A stretch of DNA of 64,000 nucleotides, from positions 1,723,501 to 1,787,500 of the forward strand of contig CM061247.1 in the NCBI GenBank assembly GCA_022605425.2, given 5' to 3'. Both the position numbers and the translations under genes were made by a program. The notes beneath the pieces were generated by a model, which was not told where the DNA came from, did not search any database, and was given only the letters and a program-made list of their open reading frames with translations. Positions 1-64,000 of this stretch are shown here, piece by piece (the stretch's first letter is position 1; every line of letters begins with the position of its first letter). The stretch is from Hamiltosporidium tvaerminnensis (taxonomy: Eukaryota; Microsporidia; Dubosqiidae).

Positions 1-599
1 ACAAAAAAAAGTTTTAATTTTTAATTGAGATGATCGAATATGTTATGTGACTTAAAATGAATACTGGTGATGTTCAAAACAGACTATCTTTCTTATAAAT
101 GACACAAATGAATTAGAAACTTTACAGTTATTTTTATCCAATTTAACTTAAAATTTTCATAAAAATATGCTTAAATTTGTAAAAAGCATGATTCATCGAC
201 CGAAAATTTCGATGCTTCTTTGAAAATGCTTTTATCCTGAGATTCGATAATTCTTATATCTTCAAATTTGTATTTCTTTACTGCTGAATCTATTCTACAA
301 CTAAATTAAATATAAAATGAAAAAAAAAATTAAAAAATGGTTTTTTCAGGTGACCTTCATATAATGATTGGTCGGTATGGAAAAATACTATAAACCATTT
401 GCTCGGTAACACTTATGTGAAATTGATATAAAAATCAGTAAAAACATTTGGTGGAAAAGGAACCACATTATATCAACAGACAAAGCTCTGGTAATTTTGA
501 ATTGAAAAATTTCAAAAGAAAAAAATGTAAGTATAAAGAACTCTCTTGAAAATGGATTTTCTGGTGTAGAAAACAGACCAGAACTCATGAAATATGAAA
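1..599. other. AT-rich stretch, no gene seen
   Basis: No reading frame longer than about 65 codons with a believable composition occurs here. I see low-complexity A/T sequence only. The last part may belong to the LINE relic that follows, but I could not align it. Confidence 0.5.
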
Positions 600-796
600 G
601 TAAGAGGCTTAAGGAAAAAACAAAGATATGTGGCCGTTATAAGTCGGATTTCTCAAAACCGGCTTTTCGGAAAAAGAACTAGACTTAGAAAATACACAGA
701 CATTAGCCAGCAAAATAAATTTTTGGCGTTCTATCTGAAAATCCCCAACACTGGGATATAAAAGAGAACGAATAAGTAACTAAGTAACTTTCTTAT
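600..796 (+). mobile_element. LINE 3' end relic (family B)
   Basis: A broken translation here resembles the C-terminal tail of a non-LTR retrotransposon protein. It gives fragments such as KTGFSEKELDLENTQTLAS, then a P-T-L-G stretch, and ends in a short TAAGTAAC-type tail. The clearer relative at 27,680-27,967 has the same order: a G-T-D-T-E-N-A-R-E-L stretch, then T-P-S-G, then GTAAGTAAGTAA. Stops and frameshifts show the copy is dead. The 5' limit is uncertain because similarity fades gradually. Confidence 0.4.
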
Positions 797-1866
797 AATA
801 GAGTTTGTAAATTTTTTGTTTATATTCAAGTTTTGGAAAAAATAATTCGTAAAAACGAAATATTGTGACAAATTTTGAATCAGAATATTAAATGACATTA
901 AAATTTTGCGAAACTAGTCTTTCTACATAAAAGTAATCAGAAAGATGGTTTTTTTAAGCGAGCAGACGATATACATCTAAAATGGTAATATATACGACAG
1001 ATGTTGATAGTAAGATAGCAGAACAGAGTTTTTGCCTCTATGCATTTTACTACTCACCTTGACTTGAAAAAAGTACCCATCTAATCGGAATATCGCGGAA
1101 TAAATCTAGCACGAACCAAACAATTCGCGTATTAAATTGGATAAAATCTTTAATATCAACATATTTTAAAGGTATTAAGGAAATTCGGAAGTTAACGCAA
1201 ATTATTTATGGGTAATACTCAGACAGATCTTGTTGATACACAAAATTACCCAGAAAATAATAACGGCTTTAGAAATATCTTACACATTTTGTATATAAAT
1301 GCTAAATTCGTATCATGAGGGAGGTCACATTACTAAAAAAAGAGTCAGCAGCAAGTGTTGCTAACGCGTAAAAATCTTATTTTCTCGACATAACCGGAGT
1401 ACTTATAAACAAAAATGGAAAAGTGTCAGCAAAAGAACTTGAAAAAGGTAAACCCTCACTAAAAAATTTCCTTTAATACCGAAAGACTAAGGTTCTCACA
1501 AAAAAAGGGCATTTTTAGAGATTTAATCAAAGTATTGGGCCCCGGCTTGTAATAAATTCGAGAATATTTTCCTGAAAAAACATAAATGGATTTATATAAG
1601 CTTTGCGGGCTTTTAAACGATCAGTATTTGAAAGCCCTCAATGGTCGGGTTTTAGATGTCTCACGGCAAAACCGCTGTTAAATGGAATAAGATGCGATCT
1701 ATAAAAGTTATTCTTTCACCCTTTAAACCAAATGAATATTTTAAAGCATATATCAAACAACTATGGGTTCTTTTTGTATAATAAGGTAGATATTAATGGT
1801 AGTTTATCAAATAAAAATATTCTCGTAACAAGATTGCTTAAATATAGAGCAAAATATGGGGATAGT
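797..1866. other. Intergenic, no gene seen
   Basis: The stretch holds no convincing reading frame. A slightly GC-richer patch near 1,500-1,690 may be an old element, but I cannot identify it. Confidence 0.4.
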
Positions 1867-1880
1867 ATTATAAATGATGC

Positions 1881-2101
1881 CAACGGTCTAATGGTGAGAA
1901 TATCGGGATTTACTTCCGAAGGGCGGGGTTCGTTCCCCGGTTGGTACTCTTTTGTTTTCGCTCGGAAAGTTTGCTTTAGGCTGAAAACCTGACCAATCAA
2001 AAGAAAATTGTCTTTGCAACGCCTAGAACTTGGCGAAGCTATAATTCATGGTTGCATTGTATTCCATCCGTAGGGAAGGAGCGGGCTATTAAATAAATAA
2101 A
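1881..2101 (+). mobile_element. tRNA-derived SINE, family 1, copy A
   Basis: This is a 221-bp retroposon. Its first 70 bases fold like a tRNA: a GCCAA/TTGGT acceptor stem, an A-box-like CGGTCTAATGGTGAGAAT and a B-box-like GGGGTTCGTTCCCC. A GC-moderate body follows, ending in CTATTAAATAAATAAA. A perfect 14-bp direct repeat (ATTATAAATGATGC) lies at 1,867-1,880 and again at 2,102-2,115, as expected of a target-site duplication. Copy B at 41,986-42,208 aligns along the whole length. The 86-codon frame at 1,732-1,992 crosses the element boundary and is not a gene. The last bases match the 3' end of the resident LINE (family A), which may supply the reverse transcriptase. Confidence 0.8.
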
Positions 2102-2115
2102 ATTATAAATGATGC

Positions 2116-2954
2116 TATATGTTGTGAGCTTTCGCTAAAAATTAAATCTTGGTAATCTAGTACTAATGAAAAGAGATTTTATTTTCAAACACAAAAAAAA
2201 AGCAATATACTTGCTTTTATTAAGAAAATCTCTATAAAGTTTTTGTTAGAAGAGGCAGTGATAGCTCTTTAATAGAATTCGATGGAAAATAGAAATTTAT
2301 TTGCGGAAATTGCATTAACAAGTATAATACGATGAAGTATTTTACCATTAGAATCACCCGTAAGACTGAAAGCTCATTTCTTAACATAACCGTTTGTATC
2401 TTTAAGACTAACATTTTTCAGAGCTATCTTTTCATCTTGGCTTCTTAATGCCTGTTTTTTTGGTTTTCTAAATATTTCTAGTTTTTAAAGTAAAGAATAA
2501 GAAAAATATTAAAACAAGAAAAAATGGTTTAAAAAAAATTGAGTAAATAAAAGAATTTTAAATTTAAATTTTATATAAAATATTGTTTTTAGGGCGTTTG
2601 CGGGATTTTTTATGGTTTTAGAATGAGGCTCTGGTGTGGAACCGGTTCTACAGTTAATACCGAAATCAAATTCTTCGATACTACTTCATGAATATTAAAA
2701 AGAGAATGATGAAAGAGGCGAAAAAAAGAAAACAAAGTATGTAATATATAAGTAAATTACATAGATTCCAATGCCTGTTTGCAATATAATACAAGTAAAA
2801 ACAATAACTATAATAATAAGGTAACAAATAAATACGATAAATTATAGAAGAAAAATCTCTTAATAAATTTTAAATAAACCCAAGAATGAACTTCGCATTC
2901 TACTAGACCTTTTCATATTCATCTTTTTTAATGTTTCACTTCTTGCAGAACAGT
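2116..2954. other. Intergenic, no gene seen
   Basis: AT-rich sequence with no believable frame. A GC-richer patch near 2,590-2,665 is unexplained. Confidence 0.4.
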
Positions 2955-3579
2955 TTAATCGGTTTCTTTTTCTGTTAATGCACCATGGTTTTCAATTGTA
3001 CTTTCATTTTCGAGTACTTCTCTTATTTCGATAACACAATCATATTTTTTGACACTTTATTTTGGGCGATTCGTTTGCTATTGCTTCATTTTCTTCCATT
3101 ATAGGTAAATCGAACGTTCCAGATGATTAAACCTCTTCTTTATCTCCTAGATTTTCAGATATTCTGGGTTCCTGCGATCCCTTATTTTCACCAAATGAAT
3201 ATATTTCATTACCTAGATCACTTCTTTCACTTGCCAAGGGATTTACTTCTGACATACTATCATCTGAACTCGAAATAGAAACTGGTTCATGGCCCTTAAG
3301 TTTTTCAAAAATGGTGTTTGCTATATAAGACAAAATCGCTTCGTTAGCATTTAATGAAGTTTTCTTGGATTCATCAGAAATCTCACCATTTGTTACAGAA
3401 GAATTTTCATATTTATTGCATTGAGCAAAGGCTTCTGAATCCAAAGTCGATCCAACATCATTTAATGAATCAATACTTGACCTGCTTTCTATTAACTCCC
3501 CTTTCTTATCAAGCATATCACTTCCACTTGCACAGTTTATCTAACTTTCGTAAAAGAAAAAACACAAAGCAAACAACAT
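2955..3579 (-). pseudogene. Broken gene for a secreted, acidic Ser/Glu-rich protein
   Basis: The largest open piece (3,516 down to 3,127, 129 codons) is rich in Ser, Glu, Asp and Asn and looks coding. The same frame runs upstream to an ATG at 3,579 that would encode a signal peptide-like start (MLLFALCFFFYES). An in-frame TAG at 3,541-3,543 then breaks it. A CCC motif lies just upstream of that ATG. After the TAA at the end of the open piece, coding-like acidic fragments continue in other frames (one with MEENEAIANESPKIK, one ending GALTEKETD with stop at 2,955). The layout fits a former secreted or wall-type protein of roughly 200 residues, now inactivated by a nonsense mutation and frameshifts. 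I do not recognise the family. Confidence 0.55.
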
Positions 3580-3587
3580 TATCTTAA

Positions 3588-3590
3588 GGG
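3588..3590 (-). promoter_or_regulatory. CCC start-proximal motif of the pseudogene
   Basis: On the minus strand the sequence reads ACCCTTAAGATAATG, placing CCC 8 bases before the ATG at 3,579. Other genes in this window carry the same arrangement, which supports this as the original start. Confidence 0.45.
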
Positions 3591-3599
3591 TGAACTAAT

Positions 3600-6500
3600 T
3601 TTTTGAATTTATAGAAAATGATTGATTTAGAACGAAAATATTCCTTAAATATCATTATAATTTACTTATTTGGGCAAAAGGCATATTAAGTTTTTTGTAA
3701 AAAAATATTCAAGTTGATAGAAAGAAAAAAGAAAAAATAATACGTTGAATCTAAAAACTTTAGGTTTTCCATAAATTTAAATGTATTATTATAAATATAT
3801 TTAGCGTGAATTGAAACCTAAAATAATATACTCGAGAATGAATGTCATTTAAAATATATTAGTCTTTAAATGACATGCTATGACAAATTGGAACAAGAAA
3901 GTCTAACTCAAAAGTTATGTAAAGATTAAATATTAAGGGTATTCGGTTATTAGTGCTGTGAACACCACAGAAAAAACATATTCTAAACAAATCTCTTGCT
4001 ATATATTTTAATCATACGAATATTTGATAAATACCAGTGTATATAATAGCCGTAAAATGTTTGATATTTATATTTCATAATTGGATGCCTGAAATTTATT
4101 ATAAGGAACCAAATAAAGACAGCAATTTTATGAATTTCAAATATAAATTCTTAATGTCTATTTCTATAAAAACTAAAAATAAGAATTACAATAAATGTTG
4201 GATTGATTCATCTATACATACTTTTACTTAGAGAGAATGTCTCTAATTTGTATTTTCTGCCTACATATTTTCCCCATTCATAAAAAATTTACATGGATAT
4301 ATTTCGTCACAATATTTTATTTTAAATTTCTTGTGTTGATAGAACTGATTGTAGATTTAGGAATGTTTTTTTATGTTTTTATTGCAATTTGGTTGCTAAC
4401 AAGCTTCTTGAAAGTATCCGAGTTATACTACAGACTAGATTAAAATTTCTTTAATCGAAATATATTCCCTTTTTTTTTTAGCCAAATCAAGCTATTAAAA
4501 CACTTAAAACTGCGATCTGTAATACTTGGGATTTGTGATATATTTCTTCGCCATTTTAACCGCCATGTCTAAATAGAAAATAGTTATATTGGAATATGAA
4601 AAGATCAAGGCAAACATTTATCATCGTTTAAAACTGTCAAAATTATTTTGATAACTAAATAAAAGTGCTCGTTTCTAGGGTTACGTTTAACGATTCTAAG
4701 AAAACATTTATCTGTCTGTAAATTTTTTGATAAACCGTTCAAGATTTACTTTTTGTTGCTTAGCAACTTTTGGCAACCCTTTTTATTTGATCGTGTATTT
4801 CCAACTAATATAGTTTTTTTGATATCTGTTGTGTTTCAAAAGATTTGATCATTAAGAACGTATGATTTGTTACAGCAATTTTGCCACTCGTAAATTATTT
4901 CAAAAGTTAAGCACGTAATATTCAGAAGTTGGTATCGAAAGTGTCTTTTTCCCGTGATTTCAGATATATGAGAAAGTCTATAATGTATTTGTGGAAGATT
5001 TCTGATGTTAAACAAAATTTTTTCGAAAATTTATCAAGCTCGTTAGACATGTATTGCGTAAATCAGCCTTCACTTTAGTCGTAGGTAGCTGTTCTTTATA
5101 GTAAAAACAGCAAAATCTTGGTAATATTATGCTGTTTTCCAATAATATATTCTAAATCATAGATATCACCGAGATTTGTCGGTTTTAAAGCGTTAAATTC
5201 GTTTAGTTTTTGTATTAATTCGAATAACTTTAAGTTTCAAACTTTTTTTTCTATTTGTAGTTTCTAAAAAAAAATTAAACTACGTGTTTTATTCATCGAA
5301 AAACAAAATTTCAATTTTCTTTATCATATGCTCTTTTTGCAGATATAATTGCAAGAAATATATCTAAATATTTTGAAACAAACTTAAATTTATTTCTAAC
5401 AACTCATCTTTTCTTCTTGTGTGCATGTATATATGTAGTTTACCACTAGTAGTCAATTACCAATGAAAATGTTTCTTGATTTTAACTACCATAATTTGCA
5501 ATTTTACATATCCTATTAGCTCTACTTTTCCTTTGAAAATGGCATGAGGCGGTCTAGCGCTTATTTCCATATCATTTCTGAAAGATCTATCTTTGCACAA
5601 GTCTTTCATTCTCTTCTATCTTGTTCGAAATCCAAAAGTATTTTGTTTCTTTGCGGGTTAGGATATATATTCAGAACTATTCCCCTTTAATCTTCAAAAT
5701 CTAGACATCTAAAAGCATCACCCATTACTTCATTATTATCTTCAAACAAAGCATCTTAGTTTGCAGAATTCCATCTTTATCAATTTCCGAAAACTTTCAC
5801 CTATTTTTATATCTTCTTAAGGTTGTTTTGATGCGTTTGACTTTTTTGATAAAATAAATATTATACTAATCTGAAGATAGCTAAGTAAAACATTAAAAAA
5901 TACTTAGAATTCTCGTTACCTTTCCTTATACAAAAATACCAATTCATATCTAGTTTTTTGTACTTTTCTTAAATTTTTAATTTACAATCGTGTTGAATTT
6001 ACCAAAAACGCAAGATTTTATGTCGAAATATTGCTAATTCTATACGATTCTTGTACCATAAATGTATATTATAATTTCTAATTCAATGTCTTTGATAAAA
6101 TAATAAATTGATCTCTATGTAATTATTTGACCGGAGTAGAAAAAGTATGTTTAAATCGCGTATTTTTTAATATATTTACTTATACAAAGACAAAAATCGA
6201 AATAATCTGTTTATTTATAATAGAAAAATTATCTTGTCAAGTATGCGAAATTTATAAAATAGGTTACATTGTTTGTATAAATTAGCCCAAACCGGCCCAA
6301 AGACCGTTTATCGTGCCTTCAGGTCAAATATTAAAATTTATATATGGAAGATCACTGTATAGTTGGTAAATTGCTAAATAATGCTTATATACAACTAAAA
6401 TCGACTTTATTGTAAAATTCATTACCTTAAGTTCACCTTTTTCCAAAAAATATCAATGTAATATTTCGACCAAAATATGAAGTCGCATTGTAATATAATC

Positions 6501-8561
6501 ATTTGAAACAATTACAATCACATCCAAAATATAAATATATTAAGATCTTTTACAATATTTATATTTTTATTTAGTTGAAAATCAATTATAATTACACCAT
6601 GTATGCAGATGGATCTTACATCACTCTCTATTTTTTAAAAAATCCAAGAGCTAATCAGATAGAAATCACTACTTATATATAAATAGATCAATATTAGTTA
6701 TAAACAATTTATCGTAAAATTCTGTATCTAAGAACCTAAGATGCTTTCATTGCTTAATATATAAATATATTTTATAAAAAAAAATTACAGTAAGCGATTA
6801 AGCAGTCTGCTACAATATAAAAAATAGAAATGTATTTCGGGAAGCATGGGAAGGTGACTAATATGCTAATTTCCTTGAAAAAATAGATTATCAGGCGTTC
6901 TTTGTGTAAATACGCTTAAAAAGATTGCACGAACGACATAAAGAAATGACCGAATCAATACATTACTTCTATACAATAAATACACGTAAATCTTTAAAAT
7001 GAATTGGAAATATTTAGTTCTAGAAGTTTATAGAAATGAATTTGCATAAATAAGAATGGATATCATAATCAAAAGGGTGTCAAATTCGAAAATATAGACG
7101 GGGAATTTGTTTTTATATATAATTTCAGAGGAAAAAAAAACTACTTTGAGTCAGATTTAGTTCACAAAGTTTTGTTTAAATTGTTGATGCTGAAAAATCA
7201 AAAGCCATGATTCTTCAGCATATAAGTTAAGCATTATTAACAAAATATGTGAATATATAATCTGAAATGTGATACTCCTTATTTATTTTTACTATGCAAT
7301 AAGGATTTATCTCACTAAAATAACATATATATAAAGAAAGGAAAATATGATACCAGGCAGTACTCGAAGAAACAATCTGCATAAATTATTCCAATCAAAA
7401 ATAAAATCATTTTTAGAATAGGTTTGGAGGAGAGTGATAAACTGCTATTATTCGATTTTGCACAAAAAAATGCAATAAAATGAAGTTCAACACAATTTAA
7501 AAGACCATAATCAAAGAGGAGCAAGACTCCAAACTAGTAATTACACTAGATGCAACCTCTGGTTTTGAATGTTGTACAGAAGAACAAATCTACGATAGAA
7601 ATCAATCCAGATTTATGATGTAATAGAAATTTAGAGGTAAAACGGTTGAATAGGGTAATTAAATTTCATAAATTAGACTTAAGATGAAATTTAGATAATT
7701 GTTATTCCGCTGATATAACCTAATTTAGAAATTTTATATCAAAGGATTATAAGTAATTTCTATTTAATTGTTTTTAAAAAAATGTCGAATCCATTTCCGA
7801 ATCAAATTAGATAAAAAATAAAATTAAATTTTTAATGAATCAATTATTTCTTCTCTGAACTTTTTCATAATAAGGTTAAATTTTTTTATTTATATTTTTT
7901 TGCAAGAAAAAAATATTGCATTTTGACAGGTAAAAATTTTATCAAGAGCAAATTGATGTGATAAATGTGTATTAAAGAATTAAAAACGGTTAATTTTCTG
8001 AAATTTATCTTTCAAAATCAATCACAATTTTGAGCTTAAAATATGTAATAATAAAATTAATATTTTTTTAAAAGCGCACTTGGAGATCGAGAAAAATATG
8101 TGACTTGTATGAAAAATGATTCGGATGTACACTTCATTCGTTTAAAATATAATCCTGTGGTGTGTTGATATTAAAGAGAGTTTTTGACAGCAATCAAAAG
8201 ACGAAAAAAAAGTAAAATGGTTGGTTTTTTGAGGAAAAACTTTGGAAAGAAGTTTTTAGAAGGGGTAAGCATAGATCCTAATATAATGGGAAATAAACAG
8301 AAAATTGTTTGCAAAAATCGTATTAAGCAGTATCATTATGCCGAATGATTTCATATTGGGAAAAAATGAAGATTAAAAGCTCGTTTTTTTTTTACATAGT
8401 TTTTATTCTTAATGGGGTATTTATTTGCTTTTTTTGATTATCGATTAATGATCGTTTATTTCTTTTTTTTTTGCTTTTGAAATAATTTGCATTTCTTAAT
8501 ATAAGAATAATTAGAAGCTACAAGAAAATGGTTTAAGAGAAAAAATGTGGTAAACAAATAT
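3600..8561. other. 5-kb gene desert
   Basis: No supportable gene is present. Two small hydrophobic frames (4,037-4,231 and 4,237-4,443) and one at 7,315-7,524 lack a start motif and relatives and are probably chance. On the minus strand, 5,560-5,830 gives coding-like scraps in changing frames (for example YPNPQRNKILLDFEQDRRE), which may be the remains of an unidentified gene or transposon. Confidence 0.4.
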
Positions 8562-8569
8562 ATTTAGAT

Positions 8570-8779
8570 AAGCGTTTCTTAACAGAGAATGCGAGGAGGA
8601 TTTTTTTGGAGTATGTCCGAAGCCCCTGTCAAAAGCTTAAGCCTACAAAGATATGCAATTTGCATATTTTTTTTAAATGAACAACAAATTTGTAAAAATC
8701 CGAAAACTTTTTCTTGGGGGGTGCGGAGACTAATTTTTAATTAAAGAGGTGCGGCTCACTTAAAGGTTAAGAACCACTG
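8570..8779. mobile_element. hAT-like MITE
   Basis: The right end reads, in reverse complement, CAGTGGTTCTTAACC, a typical hAT transposon terminus. The left end (AAGCGTTTCTTAAC) matches it at 11 of 14 positions in inverted orientation. The element would be 210 bp, flanked by 8-bp near-duplicates (ATTTAGAT at 8,562-8,569 and ATTTGTAT at 8,780-8,787), the duplication size made by hAT transposases. It has no coding capacity, so it is a non-autonomous relic. No hAT transposase is visible in the window. Confidence 0.55.
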
Positions 8780-8787
8780 ATTTGTAT

Positions 8788-11144
8788 GTATTAAATTGAC
8801 CATATATATTATTTTTGGTGTTTAACAGTGATTAAAATGTGGTTGTGGCATGCGTTTGACAATAAATGAACATTTTTTTTGAACCCAGCTTTTTTTTAAG
8901 TTGATTCATGTACTTGAATTCGATCAAATGAAATCCCCTGGAAGTATTAATTGCAAATCGCTTAGCGATACCGTTTTTTTCTCATTTTCTCCTTTAATAT
9001 ATACAGTATCGAAAATTAGCCTTCTAAAAACATATTTTGTGAATTTTCGCTTATATCTAACTTATTTTGTTTATAACTTAAACTCTCGTTTGATTTTTTG
9101 AGATTTGCATTCAGATACGAATTTAGCATATCTATGCGCCGACTTGAAAATATAGAAGTTAAGTAGATAAAAATGATTACAATCGAAAAATCCACGTTTC
9201 TAAGCTTCTCTTTATATCTTACCTATTTCACAGTGGTTTTGACCTGGTATTTGTCATGTGTGTTTCATAAATTCAAGCTTACCCATAACCATCATAGATT
9301 TGAGCTTTTCAACTGTGAACAAATAATTTATTCTTATCAACCATTTAAATCAAAGATTTGTGATTAGATAATGATTTTAATTAACTTACTATGATTTTTA
9401 GATTTGATTTAAGCTCATTTTTGGGACTAATTTGAAAATATTGCATCGAAAAAAGAGATGTTTGAACAAAATTGTAATGAAATTCTATAACATATCTTTT
9501 TCATATGAGTTGTGCAGACAAGAAATTAATCAGAATAAAGATTTATGGAAAGGTTGCAAAAATAAAAATGGTAATCTATTATACAAATATAAATCGATTT
9601 TAGCACCGATGTAATAACAACCAAGCGAACAAACCCTTACAAAATTCTTTGCTATCTCACTTTTTTATAAAGCTTTCAAAAAATTATTAAGAGCGGCAAA
9701 AAAACATCCGTGCGTTTATTTTAGAAGCCTTTTGACTCAACTTTAGGCCTCTTCTAAAATAATTTTTTAACTGTTCAAAATTCTGTCTATAGAATTCCTG
9801 ATGACTAACCTTTTGAGAAATTATATACTTCGTGTCATTACTACCTTGTTTTTTCGACAGAATGATTGTAAGATTTGAATATCGAGACGTCTGCTCAATA
9901 AAAAGAGTGATTCTTGGCTAATGCCAGGGTTTAAGGTTTGGAATAATGTATTTCTGACTTTCTGTTCCGAAATAGATAGTTTTTCAAATATGTATCGACT
10001 ATGATAGGAATTCAATAATAAAATTTTTTTCCTTAGCATTACATTCAACCTGTTTAGCAAGCCGCTCATTAATTATGTTCTTAAAACAACAAGCTTTTGT
10101 TTTATAGTATCTATCAATTAAATTAAGTTGTTATATCAATCGTTAAAAAGTCTTTTTAATAGAATCTATATTAAATTTAATTTTTTTATTAAATTATCCC
10201 ATATTGATCTTCTCAACAAATGAGAAATTAATACATATTTAGTTTTGCTTAAAAATATTTTGCTTGCTTCTAGATCGGTTTCATATTTGCGATTTCAAAA
10301 AAAATATTTGGGTAAACAAATATCTATTGATACAATCGTAAAATAATATGTTAAATAAGAAATTTTTTAAATGCTTCATAGGAACTAAAATAAACAAGGT
10401 TTTTGAATTATAACCTACCGATGAAATCTATGGTGTTGCGAATTTATTTCTAATTTCAAAAATATAATTTAATAATTACACATACACTAACAATATTTTC
10501 AAAAATAAATCGAATTCAAATTCTGGCTATAAAAATCTTGCTTTTTTTTAATATTTTCTTATATCTTTTTAAACACTATATGTTAACCTTCTAATCTTAC
10601 TCTTCTCAAAAATAGGCTATAATATATTTTTCTTGTATTTTCTCCAGAATTTTAATCGGAATAACTAATTTACACGAACTTGCATAAAATAGATATGGCC
10701 AAACGAAATATAGATTAATTCATATAAATACTATTACTATACTACGGTTTATTAATTTGTCAAATTTATTTCTATATTCTAAACTATCATTTGATCAATA
10801 AAAAATCTTACTATAATTGGTCTAAGATTCTTAAAATATGATTTCATATTGCTAATACAAACATTCATAGATCTAGATATCTTTCTATGGAATTAGAATT
10901 GCTATTCCATAATATATTTCTGCATTCAGTTGAAAAATATATAAATCTAAACAATTACTAAAAAAAAATTTTAGTTAAATACAAATTAAATGAATTTGAA
11001 TTAATAATGTCCGTATTAGGTTAAAAACTGAAATATTTTTAGGACAAATAACATTATGAATTGTGAAATAATATAAATTTTACACAAATTGATGCGAATT
11101 GTGCAGACATTCAAGATTAAAAAAATGATATAGAGATCCTAATT
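8788..11144. other. Intergenic, no supportable gene
   Basis: Short frames at 8,901-9,101 and 9,173-9,367 share a weak similarity (both contain a Y-L-T-Y-F stretch) and may be an old local duplication. A minus-strand frame of 82 codons at 9,821-10,069 has a mixed composition but no start motif or recognisable domain. The rest is AT-rich filler. Confidence 0.35.
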
Positions 11145-12860
11145 TTATTTTTTAAGCTTGATTTCTTCTGTATTCCTCATCATATAATCATACCCATGTC
11201 CTTTTTTAAGCTTATTTTGTAAAACAAATCTGACTTTTTTATTAAATTCATTTATGAAGTTTACCTCATCATCATTTAAAATATTTAAATCCATCATTTT
11301 AAGTTGCAATGGCGCCATAGTAAGATTTTCTAATTTAAAAAAGTTTTCATCTTTTTTAACAACAACAAGGTCTTCTATTCTTATTCCATAATCATTCTCT
11401 TTATAAAATCCTGGCTCAATACTGAATATTTGATTTTCTTTCAACAAATCACCTTTCTGGTTTATTCCTGGCGGTGCTTCGTGTACATTTAAAAAATGAC
11501 CTACACCATGTCCAGTACCATGACCAAAATCCTTTTTCTCATTCCATAAAAACATTCTAGCTAATGTGTCTAAGACAGAAGTATCCCTTTCTTTTGGAAA
11601 TACTTGTCTCATTGCAGCCAACTGTCCTTTTAAAACCAAAGTAAAATCATGTTTTTGTTCTTTTGTTGGTTCTCCCAAATGTATAGTTCTAGTTGCATCT
11701 GTTGTTCCATAAAGATATTGAGAACCCGAATCAATCAGAAAAAGATTTTTACTTTCCACAATTGTTTCACTCGCACGATGATGAACAATTGCAGCATTTG
11801 GTCCATAGGCTGATATTGTATCAAAGCTAGGTGATATAAATCCGGGTAGCATTCGTTTGTATTCTTCCAGTTTATCTGCAATCTCCTTTTCCGTTTTACC
11901 AATATTATTTTCTATCCATTCAAATAGACTACAAAGTGAAATCCCATCATTAATATGAGCAAGCTCGAAACCTTTCAATTCGATTTCATTTTTCTGGCTT
12001 TTTAATTCCCCAATTAAATCACTTACTTCAACTTTTTTTTCACCCAATTCAGTAACAATGAAAGCATTACATCTGGAATTTACAAAAATCCGGGTTGCCT
12101 CGACACCTTTTAAAAAATCATAAAATTCTGAATATTTCCTTATTTCCACATCCTTTCTTTCGATCTCTCGATCAATGAATATTATGGCTTTGTCATTTGA
12201 GATAATACTGTATGCATAAAATACCGGATTATAATCAATATCACTTCCTCTCAAATTAAAAAGCCACGAAATACTATCTAATTCACTTAAAATAAAAACC
12301 TGGTCATCTGAAAGTTTTTCTCTCAATTTATTTATTTTATCCATATAATTTGATCCAGTAATATTTTCATTCGAATTTACATCTAAGAATGTATTCGCTT
12401 TAATTTTTTCCAAATCAATTATCTCATTATATGTTCTTTTTGGTTTATTCGGCCATATAGACTCTGTTAAATCATCATGAACAATCTCAACACCATTCGT
12501 TTCAAATTTACTTCTCATATCATTCAAACGACTGTATGAAATATTTTTGTAATTTATAGCTATTTTTTTTATTCCACCAATTGTTTGAACATATTCATAA
12601 ATATTTTCATCGATTCCCATTTTTTTAAGTTTAAAATCATTGGAAAGTTCTTTTTCCGCTTGAATAAAATATCTTGAATCAGTATATAAAACAGATGAAC
12701 CATTTTTTAAAATCAAAGCCATCCCATTTGAACCCGTGAAATGTGTTACGTACTCAATCAAATTATCAGAGGGTGAAATATATTCATTAATATGTTCATC
12801 TGCTAGGTTTATTATATATCCATCGTAATCCTTTGAAATAAGCAATTTATAGATTACCAT
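11145..12860 (-). CDS. Xaa-Pro aminopeptidase (M24B family, aminopeptidase P type)
   Basis: This metalloenzyme removes the N-terminal residue from peptides with proline in second position, probably in the cytosol since no signal peptide is seen. The frame is open from an ATG at 12,872, but the second ATG at 12,860 directly follows a CCC motif and is the better start, giving 571 residues. A creatinase-type N-terminal domain (with FTGSNGMALIL and the YTDSRYFIQAE stretch) comes first, then a middle domain, then the pita-bread catalytic domain. From the 12,860 start the metal ligands are about D377 (LIDSGS), D388 (TDATR), H451 (GTGHGVGH), E482 (SIEPG) and E496 (IRIEDL). Catalytic-type histidines lie in AIVHHRA and NVHEAPPG. 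All key residues are present and the length is close to human XPNPEP1, so the gene should be functional. It stands alone between gene-free flanks. Confidence 0.93.
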   Translation of the reverse strand: MVIYKLLISKDYDGYIINLADEHINEYISPSDNLIEYVTHFTGSNGMALILKNGSSVLYTDSRYFIQAEKELSNDFKLKKMGIDENIYEYVQTIGGIKKIAINYKNISYSRLNDMRSKFETNGVEIVHDDLTESIWPNKPKRTYNEIIDLEKIKANTFLDVNSNENITGSNYMDKINKLREKLSDDQVFILSELDSISWLFNLRGSDIDYNPVFYAYSIISNDKAIIFIDREIERKDVEIRKYSEFYDFLKGVEATRIFVNSRCNAFIVTELGEKKVEVSDLIGELKSQKNEIELKGFELAHINDGISLCSLFEWIENNIGKTEKEIADKLEEYKRMLPGFISPSFDTISAYGPNAAIVHHRASETIVESKNLFLIDSGSQYLYGTTDATRTIHLGEPTKEQKHDFTLVLKGQLAAMRQVFPKERDTSVLDTLARMFLWNEKKDFGHGTGHGVGHFLNVHEAPPGINQKGDLLKENQIFSIEPGFYKENDYGIRIEDLVVVKKDENFFKLENLTMAPLQLKMMDLNILNDDEVNFINEFNKKVRFVLQNKLKKGHGYDYMMRNTEEIKLKK

Positions 12861-12862
12861 AA

Positions 12863-12865
12863 GGG
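12863..12865 (-). promoter_or_regulatory. CCC start-proximal motif of the aminopeptidase gene
   Basis: The minus strand reads TTTACCCTTATGG, with CCC 3 bases from the ATG at 12,860. The upstream in-frame ATG at 12,872 would put the motif inside the coding region, so the motif decides the start. Confidence 0.6.
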
Positions 12866-12872
12866 TAAACAT

Positions 12873-13539
12873 TGTTTATATTATTTAAGTATTTTTTAAG
12901 GAATTACAAAGTGAAACATTTTTGAGACAGTTTCATCTAAATTTATTTGTTTAAAGTATATAGAATAAAGATATATGAAAACATGAGCAAATAAATCTTA
13001 TTTAACACAGTATTTATGAATTCCTATGAAACAGAGTATTGTGTTTGAGTTAAATATTAGATTTATTTGTTTAAACTGAGATTGGACAAAATTTATTAAA
13101 TCATAGAAAATGGTATTTTCGAGCAATTTTATATTTACAATATAATTGAATTTTTATTTAACAGTTTGCTGGAATAAAAATTTATTCAAATTTATTTTTC
13201 AAGAATATAAAAAAATAATACAATCATAAAAAAATTAGATTTTTTTCTTGATTTTATACAGTATTACTCTAATTTCAGCTTTTTTATTAAAAATTAAAAT
13301 ACTGATTTTCGAATTATATATTAATGTATGTTTGAGCAATAAAATTCTATTTATCTATTTGTTTCATTTGAATTAAAAAATTATCAAAAATATATATACT
13401 TCTGAAATTTAACTTTGTGATTTTATAAGTCTTTTTATCGACTATTAAATTTAAAAATTTTTTTTAAAACAAATATTTTATATATTAGATTTAAAATTGA
13501 AAAAAAAGGTAATACTTTTAAGTAATAACGTTCTAGGTC
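12873..13539. other. AT-rich intergenic, nothing seen
   Basis: Low-complexity A/T sequence with scattered short duplications such as TTTATTTGTTTAAA. No gene or element boundary is visible. Confidence 0.5.
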
Positions 13540-14330
13540 AAAACATTTTTTTACACCTTTATCATTTCCTTCTACCTCTTTAACCACCATCTTTTATTCT
13601 TCTATATCTGATTCTTCATTTATGTTTATTGTGGGTTCTTCTATTGTGATTCTTCCATCAAAATGAGAGATTAATTATTTTCAGATTTATATGTTTAACA
13701 CCACCTTACTTCGTTACCCGGTTGTTTTACAGGGCTTTTGGTTCCAGGTGCATCTAAGCTCTGCTAATAACCCCTTTTGACGCTCTTTCCCAGTTTCTTC
13801 GGCATTTTGTCTCAACTCAAGTCTTTTTCGTCAATCAAAGGTGATTTTTTTGAACTTCTCTTAAGTACTATATATTGAATATATGCCTCTGCATTCAAAA
13901 GTATTTACAGTTTTTTGAGCCATGGCCTACTGTATTTTATCACAATACCATCCCAAGTAAGCAAATAGGGGATTATCTCAACACTACACCTTAAAAGACC
14001 CAACTCATTGGATAGCAAGCCATAATTCCTAGGTTTTTCGGTTTCAACTATTTGAAGTGAATCTTGTGAAGAAATTCCTACTTTAATGGGTGTCATCTTC
14101 CTTTTATTCTCATCTAAAATATATCTATATCTAGTCTATTTTTTCGAATTTTGACATCAGTTTTTATTCCGATGTTCCCTCTTATCTTTGCATATGCATT
14201 ATCAAGAATTTCTTAAACTGAGTGGTTTCTAATTCTTTTTAAAGACTTAAATCGATATCTATTTAACAATAAAAGGGGCTAGCATCTAACCGTTTTATTA
14301 TGCCGTCTGGTATAATCATCACAAAAAAGG
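13540..14330 (-). mobile_element. LINE family A relic (R2/Dong-like, endonuclease region)
   Basis: A decayed minus-strand copy of the C-terminal part of a non-LTR retrotransposon. The open piece at 13,905-14,096 contains GISSQDSLQIVETEK, then SNELGLLRCSVEIIPYLLTWDGIV, which matches the restriction-like endonuclease region of the copy at 60,115-61,430. Weaker nucleotide similarity extends to both sides, from the acidic tail region near 13,560 to about 14,330. Many stops and indels make it non-functional, and it is more diverged than the other family A copies. Confidence 0.75.
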
Positions 14331-14638
14331 TTTAATATTCCATGAATAATTATAATTTCCCTTTAAATTTTAATTCTGTTTATCAAAACTTATCATTTTC
14401 GAAGTAAAAATTCAAACAGTTAAGAATTTTATTTGCAGAAATTCTACATTTTACAGATATTTATGCTTTTTTTATAAAACTTGCATCAAATAACCTCAAA
14501 AACCAAATTCTCACTATAACAATAGATACTTAATTGCAAATATAGATACTGCAACAATTTAAGCTTAATTTATTACATTTGGCATAGAAATATTTACATA
14601 ATCATTTATTCTTAAACTCAAAAAAATATTTTGAAGTA

Positions 14639-14875
14639 TATTCATTTATCATCGGCACTAAACCCTGCAGTGTTTGGCGGTCCTCAGTAATACCGCTCCC
14701 CGGTTTTTTTCCAGTGGGTTTGTTTACTTTTTCGGGTTTTGTAACAAGGTGGTTTTAGAGGGTGGGTTTTTACCCCTACGCCCAACACCAACATCAGAGA
14801 TCAGTCTCTTTTAATCGCTTCTTACGACAAGCATAGAATACACCAAGCCAATTGAGTTCCCGGGATGGTTGGGAA
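14639..14875 (-). mobile_element. SINE-like retroposon, family 2, copy A
   Basis: A 237-bp GC-rich element on the minus strand, flanked by 9-bp direct repeats TTTGAAGTA (14,630-14,638 and 14,876-14,884). It aligns end to end with the 236-bp insertion at 41,214-41,449. Shared blocks include ACAAACCCACTGGAAAAA, TATTACTGAGG and AAAAGAGACTG. The 3' end is GATGATAAATGA, and short GATGAT tails are typical of RTE-type retroposition. It contains no convincing frame. The source RNA and partner LINE are unknown to me. Confidence 0.7.
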
Positions 14876-15904
14876 TTTGAAGTACATTAATCTACCTAAT
14901 TGATTTAATGAAGCATTTTTTTTATAACATAAAAGATGTGTTTTATAGGTTTAATCATTACCCAAAAATGACTTTATAACAAAAAAAAGCTTAAACTCCT
15001 CGAAATCATAAAATCTACCTTTTGGTGTTTAAAATATAGAAAATTTTTTCATATAATCCAAATTTTTCTCTATTGTTTAAGCGATAAACGACACTATTCT
15101 TTCTGTATCTGCACTATATTTTTATTGATTATTCACAGATATAAACACATAAGACGAAATAGAACAAATTACAACAATAAAGCAAATTTTCATCTAGTTT
15201 GAATCATAATCGAGACATTTGTAAGTGATGATATTATTAACCTTTAAAATTAAGTATTATTATAAAAAAAACCTTTTAAAATGGGGAATGAATCAATGTA
15301 TTATATGTATAAATCATATAAAAAATCATGTGAAATATGCTTAATATTAGATCCATGGTTTTGAATTATTTCACATTTCAATTTATTATTATTAATGAAA
15401 TTAATTTATGAAATTTTCGAGAATATTCCAGAAATATATTTAATATTTAAATCGATGGTTTTATTTATGCATGTATATTAATTCGGATTTCTTTGCAAAA
15501 ATAGCAATGTGGAATTTTTTGATTTACGTAATAGAAGCTATAATATTATATGAGAGTAGCAGTTTTATTACCAAGGGTTTAGATATACACGGTGTTAGTA
15601 TTTTTGAAGTTTAATTTAGTATTTTGTACAACTATTTCTATTTATTCTTTTGTCTGGCAAGAATTTTCAATGAATATTCAGTTTCGGAAATATTAATATT
15701 ATATTTGATCGAAACATATGTTATTTTTGCTAAACTGACATATTATATGACAGTAAATATCGGCTATATAAAATATTTACAATTGATTGTAAATTTGTTA
15801 TTTTATGCCACATTGTACAAAAATTTACCGGGTGTTTATGATACAATTCTTTGGAGATATTATAGATACCTGGGCGCTAATTCTGATATAAGAATGTTTT
15901 TTTA

Positions 15905-15924
15905 GTAAGTTTTTATCTAATTAG
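15905..15924 (+). other. Probable 20-nt spliceosomal intron
   Basis: The stretch begins GTAAGT and ends CTAATTAG, so the branch-point-like CTAAT abuts the 3' splice site. It separates two coding blocks of the same membrane-protein gene. A 1-nt correction in the preceding T-run is needed for the frame to continue. Confidence 0.5.
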
Positions 15925-16190
15925 GTTCGCAAAGCTTTGGAAAGTTTCTGGATTTATTTTATATATCTAAATTTTGTAACTTTTATTGCTATAATTTCCC
16001 ATGGGCTTGAACTTCAGAAACGTGGATTACATATTCTTATAGAAATCATAACTATATCCTTCTTGACATATTCTTTTAGAAAAAACGTCCATGAAAACTT
16101 AAAACTGAAACTGTTAACTATTCTAATAATAGGACTAAGATTCATGTATCAAATTTATCGGGCCTATTTATCCTATATTGCGAACAAATT

Positions 16191-16213
16191 GTAAGTTAAC
16201 TATGTCTAATTAG
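16191..16213 (+). other. Probable 23-nt spliceosomal intron
   Basis: It begins GTAAGT and ends GTCTAATTAG. Without splicing, the frame hits TAA at 16,192. With it, phase 2 is kept and 45 more codons stay open. The shared ends with the 15,905 intron make chance unlikely. Confidence 0.7.
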
Positions 16214-16349
16214 TGTAAACATCAATGCATTATATGGGCTCATTATTGTGTTTTTATTGTTTTTTCTTTCTGTCATGGATTGTTTATATTATGGTTCTGA
16301 ACTTAAAGATATACTTCTAAAGAATTCGGATCAAGATAATGATAATTAA

Positions 16350-17104
16350 ATTATTTCATGGTAATAAAAAAATTGGAAGTTTTCTATTTCTTTGTTTCTT
16401 ATAAAATTTTCGATTTTTTTAGAATATTTTATTTGTTTCTATAACAATATAACTAACGATTAGTGTTTTATTTTCGGTTTTTTCTTGATAACAAATTTTT
16501 TTAGCATATTTAAATAAAATTTGGAACTATTATTATTAAAAAGAGAGTGAAATATTTTCTTCATTTCTATTCTTTTAAATTTTTTGATTAGTATTTTAAG
16601 TTCGCGATATTGGTAAATCGATTTTAAAACATAATTTCACATTGAATTTACATTTTTATAGATTAAATAAGTTAAATATTATTTAATTTTACAAAAATCT
16701 TTACAATTATAAAGAATTTGCATGTTTAAATGTATATATCAAGCTTTCTCTCTAAAAAATTGTCTTATTTTTGTTTCTCACGTATGGATGGACTAAATTG
16801 TTCATGATAACAATCTTGATTTCGATTAATGAGCCTTTGAATTCGATTTCTAAATATTTTGGCTGAATTTCGGTTTTGACACTGTAAATTATTAAAATTA
16901 AAATTAAGGTTAAATTTACATTATAATATACATTTATATCAATAATTTTAACTTAATAGTCTTAACATGATATAAATTTGTAAACTTTAAATTTACATTT
17001 CTTAAATTTGCTCATTGTGGGAGAACCATATTGAAAATATTTTTTTGGATTGTATCTCAAATCAAAAGATATTTAAATGCCAATATATTTTTTAGATCTT
17101 GGAG
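16350..17104. other. Intergenic, no gene seen
   Basis: AT-rich sequence. No frame, tRNA-like fold or element end was found. Confidence 0.5.
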
Positions 17105-17835
17105 GTGGAGGGAGGATAACAACATAAAAAACTTTCTGCTTGGCAATGAGTGTGTGAAACTGGTGTGAGATCATTGTTTGGATTTTTGGTGAGATTACAA
17201 CTATACTACATCTTCGGTTGTTCCATGAGAGTTGTTATGAGGAGAAGAGGTCTTAGAAATGAAGAAACTTTTTCTACAAATTTATTTGTAGTTTTTTATG
17301 TAACTAGATTGCAGACCGCAGCTGAACATGTATGTAATTGCCATGTAAAAGCATGGAAACCTAGCCTTGCTCACTCGGGTTAGAAGACTTAGCGCTTGGG
17401 AGATATAAAACAAAAAACTATTAAAAGCCGGGATAGCTAAGTAACAGGTTATACCTGTTGGTATGACATTGCACTGTCTGGGTGAACCCCATGTAAATCT
17501 CTGAAATATATCTTAGCTAGAAGTTTATTGGGTTCAGAAAGTGTAGAGTAAGTGGGAATGCTGCATAGTCTTGGGGGAGCCCAGGGAGGGGGGGCTTCGG
17601 CCTTCGATCACACTCCATGCAACGGACATTAACGAAATCTGGGCAATTGCCTCGCCTATAAATTAGGTTTTACACACCTGGTAGGTGAAAGGCTTTGGGA
17701 CGTAGGTATCGCAGGGGTTACGATGGCGTGTTGAGGTAGCAGTTAATTATGTTAAACCTAGAACTGCGTTAATGTCATCCAAATAAATATAACACTTGCC
17801 ACTATGCAAAAATATGTGATACTTTTAAATAAAGT
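17105..17835 (+). repeat. R1 interspersed repeat, copy a
   Basis: A GC-richer island of about 730 bp that starts GTGGAGGGAGGATAAC and ends TGATACTTTTAAATAAAG. It is nearly collinear with copies at 26,038-26,765 (minus) and 32,173-32,902. A 77-codon frame at 17,150-17,383 is partly conserved between copies, but single-base indels in other copies break it. A TATA-like GATATAAAAC in the middle and an AATAAA near the 3' end would fit a solo LTR or a transcribed non-autonomous element. No clear target-site duplication was found, so the class is open. Confidence 0.8.
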
Positions 17836-19789
17836 CAGATATAGGCTCGAGCTTATTCCGATATGTTAATTACCTAAAATTACAAAAAAAATATGTATTT
17901 TCGATTGAATTGCAGAATGAAAAAAACAAACTTGTTAGGTACAATAAAAATATGACTCATAGATGAAAAAACATACGTTTCTATGTAGAATATTATGGAC
18001 AATTTCAATTGAAGTCGCTCTTTAACTAAATACATTTGAAAAATATTTTGATAAATTTAAATAATAGCAAAAGTGTTCCAAAATCACAGATTAACCCATA
18101 CATTTTACATAGAGATTAGAAAATAATTTTGAAACTTTACAAAACTGTTCATACTGGTTCAAGTTTAGATAGATATAATCTTATCATTCTAAATCAAGCG
18201 AATTTATTCTTAAAAATATTTGAACTGGGAATGATATTGTTAGTTTAACTAAATTAATCATTCGTTTCCAGTTCTATTTTACTTTATGATGTTGCGGATA
18301 AAGATATAGAACGCACTCATATTCTGATATATCAATGTCCTAAAATTTCCTGGCTCCATTCCTCTTCAGAAAGACGCGTTTAAGGTGTCGAATTACTTTA
18401 GCGGACACGAATTCTTCTTTTCTATCGGCCAAACATCTTACTTTTATGTTTCATAAGTCATAGTCAAATTTCCACGCCGAATCATTAATTTTTGAGCCAG
18501 TACTTATATTTTTCCATTTGTTTCCTTTAAACTTTCTAATTCAGAATTCATGAGCTTGGCCCATGAATTTATTTAATTTGATGTTCAAATTCAGCCTCTC
18601 TGTTCCAAAGACTTGACACTTCAAAACCAATAATTCGTATCATTTTTTTTCATTAAACAAGGTTTTTTCTGATACCATTTAATTTTTGTAAATCTATATT
18701 ACCGGTTTTTTAATATCTTACATAAATTTCAAAGCTTCAAGCCTTTGACTTTTTTTTGCAAGTTTATTATTTTTTTGAAATTAAAAGTAATAATAACCAC
18801 AGGATGTATTTCTTTTGCAAATATAAATATGAAAATCCGAATTTTATGAAAAGAGAAATGTTAAAAATGAATCATAACTATAAATTTACGATAAAATGAA
18901 ATCTATAATATTTCAAATAGTCCCCAGAAACACATCAATTTGAATAATTCAACAAGAATATTTTTATGTTACCTTGTTTAAAGGTGGGCTCATGAAAATA
19001 AAACTATTATGTTTTTAGATTAAAAATGGAGGTCTCATTTATAGTTTTTCTCATTGTTTAGTAATGAGTGTTTAATTATATTTCTAGAATCTCCACTGAT
19101 AAGTAATAAAATATTGTTGTAATAATAGCAAATTTATTCTACTATTGAATTTTATACAAGGTGTTAGAACAATAAATGTAAATATTTGAATTTTTTGATT
19201 TTAAAAATATGTGGAATCGTTGTTTTTTTTATTAAATTCCAATCTTAAATCATTTTTTGTTCTTAAAATGTATAAGTCGAAAAATTATTTTGTTTGGATT
19301 GATTTTGAATTCTTTTTTTAATAATTTGAAAAGTCTGCATATAGCATTTCCTATAATGTCTATTAAGAATTTTGGATGTGAGATGAATATATTTTTTAAG
19401 ATTTTTAAAATTTTAAATTAATTTTTACTTGTGCAATAGGATGTAATTCTATCAAATTGGGCTCAAAAAATGTTAAATAAATAGAAATCATAAGATTAAA
19501 ACTAAACTTTTGTATTATATTTTCGATTATGCCTTTTCATATTTGATAAATTTGATTTTATAGAGGTATGCAAATTTAAACATAAAAAAAAAGAAAAAAA
19601 AGTAACGGCAGAAGAAGACTATAAAAAGAGCTTATTAGCAAAAACAAACTAAAATAGGAAATTTCTAGTTTATTTATTAAGAACACTAAAGATAATATGA
19701 GTTTCATATTTTCATGCATTTAATCAAATAATAAATTAATAAAGTTTTTTATATTTTTTAAAATGACTTAATTTGATGCTCCCGACTTC
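17836..19789. other. Intergenic, no gene seen
   Basis: Mostly AT-rich. The patch at 18,350-18,620 is somewhat GC-richer and may be an old transposon or gene remnant, but no frame survives in it. Homopolymer runs dominate the rest. Confidence 0.4.
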
Positions 19790-21060
19790 ATACCATAAAA
19801 ATTTATGGTTGCAAATTTTACACTCTTATAAGAGACACTACAACCCCATAAGAGCTCGGGTCTCTTTAACGATCTTTTTTCTGTTCTTATCTATCTTGCG
19901 CCCTTGTCTTCTACCGTATTTCATTAAGCATTCTCAGATTCTTATTGGATGTATCTATTCTTCTGTTACAGGGTCTGACTTTTCTTCTTTTCCCATTGGC
20001 TTTATACAACTGGACTTGACTTTCACTCCAATCAGGTGACGTTCATAATACATGTCCTAGGTATCTTAATTGTCCCTTTTTATTTGACAAATTATCATTT
20101 ACGATATAGAATATAAACTTATTGATTCTTTCAATATTTTTCGCACAATTTTTGTATTTTGATCATATATTTTCAAAGTAATTAGCTTTCTCACGCGTTA
20201 AACTCGCTTAATCTCTATATGTTATATCCGGGTCAAAGAAGTATTCATTAAAACCTGTCTTATTATAATCCTAAAAACATTCATTTTTAAATACCTCTTA
20301 TATATCTTAATTTCATCGAGGATTGCAATATCCGGTAGACTTGTTATCTGAATTTATTAGTTCCTTAATTTTTTCATTGCTTTTGATACTTTCAATTATA
20401 TGAGTTTCGGAGTATATAGCTCGATAAATCTGTAAATTTTAATATGTCAATTGCTAGGCAATTTATTAAGTTACACAGCATCAATGTCATTTCAATATCC
20501 TTTATTTTGTTCTGATTTATCTTTAGAGCGTAACTTGTCGATTTTTTTCTATGGCGTTAAAGAAAGTTTTATGTCTTCTTGGTTTTACCAATTAATACTT
20601 AGATCGCCTCAATACATAAGTAGAAGAATTTTCTGTTGATAAGCATATTTATTTTTAAAGTTTGAGTTTCTCGATAATGCGTTTCATTGCCTGATTAAAT
20701 AATCTACACGATAATGTGTCTCCTTGCTATGCCCCCTTGCTTATTCTAAAATTATTCGAACTATCATTTGCTATCAATATTTTTATCTTTCTTATCAACT
20801 TTGAACAAATTTTTAAAACCTCAAGAGCTAAACTTGTATTTACCATCAGATACAATTATAAGCTTGTTTAAAATCCCGGAAGGTTAATTTTAGGAATATT
20901 ATGCTGCTAGCATTCTTCCAAGATTTTTCATTATAAATATTTGATATTCTTCGATTGACTTTAGAAATCAGTATGGATAATTCTTCTGCTCATCCCTAAC
21001 CTATTTGCAACAATTCTCGTATAACTTTATAACCTGGATTTGACAGAGATTTTCTTCTAT
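19790..21060 (-). mobile_element. LINE reverse transcriptase relic (family C)
   Basis: Read on the minus strand, this region gives interrupted peptides typical of a non-LTR reverse transcriptase. The clearest, near 20,640-20,745, is QGDTLSCRLFNQAMKRIIEKL, matching the conserved QGD-x-LS-x2-LFN block (written here only as a short fragment of a dead element). Downstream, near 19,960-20,040, HLIGVKVKSSCIKPMGKEEK is the kind of basic tail found after such a domain. Stops occur every few dozen codons. The relation to families A and B is unclear, because the regions preserved do not overlap. Confidence 0.55.
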
Positions 21061-21101
21061 GAATAGTCGAATTTCATTCTATTCCTTGTTGATATATTAG
21101 G

Positions 21102-21292
21102 GTGGAGAGTGGATAACCATATATAAAACTATCTGACTGACAACCAGGGCGTAGAATTCGTGTGAAAACCATTGTTGTCTCTTTTTGGGATATCACCCAC
21201 ACCGGATCTATAAGCCAAACCTTTATGATCCCGGGTTACAACAGACTAAAAGAAACAAATGGAAAATTTCAATTTGTTCCTCCTCGGCACCG
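21102..21292 (+). repeat. R1b short repeat, copy a
   Basis: The first 100 or so bases (GTGGAGAGTGGATAACCATA and onward) resemble the head of R1, but the tail differs. It holds a hairpin AACAAAT...ATTTGTT and ends in a second hairpin CTCGGCACCGAG. Copies occur at 44,441-44,635 and 54,707-54,895. It lies directly upstream of the family C LINE relic. Confidence 0.6.
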
Positions 21293-22679
21293 AGAAATAA
21301 TATAGGAACGAAACTAGTAAATTAATTGACATGTAAGATATACCGGAGGTTAATTTCATTCAACGGTCATTTTATTCCTTATTCCATGTTATTTGAACCA
21401 ATTCATGGTTATTTTCGATTATTTTATTGCATCTGTGTTTAACAAGTTTGCTGCTATTTCATCTTCTCCGAGTGCTTCATGATTGTTTAAACTCATAACG
21501 CATTTATTGTTTACTCAAGATTATTCTTAATTTCGATTTCTTCACTATGCTCCCAATATTCATATTTCTAATTATTGCGACATTTTTCTACGTTTGATGT
21601 ATCTCCTCGAATAGAATTAAAGGATTTTCGAAGCATTATACCTACGCGTTGCATTGTTCAACGCAAAATAATCGTAGATTTAGTATTTTTTCAGTTTAAT
21701 ATATAGCCTTGAATGCAAAATTGCTTTTGCGTGATATGAGCGAGCCTTTTCAATTTAAAATTGACTTTTAAGTTTTAACCCATTCGTACTCCGATTTATT
21801 TAATTATGAGATAGCTCGAGTAAATTGAAATAAAAGATTTTTTTGGAATCAGGATTTGTGCCAGGATATGTATTTTCAATAGATCTTATATCAGTTGCCC
21901 AATCGAACACTAGAGGAAAAATTTTTATTAAAAAAAATTCCGAAATTATTCAGTATTTTTTGTTCTAACAATTAAAGTGTATTCAAATATTAAAAATTTC
22001 GATCTCAAAATTAACAATTGTAAATAGAACTATAATAAAATTTAAATTGAAAAAAAAGTTTTCATTCATCTTTTCCTCTTAATATGAATTCAAGCAACAT
22101 TAAAATTTTCCATTTAAATTAGTCCATAAGTTGTATTTTTCACATTGTTTCACCGCTTGTATTATTTTGGCACGTTCATTGATTCCAACATTTTTATATA
22201 TTTTGAGTAAATGGTTTGCTGATTTAGTTTCATGTTCATTTTAAGTTCATTAATCTTGATATTTGTTTAGCTAGTACCTTGGTATTGCTTAGGCGGTATT
22301 TTAAGCAGTGAAGGTTTTTTTTATGTTCTCTGGTTACATACATGACATCAAATAATGTCGTTTTTTTTATCCTCGCAAAATCCGATTAGATTAAAACCCG
22401 GCTTGAATCGAATAAAATGTATTCTCTGATTTTGCATATTACTACCGAATATATGCTTTTTCAATATTTTAAATGTTTCTGATGTAAATAGCATGGAAGC
22501 TAGTCCCAATTTATTCCAATTTGTCACATATGTGATTATCTTGACATTTTATCTATAAATAAGACAAATTTAATGAAATAAAGTGATAGTTCTTAGCTTT
22601 TTAGGTGTGAAGATCTTATGCGGGTCTTCTGGTGTAATTTAAATTTTCAAACTATAGTCTACTTATATTTCATAGTTGA
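21293..22679. other. Intergenic, no gene seen
   Basis: AT-rich sequence with no supported frame or element. The 22,580-22,680 end may be a further decayed extension of the LINE relic that follows. Confidence 0.4.
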
Positions 22680-23330
22680 ATCGTATATTCTGGTCTGTTG
22701 ATAATAAATGCGTGGTTTTTTAATCCTATATTCATTTATACTTCGACTACTTATTTTCAAAGATTTCTTGAATAGACTGATTCTTAATTAGTTCTGACGA
22801 TTTGAAATTTAAATATTATGAAGAAGATATGGCAGACAGCTCAATAAAAATTATTAAATATAATGTATTAACTGCATTGAGTTTTTTGTAGATATAGCCA
22901 ATGTTGAAACTTTCTTTTTCTACGAATATATTTCTATTGAGGATGTAACATAAGAAAGCCTTTTCACAGCTCAATGTCGACCTATATTAATCAATTAAAT
23001 AAATTAACGGTTGAATCGCAATTTATTATTTTTAGCATTATAAACTTTAAAATGAAATTTTATTTTTCATAAATTTTATATCAATTTGCTGGTTAAGATT
23101 ACCAAAATATATCTTTCACCTTATTTTTTCCTTAGTATATTTACCACATAATTCTTGAATTTATAGAGGCTAGGATTAGTTATCTTTTCCTACCTTTAAA
23201 ATATGCCGCATTTACGAGATGTTTCTTTAAATTTTCCAGGTAATCCAAGAGTTGCAAAAGCATATGTTAGCTTCACAGGTCAAAATTCCGCAAATATCTT
23301 CCGGTTTTTTGTAAATCCGAAAGGCTCTTT
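22680..23330 (-). mobile_element. LINE family A relic, strongly decayed
   Basis: Two blocks match the 60-61 kb LINE copy at nucleotide level. 23,230-23,290 carries AATCCAAGAGTTGCA and AAGCATATGTT, as at 61,340-61,375. 22,690-22,830 carries a TGGTCTGTTgat-type block and a TTTCTTGAATAGACTGATTC stretch corresponding to 60,730-60,850. The intervening sequence is scrambled by indels. The 63-codon plus-strand frame at 23,203 is antisense to this relic and not a gene. Confidence 0.5.
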
Positions 23331-23870
23331 GTATTTTGCTTTGATATCACCTTATCTTTCCTCAGAATTTCCGCGCATTGCATTATCTGATTAGAAAAGT
23401 TCACCAGTTGAGTTGAAGTATTCCGAATGATAGTTTATTAAAGATATCGCACGTGTATCAACACATAAAATAAATCAAAGGATTTAAAATGTCCGACAAG
23501 GTCTTTCAAATTTTAATTATGCAAAAAAAGAGAAAAATAAATTTAAAATTAAAAAAAAAGCTTTAATTTTAGTAATTTAATGATTTATTTGCTTTATTTT
23601 AAAATATATTAAATCAACATTAAATTTAAATCCATAAATTCTAAAAATATTTGTCAAAAAAATTATTTTAAGTTAGAAAAGTATTAAAATTGAACTTAAA
23701 AAATTCAAAAAAATTGTTTTAAATTTATAAAGTGAAGAATAAAAAATCATATTCCTAATTATTTCAATAACAAAGAAATGTCCATTTTACCTTCGAATAA
23801 AATCCAGAAAACCATTTAAAACATAAATTTAAAGATTTATAGTTTATATATATCTACAATCAAATCAGTT

Positions 23871-23951
23871 AAAACTTTACCTTTGTAAAAATCTATGAAA
23901 CAAATTAAAACTCTAACTCTGTAAAAATCTATGAGACAAATTAAAACTTTA
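23871..23951. repeat. 36-bp tandem repeat, array 1
   Basis: AAAACT starts recur at 23,871, 23,907 and 23,943, a 36-bp period, with the core GTAAAAATCTATGA repeated nearly unchanged. Two full units plus a partial one are present, just 3' of the profilin-like gene. The unit resembles the 36-bp array at 28,545-28,632. Confidence 0.7.
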
Positions 23952-24394
23952 TCAAATAATATAAAGGTTATTTAAAAAATTATTTTAATATTTTATTTTA
24001 CTTAAGTCTATAATATTAAAGTCATAATATAATCCAAAAAGTGTTAATTAAATACAGAAGAATTATTCTTTAAATATATTTTCATATGAAATAAAACAAT
24101 TTCTGAACCTAAATTAATAAATAAATTACAAATCTATAAAAATAGAAGTTTTTTAAAAAATAATTTAAAATAATTGTAAAGAAAAATCATTCTGTTTCAT
24201 AAAAATAAACATTTACAATATGAAAGGAATATCTGCAAAGAGAAATTACAACATTTAAATTATAAAGACAAAGGAAACAACAAAATAAATTTAAAAAGAA
24301 TATTTCTAAAGAAATACAAAGATTATAGAAAAAATTATAAATATAGAAGACACGTATTTTGAATGTAAAAAAAATACTTTTTGAAACTAAAAAT

Positions 24395-24820
24395 TTATTC
24401 TTCTTTCGATGCATCAGAAATTGCTTTCAAAACTAACGACAAATCCGTACTATTACAACAAGCTATCAAAAGATCAGTATCAACAATATAATTAAAAATA
24501 GCACACGTTTTCTTACCTTCTTCATTATTTTCTGTAGTCATAAATATAAGTACATTAGAATCATTGTCATCTCTAATTTCTCTAACATAAATATATTTGA
24601 TACCTTTGTAAATGACAGAAGAAATAGAATTTTCTTTACTTTCATCAAATAAAGACAAAAAATATTCAAAATCTTCAACCTTACTTGATTCTGTGTTATG
24701 AGATAGTATTATATCTTCTAAATTGAATAATTCTAAACTTTTTATATAATTTTCATTGTTTGAAATTATTCTTTTAAAGTAATTTTTCCATTCATCCTCA
24801 TAATCACCAGAATCAGACAT
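24395..24820 (-). CDS. Profilin-like protein
   Basis: The frame is open from ATG 24,835, but a CCC motif lies between that ATG and the next at 24,820. The shorter form (141 residues, starting MSDSGDYEDEWKNYF) is therefore the likely product. Its length and order of secondary structure fit profilin, which binds actin monomers. There is an N-terminal Trp-containing helix, a central GIKYIYVRE strand (like the G-x-KY strand of profilins) and a C-terminal helix after CAIFNYIVDTDLLIACC. Sequence identity is low, so this is a fold-level guess, though microsporidia are known to keep actin and profilin. No transmembrane segment is present. Neighbours give no functional clue. Confidence 0.5.
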   Translation of the reverse strand: MSDSGDYEDEWKNYFKRIISNNENYIKSLELFNLEDIILSHNTESSKVEDFEYFLSLFDESKENSISSVIYKGIKYIYVREIRDDNDSNVLIFMTTENNEEGKKTCAIFNYIVDTDLLIACCNSTDLSLVLKAISDASKEE

Positions 24821-24824
24821 TACA

Positions 24825-24827
24825 GGG
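24825..24827 (-). promoter_or_regulatory. CCC start-proximal motif of the profilin-like gene
   Basis: The minus strand reads AAACCCTGTAATG, with CCC 5 bases before the ATG at 24,820. It favours this start over the upstream ATG. Confidence 0.55.
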
Positions 24828-24835
24828 TTTACCAT

Positions 24836-26037
24836 TTTTTTTTAAAAATGAAGCTTCAAAATTTGTGATTTTTTATTTTCAAATTTTTAAAAATATAAAA
24901 AATATTCGTGGAGTCTAGAATGTAAAAATAAAAATACGAATTACCAGATTAAAATTGAAAGTATTTATTTCTGAAGAAAACTAGTAAGTCTCATTATTAT
25001 ATTGAAAGAATCTAACTAATATTTCAAATAAGAGATTAAATTCAGTGAATCTATTAAAAAATAATTATTGTAAGCCTAAAATAGAATTTTGAAACTAGAA
25101 ATTTTAAGCAAAAATATTTTTTTTAAAATTTTTGTAAAAACAAGCAAATTCCTTAAGAATAAAAATTAAATGTGGAATATTCAAACAGTAAAAATAAAAT
25201 TTAAATATATTTTTAAAAGATTATAGTCTTTGTATCTCGAAGTTCGTGAATTTTGACTAAAAATAATTATTAAATATTTTTTAGAGACATTTGCTTTCTA
25301 AAAAAGAAAAAATATTGGGAATTAAAATATATAATTACATAAAATTTAAAAATATATTTATTGTCTCCTTAACTTGTTGTAAGAAATGAATACACTTTCT
25401 TTTTGTCTTCATTCTTGAGAAATAATTGATCAACTTTTTCAAAATTTTCAATTTACCAAATTCATATAACAAACTTTCAATTAAATACACTTATAAGACA
25501 TATAAATTCATCATATATTTGGTTTTTATTTTATTTTGAAATTAAATTTAGATTTGATACATGTAAGTGTCAAGTAATATCTCTAGATCTTGGTTATTTA
25601 AGTAAGTTTAATTATAAAAAACCCGAGTTTAAGCGTAGCAAAACGTAGGCTTTTAATATCTGAAAAATATTACATTTTAAAGAATAAATAAATATTTTAT
25701 GAAATATGTTTAGATTTGAGAAATTATATTATAAATTGAATATTATGGGGCAAATGAGAGTACAATTGGAAAATTTTTGTTTAAAATTCTATTTATTTAA
25801 CAAAATGTAAAATAATTTAAATTTTTAAAGTTATGTAAAAACCGTTCAATAGAATAAACTGATATTTTGAATTAAAAGGAAATAATTGAAGAAAATAATT
25901 GAAGAAATAATTGAAGAAAATAATTGAATAAAATAAATAATAAAATGAATGCCTCAGTTCTTTTAATGCCTTAAAAAATATTTTCTAAAAAAAAAGAATA
26001 TTTAAATTAAATTTATATTCTATTTTAGAAAAAATAA
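24836..26037. other. AT-rich intergenic with a short microsatellite
   Basis: No gene is seen. Near 25,880-25,930 a GAAAATAATT/GAAGAAATAATT motif repeats four or five times. The rest is low complexity. Confidence 0.5.
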
Positions 26038-26765
26038 GTTTTATTTAAAAATATCACATCGTTTTACAATAGTGGCAAGTGTTATATTTGTTTTTATGAC
26101 ATTAACGCAGTTCTAGGTTAAACATAAATAACTGCTACCCCAACACTCCATCGGTAACCCATGCGATAACTACGTCCCAAAGCCTTTCATCTACCAGGTG
26201 TGTAGAACCTAATTAATAAGCGAGGCAGTTGCCCGGAGTTCGTTAATGTCCGTTGCATGAACTGTGATTGAAGGCCGAAGCCCCCCTGGGCTCCCCCAAG
26301 ACTATGCAGCATTCTCACTTACTCTACACTTTCTGAAGCCAATAAACATCTAGCTAAGATATATTTCAGAGATTTACATAGGATTCACCTAGACAGTGCA
26401 ATGTCATACCAACAGGTATAACCTGCTACTTAGCTTTCCTGGCTTTAAATGGTTTTTTGTTTTATATCTCCCAGGCGCTAAGTCTTCTAACCCGAGTGAG
26501 CAAGGCTAGGTTTCCATGCTTTTACATGGCAATTACCTACATGTTCAGCTGCGGTCTGCAATCTGGTTACATAAAAAACTACAAATAAATTTGTAGAAAA
26601 AGTTTCTCCATTTCTCAGACCTCTTCTCCTCATAACAACTCTCATGGAACAACCGAAGATGTAGAGTGGTTGTAATCCCACCAAAAATCCAAACAATGAC
26701 CTCACACCAGTTTCACACACTCATTGCTAAACAGAAAGTTTTTTATGTGATTATCCTCCCTCCAC
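26038..26765 (-). repeat. R1 interspersed repeat, copy b
   Basis: A well-preserved inverted copy of R1, collinear with the copies at 17,105 and 32,173. Its 77-codon frame (26,720 down to 26,487) keeps the same TRLQTAAEHV and KAWKPSLAHSG stretches. Together with copy c it is among the youngest members, judging by the few differences. Confidence 0.85.
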
Positions 26766-27679
26766 AAAAATTAGATTATCTAATACATATATTATTATAA
26801 TATTTTACATTCGTACATATTAAAAATCCTCATATTCATTCTTAATATAAGATCTAATTTGTTTTCAAACTAAATTTATTGCAAATATTTTTATTGTTTT
26901 TATGATTTGTCTTTTATAGAAATTTAATTATTAAATAATTTAATATTTGTTTCGTACTCGTTCCTCAATTTTGAGTTTTTTACCATCAAAGTATAATTTT
27001 TATATAAAAATGTGCTATAACTTTCAACAGTATTTTATAAATTCAAACAAAAGATTTTTTTGTTTATGTAAGGACTATCTAATAAATATTTTCTAAATTC
27101 TGATTATGTTTGAACATTCTTAGATACCTTTGAACAATTTCAAAGAAAATATCTAAAGTTTCAAGAACCATCTAAATTGTCATTCTAAACAAGAATATCT
27201 CATTCACAGAGAAACTAGATGAATAGAATTATTCATTGGTAATTTTAAAGAAATAAACTGTTTAATTTATTTAATAATTTTTTTATGTATTTGATGAAAA
27301 ATTTAATTTCCGTGTTTTGGATTTACATTGTTTCTTAGAACCATTGGTTGGTTAATTTTATATTATAACAGAGGGAACTCCTATTGGTAGACTTTTTATC
27401 CTTCGAATAAGAAAAGTTTGTTTTGGACTGAAAATCTAGCTTTTCAAATGAAAAATATCCAGAACACTTTAATAAATGGCGAAGATTTAATTCACTTGCG
27501 TATTGTGTTTTCAAATATAAAGAATTAAAAAATATATTTGTGTAAAGAACTGTAAAATAATAATTAGTCACAGTTTTGGTTAATTTATGTTTAAAAATAA
27601 AATAAAAAAATTCTTTTTTTTTTCTCAAAGAGTTTATTTGATAATTCTTTATTCCAATTTTTTTTAGATTTTATTAATT
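26766..27679. other. Intergenic, no gene seen
   Basis: AT-rich. A minus-strand frame of 97 codons at 27,335-27,628 has a homopolymer-driven composition and no start motif, so I do not call it. Confidence 0.4.
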
Positions 27680-27967
27680 ACGAAAAATTTTAATAGATAG
27701 GCAAAAACTACGCTGGTTCAGGCATTGAAGCAGAATGGAAAATAAAAAAATATCAAGGCGAACATTTGAAACAAGATTTGAGGGCAAAATACCGAGTGGG
27801 AGACTGATACCGAAATGACTTGACTCATTAAATCCGGTCTTCAATGAAAGAGGAACTGACACAGAAAATGCCAGGGAATTGACCAGCGACAGAATATATT
27901 AGCGTTATATGTGTTTATCCTCAACACCGAGTGGTACAAGAGGACTGGAATAAGTAAGTAAGTAATT
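27680..27967 (+). mobile_element. LINE 3' end relic (family B)
   Basis: The plus-strand translation gives RQKLRWFRH, stop, SRMENKK, then RRTFETRFEGKIPSGRL and, after a stop, LDSLNPVFNERGTDTENAR and ELTSDR, ending STPSGTRGLE. This pattern (KLRWFGHV-RM, then GK-P-GR, then a Trp/Leu-rich tail) is the usual C-terminus of apurinic-endonuclease-type LINEs. The 3' tail is the microsatellite GTAAGTAAGTAA. It is 5'-truncated and carries several stops. A second relic lies at 600-796. Confidence 0.7.
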
Positions 27968-28544
27968 TTAAAAATAAAAAAAATTTTATAAAATTTTTAA
28001 TCTCATAAATTTTTTTTACAAAATAAATTGTAGACTAAAATTTTCTAATCGTTCCATTTTATACAGATCCCAATCAAATATACCTTTAAATAAAAAACTT
28101 TACAATTAAGAATTATCAAATACTTATTATGGCTTTACCAATCTTCTTTATTAGTAAACCAAATTATTGTTTAATTAACATATTTTTTAAAATTATTTAT
28201 TCTATAGAGAATTCCACTACTATTTGATGTAAAATAAAAGCCTTAAAAGTAAGATAAAAAAATTTTAAAAAATGAGAAATTTAATTTTTAAAAAACAAAA
28301 ATGAATAAAAATTGATAAAATGTGGTGAAATTTAAAAATTATTTATTTTAATTGTAATTTATTTATATTTCATTTAATTTTTATTAAATTTTTCTATCAA
28401 ATTAAAAATTACTTTTCTTTTCTTTTTAACAAAAGAGTCATGTTGTAATAAATTCTTCTGGTGAATTAAAATTTACGTAAAGAAAATAGAAATTTACGTA
28501 AAAGAAAAACATCTAATTTTAATTAAAACGTGTAATTATAATTA

Positions 28545-28632
28545 AAACTTGTAACTTAATAAATTCTAATACAAAATAAAAAACTTGTAACTTAATAAAT
28601 TCTAATACAAAATAAAAAACTTGTAATTCAAT
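28545..28632. repeat. 36-bp tandem repeat, array 2
   Basis: CTTGTAA recurs at 28,548, 28,584 and 28,620 with a 36-bp period. The unit includes AACTTGTAACTTAATAAATT and CTAATACAAAATAA. It lies just upstream of the 152-aa gene and resembles the array at 23,871-23,951 in both period and sequence. Confidence 0.75.
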
Positions 28633-28744
28633 AAAAACTTGTAATTTTAATGAAAATCTAGATTTTTTATTTTTTAAAAATAATCAAAAGATTCGAACAG
28701 AACAAAATTGCAAATTTTAAAAAATGTAGCCTTCGATCTTTCAA

Positions 28745-29203
28745 ATGCAAGGTTATGAGAATACCAATAATAAATATACTACATGTTCAGTTAAACCAGA
28801 TGTATTAGATAGTACAGAAGTATGTGATAGTAATACAAATATATTCTTTGTTTCTGATATAGACAATACAGAACTGAATAACAAATACAAGATACATTTT
28901 ACACAATACAAAGCAATAAATAAAACAAAATTAATTGTAAAGATTTCAGATGATTTAGAAAAAGTTTGTAATTTTATTTTTAGAATATTGAATTACAGGA
29001 AATACAATTATTTAAATGTTATGGTAAAGTATAAATATTTTCATAAGTTTGATATAAATATTATGGAAAAGTTTACTTATGATTGTTATAATATTGGATA
29101 TAATATATTGTTTAGTTATAATTGTAAAAATAAAATATTAGAAGATGATTTCGTAGATTTTATTGAAATCCACAAAATAGAACATGGAAATTATTTTGGA
29201 TAA
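28745..29203 (+). CDS. Unknown 152-residue protein
   Basis: An open frame of 152 codons with a natural, Lys/Asn/Tyr-rich composition and a clean stop. The first 50 residues look disordered. Residues about 60-130 read as strand (KTKLIVKIS), helix (DDLEKVCNFIFRILNY), strand (YLNVMVKYKYF), helix (DINIMEKFTYDCYNIGYN), strand (ILFSYNC). This order recalls the small Alba/Rpp20-25 RNA-binding fold, but no diagnostic motif is visible and the idea is speculative. No CCC motif precedes the ATG. It starts the island that also holds the Cwc25-like and Dph2 genes, all on the plus strand. Confidence 0.6.
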   Translation: MQGYENTNNKYTTCSVKPDVLDSTEVCDSNTNIFFVSDIDNTELNNKYKIHFTQYKAINKTKLIVKISDDLEKVCNFIFRILNYRKYNYLNVMVKYKYFHKFDINIMEKFTYDCYNIGYNILFSYNCKNKILEDDFVDFIEIHKIEHGNYFG

Positions 29204-29255
29204 AAAATAAATGTTTTAATTGTTTTTTATTTGTTTTTTGTATTTTTTAAAGAAG

Positions 29256-29384
29256 TTTGATTTGCTTTTGATTTGCTTTTGATTTGCTTTTGATTTGCTT
29301 TTGATTTGCTTTTGATTTGCTTTTGATTTACTTTTGATTTACTTTTGATTTACTTTTGATTTATTTCTTATTTGCTTTTGATTT
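29256..29384. repeat. 12-bp minisatellite (TTTGATTTGCTT)n
   Basis: About ten to eleven units of TTTGATTTGCTT, drifting to TTTGATTTACTT towards the 3' end, lie 50 bp past the stop of the 152-aa gene. The run is uninterrupted except for one degenerate unit near 29,362-29,372. It is not coding. Confidence 0.85.
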
Positions 29385-29669
29385 AAGTTTCATGAATTTC
29401 TTTTATCTTTGAATAAAATATTTATATTAAACGTTCAAACAAGCAAAATTTTTATATTCTTTTTTTAAAAATAGAAGTTTGGCTGTAAGAATTTGTATAT
29501 TTTTCTAATATAAATGAAGTAAAAAATTCTTTAATTTTTTTTAAATTAAATAGAATTTAGCCACGAGATATTGATTTTAAGAAAATAGATCTTTAGTTTA
29601 CTAGAATGCTATAATAATATGTAAGAAGAAATGAGGAAACTGTACTATTTTATTTTTTCAAATAAATAA

Positions 29670-29672
29670 CCC
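29670..29672 (+). promoter_or_regulatory. CCC start-proximal motif of the Cwc25-like gene
   Basis: The sequence ATAACCCTATGGG places CCC one base from the ATG at 29,674. Confidence 0.6.
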
Positions 29673-29673
29673 T

Positions 29674-29868
29674 ATGGGTAAACAGATAAATTGTAAGAAA
29701 GAATGGCATCCGAGTAGATATGAAACAAGAATGAAAGTAGCTGAGGCGGAAGAAAAAGAGGCAGGTAATGAGTTGGTGAAGGAAAGAAGAAGGAAAAATT
29801 ATCTGAAAGAACAAAATATTAATGATGAAGGAAGAATGGCTTGGATGTTAGATGATTTTAAAGAATAA
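29674..29868 (+). CDS. Cwc25-like pre-mRNA splicing factor (CIR_N domain)
   Basis: This 64-residue protein consists almost only of a CIR_N-type domain. The KKEWHPSRYETRMKVAEAEE stretch matches the KKxWHP...KVWxAEQK signature found at the N-terminus of Cwc25 and related spliceosomal proteins, followed by a charged helix (ELVKERRRKNYLKEQ). Cwc25 joins the catalytic spliceosome for the first step of splicing in the nucleus. The protein is much shorter than yeast Cwc25, in line with microsporidian protein reduction. LENG1/CIR-type proteins share the domain and are an alternative. The next gene, Dph2, starts 71 bases downstream on the same strand. The introns at 15,905 and 16,191 imply a working or recently working spliceosome. 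Confidence 0.7.
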   Translation: MGKQINCKKEWHPSRYETRMKVAEAEEKEAGNELVKERRRKNYLKEQNINDEGRMAWMLDDFKE

Positions 29869-29934
29869 ATGTTGCATAAATAAATTCGTGCTATATTATG
29901 TTAAATTATTAATTCAATTTAAAAATTATTTATA

Positions 29935-29938
29935 CCCC
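29935..29938 (+). promoter_or_regulatory. CCCC start-proximal motif of the Dph2 gene
   Basis: TATACCCCTATGG places the C-run one base before the ATG at 29,940. Confidence 0.6.
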
Positions 29939-29939
29939 T

Positions 29940-30953
29940 ATGGAGTCTTATAGACTCAATGAACTGGTGAAAAACAAAAATAACCTTATTATTGTTCATA
30001 CTACAGAATATTCTTATCTTATCCCAAATATTCAATCTGAAATAGAAAATTTAAATCAGAATTGTAATGTCTTTATAATTTTGCAAAAAGATTTAATTTG
30101 TAGTCAAAAAATAACTGCACAATACGATTCTATTATAATTATTGGTTCGTTATGTCCACTTCATAGTGATTTCAAAAATTCATATATTTTTAAATTTGAA
30201 CTTCCCATACAAAATACTTCGATTTTGTTTGATGGTCGAAGAAAATTATTTATAGATAAAATTTTTAGAACGGAAAATACTTTTTCGAATGAAATTCAAT
30301 GTACAAATAATATAAATTTGGACAAAAAAAATCTTGAAAATGATGATATTTTGATTGTAAGTCACAATCAGAAAATTTTTGATTACTTTTTTTATGAACA
30401 CTCATCGTGCGATCCATATTTTACAGAAAAGATTACAAAGAAAGACAAATGCAGATTTCTGATTTCAAGATGGAGTAGAATAGAAAAAATTAAAGAAAAA
30501 AATGTCTTTGGGATATTTTTCGCTTCCAAGGAATACACAGATTTAGCCAATGAAGTGAAAAGATTTCTATTAAAAAAGGAAAAAAGAGTGTTTTTGTTCT
30601 TTTTGAAAGATATTTCATCCGAAAGACTGACAGCAATTGATGGTTTAGAATGTGCTGTAATAATTGATTGTCCTCTGTTTATAAACTTTGACATACAGTG
30701 TCTCATTCCTGTTGTGACTCCTTATGAAATTACATTAGCCTATGAAGAACACTGGGATGGTCGATATTTTATTAATAGATTTGAAGTTTCTGAACAACTT
30801 TGCGAATCAGAAATCGTTAAATATTTTGATCCTGTAAATGTTATTGTTAGAAGCGATTTCAAAGGATTGGAATATGATGGTGAGGATGTCAATGAAATAG
30901 AAGAAGGTAGAAAAGGAATACCAAGAGAATATAATCTGGATTATGAATTTTAA
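29940..30953 (+). CDS. DPH2: Diphthamide biosynthesis protein 2 (Dph1/Dph2 family)
   Basis: Dph2 pairs with Dph1 in the iron-sulfur complex that adds the 3-amino-3-carboxypropyl group to a histidine of elongation factor 2. The 337-residue frame keeps the family's three-domain layout. Domain 1 has the YDSIIIIGSLCPLH stretch, equal to the G-x-x-C cluster Cys region. The middle domain has NVFGIFFASKEY and the following helix. Domain 3 ends ECAVIIDCPLF, then VVTPYEITLAYEEHW, a typical CP...P-TP-E-x-x-A pattern. The W-D-G-R-Y end and the weak first Cys site favour Dph2 over Dph1. No Dph1 is in the window. A second start is not needed, because CCCC sits right before this ATG. The minus-strand frame inside it is a shadow. 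Confidence 0.82.
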   Translation: MESYRLNELVKNKNNLIIVHTTEYSYLIPNIQSEIENLNQNCNVFIILQKDLICSQKITAQYDSIIIIGSLCPLHSDFKNSYIFKFELPIQNTSILFDGRRKLFIDKIFRTENTFSNEIQCTNNINLDKKNLENDDILIVSHNQKIFDYFFYEHSSCDPYFTEKITKKDKCRFLISRWSRIEKIKEKNVFGIFFASKEYTDLANEVKRFLLKKEKRVFLFFLKDISSERLTAIDGLECAVIIDCPLFINFDIQCLIPVVTPYEITLAYEEHWDGRYFINRFEVSEQLCESEIVKYFDPVNVIVRSDFKGLEYDGEDVNEIEEGRKGIPREYNLDYEF

Positions 30954-31624
30954 TAATTTATTTCTATTTTTGAACACATAAATAAATATCGGAATTTTTA
31001 TACTTTTATAAGTCTATTTCAAATTTTTTCTAAAAATAATAAATTCAGCAATTCAATTAAATCCAATATATCTTCGAATTAGATTTATTTTATAATATTT
31101 TTATGCATTTATATAAAGTGCTGCTATATTATGCAATAAAATTTTACATGTTTTAATATTCTTGAAAGAAATATTGCGTATTAACAAATAATTTTTAATC
31201 ACCATTATATGTTTAAGAAAGAAATATACAAGGTTCGATATCAAGTTTAAATATAAAAATTAATTTACGTTTCAATTAATTTATTCTTCATATAAAATCT
31301 GTTTTCATTTAAACAGAATAAAAAATACAGTCTGACAATAAAATATTAAGAATATAAAAGTATAAATCTTTAGAAATTGATCTTAAAATATTTTCTTTAT
31401 AGTTTATTCAAATTAGCTAAAACTTTATTAAAAACCCGTTGTTTTATACCAAATTGAATCTAATTTAAATAACTTTTCTATAAACAGATAAATTTAGGTA
31501 AAAAAAAGTTTCTAATTTTATAAAATAATTTATGAATTTTTTAAAAAGTGATATTTTTTTAATTAAATAATTTTAAAATGTGTTCGTCTTTAGAAAATTA
31601 GATATTTATTTAATAAAATTCTGG
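30954..31624. other. AT-rich intergenic, nothing seen
   Basis: No frame, repeat unit or structured element is visible between Dph2 and the LINE relic. Confidence 0.5.
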
Positions 31625-32130
31625 GTTAACAAATTTTTCTCTTTTCTAAATAATTCTTTCCACCATTTCAACCACTTCTATCTCTTCCTCCAACTCCAAC
31701 TCTTCATTTGTATTAGTTGATGGTTCCTTTGCTGTGGTTATACCATCCAAAATAAAGGGGACTTTATTTTTTGGTTTAAAATTTTTTGCATCATCTTCCT
31801 CTCTCTTCTCTTCTTTTAAAGGGGGTGTTGGTTCCCCATGCATCTCTGCTCTCATAATAACACCCATTGACGCTCTCTCCCTGCTCTCTTCGGCATTTAG
31901 TCCTGACTCAAGTCCTCTTCGTCGATCAAAGGAAATTGTTTCGACTGTCTTCTTGAGTACTATGGATTGTATATATGCCTCTACATTCATGGGTATTTGC
32001 AGTCTCTTAACATACGTCTTATTATTTTGTCACAATACCGTCCCAGGTCATCACATAAGGAATTATCTCTACACTGCATTTATAAATAAGACCTAACTCA
32101 TTTGCTAATAGGTCATACTTCCTAAAGAAA
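31625..32130 (-). mobile_element. LINE family A 3' end, 5'-truncated
   Basis: The minus-strand frame 31,990 down to 31,646 (114 codons) begins MNVEAYIQSIVLKKTVETIS and continues, without a break, into an acidic tail ending EEIEVVEMVERII. It matches the end of the 60-kb copy, where this tail is frameshifted. The upstream CSVEIIPYVMTWDGIV stretch is present but out of frame. The copy is truncated near 32,130, 43 bp before R1 copy c. Its 3' end, in element orientation, is CCCAGAATTTTATTAAATAA. Confidence 0.8.
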
Positions 32131-32172
32131 ATTAGATAAAAAAATTTAGTTTTATTATTTTTTCTAAAATTT

Positions 32173-32902
32173 GTGGAGGGAGGATAACCACATAAAAAAC
32201 TTTCTGCTTGGCAATGAGTGTGTGAAACTGGTGTGAAGATCATTGTTTGGATTTTTGGTGGGAATACAACCACACTATATCTTCGGTTGTTCCATGGGAG
32301 TTGTTACGAGGAGGAGAGGTCTAAGAACTGGCGAAACTTTTTCTACAAATTTATTTGTAGTTTTTTATGTAACCAGATTGCAGACCGCAGCTGAACATGT
32401 AGGTAATTGCCATGTAAAAGCATGGAAACCTAGCCTTGCTCACTCGGGTTAGAAGACTTAGCGCCTGGGAGATATAAAACAAAAAACCATTTAAAGCCAG
32501 GAAAGCTAAGTAGCAGGTTATACCTGTTGGTATGACATTGCACTGTCTAGGTGAATCCTATGTAAATCTCTGAAATATATCTTAGCTAGATGTTTATTGG
32601 CTTCAGAAAGTGTAGAGTAAGTGAGAATGCTGCATAGTCTTGGGGGAGCCCAGGGGGGCTTCGGCCTTCAATCACAGTTCATGCAACGGACATTAACGAA
32701 CTCCGGGCAACTGCCTCGCTTATTAATTAGGTTCTACACACCTGGTAGATGAAAGGCTTTGGGACGTAGTTATCGCAGGGGTTACCGATGGAGTGTTGGG
32801 GTAGCAGTTATTTATGTTTTACCTAGAACTGCGTTAATGTCATAAAAACAAATATAAAACTTGCCATTATTTTAAAAAGATGTGATACTTTTAAATAAAG
32901 TA
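32173..32902 (+). repeat. R1 interspersed repeat, copy c
   Basis: A full-length, well-preserved R1 that starts GTGGAGGGAGGATAACCAC and ends TACTTTTAAATAAAG. It abuts the truncated 5' side of the LINE relic but points the other way, so the two are probably independent insertions. One extra A (TGTGAAGATC) breaks the frame conserved in copies a and b. Confidence 0.85.
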
Positions 32903-34597
32903 ATTAATTTTTATTATTGAATTGAGTCTATATTATCCTCAAATATTTAGAATTAGAAAGAATTTATTTCTACCGATACTTTAAAATAAAAAACGAATAA
33001 AATAAATATTGAGTTGGACAATGAAGATAAAATAAGTGAAATGCGTTGATAATGAAATATTCATATTTTAATTTAAAGACAAATACGAAAGAAATGTTTA
33101 CGAAATTTTTAACCTTAAAACCAAATTAACTGTTTCTAAATATATTATATTTTATGTTATATCTAAACAAATACTCTATTTGAATTCGAATTCATATAAT
33201 GAAATTGATATGCATATTTAAGAAGGATCTAATTAATACAGCAAATGATTTTTGTAGATACAAAATTTTAATTACAGTTTTTTTAAAGAAATTGAAAAGT
33301 ATAAAGCATAACAGCTTACTAATCAAGGCTTTCTTTGTGCTTCAAAATTTTATAAAATAAGGTTCATTGAGTAATATCACAATGCCTTGAATTTTTAAAT
33401 TAATAAAATTTCAAATCTAAGAATCATAGAAATATACAAACTTTAAGAATTTTATTTCAGTTTAATTTAATTAAATATTGAAATAATATGTTCTGTCTAT
33501 ATTCTAGTCTATGGCTTTGAGAATGCTAAAACACTAAACATATCGATTATTGGAATTTAATTAGATCGTTTGTATTGAGGTTTTTTTGATACAGATTTAT
33601 GGATTTGAAAGTCCATAATTATGACTGGCGGTTTTTTAAGGATTTATTTGTGTGTTTATCCATTTCATAATTCTGAAAAATCATTGTATGTAATTTCTTC
33701 TTAGAAACATTTCTTAATCAACATAAGAAATGTGTTTTACAGAAACACGGATTTTATAGATAAATTCTACGGTTGTATCTCCGAACATGTAAATTTTAAA
33801 TGTATATGAGCAGATCAAAATCAAAAATCAAAAACGTTCTGTGAGTATAAAAAGTAATTATAATTGACTTTGTTCTTTTGACTCAATTTACGGTGAATTT
33901 TTTAATTCTCGAGAAACAATGAATTCATAAATTACAATATTTTACTCTGTAATTCTATATTTTTTAAAAAATCTATTTCTAGATTTGCATCTAAAAATAC
34001 CGAATAATTTATTTAAAAATATTTACATTTAAATGTTTATTTATATTTTACTATAAAACGTAAAGACAAATATTTTTTCAAAGTTATTCTAACAGAATCA
34101 CAAAAAATAGAGGGATTTTTTTCTTGTGCATTTCCTAGTCCATAAAATCTACATTATTTTTGATAAGAAGTCTATTTAATTCATTTCAGTTAAAATATTA
34201 TATTAAAAAACCTAAAGTTATCTGTGATACACTACTTCTACATAAATCTTTGAATTTGATATTATTTACACAGTAAAAGAATCTTTTAAATGCATTTTAT
34301 ATTTTTTTGCAAAAAAATTTTATTTGAAAAAACTACTGACTTGTAATTCATAATTTTTAATCAAACAGCTTTATGGATCAGAAACAATATTTGAAATAAA
34401 TAAACATTACAATCTAAATTGAAAATATAATCATTTAAAAGAGCATGATGATACATTGTTATATGAAACAATATGTTCTTTGATTTAAAATAAAAAATTA
34501 AAAATTATTTCGATCGACATTCAAAAATAAATATAAATATCGATAAAAAAAAATATTAGAAAAATAATAAATTAAAAAAATTAATTTCGCTCAATAA
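32903..34597. other. Intergenic, no gene seen
   Basis: AT-rich sequence with no frame over 60 codons and no recognisable repeat. Confidence 0.5.
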
Positions 34598-35146
34598 TTA
34601 TAAATTACTTTCAATACACGCATCTAATCTAATTTTTAAAGCCAAAATATCATTTTCTTCTTTATCTTCACTCATATTTTGTAAAATATTCAAATAGGAT
34701 ACAGCCATATCATCTGTTGTATCAGACATTATGTTCATCAATTCTTGATCGACATATTTGATATCAAATTTAGGATTTGTATTATTTAGTATCTCTATAA
34801 ATTCATAATAAGAATCATCAATATATTCACTAGCATTCTTAAGAAAAACCATACTGTTTCTTATGAGACTTTCATCTGAATTAAACCATTCCAAATTATT
34901 TTTGTTTTCTAAAATAATCATTCTAATTCTTTTCAAACCAAAAAAATGTTTCTTCTTTTTTATATGCAAATTTACATAAGATTCATCATTTTCGTTTTCA
35001 GAATATCTCACATAATCTATTTTATTTCTTTTTATGTTCAATTGTTCTTTAAACAAAGATTTTTTTAAATCTTTAATACGATATTTGCATTTTAAATAAA
35101 AAAGAGTCAAATTATCTTTTAAAGAAAGTTTTTTTTTAAAAAACAT
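34598..35146 (-). CDS. ESCRT-III-like protein (Vps24/Vps2/Did2 type), tentative
   Basis: The frame is open from ATG 35,269, but the ATG at 35,146 directly follows a CACCCAA motif. From there the protein is 182 residues, starting MFFKKKLSLKDNLTLF. This is a common ESCRT-III beginning (Met-Phe, basic patch, long amphipathic helix). A basic helical core follows (KYRIKDLKKSLFKEQ, KKKKHFFGLKRIRMI), then an acidic C-terminal half (MNIMSDTTDDMAVS). The end, LALKIRLDACIES, resembles a MIM1 motif (L-x-x-R-L-x-x-L/C), which recruits Vps4. ESCRT-III subunits polymerise to cut membrane necks from the cytosolic side. The fit is by layout, not by clear identity, so an unrelated coiled-coil protein is possible. 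Confidence 0.5.
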   Translation of the reverse strand: MFFKKKLSLKDNLTLFYLKCKYRIKDLKKSLFKEQLNIKRNKIDYVRYSENENDESYVNLHIKKKKHFFGLKRIRMIILENKNNLEWFNSDESLIRNSMVFLKNASEYIDDSYYEFIEILNNTNPKFDIKYVDQELMNIMSDTTDDMAVSYLNILQNMSEDKEENDILALKIRLDACIESNL

Positions 35147-35148
35147 TT

Positions 35149-35151
35149 GGG
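35149..35151 (-). promoter_or_regulatory. CCC start-proximal motif of the ESCRT-III-like gene
   Basis: The minus strand reads CCACCCAAATG, with CCC 2 bases from the ATG at 35,146. It moves the start 41 codons downstream of the first ATG and removes an implausible hydrophobic leader. Confidence 0.6.
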
Positions 35152-35619
35152 TGGATAAAAAAAAATTAAAATAAGAAATAAATAAATTTTGCATCAGAGA
35201 AACAATCATAATTTCTTTTTTATCAGATAATAAATTTGAATTATTTTTTATAATGAATAGAATAATCATATCATATTTAAAAGAATAAATACTGATTAAA
35301 AGTTTACTTAAACAAAGAATAAATTTTTCTATTCAAGATTAGAAGATTTTATGAAATTTTTTTGATACTATAAAAAAAATGCATGATATTATATTTTGTG
35401 TTCATTTTTATAAAGCTACTAATTTAAAATACACACACAAATACGAAGTGTGTTGTTTGTCTGGTAAAATTTATTTCAGATGAACTTAAACCCTATTTAT
35501 TTACAAAAAAATATTAAAAAACCAATATTTGATGAATCAATTCAATTAAGGAATGTACAAAATTTCAATCATATCATGGTTTATTTATTTTAATTTATTA
35601 TATTTAATAATAGGCAGAT

Positions 35620-36312
35620 GTTGAATACATATATTAAAAAACATCTGCTTGGAAATGAGCAGGCGAAATTGGTGTATAAATCATTGTTTAGATCATTGAT
35701 GGTAATGAAGCCACGAAGGTTTTTCGGTTGTTGATTGGGATTTTTACGAGAGGGAGAATGTTTACAAGCTGTTTAAAACTTTTCTATTACCATAGTCATG
35801 AGTTTATTATTTAAATAGATTAGAAACCAGCACTAAACTTGTATATAATATCATTAAAAACGCATGAAAACCTCAGCCTCGCTCACTTAAATTAGAATAT
35901 TTAAGCCTTGGAGATACAAAGAACATATATTTAAAATCCAAGAATACTAAGTAGCAGCTATATCATTTTTATGGAATTTGATGCCATGAAAACCCGATTT
36001 AAGCCACTGAGATATATCTTAACTGGAAGTCTGTTATCTTAGAAAGTGTAGAGTATGTTGGAAGGCTTCTGATATTGGAGGATACCGAGGTTGGTTTCGA
36101 CTTGCGATTTATCTATAAGAAACGGACATTAAAAGCAAAAAAGAAACTGTTCTGCTCATAAAATGGGTTCTATACATCTTTAAAATGAAAATATTTGGGT
36201 TTCGAACCGTAAGGAATACCGATGGAGTGTTAGAGAGCAGTTATTTATCATAAATCTAGAACAGCGTTAATTTCGCTAATCCATACAAAACACGTACTGT
36301 TTTTTTAAATAA
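35620..36312 (+). repeat. R1 interspersed repeat, copy d (old)
   Basis: A diverged copy. AAACATCTGCTTGGAAATGAG, then CATGAAAACCTCAGCC, TTAAGCCTTGGAGATA and GATGGAGTGTTAGAGAGCAG follow the R1 order. Many indels are present and the head is incomplete. Confidence 0.65.
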
Positions 36313-37599
36313 GCCGAGCAAATTTTTGAACTAAAAAAACAGATTTGTGATCTTTTTAATTTTTTAAGTCAGTTACGAGAAAAAAGACGCAACAAATTTC
36401 TTGCTATTATTTTTTAATAAATTGAGAAAAATGAAAAATTAGGTAAATTAGAAAGATTAAAACGTAAAGTAAATTATAAAAATATTATACTACAGTTATA
36501 TTGCAATCTAAATGTTCTATCTTATTATTCTAAAGCATGATAAATCCGTGTTTCTCTCTAGCTATGCAGTTCCTTTTTTCGTGAATATAAAATATGGTAG
36601 AAAAATTTTAAGTGTGCAAATAGCTTTTAGGCTGAAAATTCCGATGTTTCTGCCTCTTTTTATATTTGAAATACCATGACCAAACCTATATTTAATTATA
36701 AATTGAATAGTAAGTTGTATACACGACAATAATTTATGAATAAAAACTTTCTTAAACATTAAAACAATGAAACAAAGCTTTTAGACATCTATCAGACCGA
36801 GAATCAAATATTTACATTTCTAAAAATTGAATTTTACATAGTTGGTTGTCTATTCAATGCCAAACCACTTTAATATCAAATTTTAAATACTAGCTGTTAT
36901 GCCCGTGGAAATGAACTTAATTTTTATTTAACAAAAAAATAAAAATATATTAAATTATCTTCTTAAGATCAATACATTGGTATAGGAGTTTGCTATATTA
37001 TCCAGACATTTAGAATCTCTCATAAACTGTTTACTCGTACATTTTTTAGTTTTTTATATCAGTATTTTTAGTTGCCTGAGCAATTTCGCAATAGAATTTC
37101 AAAATATATTTTATTTATCTGTATTAACCTCTCTCGAGGCACCCAGATAAAAGGTATCTTTGGTAGAGGCAGGTTCTATCAGTTGAATAAAAGGGTTTGT
37201 TATCCCGTGTAACCAAAGAGTTGTTTTGATTAACGAAAGATATTTAAAATAATATTCCAATTCTTCGTTTTACTTTCTTCCACCATTGGGGTTTAATAAC
37301 ATATAATTTTATATTTTATAAGGGAATTCAATAGCTCATAATTATGTAGTAGAATACTACCTTATCATATTTTTTAATTCTGTTTTATCAAGTTTTAAAT
37401 TTATATTAGTTTTAATTAATTCTTTTTTTTTGCTCAATCAAGATCTTGATTTATTTTAATCACCTTTGCCTAGTTTTTTGTTGGTATTCATTCATGTAAA
37501 GAGTCTTCTTTTCTAAAAACATTTTATATGTGGTATGCCGTATTATATAGATAATTCATCATTGTATTTCTTCCAAGATATTTTTATTGAACGTCTTTT
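36313..37599. other. Intergenic, no gene seen
   Basis: No gene is supported. The patch 37,130-37,220 (AACCTCTCTCGAGGCACCCAG) is GC-richer and unexplained. A 65-codon minus-strand frame at 36,562 is probably chance. Confidence 0.4.
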
Positions 37600-38169
37600 G
37601 ATTGAATCAGGTATAAAATTTCATGAAACCATTCAACCAATAAATGTTTTATGCAATTATTATTGAGGATATAAATAAATTGCACAGAATAATGGTAAAA
37701 AAGGCATCATTTTTATTATTCAATTGCTTACATATTTTTAAAAAAAGCTTAAAAATAAATTCATAAAAATATAGGACCTTGAATTATATTTTAAAAATTG
37801 AAATTTCAAAAATGGTTTAAAATAAATTTTTAGTGCTATTCAAGCTAAAAACCAAAATATATCAAATAATTTCATAATATTTAATTTAAATATATTTTTG
37901 AACCAATAGAACCTTTTCAAGTGTTTATGTTCTACTTCTACACACTATTATTGGTTGTTTAAGATATATAGACCAAACCAAAGGATTCATATACTAAATT
38001 GGAGCACTCTTGTTGGTGTCTTGTATTTCGTCAACCAATTAAACATTTCGAGGGGAATCTTCGCCATCGTCGAGTCATTTTCATTGCTCGAATATATGAA
38101 TGATATACCCCTGGATTTTATATATTAAGCATTTAATTATTAAATCTTTTTTACGAAATAAATTTATTA

Positions 38170-38172
38170 CCC
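38170..38172 (+). promoter_or_regulatory. CCC start-proximal motif of J-like gene 1
   Basis: ATTACCCATAAAATTATG puts CCC 8 bases before the ATG at 38,181. Copy 2 keeps exactly the same stretch, while the longer N-terminal extensions of the two frames differ. The motif and start are therefore well supported. Confidence 0.55.
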
Positions 38173-38180
38173 ATAAAATT

Positions 38181-38726
38181 ATGTTACATTTTCTCTATTT
38201 TATATTTTCCACAATTTACTGTTTGGAGGATGATCATGGATTTGTTTTAAAAAGTATAGAAAGATTACAGAACAAAACAAATTTCAAAACTTTTTATGAA
38301 ATGTTTGGTGTTTCTGAAAACGCATCTTTTCGTTCAATAAGAAAAAGATACGCGAAAATGATGAGGAATGAAAACCCATTTCCGAATTTGAAAATGTCTA
38401 AATTTGAAGCCGATCATATTTTAACAGAAGGATTCAACATTTTGAAAACCAAAAGAATTTTTTACGACGAAATTCTCAATAATGCTATATTTAGTAAACC
38501 AATCAAGGAATCGAAAAGATTTACTATGATCTCTGGTATTATAATGGGAATTATATTTCTAATAATTTTAGATTTTTTTATTCTGATTCTGAAAGAAAAC
38601 ATGAAAAGTAACAGAAAATTAACAAAGAAGGAAAAAAGAATAGAGCGAATTTCGAATAAACCAGATTTTGCAGATCTATATTTATTGAAATCTTATAATA
38701 AAATCAGAAACTTTCTTAAAAAATAA
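38181..38726 (+). CDS. Membrane protein with degenerate J domain, copy 1
   Basis: From the CCC-supported start the product has 181 residues. It begins with a signal peptide (MLHFLYFIFSTIYC), then a J-like region at about 36-98 (FYEMFGVSENASFRSIRKRY, then helix III with FNILKTKRIFYDEIL). One membrane segment follows at about 115-137 and a very basic tail. This resembles ER J-proteins of the ERdj1/Sec63 type, which bring Hsp70 (BiP) to a membrane site with the J domain in the lumen. The HPD triplet needed to stimulate Hsp70 is absent: the loop reads MRNENPFPN. It is therefore probably a J-like protein with a structural or inhibitory role. It converges on the RING-CH gene 73 bp away. The longer frame from 38,100 is rejected. 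Confidence 0.72.
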   Translation: MLHFLYFIFSTIYCLEDDHGFVLKSIERLQNKTNFKTFYEMFGVSENASFRSIRKRYAKMMRNENPFPNLKMSKFEADHILTEGFNILKTKRIFYDEILNNAIFSKPIKESKRFTMISGIIMGIIFLIILDFFILILKENMKSNRKLTKKEKRIERISNKPDFADLYLLKSYNKIRNFLKK

Positions 38727-38799
38727 AAAATATTCTTTATAAAAAAATTTGCAAAAAAAACTTCAATTCGCCATTTTAAAAATATTTATTTCCTTTACT

Positions 38800-39579
38800 C
38801 TATCTATAATTTAATAAAAACACAAATATATAATCTGTTTGCTCATATATATCATTGTACATCATTTTGGTGTAATAAAAACTCATGATATATAAAATAA
38901 AGTAATCGATTGTGAAATCGAAATGAAAAATTCTCCAAATTGCAAAAATATAATTAAAAACGGGGAAAAATTTAAACCTAAAAACGATTTGGTAGAAGAT
39001 AATTGCAATCACAGTTGAAGCTAAATATCCTATTTTTAAAAATTCTTTATCCCCTGAAGATTGAAAATTTTGAAAAAAGTTAGGTATTTTTTGTAGTTTT
39101 TGTTTAAAAATGCAATAAATCATTTCTTGTTCCAAATTACTGAAATATTTAGATTCATATTCATATGTTATAGCCTCTATAAATAAATTAATTATGAAAT
39201 TCGATAAAAAATATATAACAGTCATTGCAAATATAGATGTCAATCGAATCAAATATTGATGCGGTATTAAATCATCATCAATTTTATATTCACAAAAACA
39301 CTGCTCACATTTTTTTATTTCGCGAAGATTTTTTCCTTTGAATCGCCACAATTTTAAACATGTTTTATGAACATATTTTATAGATCCTTTACATCCACAT
39401 GGTGATATAAGATCACATGTAGAATCTATAGGATTTCGATATAAATAGCATATTTTACATTTTACATCATTTTCAAATTTGGTTTTTAAAAATATTTTTT
39501 CACCGAGCGATTTAATGCTATTTTTATTGTATTTATCTTTTATGTAATTCAAACTATCTTCCATATCAGAAAGACTCAT
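38800..39579 (-). CDS. RING-CH (MARCH/Doa10-type) membrane E3 ubiquitin ligase, copy 1
   Basis: A 259-residue protein with a full RING-CH zinc finger. The ligands are C41-x2-C44-x16-C61-x-C63-x7-H71-x2-C74-x16-C91-x2-C94, the C4HC3 order of MARCH and Doa10 ligases. Membrane segments follow at about 113-135, 184-203, 205-218 and 222-240. Such enzymes take ubiquitin from an E2 and tag membrane proteins for degradation or sorting, often at the ER. The protein is far shorter than Doa10, nearer to small MARCH proteins. The N-terminal 35 residues differ strongly from copy 2, while the finger is nearly identical. No CCC motif is present; the start is fixed by the shared MSL-x-DM beginning. Confidence 0.85.
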   Translation of the reverse strand: MSLSDMEDSLNYIKDKYNKNSIKSLGEKIFLKTKFENDVKCKICYLYRNPIDSTCDLISPCGCKGSIKYVHKTCLKLWRFKGKNLREIKKCEQCFCEYKIDDDLIPHQYLIRLTSIFAMTVIYFLSNFIINLFIEAITYEYESKYFSNLEQEMIYCIFKQKLQKIPNFFQNFQSSGDKEFLKIGYLASTVIAIIFYQIVFRFKFFPVFNYIFAIWRIFHFDFTIDYFILYIMSFYYTKMMYNDIYEQTDYIFVFLLNYR

Positions 39580-39680
39580 ATTTTTCTTACTTAAATAAAA
39601 AATATTGGTATTTTTTATAACAAATAATATCCTTCGTAAGATTACATATAATCTTTGACTATTAATTGGTTATTTTTTGA

Positions 39681-40573
39681 TAGCAATTTCCCTCGATTGA
39701 ATAGCTCAAATTGAAATGTTTCTTCGGAAATAGAATAACTAAAAACTTATATGTTATAAAAAAATGGAGTACAAATCATAATCAAATTTATAGAAGAGAT
39801 TGCTCTATCAATAGAACTTTGAATTTAAGTAACACATTAAATAATTTAGTTGGAAATATAGAATAGACTTAAAATTATAGAATGAAAATCAATATAGGGA
39901 AACTTTATGATATTTTACAGCAATTTATTTTAAAAGAAGAGACACAAATAATAGAATCCTACTTATTTAGAAATTATTGTAATATCAATGAAAAATATAC
40001 GTTTCAACAAATATAATCTTCTATAACAGTAAAAAAACAATGTCAAGTTGAGAAAATTCCAACAAGCATTTCAAAGAAATCTTTTTTCTTTATTTAAGAG
40101 TTGCATTGTTTTATTGGAAAAATCTAAGATTTAGAGAGAATCAGTTCAATGTAACTCAAATGTTTTTAGGTGTTCGTATTTATATAATTCACCTAAAATT
40201 GAATTTAAATAATATATGAAATTATATCTAGCTTATAAAGCATTTATTTCACATGTATAGTCAAAATAAAATATATATTTCGTGATATTTGATTAAATCA
40301 TTTATTCCGGAAATTTTAATGAACTCAGTAAAAGTAGAATATGTATGAGAAAAACTTCTTTAACACAAATATAAATCGTCACTATTTGTATTTTAAATAT
40401 CGACCGTAAAACATAAACCTTAAATTAGATACATTTATTTGGCTCAAAAAATTCAGAAATATACAATTAAGCATAAAATCAAAAAATATCCGAAGAAACT
40501 CAAAATTTCTAAATGAAACACAACAAATGATTAGCACTTAAAGTAAATAAATAAAAAACTCAGAATTACTCAA
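39681..40573. other. Intergenic, no gene seen
   Basis: AT-rich sequence. I see no continuation of the duplication and no frame. Confidence 0.45.
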
Positions 40574-41541
40574 GGTGGAAGGACGATAACTATATAAAAA
40601 ACTTTCTGCTTGAAGAGGAGTATGTAAAACTGGTGTGAAATCATTGTTTGTATTTTAAGTGGGAATAAAACTACACTACATCATTGGTTTGTTATGGGAT
40701 TTATACGAAGAGGGAGGAGGTCTATGGAATGGCGAAATTCTTTCTATAAATTATAATATAGTTTTTTATGCGACTATATCGAAGACCGCCGCTAAAATTA
40801 TTAGTAATCGCAATCTAAAAGTATGGAAATCTAGCCTTGTCCATTCGGATTAGAAGATTTGACGCTTGGAGATATATAAAAATAATTCAACTGGGAAGCT
40901 AAGTAGCAAGCTATACCTGTTGGTACGTCATTGCACTGTCTAGGCGAACGGACTCTATGTTACTTTTTAAATATATTTTAGAAAAAATTTATTTTGTTTG
41001 AAAGATGAAGAGTAAGCAGTAATTTTGCATAGATTTGGGAGGTGCCCAAGGTGGGCTTCGACATACGCTCACACTTCATGCAAAAGACATTAACGAACTC
41101 CGGGCAACCGGTCACCATTCATTCTGGTTCTTAACACTTTTTAGATGAAATCTTTGGAATGTAAGATTCGTAGGGGTACCAATGAAATTGCGTGATAGCA
41201 GCTATTTATGTTACCCCTACCATGCTGGAAGCAGAATTAGCTTTGAGCATTCTCTGCTTCTCGCAAGAGACGACCAAAAGAGACTGTTCCTCTCGATTGG
41301 AGTTGGGCGTAGAGCTAACAACCTAACTTTAAATCACCTTTTAACGAAACCCAAAAAAGTAGACAAACCCACTGGAAAAAGACCCTGGACAGTATTACTG
41401 AGGGCGGCTAAGGCTCTTGCAGAACTGTAGTTCCGAGCTGATGATGTGTTATTTATGTTAAACCTAAAATGGCGTAATGTCATGAAAACAAATATATTAC
41501 TTGCCGAAGCTGTAAAAATGGTGTGATATTTTAAAATAAAG
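40574..41541 (+). repeat. R1 interspersed repeat, copy e, split by a retroposon
   Basis: A moderately diverged R1 (GTGGAAGGACGATAACTATA at the head, TATTTTAAAATAAAG at the end) is interrupted at 41,214-41,449 by a family 2 SINE-like element. The outer parts join exactly at the duplicated TATTTATGTTA. A partial 64-codon frame survives at 40,659-40,853. Confidence 0.8.
41214..41449 (+). mobile_element. SINE-like retroposon, family 2, copy B
   Basis: A 236-bp insertion inside R1 copy e, flanked by the 11-bp direct repeat TATTTATGTTA (41,203-41,213 and 41,450-41,460). It aligns over its whole length with the minus-strand element at 14,639-14,875. The 3' end reads GAGCTGATGATGTGT. The 82-codon frame at 41,182-41,430 starts outside the element and is not conserved in copy A, so it is not called as a gene. 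Confidence 0.82.
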
Positions 41542-41985
41542 CAAATTTCACCTTTTTTATATCAAGATATTTCCAATTTTCCAAATTATTTTATTATAGA
41601 TTAAAAATCGCATGTTTTGAAATATAACACAGACTAAACAATCCTACACTACGAGTCTACGTATTTATATCTACCTAAAATAAAAAAAACCGCTGACCAA
41701 ATTCAATGACATGCATTTATGACTAAACGCAAGACAAAGTACGATAACAATGAATGGTAAAAATTAGAATCTTGCAGAAAATCTATAAAGATAAGAAGAT
41801 TTTGCCGAGTTAATAATTGGATATATTGAACACATGATTCATAAAGAGTAGTGATGACTTGAATGCGAATTTTTAGATGCTATCACGCTCTTGGATACAA
41901 TATATCATCTTATTGAATTTAATTTATCCGACTCCGACGATGGCTAATTTGATCCTGAAATTTATTAATCCATGATATCGAAAAT

Positions 41986-42208
41986 GTCGCCAATGGTCTA
42001 GCGTGAGGATATCAGAAATTAGCTCCGAAGGGGTGGGCTCGATCCCGGTTGGTGCACTCTTTATCTTTCCTTCGGAAAGTTTGCGTGAAGCTGACAACCT
42101 GACCATCAAAAGAAAATTGTGTTTGGCCCCTAAAACTTTGCTAAGCTATGATTTATCGTTGGATTGCGTTTCACCCGTAGGGAAGAAGCGAGTTATTAAA
42201 TAAATATA
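41986..42208 (+). mobile_element. tRNA-derived SINE, family 1, copy B
   Basis: A 223-bp relative of the 1,881-2,101 element. The tRNA-like head has the acceptor TCGCCAA pairing with TTGGTGC, an A-box-like TGGTCTAGCGTGAGGAT and a B-box-like GGGCTCGATCCCGG. The A box and the T arm resemble tRNA-Glu most, but the anticodon arm has a mismatch and position 33 is not T, so it is no working tRNA. The tail is GAGTTATTAAATAAATATA. Flanks are ATATCGAAAAT (41,975-41,985) and ATATCAAAAAT (42,209-42,219), an 11-bp duplication with one change. Confidence 0.78.
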
Positions 42209-42779
42209 ATATCAAAAATAAAAGAAGACATAACAAACGAGTCAAAAAACTGATGTCCAAGAAAGATTAAGAAAATATTTTAAAGAATGTTTTCATGTCT
42301 AGATTATGGTTATGTAGAGAACTTTTAAGCCATGGTGTCAAAATTATTTGCAGATATGAAAGTAAAACATAGAGATGGTTTCTAAGTTAAATCCTCTTCT
42401 TCCTTGATTGCAACAAGCTTTTCATCAAAGAAGACACTGATCTGTAGTGCAAAAGAGTACCATATTTATAGTTAAAAAATTTGAAATCAAACCGAAGAAA
42501 CTGAGTAGGAATATAAAAAATGTAAACAAAATACACGCATATTTCTAGATTCTGCTCCTTGGAATATTTAGAAGTCTAATGGATAAAAATGAAAACAAAC
42601 ACAAATTAGTTTGAAGTGGGAACATAGAAGCCTCTATTATGGATGTAAATACCATGCCACTGTAAATTAAACGCGTGAATTTTATTCCATGCAATATTTC
42701 CGATAAAATACTAGTTATTTATACCTTTACTTGTTCAAAATATTTTTTTCTTAAGAAGATTATTCGTGTGTGTAAGATC
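42209..42779. other. Intergenic, no gene seen
   Basis: No frame or repeat was recognised. Confidence 0.45.
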
Positions 42780-43260
42780 GTTTATATGATTCAGTAATGT
42801 CCTGACGACGACTCATCTTGAAATGTTTAATTGATTTAAGAAATATAAGACTCCAATAAGGGTGCTCCAATAAAGATATGTCTCTTTCTATTTGTTCATA
42901 AATCTTATACAACCAATAATGGAGTAGAAGTAACATAAAACAATTAAAAAGATTCTATTGGTTCAAAAAAATATTTGAATAAAATTCGTAAATTTCTTCT
43001 TAATTAAATTATTTACCAAGAATAACATAATAAATTTGTCTTGTAACATTTTCAAACGTTTTCATTTTTTAAAAAAATTTAAATTAATTTGTTCCGATTT
43101 CTTTTCTACGAATTTACAGTTGCATAAAAAATTTTATGATACAAATGATTTTTTTTGCCGTTCTTGCGTGCAATTTATTTATATTCTCAATAATTGTTGC
43201 ATAACACAAATATAACTTTAAAAGCTTCATTAACTTTATATTTGATTAAATCAAAAGATT
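42780..43260 (-). repeat. Partial third copy of the J-gene upstream region
   Basis: In reverse complement this matches 37,600-38,090. It shares TTTTTGAACCAATAGAA, then TATTGGTTGTATAAGAT, then GAGCACCCTTATTGGAGTCTT, and further out GAGAATATAAATAAATTGCA. The J coding region itself is missing, so the copy is cut at or near the gene start. Confidence 0.65.
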
Positions 43261-43351
43261 TTTAATAAAAATGACTAAGAATTTATAAAGTAAATAAATT
43301 AAATAATAGAGCATATAGTAAATGAAAAGTGTTTTCAGACAAAGAATATTC

Positions 43352-43630
43352 TTAATTGAAATAAATTTCTTTGAGAAAAAAAGACAGAATTGCATAAACA
43401 TAGGTGGAAAGTGAACAGGCTAAACATATAATGTCGAGCTGAAGCTCTGAAAAATTGAAAGTAAATAAAATGAAGGAGGAAAATAGACTAATTAAAAAAT
43501 ATCCTAAATTTTCTTGAGAAATTGCTTGAGAGCGATAAATAATCCAAAAATAAAAGACTAAAAAATATATGAAAAACAGACTAGGTGAGAGTATAGAATT
43601 TTTATTGAAGAAGTTAAGAAACCATGGCAC
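43352..43630 (-). CDS. Possible small membrane protein (92 residues)
   Basis: The frame starts ATG at 43,630 (MPWFLNFFNKNS) and has two or three hydrophobic segments (about 18-32, 44-57 and 67-85), with polar residues between them (YRSQAISQENLG). The pattern is better organised than that of most chance frames here. No CCC motif, no recognised family and no second copy were found. It lies between the third J-upstream copy and Sfp1-like gene 1. Confidence 0.3.
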   Translation of the reverse strand: MPWFLNFFNKNSILSPSLFFIYFLVFYFWIIYRSQAISQENLGYFLISLFSSFILFTFNFSELQLDIICLACSLSTYVYAILSFFLKEIYFN

Positions 43631-44440
43631 AGATAGTTAAGATAAGTATAATTTTCGGGATTTTTTTTCTTAGGAATGTAAAGAAAGTTCGTATCTACGA
43701 GCTTAACGTCTAGTCCATATGAAATAGAATACTATAATACTACTATGTAATGATAGTTGTATAAGAAAACGACGAGAACACAAAATAGTCATTTACCATA
43801 CTTCGAGCTAATATAATTTATATATTGGAACCGTTAGATTTTTAAAAAGAAATATATTAATTTCCAAAGAATAGCTGAAACTTTACGGTTGAAAAATACT
43901 AGTTGATCTGAACTTGTGCGATAAAAGAGTTTATCCAGGTTGAATGCTGAGAATTAACCGAAGCAAAAAAGGGAGTTAAAAAAGAATATAGTGCAAATTT
44001 ATATAACAAAATATACACTAAATATTAAATCGAATATAATTCAAAGCAAATATATGGAACCTGTTGGTGCTGATTATTCTAATAGATGAATAGCCAAAAG
44101 AAATATCAAGTCACATTTATTAGTTATTTGCTGTTATTATACCCACGCAAACTTCTGTTTCGGAATTGGAATATAAAAAGCTAAACATTGTGAATGTTCC
44201 GGTAAGCTGATAGCATAGTAAGATTCAATATAAAAGAAATGCTCAAGAAATACTCATACTACTTAAAGTTAAGTTATTCAATTTGAACTTTCTTTTCAAA
44301 ATAAATATAAAATTAAGTCGTTAGACTAAAGAAATTATTGGTTCTGAATACGTAAAAAAAATTATTTTACAGAATATGTAACGATATAATCATAAATTAT
44401 AGACCAGAAATATCTTACTTAATTATTCCATTCTTATTTT
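43631..44440. other. Intergenic, no gene seen
   Basis: No frame or element was recognised. Confidence 0.45.
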
Positions 44441-44635
44441 ACCTCTCAGTATCGAAGATAAACAAATGGAAAACTTCAATTTGTTGCTTCAAATTAGTTG
44501 AAAGTCAGGATCATAGGGTTCGGCCAAAAGATACACTGGGGTTAATATTCCACCAAAACAGCAACAATGATTTCACATCAATTATACACCCTTTTTGCAT
44601 AAAAATTAGTTTTTAATGTTGTCATCCTCTCTCTA
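44441..44635 (-). repeat. R1b short repeat, copy b
   Basis: In reverse complement it has the R1-like head (AGAGAGAGGATGACAACATT) and the R1b tail with the hairpin CAAATTGAAG...CATTTG next to CTTCGATACTGAGAG. Diverged, no clear flanking duplication. Confidence 0.55.
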
Positions 44636-45399
44636 ACAAAAAAAAATATGTAACATAATTTATTGTTAATTAGATCAATTTGGCTGAGATTAATCCATAA
44701 TGACTTGTCGAAACCGTAGGCTAAATCTATACTATAAATCATCAAAAATTACTTCAGGTGCATATCTTTTAATTGTGATCTGGAATAATATTTTATAGTT
44801 CTTTTTACAGGATATTTTTTAGAAAAAGATAGGTAGGGCCGAAACAAAATTTTACTTGAGTAAATTTTTGAACATTTTGGAATAGCTTGGCTGGAAGACT
44901 TATATAGATTCCAGATTTTATGAATATTTTAATTTATAAATTTTGATACGATACATTCTTATTTTATTGAACATTTGATGGAACTTTTAATGTTTGATAA
45001 CAATCAATGATAAACATCCACTAAATACTTGTCAGTATTTTGATATAAAATCCAATGAGTTATTGGTTTTTCAGACTTTCTATACAAGCTAATGTGGTCC
45101 GCGGCATAAGATTTTAAAGATCTCTGATTTAACTTATAAAAAAAATATTTTCAAATAAATATCAAATTTTAAATTTCATTATGAATGATTGTTAAGTACG
45201 AAGATTTTTAGCAATTTTATTTTACAAAAAATCTAAAATTAAAAGCCTTTTATATAGCCCGCTCTTAATTTTCGAGACTATTTTCAATAAAAAAATACCA
45301 ATTATAAATTTATTTAAACTTTAACCTATCTAAACATGATAGAAGAATTACTTTTGAAACCAAGTTGTAAAAATTGTTTTTGCAAGAAATTTAGTGATA

Positions 45400-46600
45400 A
45401 AATTTAAATAACAAATTTTTAATCATTTAACTGTAATTTTCTTTTTGATCCTTTAAAATATCTGAATGATGATGAATCATGTGATATTTTAATCCGTTTG
45501 GATTTTTATAACTTTTATAACAACCTTTTACTTTACACGGATATGGTTTTTTGATTCCAAAATATGGTTTCTCATTTAATAAATTTAACTCTGGTATTTG
45601 AAAGTTGGAAAAATCGTAATTCAAAAGTTGAAAGTTCTCGTAATTATTTATAGAAGACTGATTTTCAGCTTCTATCTCCGTTTGATGGTATTTTTGAACG
45701 TGCATTACATACGTATCGAAATCAGTAAATATATTATTACAGCAAATAAAGTCTTTTAAAAAATTACTTTTGCATCTCTGCATGAATTCTGGATAAGTTT
45801 CTAATTGTCTTTCTTCTTTAAAATATACATTTTTTTCTATATTTAATAATAATTCTATCATTTCGATATTCTTTAGATCGATTTTGGTTCGATCTGCTCT
45901 TCTAAGTGCTTCTTTGGTTTTCCAGTACATTTTTCTTCTATTTTGAATATTCTCTTGATTGTTTTCAAGACATTCATTAATGTTATAAAGTTTCATGGTA
46001 TTTGCCTAATTTTCAGTTATAAAGAACATTCTCTAATAGGTAAATTATTCTTTGATTAAATGCGAAAGCCATTAGTTTTCCTTTTTTTGCTATTTAATGA
46101 TTGCTTTGATGTAATAAATTACTAAAAAAGTTTTTTTAATTTATCATTTGATCTTTTAAATATATCAGTCCTATATCATTTTGACATTTCTTTCAAATTA
46201 AAAATATTTTTTTAATATATTCAAATTAGATAAATTGTATTGTTTTTTTATTTCTTAGAATACTTCGTTTGATATATTCTTTTAATTTTCAATTTTATCG
46301 TTGAAATCCTTTAAAATTAAACCTTTAACCTAATTTTGATTATGTTATATAATTTTTTCTCATAATTGACTAAAAAATATTGAATCTAATACTTAAAATG
46401 TATTTAATCATGTTTGCATATTATTTCTTATTTTTATAAAGAAACTCCTCAATTTATAGCGTATAAATGAAAAATACAACAAAAAAAGTTATTAAATATT
46501 GGTTGTTTTTTATTCTGACTTTGGAAATTTATCTACAAGTATTAAAATTCGCCGACTCCATTTATTGTATTTAGGATATTTCTTTAATTCATGTAAATAA
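45400..46600. repeat. Segmental duplication, Sfp1-like block copy 1
   Basis: The zinc-finger gene and about 600 bp upstream of it recur in inverted orientation at 55,570-56,750. The upstream match runs out to AATTCGCCGACTCCATTTAT at about 46,550-46,570. Downstream, similarity stops about 25 bp past the gene. Its mirror axis differs from that of the J/RING block, so this is a separate event or a later rearrangement. Confidence 0.8.
45427..45996 (-). CDS. Sfp1-like C2H2 zinc-finger transcription factor, copy 1
   Basis: A 189-residue protein with two zinc fingers in the arrangement of fungal Sfp1-type factors. Finger 1 is the atypical form DFICCNNIFTDFDTYVMHV followed by QKYH (C85, C86, H99, H104), like the I-C-C-G...H-D-L-x-x-H finger of that family. 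Finger 2 is CKVKGCYKSYKNPNGLKYH followed by MIHHH (C154, C159, H172, H176/177), close to the C-x4-C-x2-Y-K-N-x-N-G-L-K-Y-H signature of Sfp1. Yeast Sfp1 drives ribosome-synthesis genes in response to nutrients. The N-terminal 80 residues are charged and helical. It differs from copy 2 at four residues. No CCC motif is present, but the ATG and upstream region are conserved in both copies. Confidence 0.82.
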   Translation of the reverse strand: MKLYNINECLENNQENIQNRRKMYWKTKEALRRADRTKIDLKNIEMIELLLNIEKNVYFKEERQLETYPEFMQRCKSNFLKDFICCNNIFTDFDTYVMHVQKYHQTEIEAENQSSINNYENFQLLNYDFSNFQIPELNLLNEKPYFGIKKPYPCKVKGCYKSYKNPNGLKYHMIHHHSDILKDQKENYS

Positions 46601-47730
46601 ATATTCGATGACGTAAGGTTTTGCAAAAATATTATTTGTATCTTAAACGGAAGAAAATTGATTAATGCCTATTTTTTGATGTTTACTGCTTTATTGATTC
46701 TCCTTTTGTTGTTTTTATTTTTCTATTTTTCTGATTTGACTATTTTTTTATATTTACATAGTCATGATTTTCTATTTTCTTCCATTCACAATATTAGGAT
46801 TGATAATTTTTGTGTTTATTTTAAAAATATCTTCCGGGCTTGAATAATATCTCTAAAGTAATATTAGGTTTCATTTATCTTCCTCTTTCTGTGGTAATCT
46901 AGATACTCTTCCCACATAATCAATATACTTTATCTTGACTATATATTATTTATTTGATTGGTAAATGATTTCTATTGTGACAACCAATTCAAACCAATTC
47001 TTAGTTCGATTCAAACTTCAGGCGCAATTTTATATTGTTTGAAGTATATTAAAATTATTGAAATTTATAAAAAATCGATTAGGGAGTTATTTCAATACTC
47101 AATTTTAAAATTAGGGTTACGTTTCTAATATATTTACTCCGTACGTTTCCATTTAAACATGATAAAGCGACGGCATATAAATTAAACATTAAAGAGACTT
47201 ATTCTAACCGAATATTTTTTAAAAAAATAATCCGAGTTTATTATTCTTAATTCAGATATATTGTTTTTATTCTTAGCTTAATTTTTAATTTTATTTCGTT
47301 AAGATTATTTTGCGGAGATTCTTAAACAGAGCGATGGGCTTCTAATTAGCTTTGTACAATTCATTGGTTTATATTTAGTTGAAGAAGTAGTAGATGCATA
47401 TTGCACAAAAATAATTTCTCAATCTCCTATAGTCATATTTGAGCATTTTTTAAAATAAATTCGCCAAATGACCACCATTTATCAAGATGTTGAAGATAAT
47501 GTTATTTACAAAAATAAATTTGTTTCTAGATGTAATAAAAATCAGGTTCGTCGCGCAATTAAATCTTGGTTTTTTAGTATCTGGGATAATCACTTACACC
47601 ATTACCCTCGTTTTTTTAGTTATATTCGCATTCCTAGATATTTTTTCTTTATATATTATTCATGAGTGAAATCTGTTGAACTTCTATCTATTTTTTTTTG
47701 CTTTTGATTATATCTTTTTTTAACAAAATC
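46601..47730. other. Intergenic with possible small membrane-protein remnants
   Basis: A hydrophobic frame at 46,658-46,843 is of unclear value. At 47,468 an ATG opens a polar 35-codon stretch (MTTIYQDVEDNVIYKNKFVS). The overlapping frame from 47,487 then continues as a membrane segment (LGFLVSGIITYTITLVFLVI). One frameshift would join them into a tail-anchored protein of about 67 residues. I cannot tell whether this is a broken gene. Confidence 0.3.
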
Positions 47731-48545
47731 GTTGGGTGTGCAAAACGGGTGTGAGATCATTTTTTGATTTAAAAACTGCAAATTTTCTAATTGAAATTTC
47801 TCTATTTCTACTCAGACAGCCAGAGGAGCAGCAGACCTTCCCATTTTGCCACTCAAAATCGCACAGGTCTGTCCCGGGTTCTGATATAGGTGGATAAACA
47901 TGTCACCTACATTATATGTGTTATTCCAGATATATTAAGTTACCAAATATTCTGCTTTAAATTTTAGTTAATTTTTTGATCTACGAAATGGCGAAAGATC
48001 TTCTATAAATTTATTTTGTAGTTTTTTTATATGTAACTACATCGCAGACTGCAGTTGAAAGTGTAAATAATTTATGTAAAAACATGGAAAGAAAGCCTTA
48101 CTCACAGAATCAAAAGACTTGGTACCTGGTAAATACAAAAACAAACCATCTAAACCGGAAAAGCTAAGTAGCAGGTTGTACTAATTGGTATGACTTCGAG
48201 CTTCTAGGTAAACCCTATGTAAGTCGCTGAGATATATTTTATATAGAAGCTTATTGAGTTCGGAAAGTGTAAAGTAAGAGTGATTAATGCATAATCTTGG
48301 GGAGCCTAGGGTAGGTTTCAACCTATGATTACTCCAAGCTACAGACACTAACAAGCACGGGGAAACCGTCTCGCTTAATAATTAGATTCTATTCACCTTA
48401 TAGATGAAAGGCATTGGGAAATAGGTATGGTGAGGGTACCTTTGGAGTATTTAGGGACAGTTATTATATTTTAAGCTAAAACCGCGGTAAAGTCATTAAA
48501 AAAATGTAACACGTGCCACTGTTTTTAAAAGATAAATATTTTTTT
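47731..48545 (+). repeat. R1 interspersed repeat, copy f, split by a retroposon
   Basis: R1 sequence begins at GGTGTGCAAAACGGGTGTG, is interrupted at 47,769-47,970, and resumes at CTACGAAATGGCGAAAGATC to the end near 48,545. The head before GGTGTG is lost. The copy is diverged. Confidence 0.7.
47769..47970 (+). mobile_element. SINE-like retroposon, family 3 (single copy)
   Basis: A 202-bp insertion in R1 copy f with a perfect 10-bp direct repeat ATTTTTTGAT on both sides (47,759-47,768 and 47,971-47,980). The inside has an A-box-like CAGCCAGAGGAGC and a T-arm-like GTCCCGGGTTCTGAT, with a CAGACC...GGTCTG stem between. A tRNA origin is possible, though the spacing is longer than in a standard tRNA. 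No second copy was noticed in this window. Confidence 0.55.
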
Positions 48546-50089
48546 AAAAAAATCAATTTCTTTATATTGCTAATCTATTATTAAATCTAGCTAATAATTC
48601 ATTGGTTTTTTGCTGTTATCTCAGACTTCAAAACACCTAGTTCATAAATTTTTTAATAGGTGAGATTTTTTTTAGTTAAAATTATATTCAATCCATTTTA
48701 TAACAATATTCTGAAACATCCATTTGATAATGTATAAAACTAAAAATTTAGCCAATGCAAATTTACTAAGCAAAGTTTTTTTTATAGCTCGTTCTATCTT
48801 TTCGTATGTTTATTAAATATCTATTACATTAATAAGTTAATAAATACAGCAAAAAATATTATTAATTATGATTTTAGTTGAATGACTCTTAGAAAATTGA
48901 TATTACTTTCGATTTTTATTGAACGTAATTTTCATGGAAATATATATTTTGAGAAAGCCTAAAATCTTTAGTATTTCTATAAAAAGGTTTTATAAAGACT
49001 TGAAAGTCTTACAATTGCCATTGTTTTCAATTATGACAAATAGATCGGCAGATGTATTATAATTCCGTTATTTTTAAATACGGTTGGGATTTTAATATAT
49101 CATTCTGAACGAGTAGATTGTCTTTCATTCAAACCTTATTCTTAAACAGAATAGGGAGTGTATAATTAATAATCAAACGCCCCTCTTCAAATTTTAAGTT
49201 TTTAAACCTGGGAACCAGAATAGGAAATAATGACACAGAATTTTTATTGTAATATACGAAAACGTTTTTTAATATCAAAAGATTTTTTAAGTTCATAAAT
49301 TGTTAGCAGTTTACTTAAATAATGTTTCATTCTAAAACTCCCCCCTATATTATGGTCGACTAAAAGTAAAATCAAGCAGATCCTCACAACTGCTGAAGCA
49401 TATGAGTAAGAAAAATAAATATTTATACTTTTTTTTAGAGGAAAAATGAAGAATTTTAACAGGAAAAAAACATTTTAAAGTGAAAAGTTATGAACAGGAT
49501 TAAATAATGAAAAGAAAGAAAAATTTAAAAAAAATGTAAACTTGAAAAAATTAAATTACGAAAAAGTAAAAAAAAATGTACATCAAATAAAATTAAATTA
49601 TTTTCTCTTTTTATATCATTATTCTGGTGTTTTTAAATCACCTTTAAAAATGATATGTTGTTTATATTTGAATTTTAAAGTTGTGAATTTTAAAAAGGTA
49701 AAAAACAAGACCTGTACTAGTAAAATAAACTTTAATTAAAAGGCTTTAACGATATTTATATCCTTTATGCCTTTGCATCTATGTTCATACATCAATATAT
49801 GAAATATAATTAGGGTTGAACTCTAAAGAAAGATGGGGAGGAACACACATAATATAATATAATAACAATTAAAAATCAAGTAATTTTTTAGTAAAAAAAT
49901 ATACCTAAAACGTGCGTAACGAATAAGATATAAATTTCAAAAATAAATCATTTTAAATACACATATTTGTTAAAGCCAGAGCAAATAATGGAATCTTCTC
50001 ACTGCCTTTTCTATATTTTAAAAAAGAGGAAAATAAAATATGAAGTATATGCAACAAAGAGCTTTATAAAAAGTAACATTTGTTAATTT
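48546..50089. other. Intergenic, no gene seen
   Basis: AT-rich. The 65-codon Lys-rich frame at 49,542-49,739 is a product of A-rich sequence. Confidence 0.45.
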
Positions 50090-50720
50090 GTTTTCATGGA
50101 ATAAACGCAGTTTTGGTTAGAATACACAAATCCACTTCTGTTACATCAACGGGGTCACCTAAGATATCTACATCTCGAAGCTTTTCATCCAAAAGATGTG
50201 TACGCATATTTAACGGTGAGACAGTTGTCGTTGCGTGAACGCATATAGGTATCTTAAGCACCCATACAAAAAGCTGTTTTTCCACTGAATACACTTTATG
50301 AACCAAATAAACATTTAGCCAAGATTTATCTCTGCAGCATATATGTAATTCATCATGACCTTGGAATGTAATAGAAACATTTACAACCTGCTACTTAGCA
50401 TTACTGGATTGGATGCGTATGATTTTCTGCATATCACAGGCGCTAGCCTTCATACCCGATTAGGCAAAGCCCAGTTTCCATACTTTTACAGAGAAATTTA
50501 CTTAAAACTTAAGCTGAAGTTTTCAATCTAGTTAATAAAAAACAATCACCTATTTGTTATACAAATCTTTTTAATGAGACCTTATTCTTTTTGTACCAAT
50601 TCACAAAGAAGCAAACGAAAATGTAATGTGCTTTTTATCTAACTCTAAATCAAAAAAAATTACACAATTCTTAATCATTCCGAACCCATAGTTTTTTATG
50701 TGTTTATGATCCCTCTACGA
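50090..50720 (-). repeat. R1 interspersed repeat, copy g (old)
   Basis: In reverse complement the R1 order is visible: TAAAAGTATGGAAACTGGG, GCGCCTGTGATATG, CAGTAATGCTAAGTAGCAGG and AACTGCGTTTATTCC. The 70-codon frame at 50,094-50,306 lies inside it and is not a gene. Its position relative to RING gene 2 mirrors that of copy e relative to RING gene 1, so both may derive from one insertion before the duplication. Confidence 0.6.
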
Positions 50721-51223
50721 ATCATCTTCAGAATATTTTTATAATTTAACTTTCATTCTTAATGATCAGATAATTCTATTTTACCAAGTGGAATATTTTT
50801 TAAGATATTGCAATAATTTTTAATTGTATGGGATTCTATTACTATTGACTTCGCATTCTAAATTGTCACTATTATTCTTATTACAAAATTCGACTATAAT
50901 GCTATTCCATTGATTAAAATTCTATAATTTTATGTTTATAGCCATACTACCAATTAAAAGATGTAATGTGTAACATAGTTTCAAATTCGATTTGATGGAG
51001 CAATCTTTTAGAAATTTGATTTGTTAGTTTTTCTCCATTTTTTATAGAGTAAAAAGTTTTTAATTGATTCTTTTTTTAAAGAAACATTTTAATTTTGAAT
51101 TACTCATTTGAGTAGTCTTGCTATCATAAAATGACCAATCAGGAGTTGATAATAATATCTAATCATTCGATGGATATTATTGGTTATTAAAATTACCAAT
51201 ATTTTTTATTTAAGTAAAAAAAG

Positions 51224-51997
51224 ATGAGTCTTCCAGATATGAACGAAAATATAATTTACGAAACAGATGAAAGTAATGAAATGTCTAAGAAACAGCCGGG
51301 TGAAAAAATATTTCTAAAAACCAAATTTGAAAGTGATGTAAAATGTAAAATATGCTATTTATATCGAAATCCAATAGATTCTACATGTGATCTTATATCA
51401 CCATGTGGATGTAAAGGATCTATAAAATATGTTCATAAAACATGTTTAAAATTGTGGCGATTCAAAGGAAAAAATCTTCGCGAAATAAAAAAATGTGAGC
51501 AGTGTTTTTGTGAATATAAAATTGATGAAGATTTAATACCGCATCAATATTTGATTCGATTGACATCTATATTTGCAATGACTGTTATATTTCTTTCATC
51601 GAACTTTATAATTAATTCGTTTGGAGATGCCATAGCACTTATATCTGACGAGTCTAATAATTTGGAGCAAGAAATGATATATTGTATTTTTAAACCAAAA
51701 CCACAAAAAATACCCAACTTTTTTCAAAATTTTCGATTTTTAAATGATAAAGAAAATTTTAAAATAGGATATTTAGCTTCAACTGTGATTGCAATCATGT
51801 TTTACCAAATCGTTTTTAGATTTAAATTTTTCCCCGTTTTTAATTATATTTTTACAATTTGGAGAATTTTTCATTTCGATTTCACAATCGATTACTTTAT
51901 TTTATATATCATGAGTTTTTATTACACCAAAATGATGTACAATGATATATATGAGCAAACAGATTATATATTTGTGTTTTTATTAAATTATAGATAG
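51224..51997 (+). CDS. RING-CH membrane E3 ubiquitin ligase, copy 2
   Basis: A 257-residue paralogue of the 38,800-39,579 gene with all eight zinc ligands kept. Residues from VKCKICYLYRNPID through the finger to EYKID are identical to copy 1, and the last 70 residues differ at only a couple of sites. The first 25 residues (MSLPDMNENIIYETDES) and a lumenal or cytosolic loop after the first membrane segment (GDAIALISDESNN) are strongly changed. This mosaic suggests either gene conversion over the finger and C-terminus or relaxed selection on the loops. Both copies look intact. It converges on J-like gene 2. Confidence 0.85.
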   Translation: MSLPDMNENIIYETDESNEMSKKQPGEKIFLKTKFESDVKCKICYLYRNPIDSTCDLISPCGCKGSIKYVHKTCLKLWRFKGKNLREIKKCEQCFCEYKIDEDLIPHQYLIRLTSIFAMTVIFLSSNFIINSFGDAIALISDESNNLEQEMIYCIFKPKPQKIPNFFQNFRFLNDKENFKIGYLASTVIAIMFYQIVFRFKFFPVFNYIFTIWRIFHFDFTIDYFILYIMSFYYTKMMYNDIYEQTDYIFVFLLNYR

Positions 51998-52068
51998 AGT
52001 AAAGGAAATAAATATTTTTAAAATGGCGAATTGAAGTTTTTTTGCAAATTTTTTTTAAAGAATATTTT

Positions 52069-52614
52069 TTATTTTTTAAGAAGGTTTCTGATTTTATTAT
52101 AAGATTTCAATAAATATAGATCTGCAAAATCTGGTTTATTCGAAATTCGCTCTATTCTTTTTTCCTTCTTTGTTAATTTTCTGTTACTTTTCATGTTTTC
52201 TTTCAGAATCAGAATAAAAAAATCTAAAATTATTAGAAATATAATTCCCATTATAATACCAGAGATCATAGTAAATCTTTTCGATTCCTTGATTGGTTTA
52301 CTAAATATAGCATTGTTGAGAATTCCATCATAAAAAATTCTTTTGGTTTTTATAATGTTATATCCTTCTGTTAAAATATGATCAGATTCAAATTTAGACA
52401 TTTTCAACTTCGGAAACGGGTTTTCATTCTTCATCATTTTTGCGTATCTTTTTCTTATTGAACGAAAAGATGCGTTTTCAGAAACACCAAACATTTCATA
52501 AAAAGTTTTGAAATTTGTTTTGTTCTGTAATCTTTCTATACTTTTCAAAACAAATCCATAATTATCCTCCAAACAGTAGGTTGTAGAAGATATAAAATAG
52601 AGAAAATATAACAT
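52069..52614 (-). CDS. Membrane protein with degenerate J domain, copy 2
   Basis: A 181-residue paralogue of 38,181-38,726, starting MLYFLYFISSTTYC after the conserved CCC motif. About a dozen substitutions separate the copies. The HPD site is again missing (MKNENPFPK), so its loss came before the duplication. Signal peptide, J-like fold, membrane segment and basic tail are all kept. The N-terminal extension up to 52,671 is unlike that of copy 1 and is not coding. The stop is 71 bp from that of RING gene 2. Confidence 0.72.
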   Translation of the reverse strand: MLYFLYFISSTTYCLEDNYGFVLKSIERLQNKTNFKTFYEMFGVSENASFRSIRKRYAKMMKNENPFPKLKMSKFESDHILTEGYNIIKTKRIFYDGILNNAIFSKPIKESKRFTMISGIIMGIIFLIILDFFILILKENMKSNRKLTKKEKRIERISNKPDFADLYLLKSYNKIRNLLKK

Positions 52615-52622
52615 AATTTTAT

Positions 52623-52625
52623 GGG
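52623..52625 (-). promoter_or_regulatory. CCC start-proximal motif of J-like gene 2
   Basis: The minus strand reads ATTACCCATAAAATTATG, identical to copy 1, while sequence just upstream differs. Confidence 0.55.
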
Positions 52626-52950
52626 TAATAAATTTATTTCCATTATAATAGATTTCATAATTTAAACGCAAGTATTAAACGCCAAATAAAATAATAAAAA
52701 TCAAGGGGTAAAGTGAATATATATGAGCGAGTTATGAATCTTCAGAAACGACGAAGTCGATTTATCTAAAAATGTTTGTTTGGTTTGTGAAGTAATAAAC
52801 AAATAATACTGTCTCGATTATGAATGACTCCTATGTTTCGTTCATAAAACTTTACAATCCATAATAGTGTGTAAAAGTTGAATCTAAAAAATTTAAGACA
52901 TTTGATGAAGCAAAAAAATATATTCAGAATAATTTAAACATTTTTTTATA

Positions 52951-53751
52951 TTATAGTTCATCACAATTAAACCAGCGGCGATAAATATGTTTATAATTTC
53001 TGATTTATATTTTAAAAATTAAGATCTAATGTAATATATCTAAAGGAATTTCTTTTTGAGCTTTTTTTTACTAATATTTAAAAATTTTCTGCAGAATTAT
53101 GTTGTATTCATAACTCGTTATATCATTACTAACAAAAAAAATAAAGGTAAAATGAGCCATGCGACTCAATTAGCAAGGATAAAATTATAGAGCTCGATTT
53201 TTTCCCCTTAAATCAAAAATTAGCGGAGAAACATATCTAAAAGGCCAAAAATTATTTCAAATTTTTACTGCCTTATAAAAACTTAGCATTACTTGAAATT
53301 ACTCGACTAGTTTGAAGTAAAGTGTAAATTTAATGCAGTTACGGAGTTGAATCGAACAAAGTATCATTTTAAAATGATAGCATATGCTGATGTTTATTAT
53401 AATAAAATCGAGATTTTTCTTTCTTTCTAAGCTTTGAGAAACAACATACAAAAAAGACGAGATTATAAATTTCTGAGACTGGTATTTTGAGTTTCGAGCA
53501 GCTTATTGGTGATGAATTTTCGCATTAAATTGAACAAAAAAGAGCATATTTTGGAAAAAAAATATCTTACAGAAGTATAAAATATAGAATCGATAATGAT
53601 TAAAAGAGTGTAATCTCTCTTATTTATATTTTCTTTTATTTTTTACGTTTTATTATTTCTCCATCATTTTAAAAAAAGATTATTATAATGTTAATTAGAT
53701 GAGAAATAAATTAAAATAATACCAGGAATTCTTATTATTGTTTTTCATTCT
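52951..53751. other. Intergenic, no gene seen
   Basis: AT-rich. A short palindrome TATCATTTTAAAATGATA at 53,364-53,381 is the only structure seen. Confidence 0.45.
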
Positions 53752-54470
53752 GTCGAGGGAATATAACCACATAAAAAAATTTCTGCTTGTAATGAATACG
53801 TGAAACGGGTGTGAGGATCATTGTTTAGATTTTTGGTGGGAATAAAACCAAACTACCTCTTCGGTTGTTCCATGGAAGGTATGATGAAGAGGAGAGGTCA
53901 AAGAAACAGCGAAACTTTTTCTATAAATTTATTTGTAGTTTTTTATGTAACTAAATTGTAGACACACCATGAACATGTAGGTAATTGCCATGTAAAAGCA
54001 TGGAAACCTAGCCTTGCTCACTCGGGTTAGAAGACTTAGCGCCTGGGAGATATAAAAATAAAAACAATTTAAAGCTGGGAGAGCTAAGTAACAGGTTATA
54101 CCTGTTGGTATGACATTGCACTGTCTAGGTGGACCCAATGTAAGTCTGAAATATATCTTAGCTAGAAGTTTCTTGGGTTCAGAAAGTTTAGAGTAAGTGG
54201 GAATGCTGCATAGTCTTGGGAGGGCAGGGAGGTCTTCGGCCTTCGATCACACTCTATGCAACGGACATTAACGAACTCCGGGCAACAGCCTCGCCTAGTA
54301 ATTAGGTTCTACACACCTGGTATATGAAAGGCTTTCGGACGTAGGTATCGCGGGGTTTACCGATGGAGTGTTGGTGTAACAGTCATTTATTTTAAACCCA
54401 GAACTGCGTTAATGTCATGCGAAAAATATAACTCTAACCACTGTTTTTAAAAAAGGTATATTTTTTAACT
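53752..54470 (+). repeat. R1 interspersed repeat, copy h
   Basis: A nearly full-length R1. AGGTAATTGCCATGTAAAAG, TTGCTCACTCGGGTTAGAAG and GACATTAACGAACTCCGGGC match the young copies. Scattered indels (for example GGGAGGGCAGGGAGG) break the internal frame. Confidence 0.82.
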
Positions 54471-54706
54471 AAAAGCCATAATTATTTTTTTTAAAATAGA
54501 AAATATTGTCAAAAGCTTGATAATTTTGAAATAAAGAGCATAAAATAGATTCGATTACTGTTATTTCACTTTTGAATCTCCGTCTTACTATCTAAACATA
54601 AATTTCTTGATTATTTTGTATAGCTATTTTATCAACTTTTTAGCAAATTTTAAGAAGCTAAGAGAGAAGCTATAACTATGTACTTACATATTCCTGTCCA
54701 CTTTTA

Positions 54707-54895
54707 CCTGTCGGTGTCGAGGATGAACAAATGAAAATTTCTATTTGTTTTTTAAATTGCTATACCCGAGTATTATAAGTAATCGACCGATAGTCCAGCG
54801 TGGTTAGTATCCTATCAAAATTTAAACAATAATTTTCAAACATTATAGACAATCATTGCCAAACAGATAGTTTTAAATGTCGTTATACTCCTTTG
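54707..54895 (-). repeat. R1b short repeat, copy c
   Basis: A 189-bp copy flanked by 7-bp direct repeats ACTTTTA (54,700-54,706 and 54,896-54,902). In element orientation the tail holds AACAAATAGAAATTTTCATTT-type pairing and ends CCTCGACACCGACAGG. Confidence 0.55.
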
Positions 54896-54902
54896 ACTTT
54901 TA

Positions 54903-55569
54903 ACTATGTAAATAGCCTTAATTTATCTCGATTGTAATATTTTCGATGCTTCTTTTAACTAAAAAGCCACAAATTACTCCGTAGTGACTATGCACACGAC
55001 AATTAATGCTTTTTTTGCCTTTCTGTGTGTATTTTATTTCTATATTTAATTATAGATGTATAAACAATTATTGTTGAATTTTTAAAGTAATTTTGTACCT
55101 GCTAAATTAAAAGTTTTGAATAAACAAAACTACTAACCTTTATAAGTATTAATTATCACAACATGATATCTCTAAAAGATCCTCTAAATTAATTGATCCC
55201 TGCAAAATGTAGACAGAATGGAATGAAAACAGATCGTAAAGTTAAATTAGCAAATAGGAAATAATGAGATAAAGCTGCTTAAAAATTAAATACCAATAAA
55301 AAAGGGTTGAAAATTTATGGTTATCAAAAATATCTTTAAATTATTGTAAAACCCTCAGATGTTGCTAAAGACAGGTTTGAAAGACTTAAAATACATTAGT
55401 AAGCAAGTTAGATAAAGCCTTAAAAGCCGGTTTTAACGATTTAGAACTCATGGGCTAGATAACTAAGCTTAAGATGACAAAACTATTTTCTTTTTATTTT
55501 TCTTCTCTTGAATGTAAAATTATGCACGTTTCTTTTAGCAAAAACACCAGTTTTCACAGCAGTAAATTA
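54903..55569. other. Intergenic with a fragment of the J-upstream repeat
   Basis: No gene is seen. At about 54,990-55,080 the reverse complement shares ACAATAATTG, ATAGAAATAAAAT and AGGCAAAAAAAGCATTA with the outer J-flank at 37,650-37,720, so a fourth scrap of that duplication may be present. Confidence 0.4.
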
Positions 55570-56750
55570 AAGAAATATCCTAAATACAATGAATAAAGTC
55601 GGCGAATTTTAATATTTGCAAATAAATTTCCAAAAGTCAGAATAAAAACAACCAATATTTAATAATTTTTTTTGTTGTATTTTTCATTTATATGCTATAA
55701 ATTAAGTTGTTTCTTTATAAAAATAAGAAATAATACGCAAAAAGGATTAAATAAATTTTAAGTATGAGATTCAATATTTTTAGTCAATTATGGGAAAAAA
55801 TTATATAACATAATCAAAATTAGGTTAAAGGTTTAATTTTAAAGGATTTCAACGATAAAATTGAAAAAATAAACAACTCTATCAAAAGAAGTATTCGAAG
55901 AACTAAAAAAACAATAAAATTTATCTAATTTGAATATATTAAAAAAATATTTTTAATTTGAAAGAAATGTCAAAATTATATATGACTGATATATTTAAAA
56001 GATCAAATGATAAATTAAAAAAACTTTTTATGTAATTTATTACATCAAAGCAATCATTAAATAGCAAAAAAAGGAAAACTAATGACCTTCGCATTTAATC
56101 AAAGAATAATTTACCTATTAGAGAATGTTCTTTATAACTGAAAATTAGGCAAATACCATGAAACTTTATAACATTAATGAATGTCTTGAAAACAATCAAG
56201 AGAATATTCAAAATAGAAGAAAAATGTACTGGAAAACCAAAGAAGCACTTAGAAGAGCAGATCGAACCAAAATCGATCTAAAGAATATCGAAATGATAGA
56301 ATTATTATTAAATATAGAAAAAAATGTATATTTTAAAGAAGAAAGACAAATAGAAACTTATCCAGAATTCATGCAGAGATGCAAAAGTAATTTTTTAAAA
56401 GACTTTATTTGCTGTAATAATATATTTACTGATTTCGATACGTATGTATTGCACGTTCAAAAATACCATCAAACGGAGATAGAAGCTAAAAATCAGTCTT
56501 CTATAAATAATTACGAGAACTTTCAACTTTTGAATTACGATTTTTCCAACTTTCAAATACCAGAGTTAAATTTATTAAATGAGAAACCATATTTTGGAAT
56601 CAAAAAACCATATCCGTGTAAAGTAAAAGGTTGTTATAAAAGTTATAAAAATCCAAACGGATTAAAATATCACATGATTCATCATCATTCAAATATTTTA
56701 AAGGATCAAAAAGAAAATTACAGTTAAATGATTAAAAATTTGTTATTATG
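55570..56750. repeat. Segmental duplication, Sfp1-like block copy 2 (inverted)
   Basis: An inverted copy of 45,400-46,600. The outer limit is near AAAGTCGGCGAATTTTAATA at 55,597-55,616. The 600-bp upstream part is nearly as well kept as the coding region, so the duplication is fairly recent. Confidence 0.8.
56158..56727 (+). CDS. Sfp1-like C2H2 zinc-finger transcription factor, copy 2
   Basis: A 189-residue paralogue of 45,427-45,996 with both fingers complete. Only four residues differ: Leu/Ile in the ERQ-ETYPE stretch, Met/Leu inside finger 1, Glu/Lys after it and Asp/Asn near the end. None is a zinc ligand. Both copies appear functional and should bind the same DNA sites. The start and about 600 bp of upstream sequence are shared, so the two genes may be co-regulated. 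Confidence 0.82.
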   Translation: MKLYNINECLENNQENIQNRRKMYWKTKEALRRADRTKIDLKNIEMIELLLNIEKNVYFKEERQIETYPEFMQRCKSNFLKDFICCNNIFTDFDTYVLHVQKYHQTEIEAKNQSSINNYENFQLLNYDFSNFQIPELNLLNEKPYFGIKKPYPCKVKGCYKSYKNPNGLKYHMIHHHSNILKDQKENYS

Positions 56751-59700
56751 ATTTAAACTTTGTTTCTTTTTTGATATAGTTCCATCATTCTTAAAATTCT
56801 GATAATTTCATGCAATTATCAGGAAAAACTTTATTTTTGACGCATTTTATCACATAATCTCGAATTATTAAGCAATCTTAACTTAACAATCCCTTTTAAA
56901 TTATTAATTTTATCATTAAGATATCTATTTTTTGAAAAATATTTTAAATTTTATAATTTTTGTTGGATTCAACTCTTCAGAATACAAATAAAAACCAAAT
57001 TTCTAATTTTTTTTTCCTAAATCGTTTATTTTCTAGTTTTGATCCACACCAAACCTTCGCAATTTCGCGCTTTGTATTTCATAGCTACACTCATGCGCGG
57101 CTTTTACAATTATTTCATTACAATTGAGCTTTCTTCAAAAGTATTGACCGGAACAAACTAATTTAAATTCTTTATAATCGCGGCTCATTTCTGCTTTGCA
57201 AAGTAAAGCATGTTTTTTTTGCTTTGAAACTATTTTCGATTTTTTATAAATTATATCTAAGCTTTATATTGGCTATTGAAGGTGCTTCTTTCATTATCTG
57301 TGAAATAATAAAAAAAAGCTAGAGAAGATTTTTATTATTTAGGATAAGATATGAATCAACGATATGATACAATATGGCATAAAATTGCATAATTATACGC
57401 AATTTGCTTAAAAAAGTTTTACTTTGGCCTACATCAACAGCGAAAAAAAGACTTGCACTTCAGCGACTGTCAAATTCAAAGAAAGGCAATGGCTTCGTAA
57501 CAAATCGAAGTAGTTACGAGTATCAAACAGAGGTTTCTAGCTTATCAATTAACCGAAATTTACTAGAAAATCATTCAATAAGATTAAAAAGTAATTCAGT
57601 AAGACACGAAAACATATAATCTGTGTTTTATGCAACAAACCCAAAGGGAATATTCTCCAAATGTCTGTATAGTTGGCGCCAAGTTGTGTTTAAGACGAGA
57701 ACATCAAGAAAATGTACTAATAAAGATGGTCGTTCGTTTCCAAGAGCCTACCTATATTACTTATTTACGTAAGAAAACGCCGGAAAATACCATTTGAGAA
57801 ATTTCAAGATCTGTATCATTCCGAGCAGGTGTTATATATAAACGAAAATAAAATATTCCAAAAGAATAATTCATCGAACGACAATTTTTTGAGAATGTTA
57901 CAAAACCGTGGTTTAGACGTTTATAGAGATTTCTTATTCTAATTATTGAATAACTGCTGTTGTATTTATGCACAGGCCGCCTCTATTCATCAGAGTTGAA
58001 CTTTAGAGCCTTGGAGAATAGAAATCAAAAGCCATAACTATGTATTGTATGAGCAACAAAAAAGGTTAAAACCTTTAAAAACTTAATTAAGAATAATATA
58101 TGCAGGAGTTAACCATTCCATAATACAAGGTAATTACTCTGATAAAAATACAATGATAAAGAAGCTACTAAACACAATTTGAACGTTAAGCGTAATTATG
58201 ATTCTACAGAATTTTTACAATTAAGATTTCTCTTTGAACAATACCAGCTAATTTAATTATAAATCGTAAGGTTATTGGGGTTTTAGTAGCTTGCTCATGC
58301 AAAACACTTAAAAGCATTTCTTAAAATATATAGACAGTATGAAAAATCACAATTAGAAGATACTGACAGAGTTATATTATCGCGAGCTGGTTAAAATCAT
58401 TTGGCAAATTCAAAGCTACATTACAGCAGAAACGGTGCAAAGCGCAGAAATAATTCGTAGCAGTATTCGCAATAAATTCAAAGATTTTATATAGAAGAAG
58501 GAAAAAATACTCCGATAGATAGCACAGGTACTGGTTCTGCCAAAAGAGAAGGTTTCGGGAATATGAACTGCTGTGAAATATTCAAAGATCTAGAGATTTC
58601 AGTTCATTAGAACGGTAAAAAAATCTCTTAACCGATAGAGTAACAAAATTAAGGGATCAATAAGCAGAAAAAACTTCCTGAAATTCGTGATGAGAGCATT
58701 TACCACACCTTAAAGAATTTCTCTACATCTTAATAAGATACAAAGCTGTTCAAAATAAAAATATGATTGGTATATGAGATCTAGAAATGAGTATATTTGA
58801 GTTCTGGACCGTAAACCCGGAGTATATTAACCCTTAAAATAACGATTTCAAAAATTACAGAAATAGCGTCTGATGCTGAGCATAAAAATGTTTTTTTCAA
58901 CGCTTACACAGAATAAATCGAAAAAAATCAGCTCATTTATTAAATCTGGAATTCTTAGCTGTGCTTTATACTCTTAAGCCATTCTATAGATTATTGATTG
59001 TGTAAAAAAAATATTAAAGTAATATGCCAAAATCGCAATAGATATGCAATGAAATAATACAAAAAATAATTGATCGTTAGAATATCAGATATGTACCATT
59101 TCCCCTCTTTTTCAATAATTAAAACGATACGCGCGTAATACGGAACCAGAAAACATCTTTTCATGTTTAGAAGATCTAAAAATACATTTTTAAATTATAA
59201 ATTTAACTAACATATCCCAAATACGTGAATTTTCAATTATTAAAAATTAATTTACTTTTCACGAATTTGATAATTGAAATGAGGTCTGAAGCCAATTGCT
59301 CGCATTAAACAAAAGTTTACTGATATCATAAAAGCACCATGTTACTATAAGTTTTAAAATACGATCTCCCACAAATATTGAAATAGTTTCAAGAACTAAA
59401 AAGGTATTAAACTTATAGATTTAATTATTACTAATAAGAAATAAAACAATACGGTTTTATATATTATGAAATACCTACTTGTCTGCTTCTCGTGCAAATT
59501 TAATTTTTCTTTAACTAAAAATATACCAAATTGTTTGTTTCGATATATTTCGGCGCTTGATTTATGTGTAATTTTATTTTTTTCTGATATAAAATGTAAA
59601 TTAATAAAGTACAATAGCTACAACGAAAGTATATATTTATGCTTAATCCATTTATTATTTAGTTAGCGTGTTTTTAATTTCTAAAGAAATATTATCTCGC

Positions 59701-60114
59701 TGCCTTTTGACTTAGAATTGTTTATCTGATCAAATATCAAAACCATTATAATTATATGTCATGATTTGATCGAAACGCAAAAGCTAGATATATTATATAT
59801 AACCTTGAGATGCTTTGGGTTAGAATCATAAATTTTTATATTAGTTGCTTGGTCTAAAATTCTTTAAAATTTATAAATAATATTCTCTTTCTTTAAAATT
59901 AAAGCTGATAAAGTTTGACTGCATACTAAAAAATATTTTTACGGCGCAAAAATATAAATAATTTTATCATATTAATAGAATTATATTCATTGATTCATTC
60001 TACACAGATAAAACAAACCTCGGGTGCTTAATAGTGGCAGCAAATCTTTTATTGACAATGCTATACTCAGTCCGGGTTTTAGTTTCTTTTTTAATCTTAA
60101 TTTAAAAACGTAAA
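56751..60114. other. 3.3-kb gene-free stretch
   Basis: Sequence from 57,400 to 58,900 is less AT-rich and gives coding-like scraps in changing frames (for example SAETVQSAEIIRSS near 58,430), which may be a dead transposon. No domain can be named. Confidence 0.4.
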
Positions 60115-61430
60115 ATGTATTTTTATTTAATAAAATTCTGGGTTAAAATATTTTTTAACATTTTTATATGTTTTCTTCTACCTCTTTAACCACTATTGTC
60201 TCTTCTTCCAAATCCGACTCTTCATTTATGTTATTGGTCGGTTCCTCTAAAGTGGTTCCTCCTTGTAAAATAAAGGGTGCTTTATATTTTAGTTTAAATT
60301 TTTTTGCACCATCTTCCTCTGTTTTCGATTCTTTTAAAGATGGTATTGGTTCCTCATGCATCTCTGATCTCATAATAACACCCAATGACGCTCTCTCTCA
60401 GCTCTATTCGGCATTTAGTCCTGACTCAAGTCCTCTTCGTCGATCAAAGAAATTGTTTCGACTGTTTTATTAAGTACTATAGACTGAATGTATGCCTCTA
60501 CATTCATGGGTATTTCTAGTCTTTTAAGATGAGATTTATGGTATTTTGTCACAATACCGTCCCAGGTCATCACATAAGGGATTATCTCAACACTACACTT
60601 ATAAATAAGACCTAACTCATTGGCTAGCAGATCATACTTCCAAAGTTTTTCAGTTTCAACTATTTGAAGTGAATCTTGGGAAGTGATTCCTACTTCAATG
60701 AGTGTTATCTTATTCTTCTTCTTATCTAAAATAAATATGTCGGGTCTGTTATTCCGAATTTTAACATCAGTTTTAATTCTGGTGTCCATTCTTATCTCTG
60801 CATACTCATTATCAAGAATTTCTTTAACTGAGTTACTTCTAATTCGTTTTGAAGACTTAAACTTATATCTCTTTAAGAGAAGTAAATGTAGGCATCTAAC
60901 CACTTCATTATGCCGTCTGGTGTAGTCATGGCCTAGCATTTTTTCACATCGAGTTGCTTGATGATCTATAGTCTTACCAGATTTATTGCAATGTTGACCC
61001 ACACCATCTGCTCCCCAGAATACATTTCTATCCTGAATATAGCAGAACACAGCTTCATTTCGTGGCCTAATATTCCCTCTCCTTAGCCATCTTGAAGAGT
61101 CACTAACACTCACAAGCTCATTTTTTCTTGCATTATATAACTTTGAATGGAGTTTTCGTTTTTCTATTTGTTATATAGATTTGCAAGTTGAGCTTCTTCT
61201 AACCTTTTCTTAATGACTTCTTCTACCAACCTGTACTTTACATTTAAGAAGCCTGTAATTAGTGCAAGATGGGTTTTATTATTTTCTCCACCTTAAGGAT
61301 TGCTGCTCGTCAGTTGATATTTCTTTACTTTTTTCCAGACAATCCAAGAGTTGCAGAAGCATATGTTCGCTTCGCAACTCAACACTATGTAGGCCTCTTC
61401 CAAGTTCATCCATATATAATATCCATATTC
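60115..61430 (-). mobile_element. LINE family A, longest relic (R2/Dong-like C-terminal region)
   Basis: The minus-strand frame 61,113 down to 60,415 (232 codons) covers the end of a non-LTR retrotransposon protein. It shows NIRPRNEAVFCYIQDRN, a zinc-knuckle remnant (C42, H51, C56, first Cys lost), the conserved YTRRHNEVVRCLHL and the restriction-like endonuclease core (RPD at 123-125, E140 in LIEVG). Further upstream, to about 61,400, frameshifted pieces remain (SEHMLLQLLDCLEKSK, LITGFLNVKYRLVEEV). A one-base deletion throws the acidic C-terminal tail into another frame (60,385 down to 60,164). The 3' end is CCCAGAATTTTATTAAATAA. The reverse transcriptase domain is not in the window, so this is a 5'-truncated dead copy. 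Site-specific insertion cannot be judged. Confidence 0.85.
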
Positions 61431-64000
61431 TTATTTATCTTATGAATTTAGAAAGATCGGAAGAAAAACATTTGAACCTTTAGTTGCTAATCATAATTCC
61501 GACCAGAATGGATGTATGTTTATTTTATTTCATGACACACAAGCTTTAGACAATAAAAGAATGAAATATTTGAAAACATAAATTTAAAAAGGGTCAATAA
61601 ATGAAACAATTTTTTTTTACTTTCTTTCTATCAAATGCATTTGTGTTTTATCGAAAAGAAAATGTATCAAATGCAATTGGCTCTTACTATATATACACAT
61701 GTGAAAAACTCACAGAAAAGAAAGAGCCAATACAGATATTGGAAAATATATAAAGATTATAGTTTTAGAATGAACATGATAAAAAAAGATTTTTCGTAGT
61801 GGATATTGCAGGATGCGGGTAATTTGATGTGATCGATCAGGGGTTAGGGTGTAGATGGTATTGAATGCCCTTTAAAGATTTTCGAAAATATTGCACGCAA
61901 TTCTATTAGAGCGCTGTGTTTGCATGTACATTATTTTTTCCTTCAAACGCAAATTTTCTTTCCGGATACACAGCAGTTCTAAATTCAAAAAACCATACTG
62001 CAATTTAATAGAGACAATTTATTTGAAACAAGGTAGAAGTTATTCTTGCGAAAATCATTTTTATTTAAATAAATATTTAAACGATAACTGTTATACTCAT
62101 TTCATTGTAATTTTTTTTCTATTTTTTCAGAAATTGTAATTCAAACTGTTCTTTGCTCTTATAGTTTTGAATTTTTTATTATTAGACAACATTCTATCAA
62201 GTTTTGCTAAGAAAAATTAAACGAATCAGCCTGAATATATAGACTGAATCAGGTTTTGCAGGTATCAAAATAAAAACTAATATAAAAAAATATTTAACGA
62301 ACGACTTATTAAAGTGTGTTTTTGATATTTTATTAAATGTTATACTTTAAATTGGTAACTAGAGCCCCTAGCTTCTAATTGTAAGATTAAATCTTTCTAT
62401 TGTAATTTTATAAAAAAATTTGAGTTGATCTATATTTTTTGTAAAATATAGATCATATATAAAATTATTTACGAATTCATTATAATATGCATAAGAAGAT
62501 TGTAATATGTCACGCTACGAGAGACAGCAGCATATACAACAAATACATTTACGACGATTAAAATGATAATACTGTTCTTTAGGTAGGCGTGGTAATTCAG
62601 TTGAGCCTTTTAAACTTTAAAATATTCACAAAACTTGTTTTTTTGCTTTTTGAATAAATTTTGAAATAATTTTTAAATTAAATATGGCCCCCATTTTAAT
62701 AAACAACTTCTAGACATAACATACCAAGATTAAGATCGATACATCTGAACGATTTTAATCATAAGTCTAAAATCAACTGGAACATAGAGATATCCCGAGA
62801 AGAATTTAAATAAGAATGGTATGAATTTCTGTTTAAAAGTAGAAGAATGAAACTTTATTCAATTATAGACTTAAAAATTATGTCATTGTCAAGCTTAGAA
62901 AGGAATAATTTTATCCAAAAAAATTCATTCATAATGAAATTAGATTTATTTGCAAAAAAAAGTCTTCTAACTAAATACTAAAAACTTTTTGAATTTGAAC
63001 TTTTAGATATAAAAAACTTTAAGTACTTTTTACTTTGATTTCAAATTAATATAATATGTTTGTATTCAAGGGTTTAGACGCTCGGGGATATTTTCTATTC
63101 TAAAAACGTAATCAATATGTAATTTGTCTTAAAGAAACCTGAATAGTAACATTTATTTTTTTATATGTTTCTTTGGCTTTTTAAATGGATTTCTCACACC
63201 AGGCCTTATTGAATGCAGATATGATAACAAAAATGATTTGCCAGGATTAACTTCAGCATATCAAATAATTGGTTTAAAATCGCTTTTTGACGATCTTTAA
63301 CTTGTTTGCAGAATGAATATAACAACTTTTAAAATCTTCTAAATCCATGAGACATTTCATGCTAAAAAGCTACTAATTCAAATTTTTTAACAAATTTGAA
63401 GCAGAAAGACCATATAAAGTATTCTTTTATTTCCACGAAGCCAAACCAGCGTTCTTCTTCAGTAAAAAAGGTCAAGATATAAGTACGCATTCGAACATTA
63501 AATATATCTAAAGCACCTTTTGTTTTTTCGAAAAAAAAAAAGAATTTGAGAAAATTAGTTGCATTGCCACAAAGCGTTTTAAATATTTGTGATATTTTAT
63601 TTTCAATCTTCTCATTAATCATAATCTATTCTTTTAGCTAGATTCTTGTTAATTATTTTTAAAACATAATACTTTCAAATGTAATTATCTTGGACAAGAT
63701 TCCAATGTATTTTGCTTGTTTAATTAGGTTTTCGCTTCATAAATCTAAAAACTTCATTTTCTTAGTGTTTTTATTGCCATATTATCTGATATGGATTTGT
63801 AATTTTTTATGTTTTATTAAATACTGTTTATAATTGCTTCTTATATTCCTTTTCACTTTTATGTGTCTTGCCTCTATTTTTTTATATTTATTAAACTGTA
63901 ATAAAAATTTGAGAGCTATTTAAGAGTAGAGCTTAGAAGAAAAAAAACAAAATGTAAACTTATAAGCATAGTATATTATTTACAGCCAACTGTGGTACTT
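61431..64000. other. Intergenic, no supportable gene
   Basis: A 10-bp inverted repeat ATTGGCTCTT...AAGAGCCAAT lies at 61,676-61,731, next to a direct repeat of ATCAAATGCA. A minus-strand frame of 86 codons at 63,362-63,622 contains a long T-run and has no start motif, so I leave it uncalled. The rest is AT-rich. Confidence 0.4.

What the first reader, a model, noticed from the sequence alone, without database searches (positions are those of the whole stretch)
16191..16213. Ultra-short spliceosomal introns (20 and 23 nt) with branch point fused to the 3' splice site
Both introns start GTAAGT and end CTAATTAG. Removing the 23-nt one restores phase and opens 45 further codons. Microsporidian introns are known to be short with the branch site near the acceptor, but 20 nt would be among the shortest spliceosomal introns known. 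A Cwc25-like splicing factor lies in the same window.
Basis: partly seen in the sequence, partly recalled or inferred. Interest (0 to 1): 0.75.

Follow-up and report, generated by a model that had tools for sequence, protein, structure and literature searches.

The report
Twenty-letter introns in a microsporidian
A parasite of water fleas appears to interrupt some of its genes with removable inserts of only about 20 letters, and a guide RNA of its splicing machine carries a rare letter change that would fit the start of those inserts.

Summary
Observation confirmed. Two GTAAGT...CTAATTAG stretches (20 and 23 nt) lie at 15905-15924 and 16191-16213, against 0.02 expected. The genome matches Hamiltosporidium tvaerminnensis. 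The introns are very probably real: in a paralogue 40% identical in protein, intron 2 lies at the same codon and phase but is 19 nt. The same signature elsewhere, at 20-25 nt, joins kinase, ubiquitin-like, PPPDE, cytochrome b5, cold-shock, PLD and FAR-17a genes collinearly with known domains.

Corrections: the window copy looks degraded (upstream stop; one-base offset before intron 1), so intron 1 does not join its flanks here but does in the 96%-identical duplicate. No Cwc25 was found. Short microsporidian introns with branch site near the acceptor are known, and 16-17 nt introns are known elsewhere. Less expected: a 19-27 nt class beside 26-31 nt introns in ribosomal/Sec61 genes; deposited models that miss such introns; and a U6 snRNA reading ACUGA instead of ACAGA, fitting the GUAAGU donor as reported for Cyanidioschyzon. 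Splicing itself was not seen; no RNA reads were available.

The parts
15615..15904 (+). Exon 1 remnant: 96-codon open frame (15615-15902) of a hydrophobic, probably multi-membrane-span protein of unknown function, then 2 bases up to the donor
   Evidence: Open frame; counterparts in L016 and L017. An in-frame stop at 15612-15614 is shared with L016, and a one-base frame offset lies close upstream of intron 1.
15905..15924 (+). Intron 1, 20 nt, GTAAGT...CTAATTAG; phase 0 inferred from the duplicate
   Evidence: Identical in duplicate L016, where removal joins both frames in phase 0. A 20-nt counterpart at the same place in L017 has a GG acceptor.
15917..15924 (+). Fused branch-site/acceptor motif CTAATTAG of intron 1; inferred branch A at 15920, 2 nt before the AG
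   Evidence: Sequence; E. cuniculi motif CTAAYTT from PMC2483917. The branch A is inferred, not mapped.
15925..16190 (+). Exon 2
   Evidence: 89-codon open frame; 93% identical in L016 and 37% identical in L017.
16191..16213 (+). Intron 2, 23 nt, GTAAGT...CTAATTAG; phase 2
   Evidence: Removal adds 45 codons. Same codon and phase in L017 with a 19-nt intron of different length and sequence; the spliced exon 2-3 products align over 131 residues at 40% identity, blastp E 3.7e-20.
16206..16213 (+). Fused branch-site/acceptor motif CTAATTAG of intron 2; inferred branch A at 16209
   Evidence: Sequence. In duplicate L016 the motif reads ACAATTAG.
16214..16349 (+). Exon 3 with stop codon
   Evidence: FVNINALYGLIIVFLLFFLSVMD... 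against SLNIVSAYSITILFMLLFLSIMD... in L017.
11060..20924 (.). Part of an inverted segmental duplication, 96.0% identical over 9.9 kb to C2:1688000-1697900 (L016)
   Evidence: blastn; the match runs nearly to the ends of L016, so the ends of the duplication were not mapped.

Best explanation
The two stretches are ultra-short U2-type spliceosomal introns of Hamiltosporidium tvaerminnensis, a microsporidian of Daphnia, in what is probably a degraded copy of a membrane-protein gene. They belong to a genome-wide class of introns reduced to two fixed signals: a GTAAGT donor and a branch site fused to the acceptor (usually CTAATT plus 0-3 nt plus AG). Shown: the motif, its excess over controls, frame restoration, collinearity with known domains in other genes, and the presence of U2 with an intact GUAGUA branch-recognition sequence, a full-length U6, and a Prp8 domain. 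Inferred: U2 pairs with the CUAAU branch site; the U6 box, which reads ACUGA instead of ACAGA, pairs with AGU at donor positions +4 to +6 by three Watson-Crick pairs; branching occurs at the second A of CTAA; and the AG 2-5 nt further on is used without scanning.
For: Motif significance. ORF-join test: 21 of 48 motif sites pass, against 52 of 2069 GT..AG sites (a 15% random sample), 4 of 89 GTAAGT..AG and 6 of 124 GT..CTAATT..AG control sites in the same sequences (Fisher P 1e-19, 4e-8 and 4e-9). Domain-spanning junctions: a kinase model with 25- and 20-nt introns removed aligns across both junctions with solved MAP kinases, best E 9.9e-65; ubiquitin/NEDD8-like, 21 nt; PPPDE 22 nt, cytochrome b5 21 nt, cold-shock 23 nt, FAR-17a 23 nt and PLD 22 nt have Pfam matches that run across the junction (with the junction places). 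Same codon and phase in a 40%-identical paralogue with a different intron sequence and length. U2 and U6 above Rfam cut-offs, one locus for the U6 core within 1 mismatch, Prp8 PROCN. Deposited proteins P0001 and P0122 end where an unspliced donor would end them; P0002, a deposited H. tvaerminnensis kinase, lacks the mini-exon between the two short introns and a few residues after it. Species paper: 98 predicted introns, 17 examined with Iso-Seq, mean length 28 bp, spliced 7.5-92.3% (PMC10542269, passages).
Against: No RNA evidence for these two introns. In the window copy intron 1 does not join open frames, and both duplicates carry disabling changes, so the host gene may be dead. 27 of 48 motif sites fail the ORF-join test; some are repeats or parts of multi-intron genes that the test cannot credit. 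The 4 sites of 16-18 nt found (L063 16 nt, L024 and L065 17 nt, L022 18 nt) lack coding support. A looser CTAAY pattern shows hardly any genome-wide excess. The branch A and the U6-donor pairing are inferred. 8 of the 74 genome matches were not tested.
Confidence: 0.93

Rival explanations
1. The stretches are introns by descent but are no longer of use, because the window gene is a pseudogene. This is compatible with the best explanation and concerns this copy only.
For: Stop at 15612-15614 shared by both duplicates but not by L017; one-base frame offset before intron 1 in the window copy; stop in exon 2, an exon 3 indel and a changed intron 2 branch motif in L016.
Against: Two coding pieces compared between the duplicates show dN 0.032 against dS 0.156 (only 24 nucleotide changes, including those of one stop codon, which was left out of dN and dS). 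The window's own introns keep the full signals. The introns of other genes are unaffected by this argument.
Confidence: 0.6
2. Chance motif matches in AT-rich DNA that happen to fall between open frames.
For: The loosest pattern is near background, and the reversed control gives 26 matches where the wider pattern gives 74.
Against: (0.02 expected, 2 found), the ORF-join test, and domain-collinear junctions in unrelated genes.
Confidence: 0.02
3. Short in-gene insertions handled by something other than the spliceosome, such as programmed frameshifting or translational bypassing.
For: No splicing data here; the stretches are very short.
Against: Constant donor and branch/acceptor motifs that fit the published microsporidian intron expression (PMC3486916), U2, U6 and Prp8 present, and Iso-Seq evidence of splicing in this species (PMC10542269).
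Confidence: 0.03

Closest known systems
Encephalitozoon cuniculi introns (22-76 nt, PMC3629993, passages; motif CTAAYTT, PMC2483917, passages)
   Same: GTAAGT donor, CTAAYTT-type branch motif, short length.
   Different: Here coding-supported introns go down to 19-20 nt, and 23 of the 30 that I accept lie outside ribosomal and Sec61 genes (my own hand-chosen set, in which the window pair counts).
Trachipleistophora hominis intron expression GTA[AG]GT..TAATT N0-4 AG (PMC3486916, passages)
   Same: 29 of the 30 accepted introns fit this expression; the 19-nt L017 intron has GTAATT.
   Different: [quoted passage not shown] cuniculi ones and that all need verification.
Mikrocytos mackini introns of 16-17 nt (PMC10245619, passages) and Bigelowiella natans nucleomorph introns of 18-21 nt (PMC6461891, passages)
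   Same: Extreme intron shortness.
   Different: Those are as short or shorter. B. natans keeps a canonical U6 ACAGAGA and has no identifiable donor motif; here the donor motif is strict and U6 reads ACUGAGA.
Cyanidioschyzon merolae: U6 ACUGA with GUAAGU donors (PMC8163875, and PMC10581693, passages)
   Same: The same U6 change and donor, in an intron-poor genome.
   Different: A red alga, unrelated; its 27 introns were not described as ultra-short in the passages that I saw.

Membership tests
Microsporidian U2-type spliceosomal intron | GT..AG ends with GTAAGT-type donor | tested here: met
Microsporidian U2-type spliceosomal intron | TAATT-type branch motif (TAAYTT in E. cuniculi) within a few nt of the AG | tested here: met
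   CTAATTAG in both; motifs taken from PMC2483917 and PMC3486916.
Microsporidian U2-type spliceosomal intron | Removal restores a conserved reading frame | tested here: met
   Intron 2. Intron 1: met in duplicate L016, not met in the window copy itself.
Microsporidian U2-type spliceosomal intron | Host genome encodes a spliceosome | tested here: met
   U6, U2, Prp8 PROCN. U1, U4 and U5 were not searched.
Microsporidian U2-type spliceosomal intron | Spliced transcripts | not testable with these tools
   No RNA reads. The species paper's Supplementary Table 2 was not opened (0 supplement look-ups allowed).
C. merolae-type U6/donor pairing | U6 box reads ACUGA | tested here: met
   alignment (AACACUGAGAAGAUUAGC where the consensus reads AUACAGAGAAGAUUAGC); one locus for the core within 1 mismatch.
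C. merolae-type U6/donor pairing | Donor +4 is A | tested here: inconclusive
   30 of 30 accepted introns have +4 A, but most were found by asking for GTAAGT. GTATGT gives 41 matches against 19 in control, of which I count by eye 17 from one repeat and 5 copies of another; none was ORF-tested.
C. merolae-type U6/donor pairing | No m6A in the U6 box (METTL16 lost) and no U1, as reported for C. merolae (PMC8163875, PMC6461891) | not tested

The most novel reading that the evidence does not exclude
A microsporidian has independently reached the Cyanidioschyzon solution, a U6 snRNA with ACUGA matched to an almost fixed GUAAGU donor, and with it runs a two-tier intron set. A 19-27 nt class sits inside ordinary genes, mostly with 2 nt between the branch A and the AG, and a 26-31 nt class sits at the start of ribosomal-protein and Sec61 genes with 4-5 nt there. 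The short class is partly missed by deposited annotations. With so little space after the branch A, second-step factors that bridge longer distances (Slu7, Prp18) may be dispensable.
Probability: 0.5. Interest if true: 0.6.

Novelty: new member of a known kind. Interest (0 to 1): 0.5.

Why it matters
Introns of 19-21 nt with donor, branch site and acceptor all in place mark out how little sequence a spliceosome needs. A natural change in the U6 box, which one study found unchanged in all 240 yeast and outgroup species it examined (PMC10581693, passages), would give another independent case for testing how the donor +4 base and U6 co-evolve. In practice, the three deposited proteins of this genus that I looked at (P0001, P0002, P0122) are cut short or miss an exon at such introns.

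Tried and rejected
Chance: rejected. Cwc25-like gene in the window: a Pfam scan of 10 of the 16 window ORFs of at least 90 aa (not scanned: 3127, 30392, 51224, 52069, 56158, 60168, of which 51224, 52069 and 56158 are near-copies of scanned ones and 30392 and 60168 overlap other ORFs), a motif scan of stretches of at least 30 codons in all six frames and the Pfam model on the genome found none. Slu7 and Prp18 Pfam models gave no match, but the tool warned that nothing rang in its controls either, so absence is not shown; Prp8 was found the same way. The looser CTAAY motif was dropped. Membership of L013, L026, L025, L041, L037 and L079 in the window gene's family: pairwise scores link these six only among themselves, several of them weakly, so I count only L016 and L017 as proven relatives. 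ViennaRNA duplex energies for U6 and donor were too small to carry weight. A viral-contig scan for the U6 variant found nothing. SSU rRNA search for the species name did not complete; the name rests on assembly statistics and P0001.

One search dropped sites with an identical 120-base neighbourhood; one search dropped sites with an identical 100-base neighbourhood, sites closer than 300 bases to a locus end, and lengths outside 17-31 nt. The GTATGT matches and the matches that are not also were not tested.

Full report
WHAT IS THERE. The window holds exactly two matches to GTAAGT-N2-30-CTAATTAG, at 15905-15924 (20 nt) and 16191-16213 (23 nt); dinucleotide shuffles expect 0.02 and none of 100 gave two. 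The genome has 21,638,905 bases in 17 contigs. That fits the published assembly of Hamiltosporidium tvaerminnensis (21.64 Mb, 17 contigs, N50 1.44 Mb, 26.6% GC; PMC10542269, abstract and passages); the window is 26.5% GC. A protein on a contig of the same length as C13 (1,547,981) bears that species name (LUQ84_3561). A ribosomal RNA check was asked for six times and never answered.

THE HOST GENE. The stretches lie in a gene for a hydrophobic, probably multi-membrane-span protein. Pfam gave nothing for three distant look-alikes, L013, L025 and L079; the window gene itself was not scanned. The window and C2:1688000-1697900 (L016) are inverted copies, 96% identical over 9.9 kb. A third copy, L017, is 37% identical in exon 2. 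In L016 the same 20-nt stretch joins exon 1 to exon 2 in phase 0. In the window copy it does not: exon 1 is offset by one base close upstream of the donor, and a stop at 15612-15614, shared with L016 but not with L017, lies further upstream. L016 has its own defects: a stop in exon 2, an exon 3 indel, and an intron 2 motif that reads ACAATTAG. The window copy is therefore probably degraded.

WHY THESE ARE INTRONS. The best local evidence is L017: intron 2 is at the same codon and phase but is 19 nt, and apart from its ends differs in sequence (GTAATTATTTTCTAATTAG). The spliced exon 2-3 products of window and L017 align over 131 residues at 40% identity, blastp E 3.7e-20. Genome-wide, the wider motif GTAAGT-N1-20-CTAATT-N0-4-AG occurs 74 times against 26 for the reversed control. 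In the sequence held, 21 of 48 motif sites join two frames under a fixed rule, against 2.5-5% of three kinds of control sites (tests). The rule misses multi-intron genes, so 21 is probably low.

GENES WITH KNOWN DOMAINS. Sites of 20-25 nt fall in a MAPK-like kinase (25 and 20 nt, C14), a PPPDE protein (22), a PLD-domain protein (23 and 22) and its paralogue (25), a ubiquitin/NEDD8-like protein (21), cytochrome b5 (21), a cold-shock protein (23) and a FAR-17a protein (23). For the kinase the spliced model aligns with solved MAP kinases across both junctions (best E 9.9e-65), so a 20-nt intron of the same form as the window's is supported by an unrelated, well-known fold. Ribosomal S4e, L44, S17e, S19, S8e and L5 and Sec61 reading frames begin right after, or a few codons after, an ATG that is followed by a 26-31 nt intron.

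TWO LENGTH CLASSES. Among 30 introns that I accept (a hand-chosen set, including the window pair and one identical duplicate), the 7 in ribosomal and Sec61 genes are 26-31 nt with 4-5 nt between the inferred branch A and the AG. The other 23 are 19-27 nt, 13 of them with 2 nt there. The length difference is significant (P 1e-4), but most sites were found with one motif, so the set is biased. The published mean of 28 bp for 17 introns chosen for good Iso-Seq coverage may reflect the longer class; that is my inference.

ANNOTATION. Deposited P0001 ends in ...RAQKM, which is what reading through the 21-nt intron 2 gives, although its 23-nt intron 1 has been removed. The H. magnivora protein P0122 ends in ...IYNQ, again where an unspliced donor would end it, which suggests that the site is shared with a sister species. 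P0002, a deposited H. tvaerminnensis kinase from a 3.1-kb contig, lacks the mini-exon between the two short introns and a few residues after it.

MACHINERY. U2 scores 74.7 and 72.4 bits in two loci, both with GUAGUA; U6 scores 63.5 bits in one locus, the only one with its core within 1 mismatch; Prp8 PROCN is present. The U6 box reads ACUGAGA in place of ACAGAGA. The changed base faces donor position +4 (PMC10581693), so a GUAAGU donor gains a third Watson-Crick pair. A second, weak U6-like match (27.3 bits, below cut-off, A/T-rich) looks like a relic. The same change is reported for Cyanidioschyzon merolae, whose donor is also GUAAGU (PMC8163875, PMC10581693, passages). The ACAGA box was unchanged in all 240 yeasts and outgroups of PMC10581693. 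In the 10 paper searches made I saw no report of it in microsporidia. That is weak: of the 20 papers listed I opened passages of 5 (PMC10245619, PMC6461891, PMC2387174, PMC6679479, PMC1796607), and the key papers on microsporidian introns and snRNAs could not be read (Whelan 2019 not held; Black 2023 seen only as a reference; Fast 1998 recalled).

HOW IT LIKELY WORKS. Inferred: U2 pairs at CUAAU with the second A bulged, U6 ACUGA holds the donor, and after branching the first AG, only a few nt on, is taken without scanning. Loss of Slu7/Prp18 would fit a short branch-to-AG distance (recalled from yeast work), and neither was found, but the searches had no positive control.

KNOWN OR NEW. Strict branch motifs and short introns are established in microsporidia (PMC2483917, PMC3486916, PMC3629993, passages), fixed short branch-to-AG distances are known in other intron-poor species (2 nt in Yarrowia, PMC2483917), and this species was already known to have short introns. 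19-20 nt is slightly below the 22 nt of E. cuniculi and above the 16-17 nt of Mikrocytos (PMC10245619). I therefore call the introns new members of a known kind; the U6 change and the two length classes are the less expected parts.

Noticed in passing
G000:C12:1091599-1091718 (L029): The only full-score U6 gene found has ACUGAGA instead of ACAGAGA; it would pair with donor +4 A.
   Followed up: partly
L017 (C2:1678500-1684000): Paralogue whose 20-nt intron 1 keeps GTAAGT..CTAATT but ends in GG, while exon 1, exons 2-3 and intron 2 look intact: a non-AG acceptor, a dead copy, or an assembly error.
   Followed up: partly
L025, L041, L037, L079, L013, L026: Distant membrane-protein-like genes with one or two introns of 21-27 nt at similar places; the first is phase 0 in L037 and L079, phase 1 in L025 and L041 (about 11 nt away by my alignment), and absent in L013 and L026.
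   Followed up: partly
L042 (C2:1818901-1818925), C7:551-575, C4:53260-53284, C14:33245-33269 and others: A repeated GTAAGTTTTTTTAACTAATTTTTAG, several copies near contig ends, follows a short MKL(C/F)VFN-like frame but joined no open frame in the copies tested.
   Followed up: no
G000:C1:854651-856172 (L080): Prp8 PROCN matches lie in separate open frames with low-complexity tandem repeats between them.
   Followed up: partly
window 38100-39579 and 51224-52614; 45427-45996 and 56158-56727: DnaJ-like, RING-variant and C2H2-like zinc-finger ORFs occur as inverted near-copies inside the window.
   Followed up: no
window 11145-12872 and 29940-30953: M24 metallopeptidase (aminopeptidase P-like) and diphthamide-synthesis ORFs (Pfam).
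   Followed up: no
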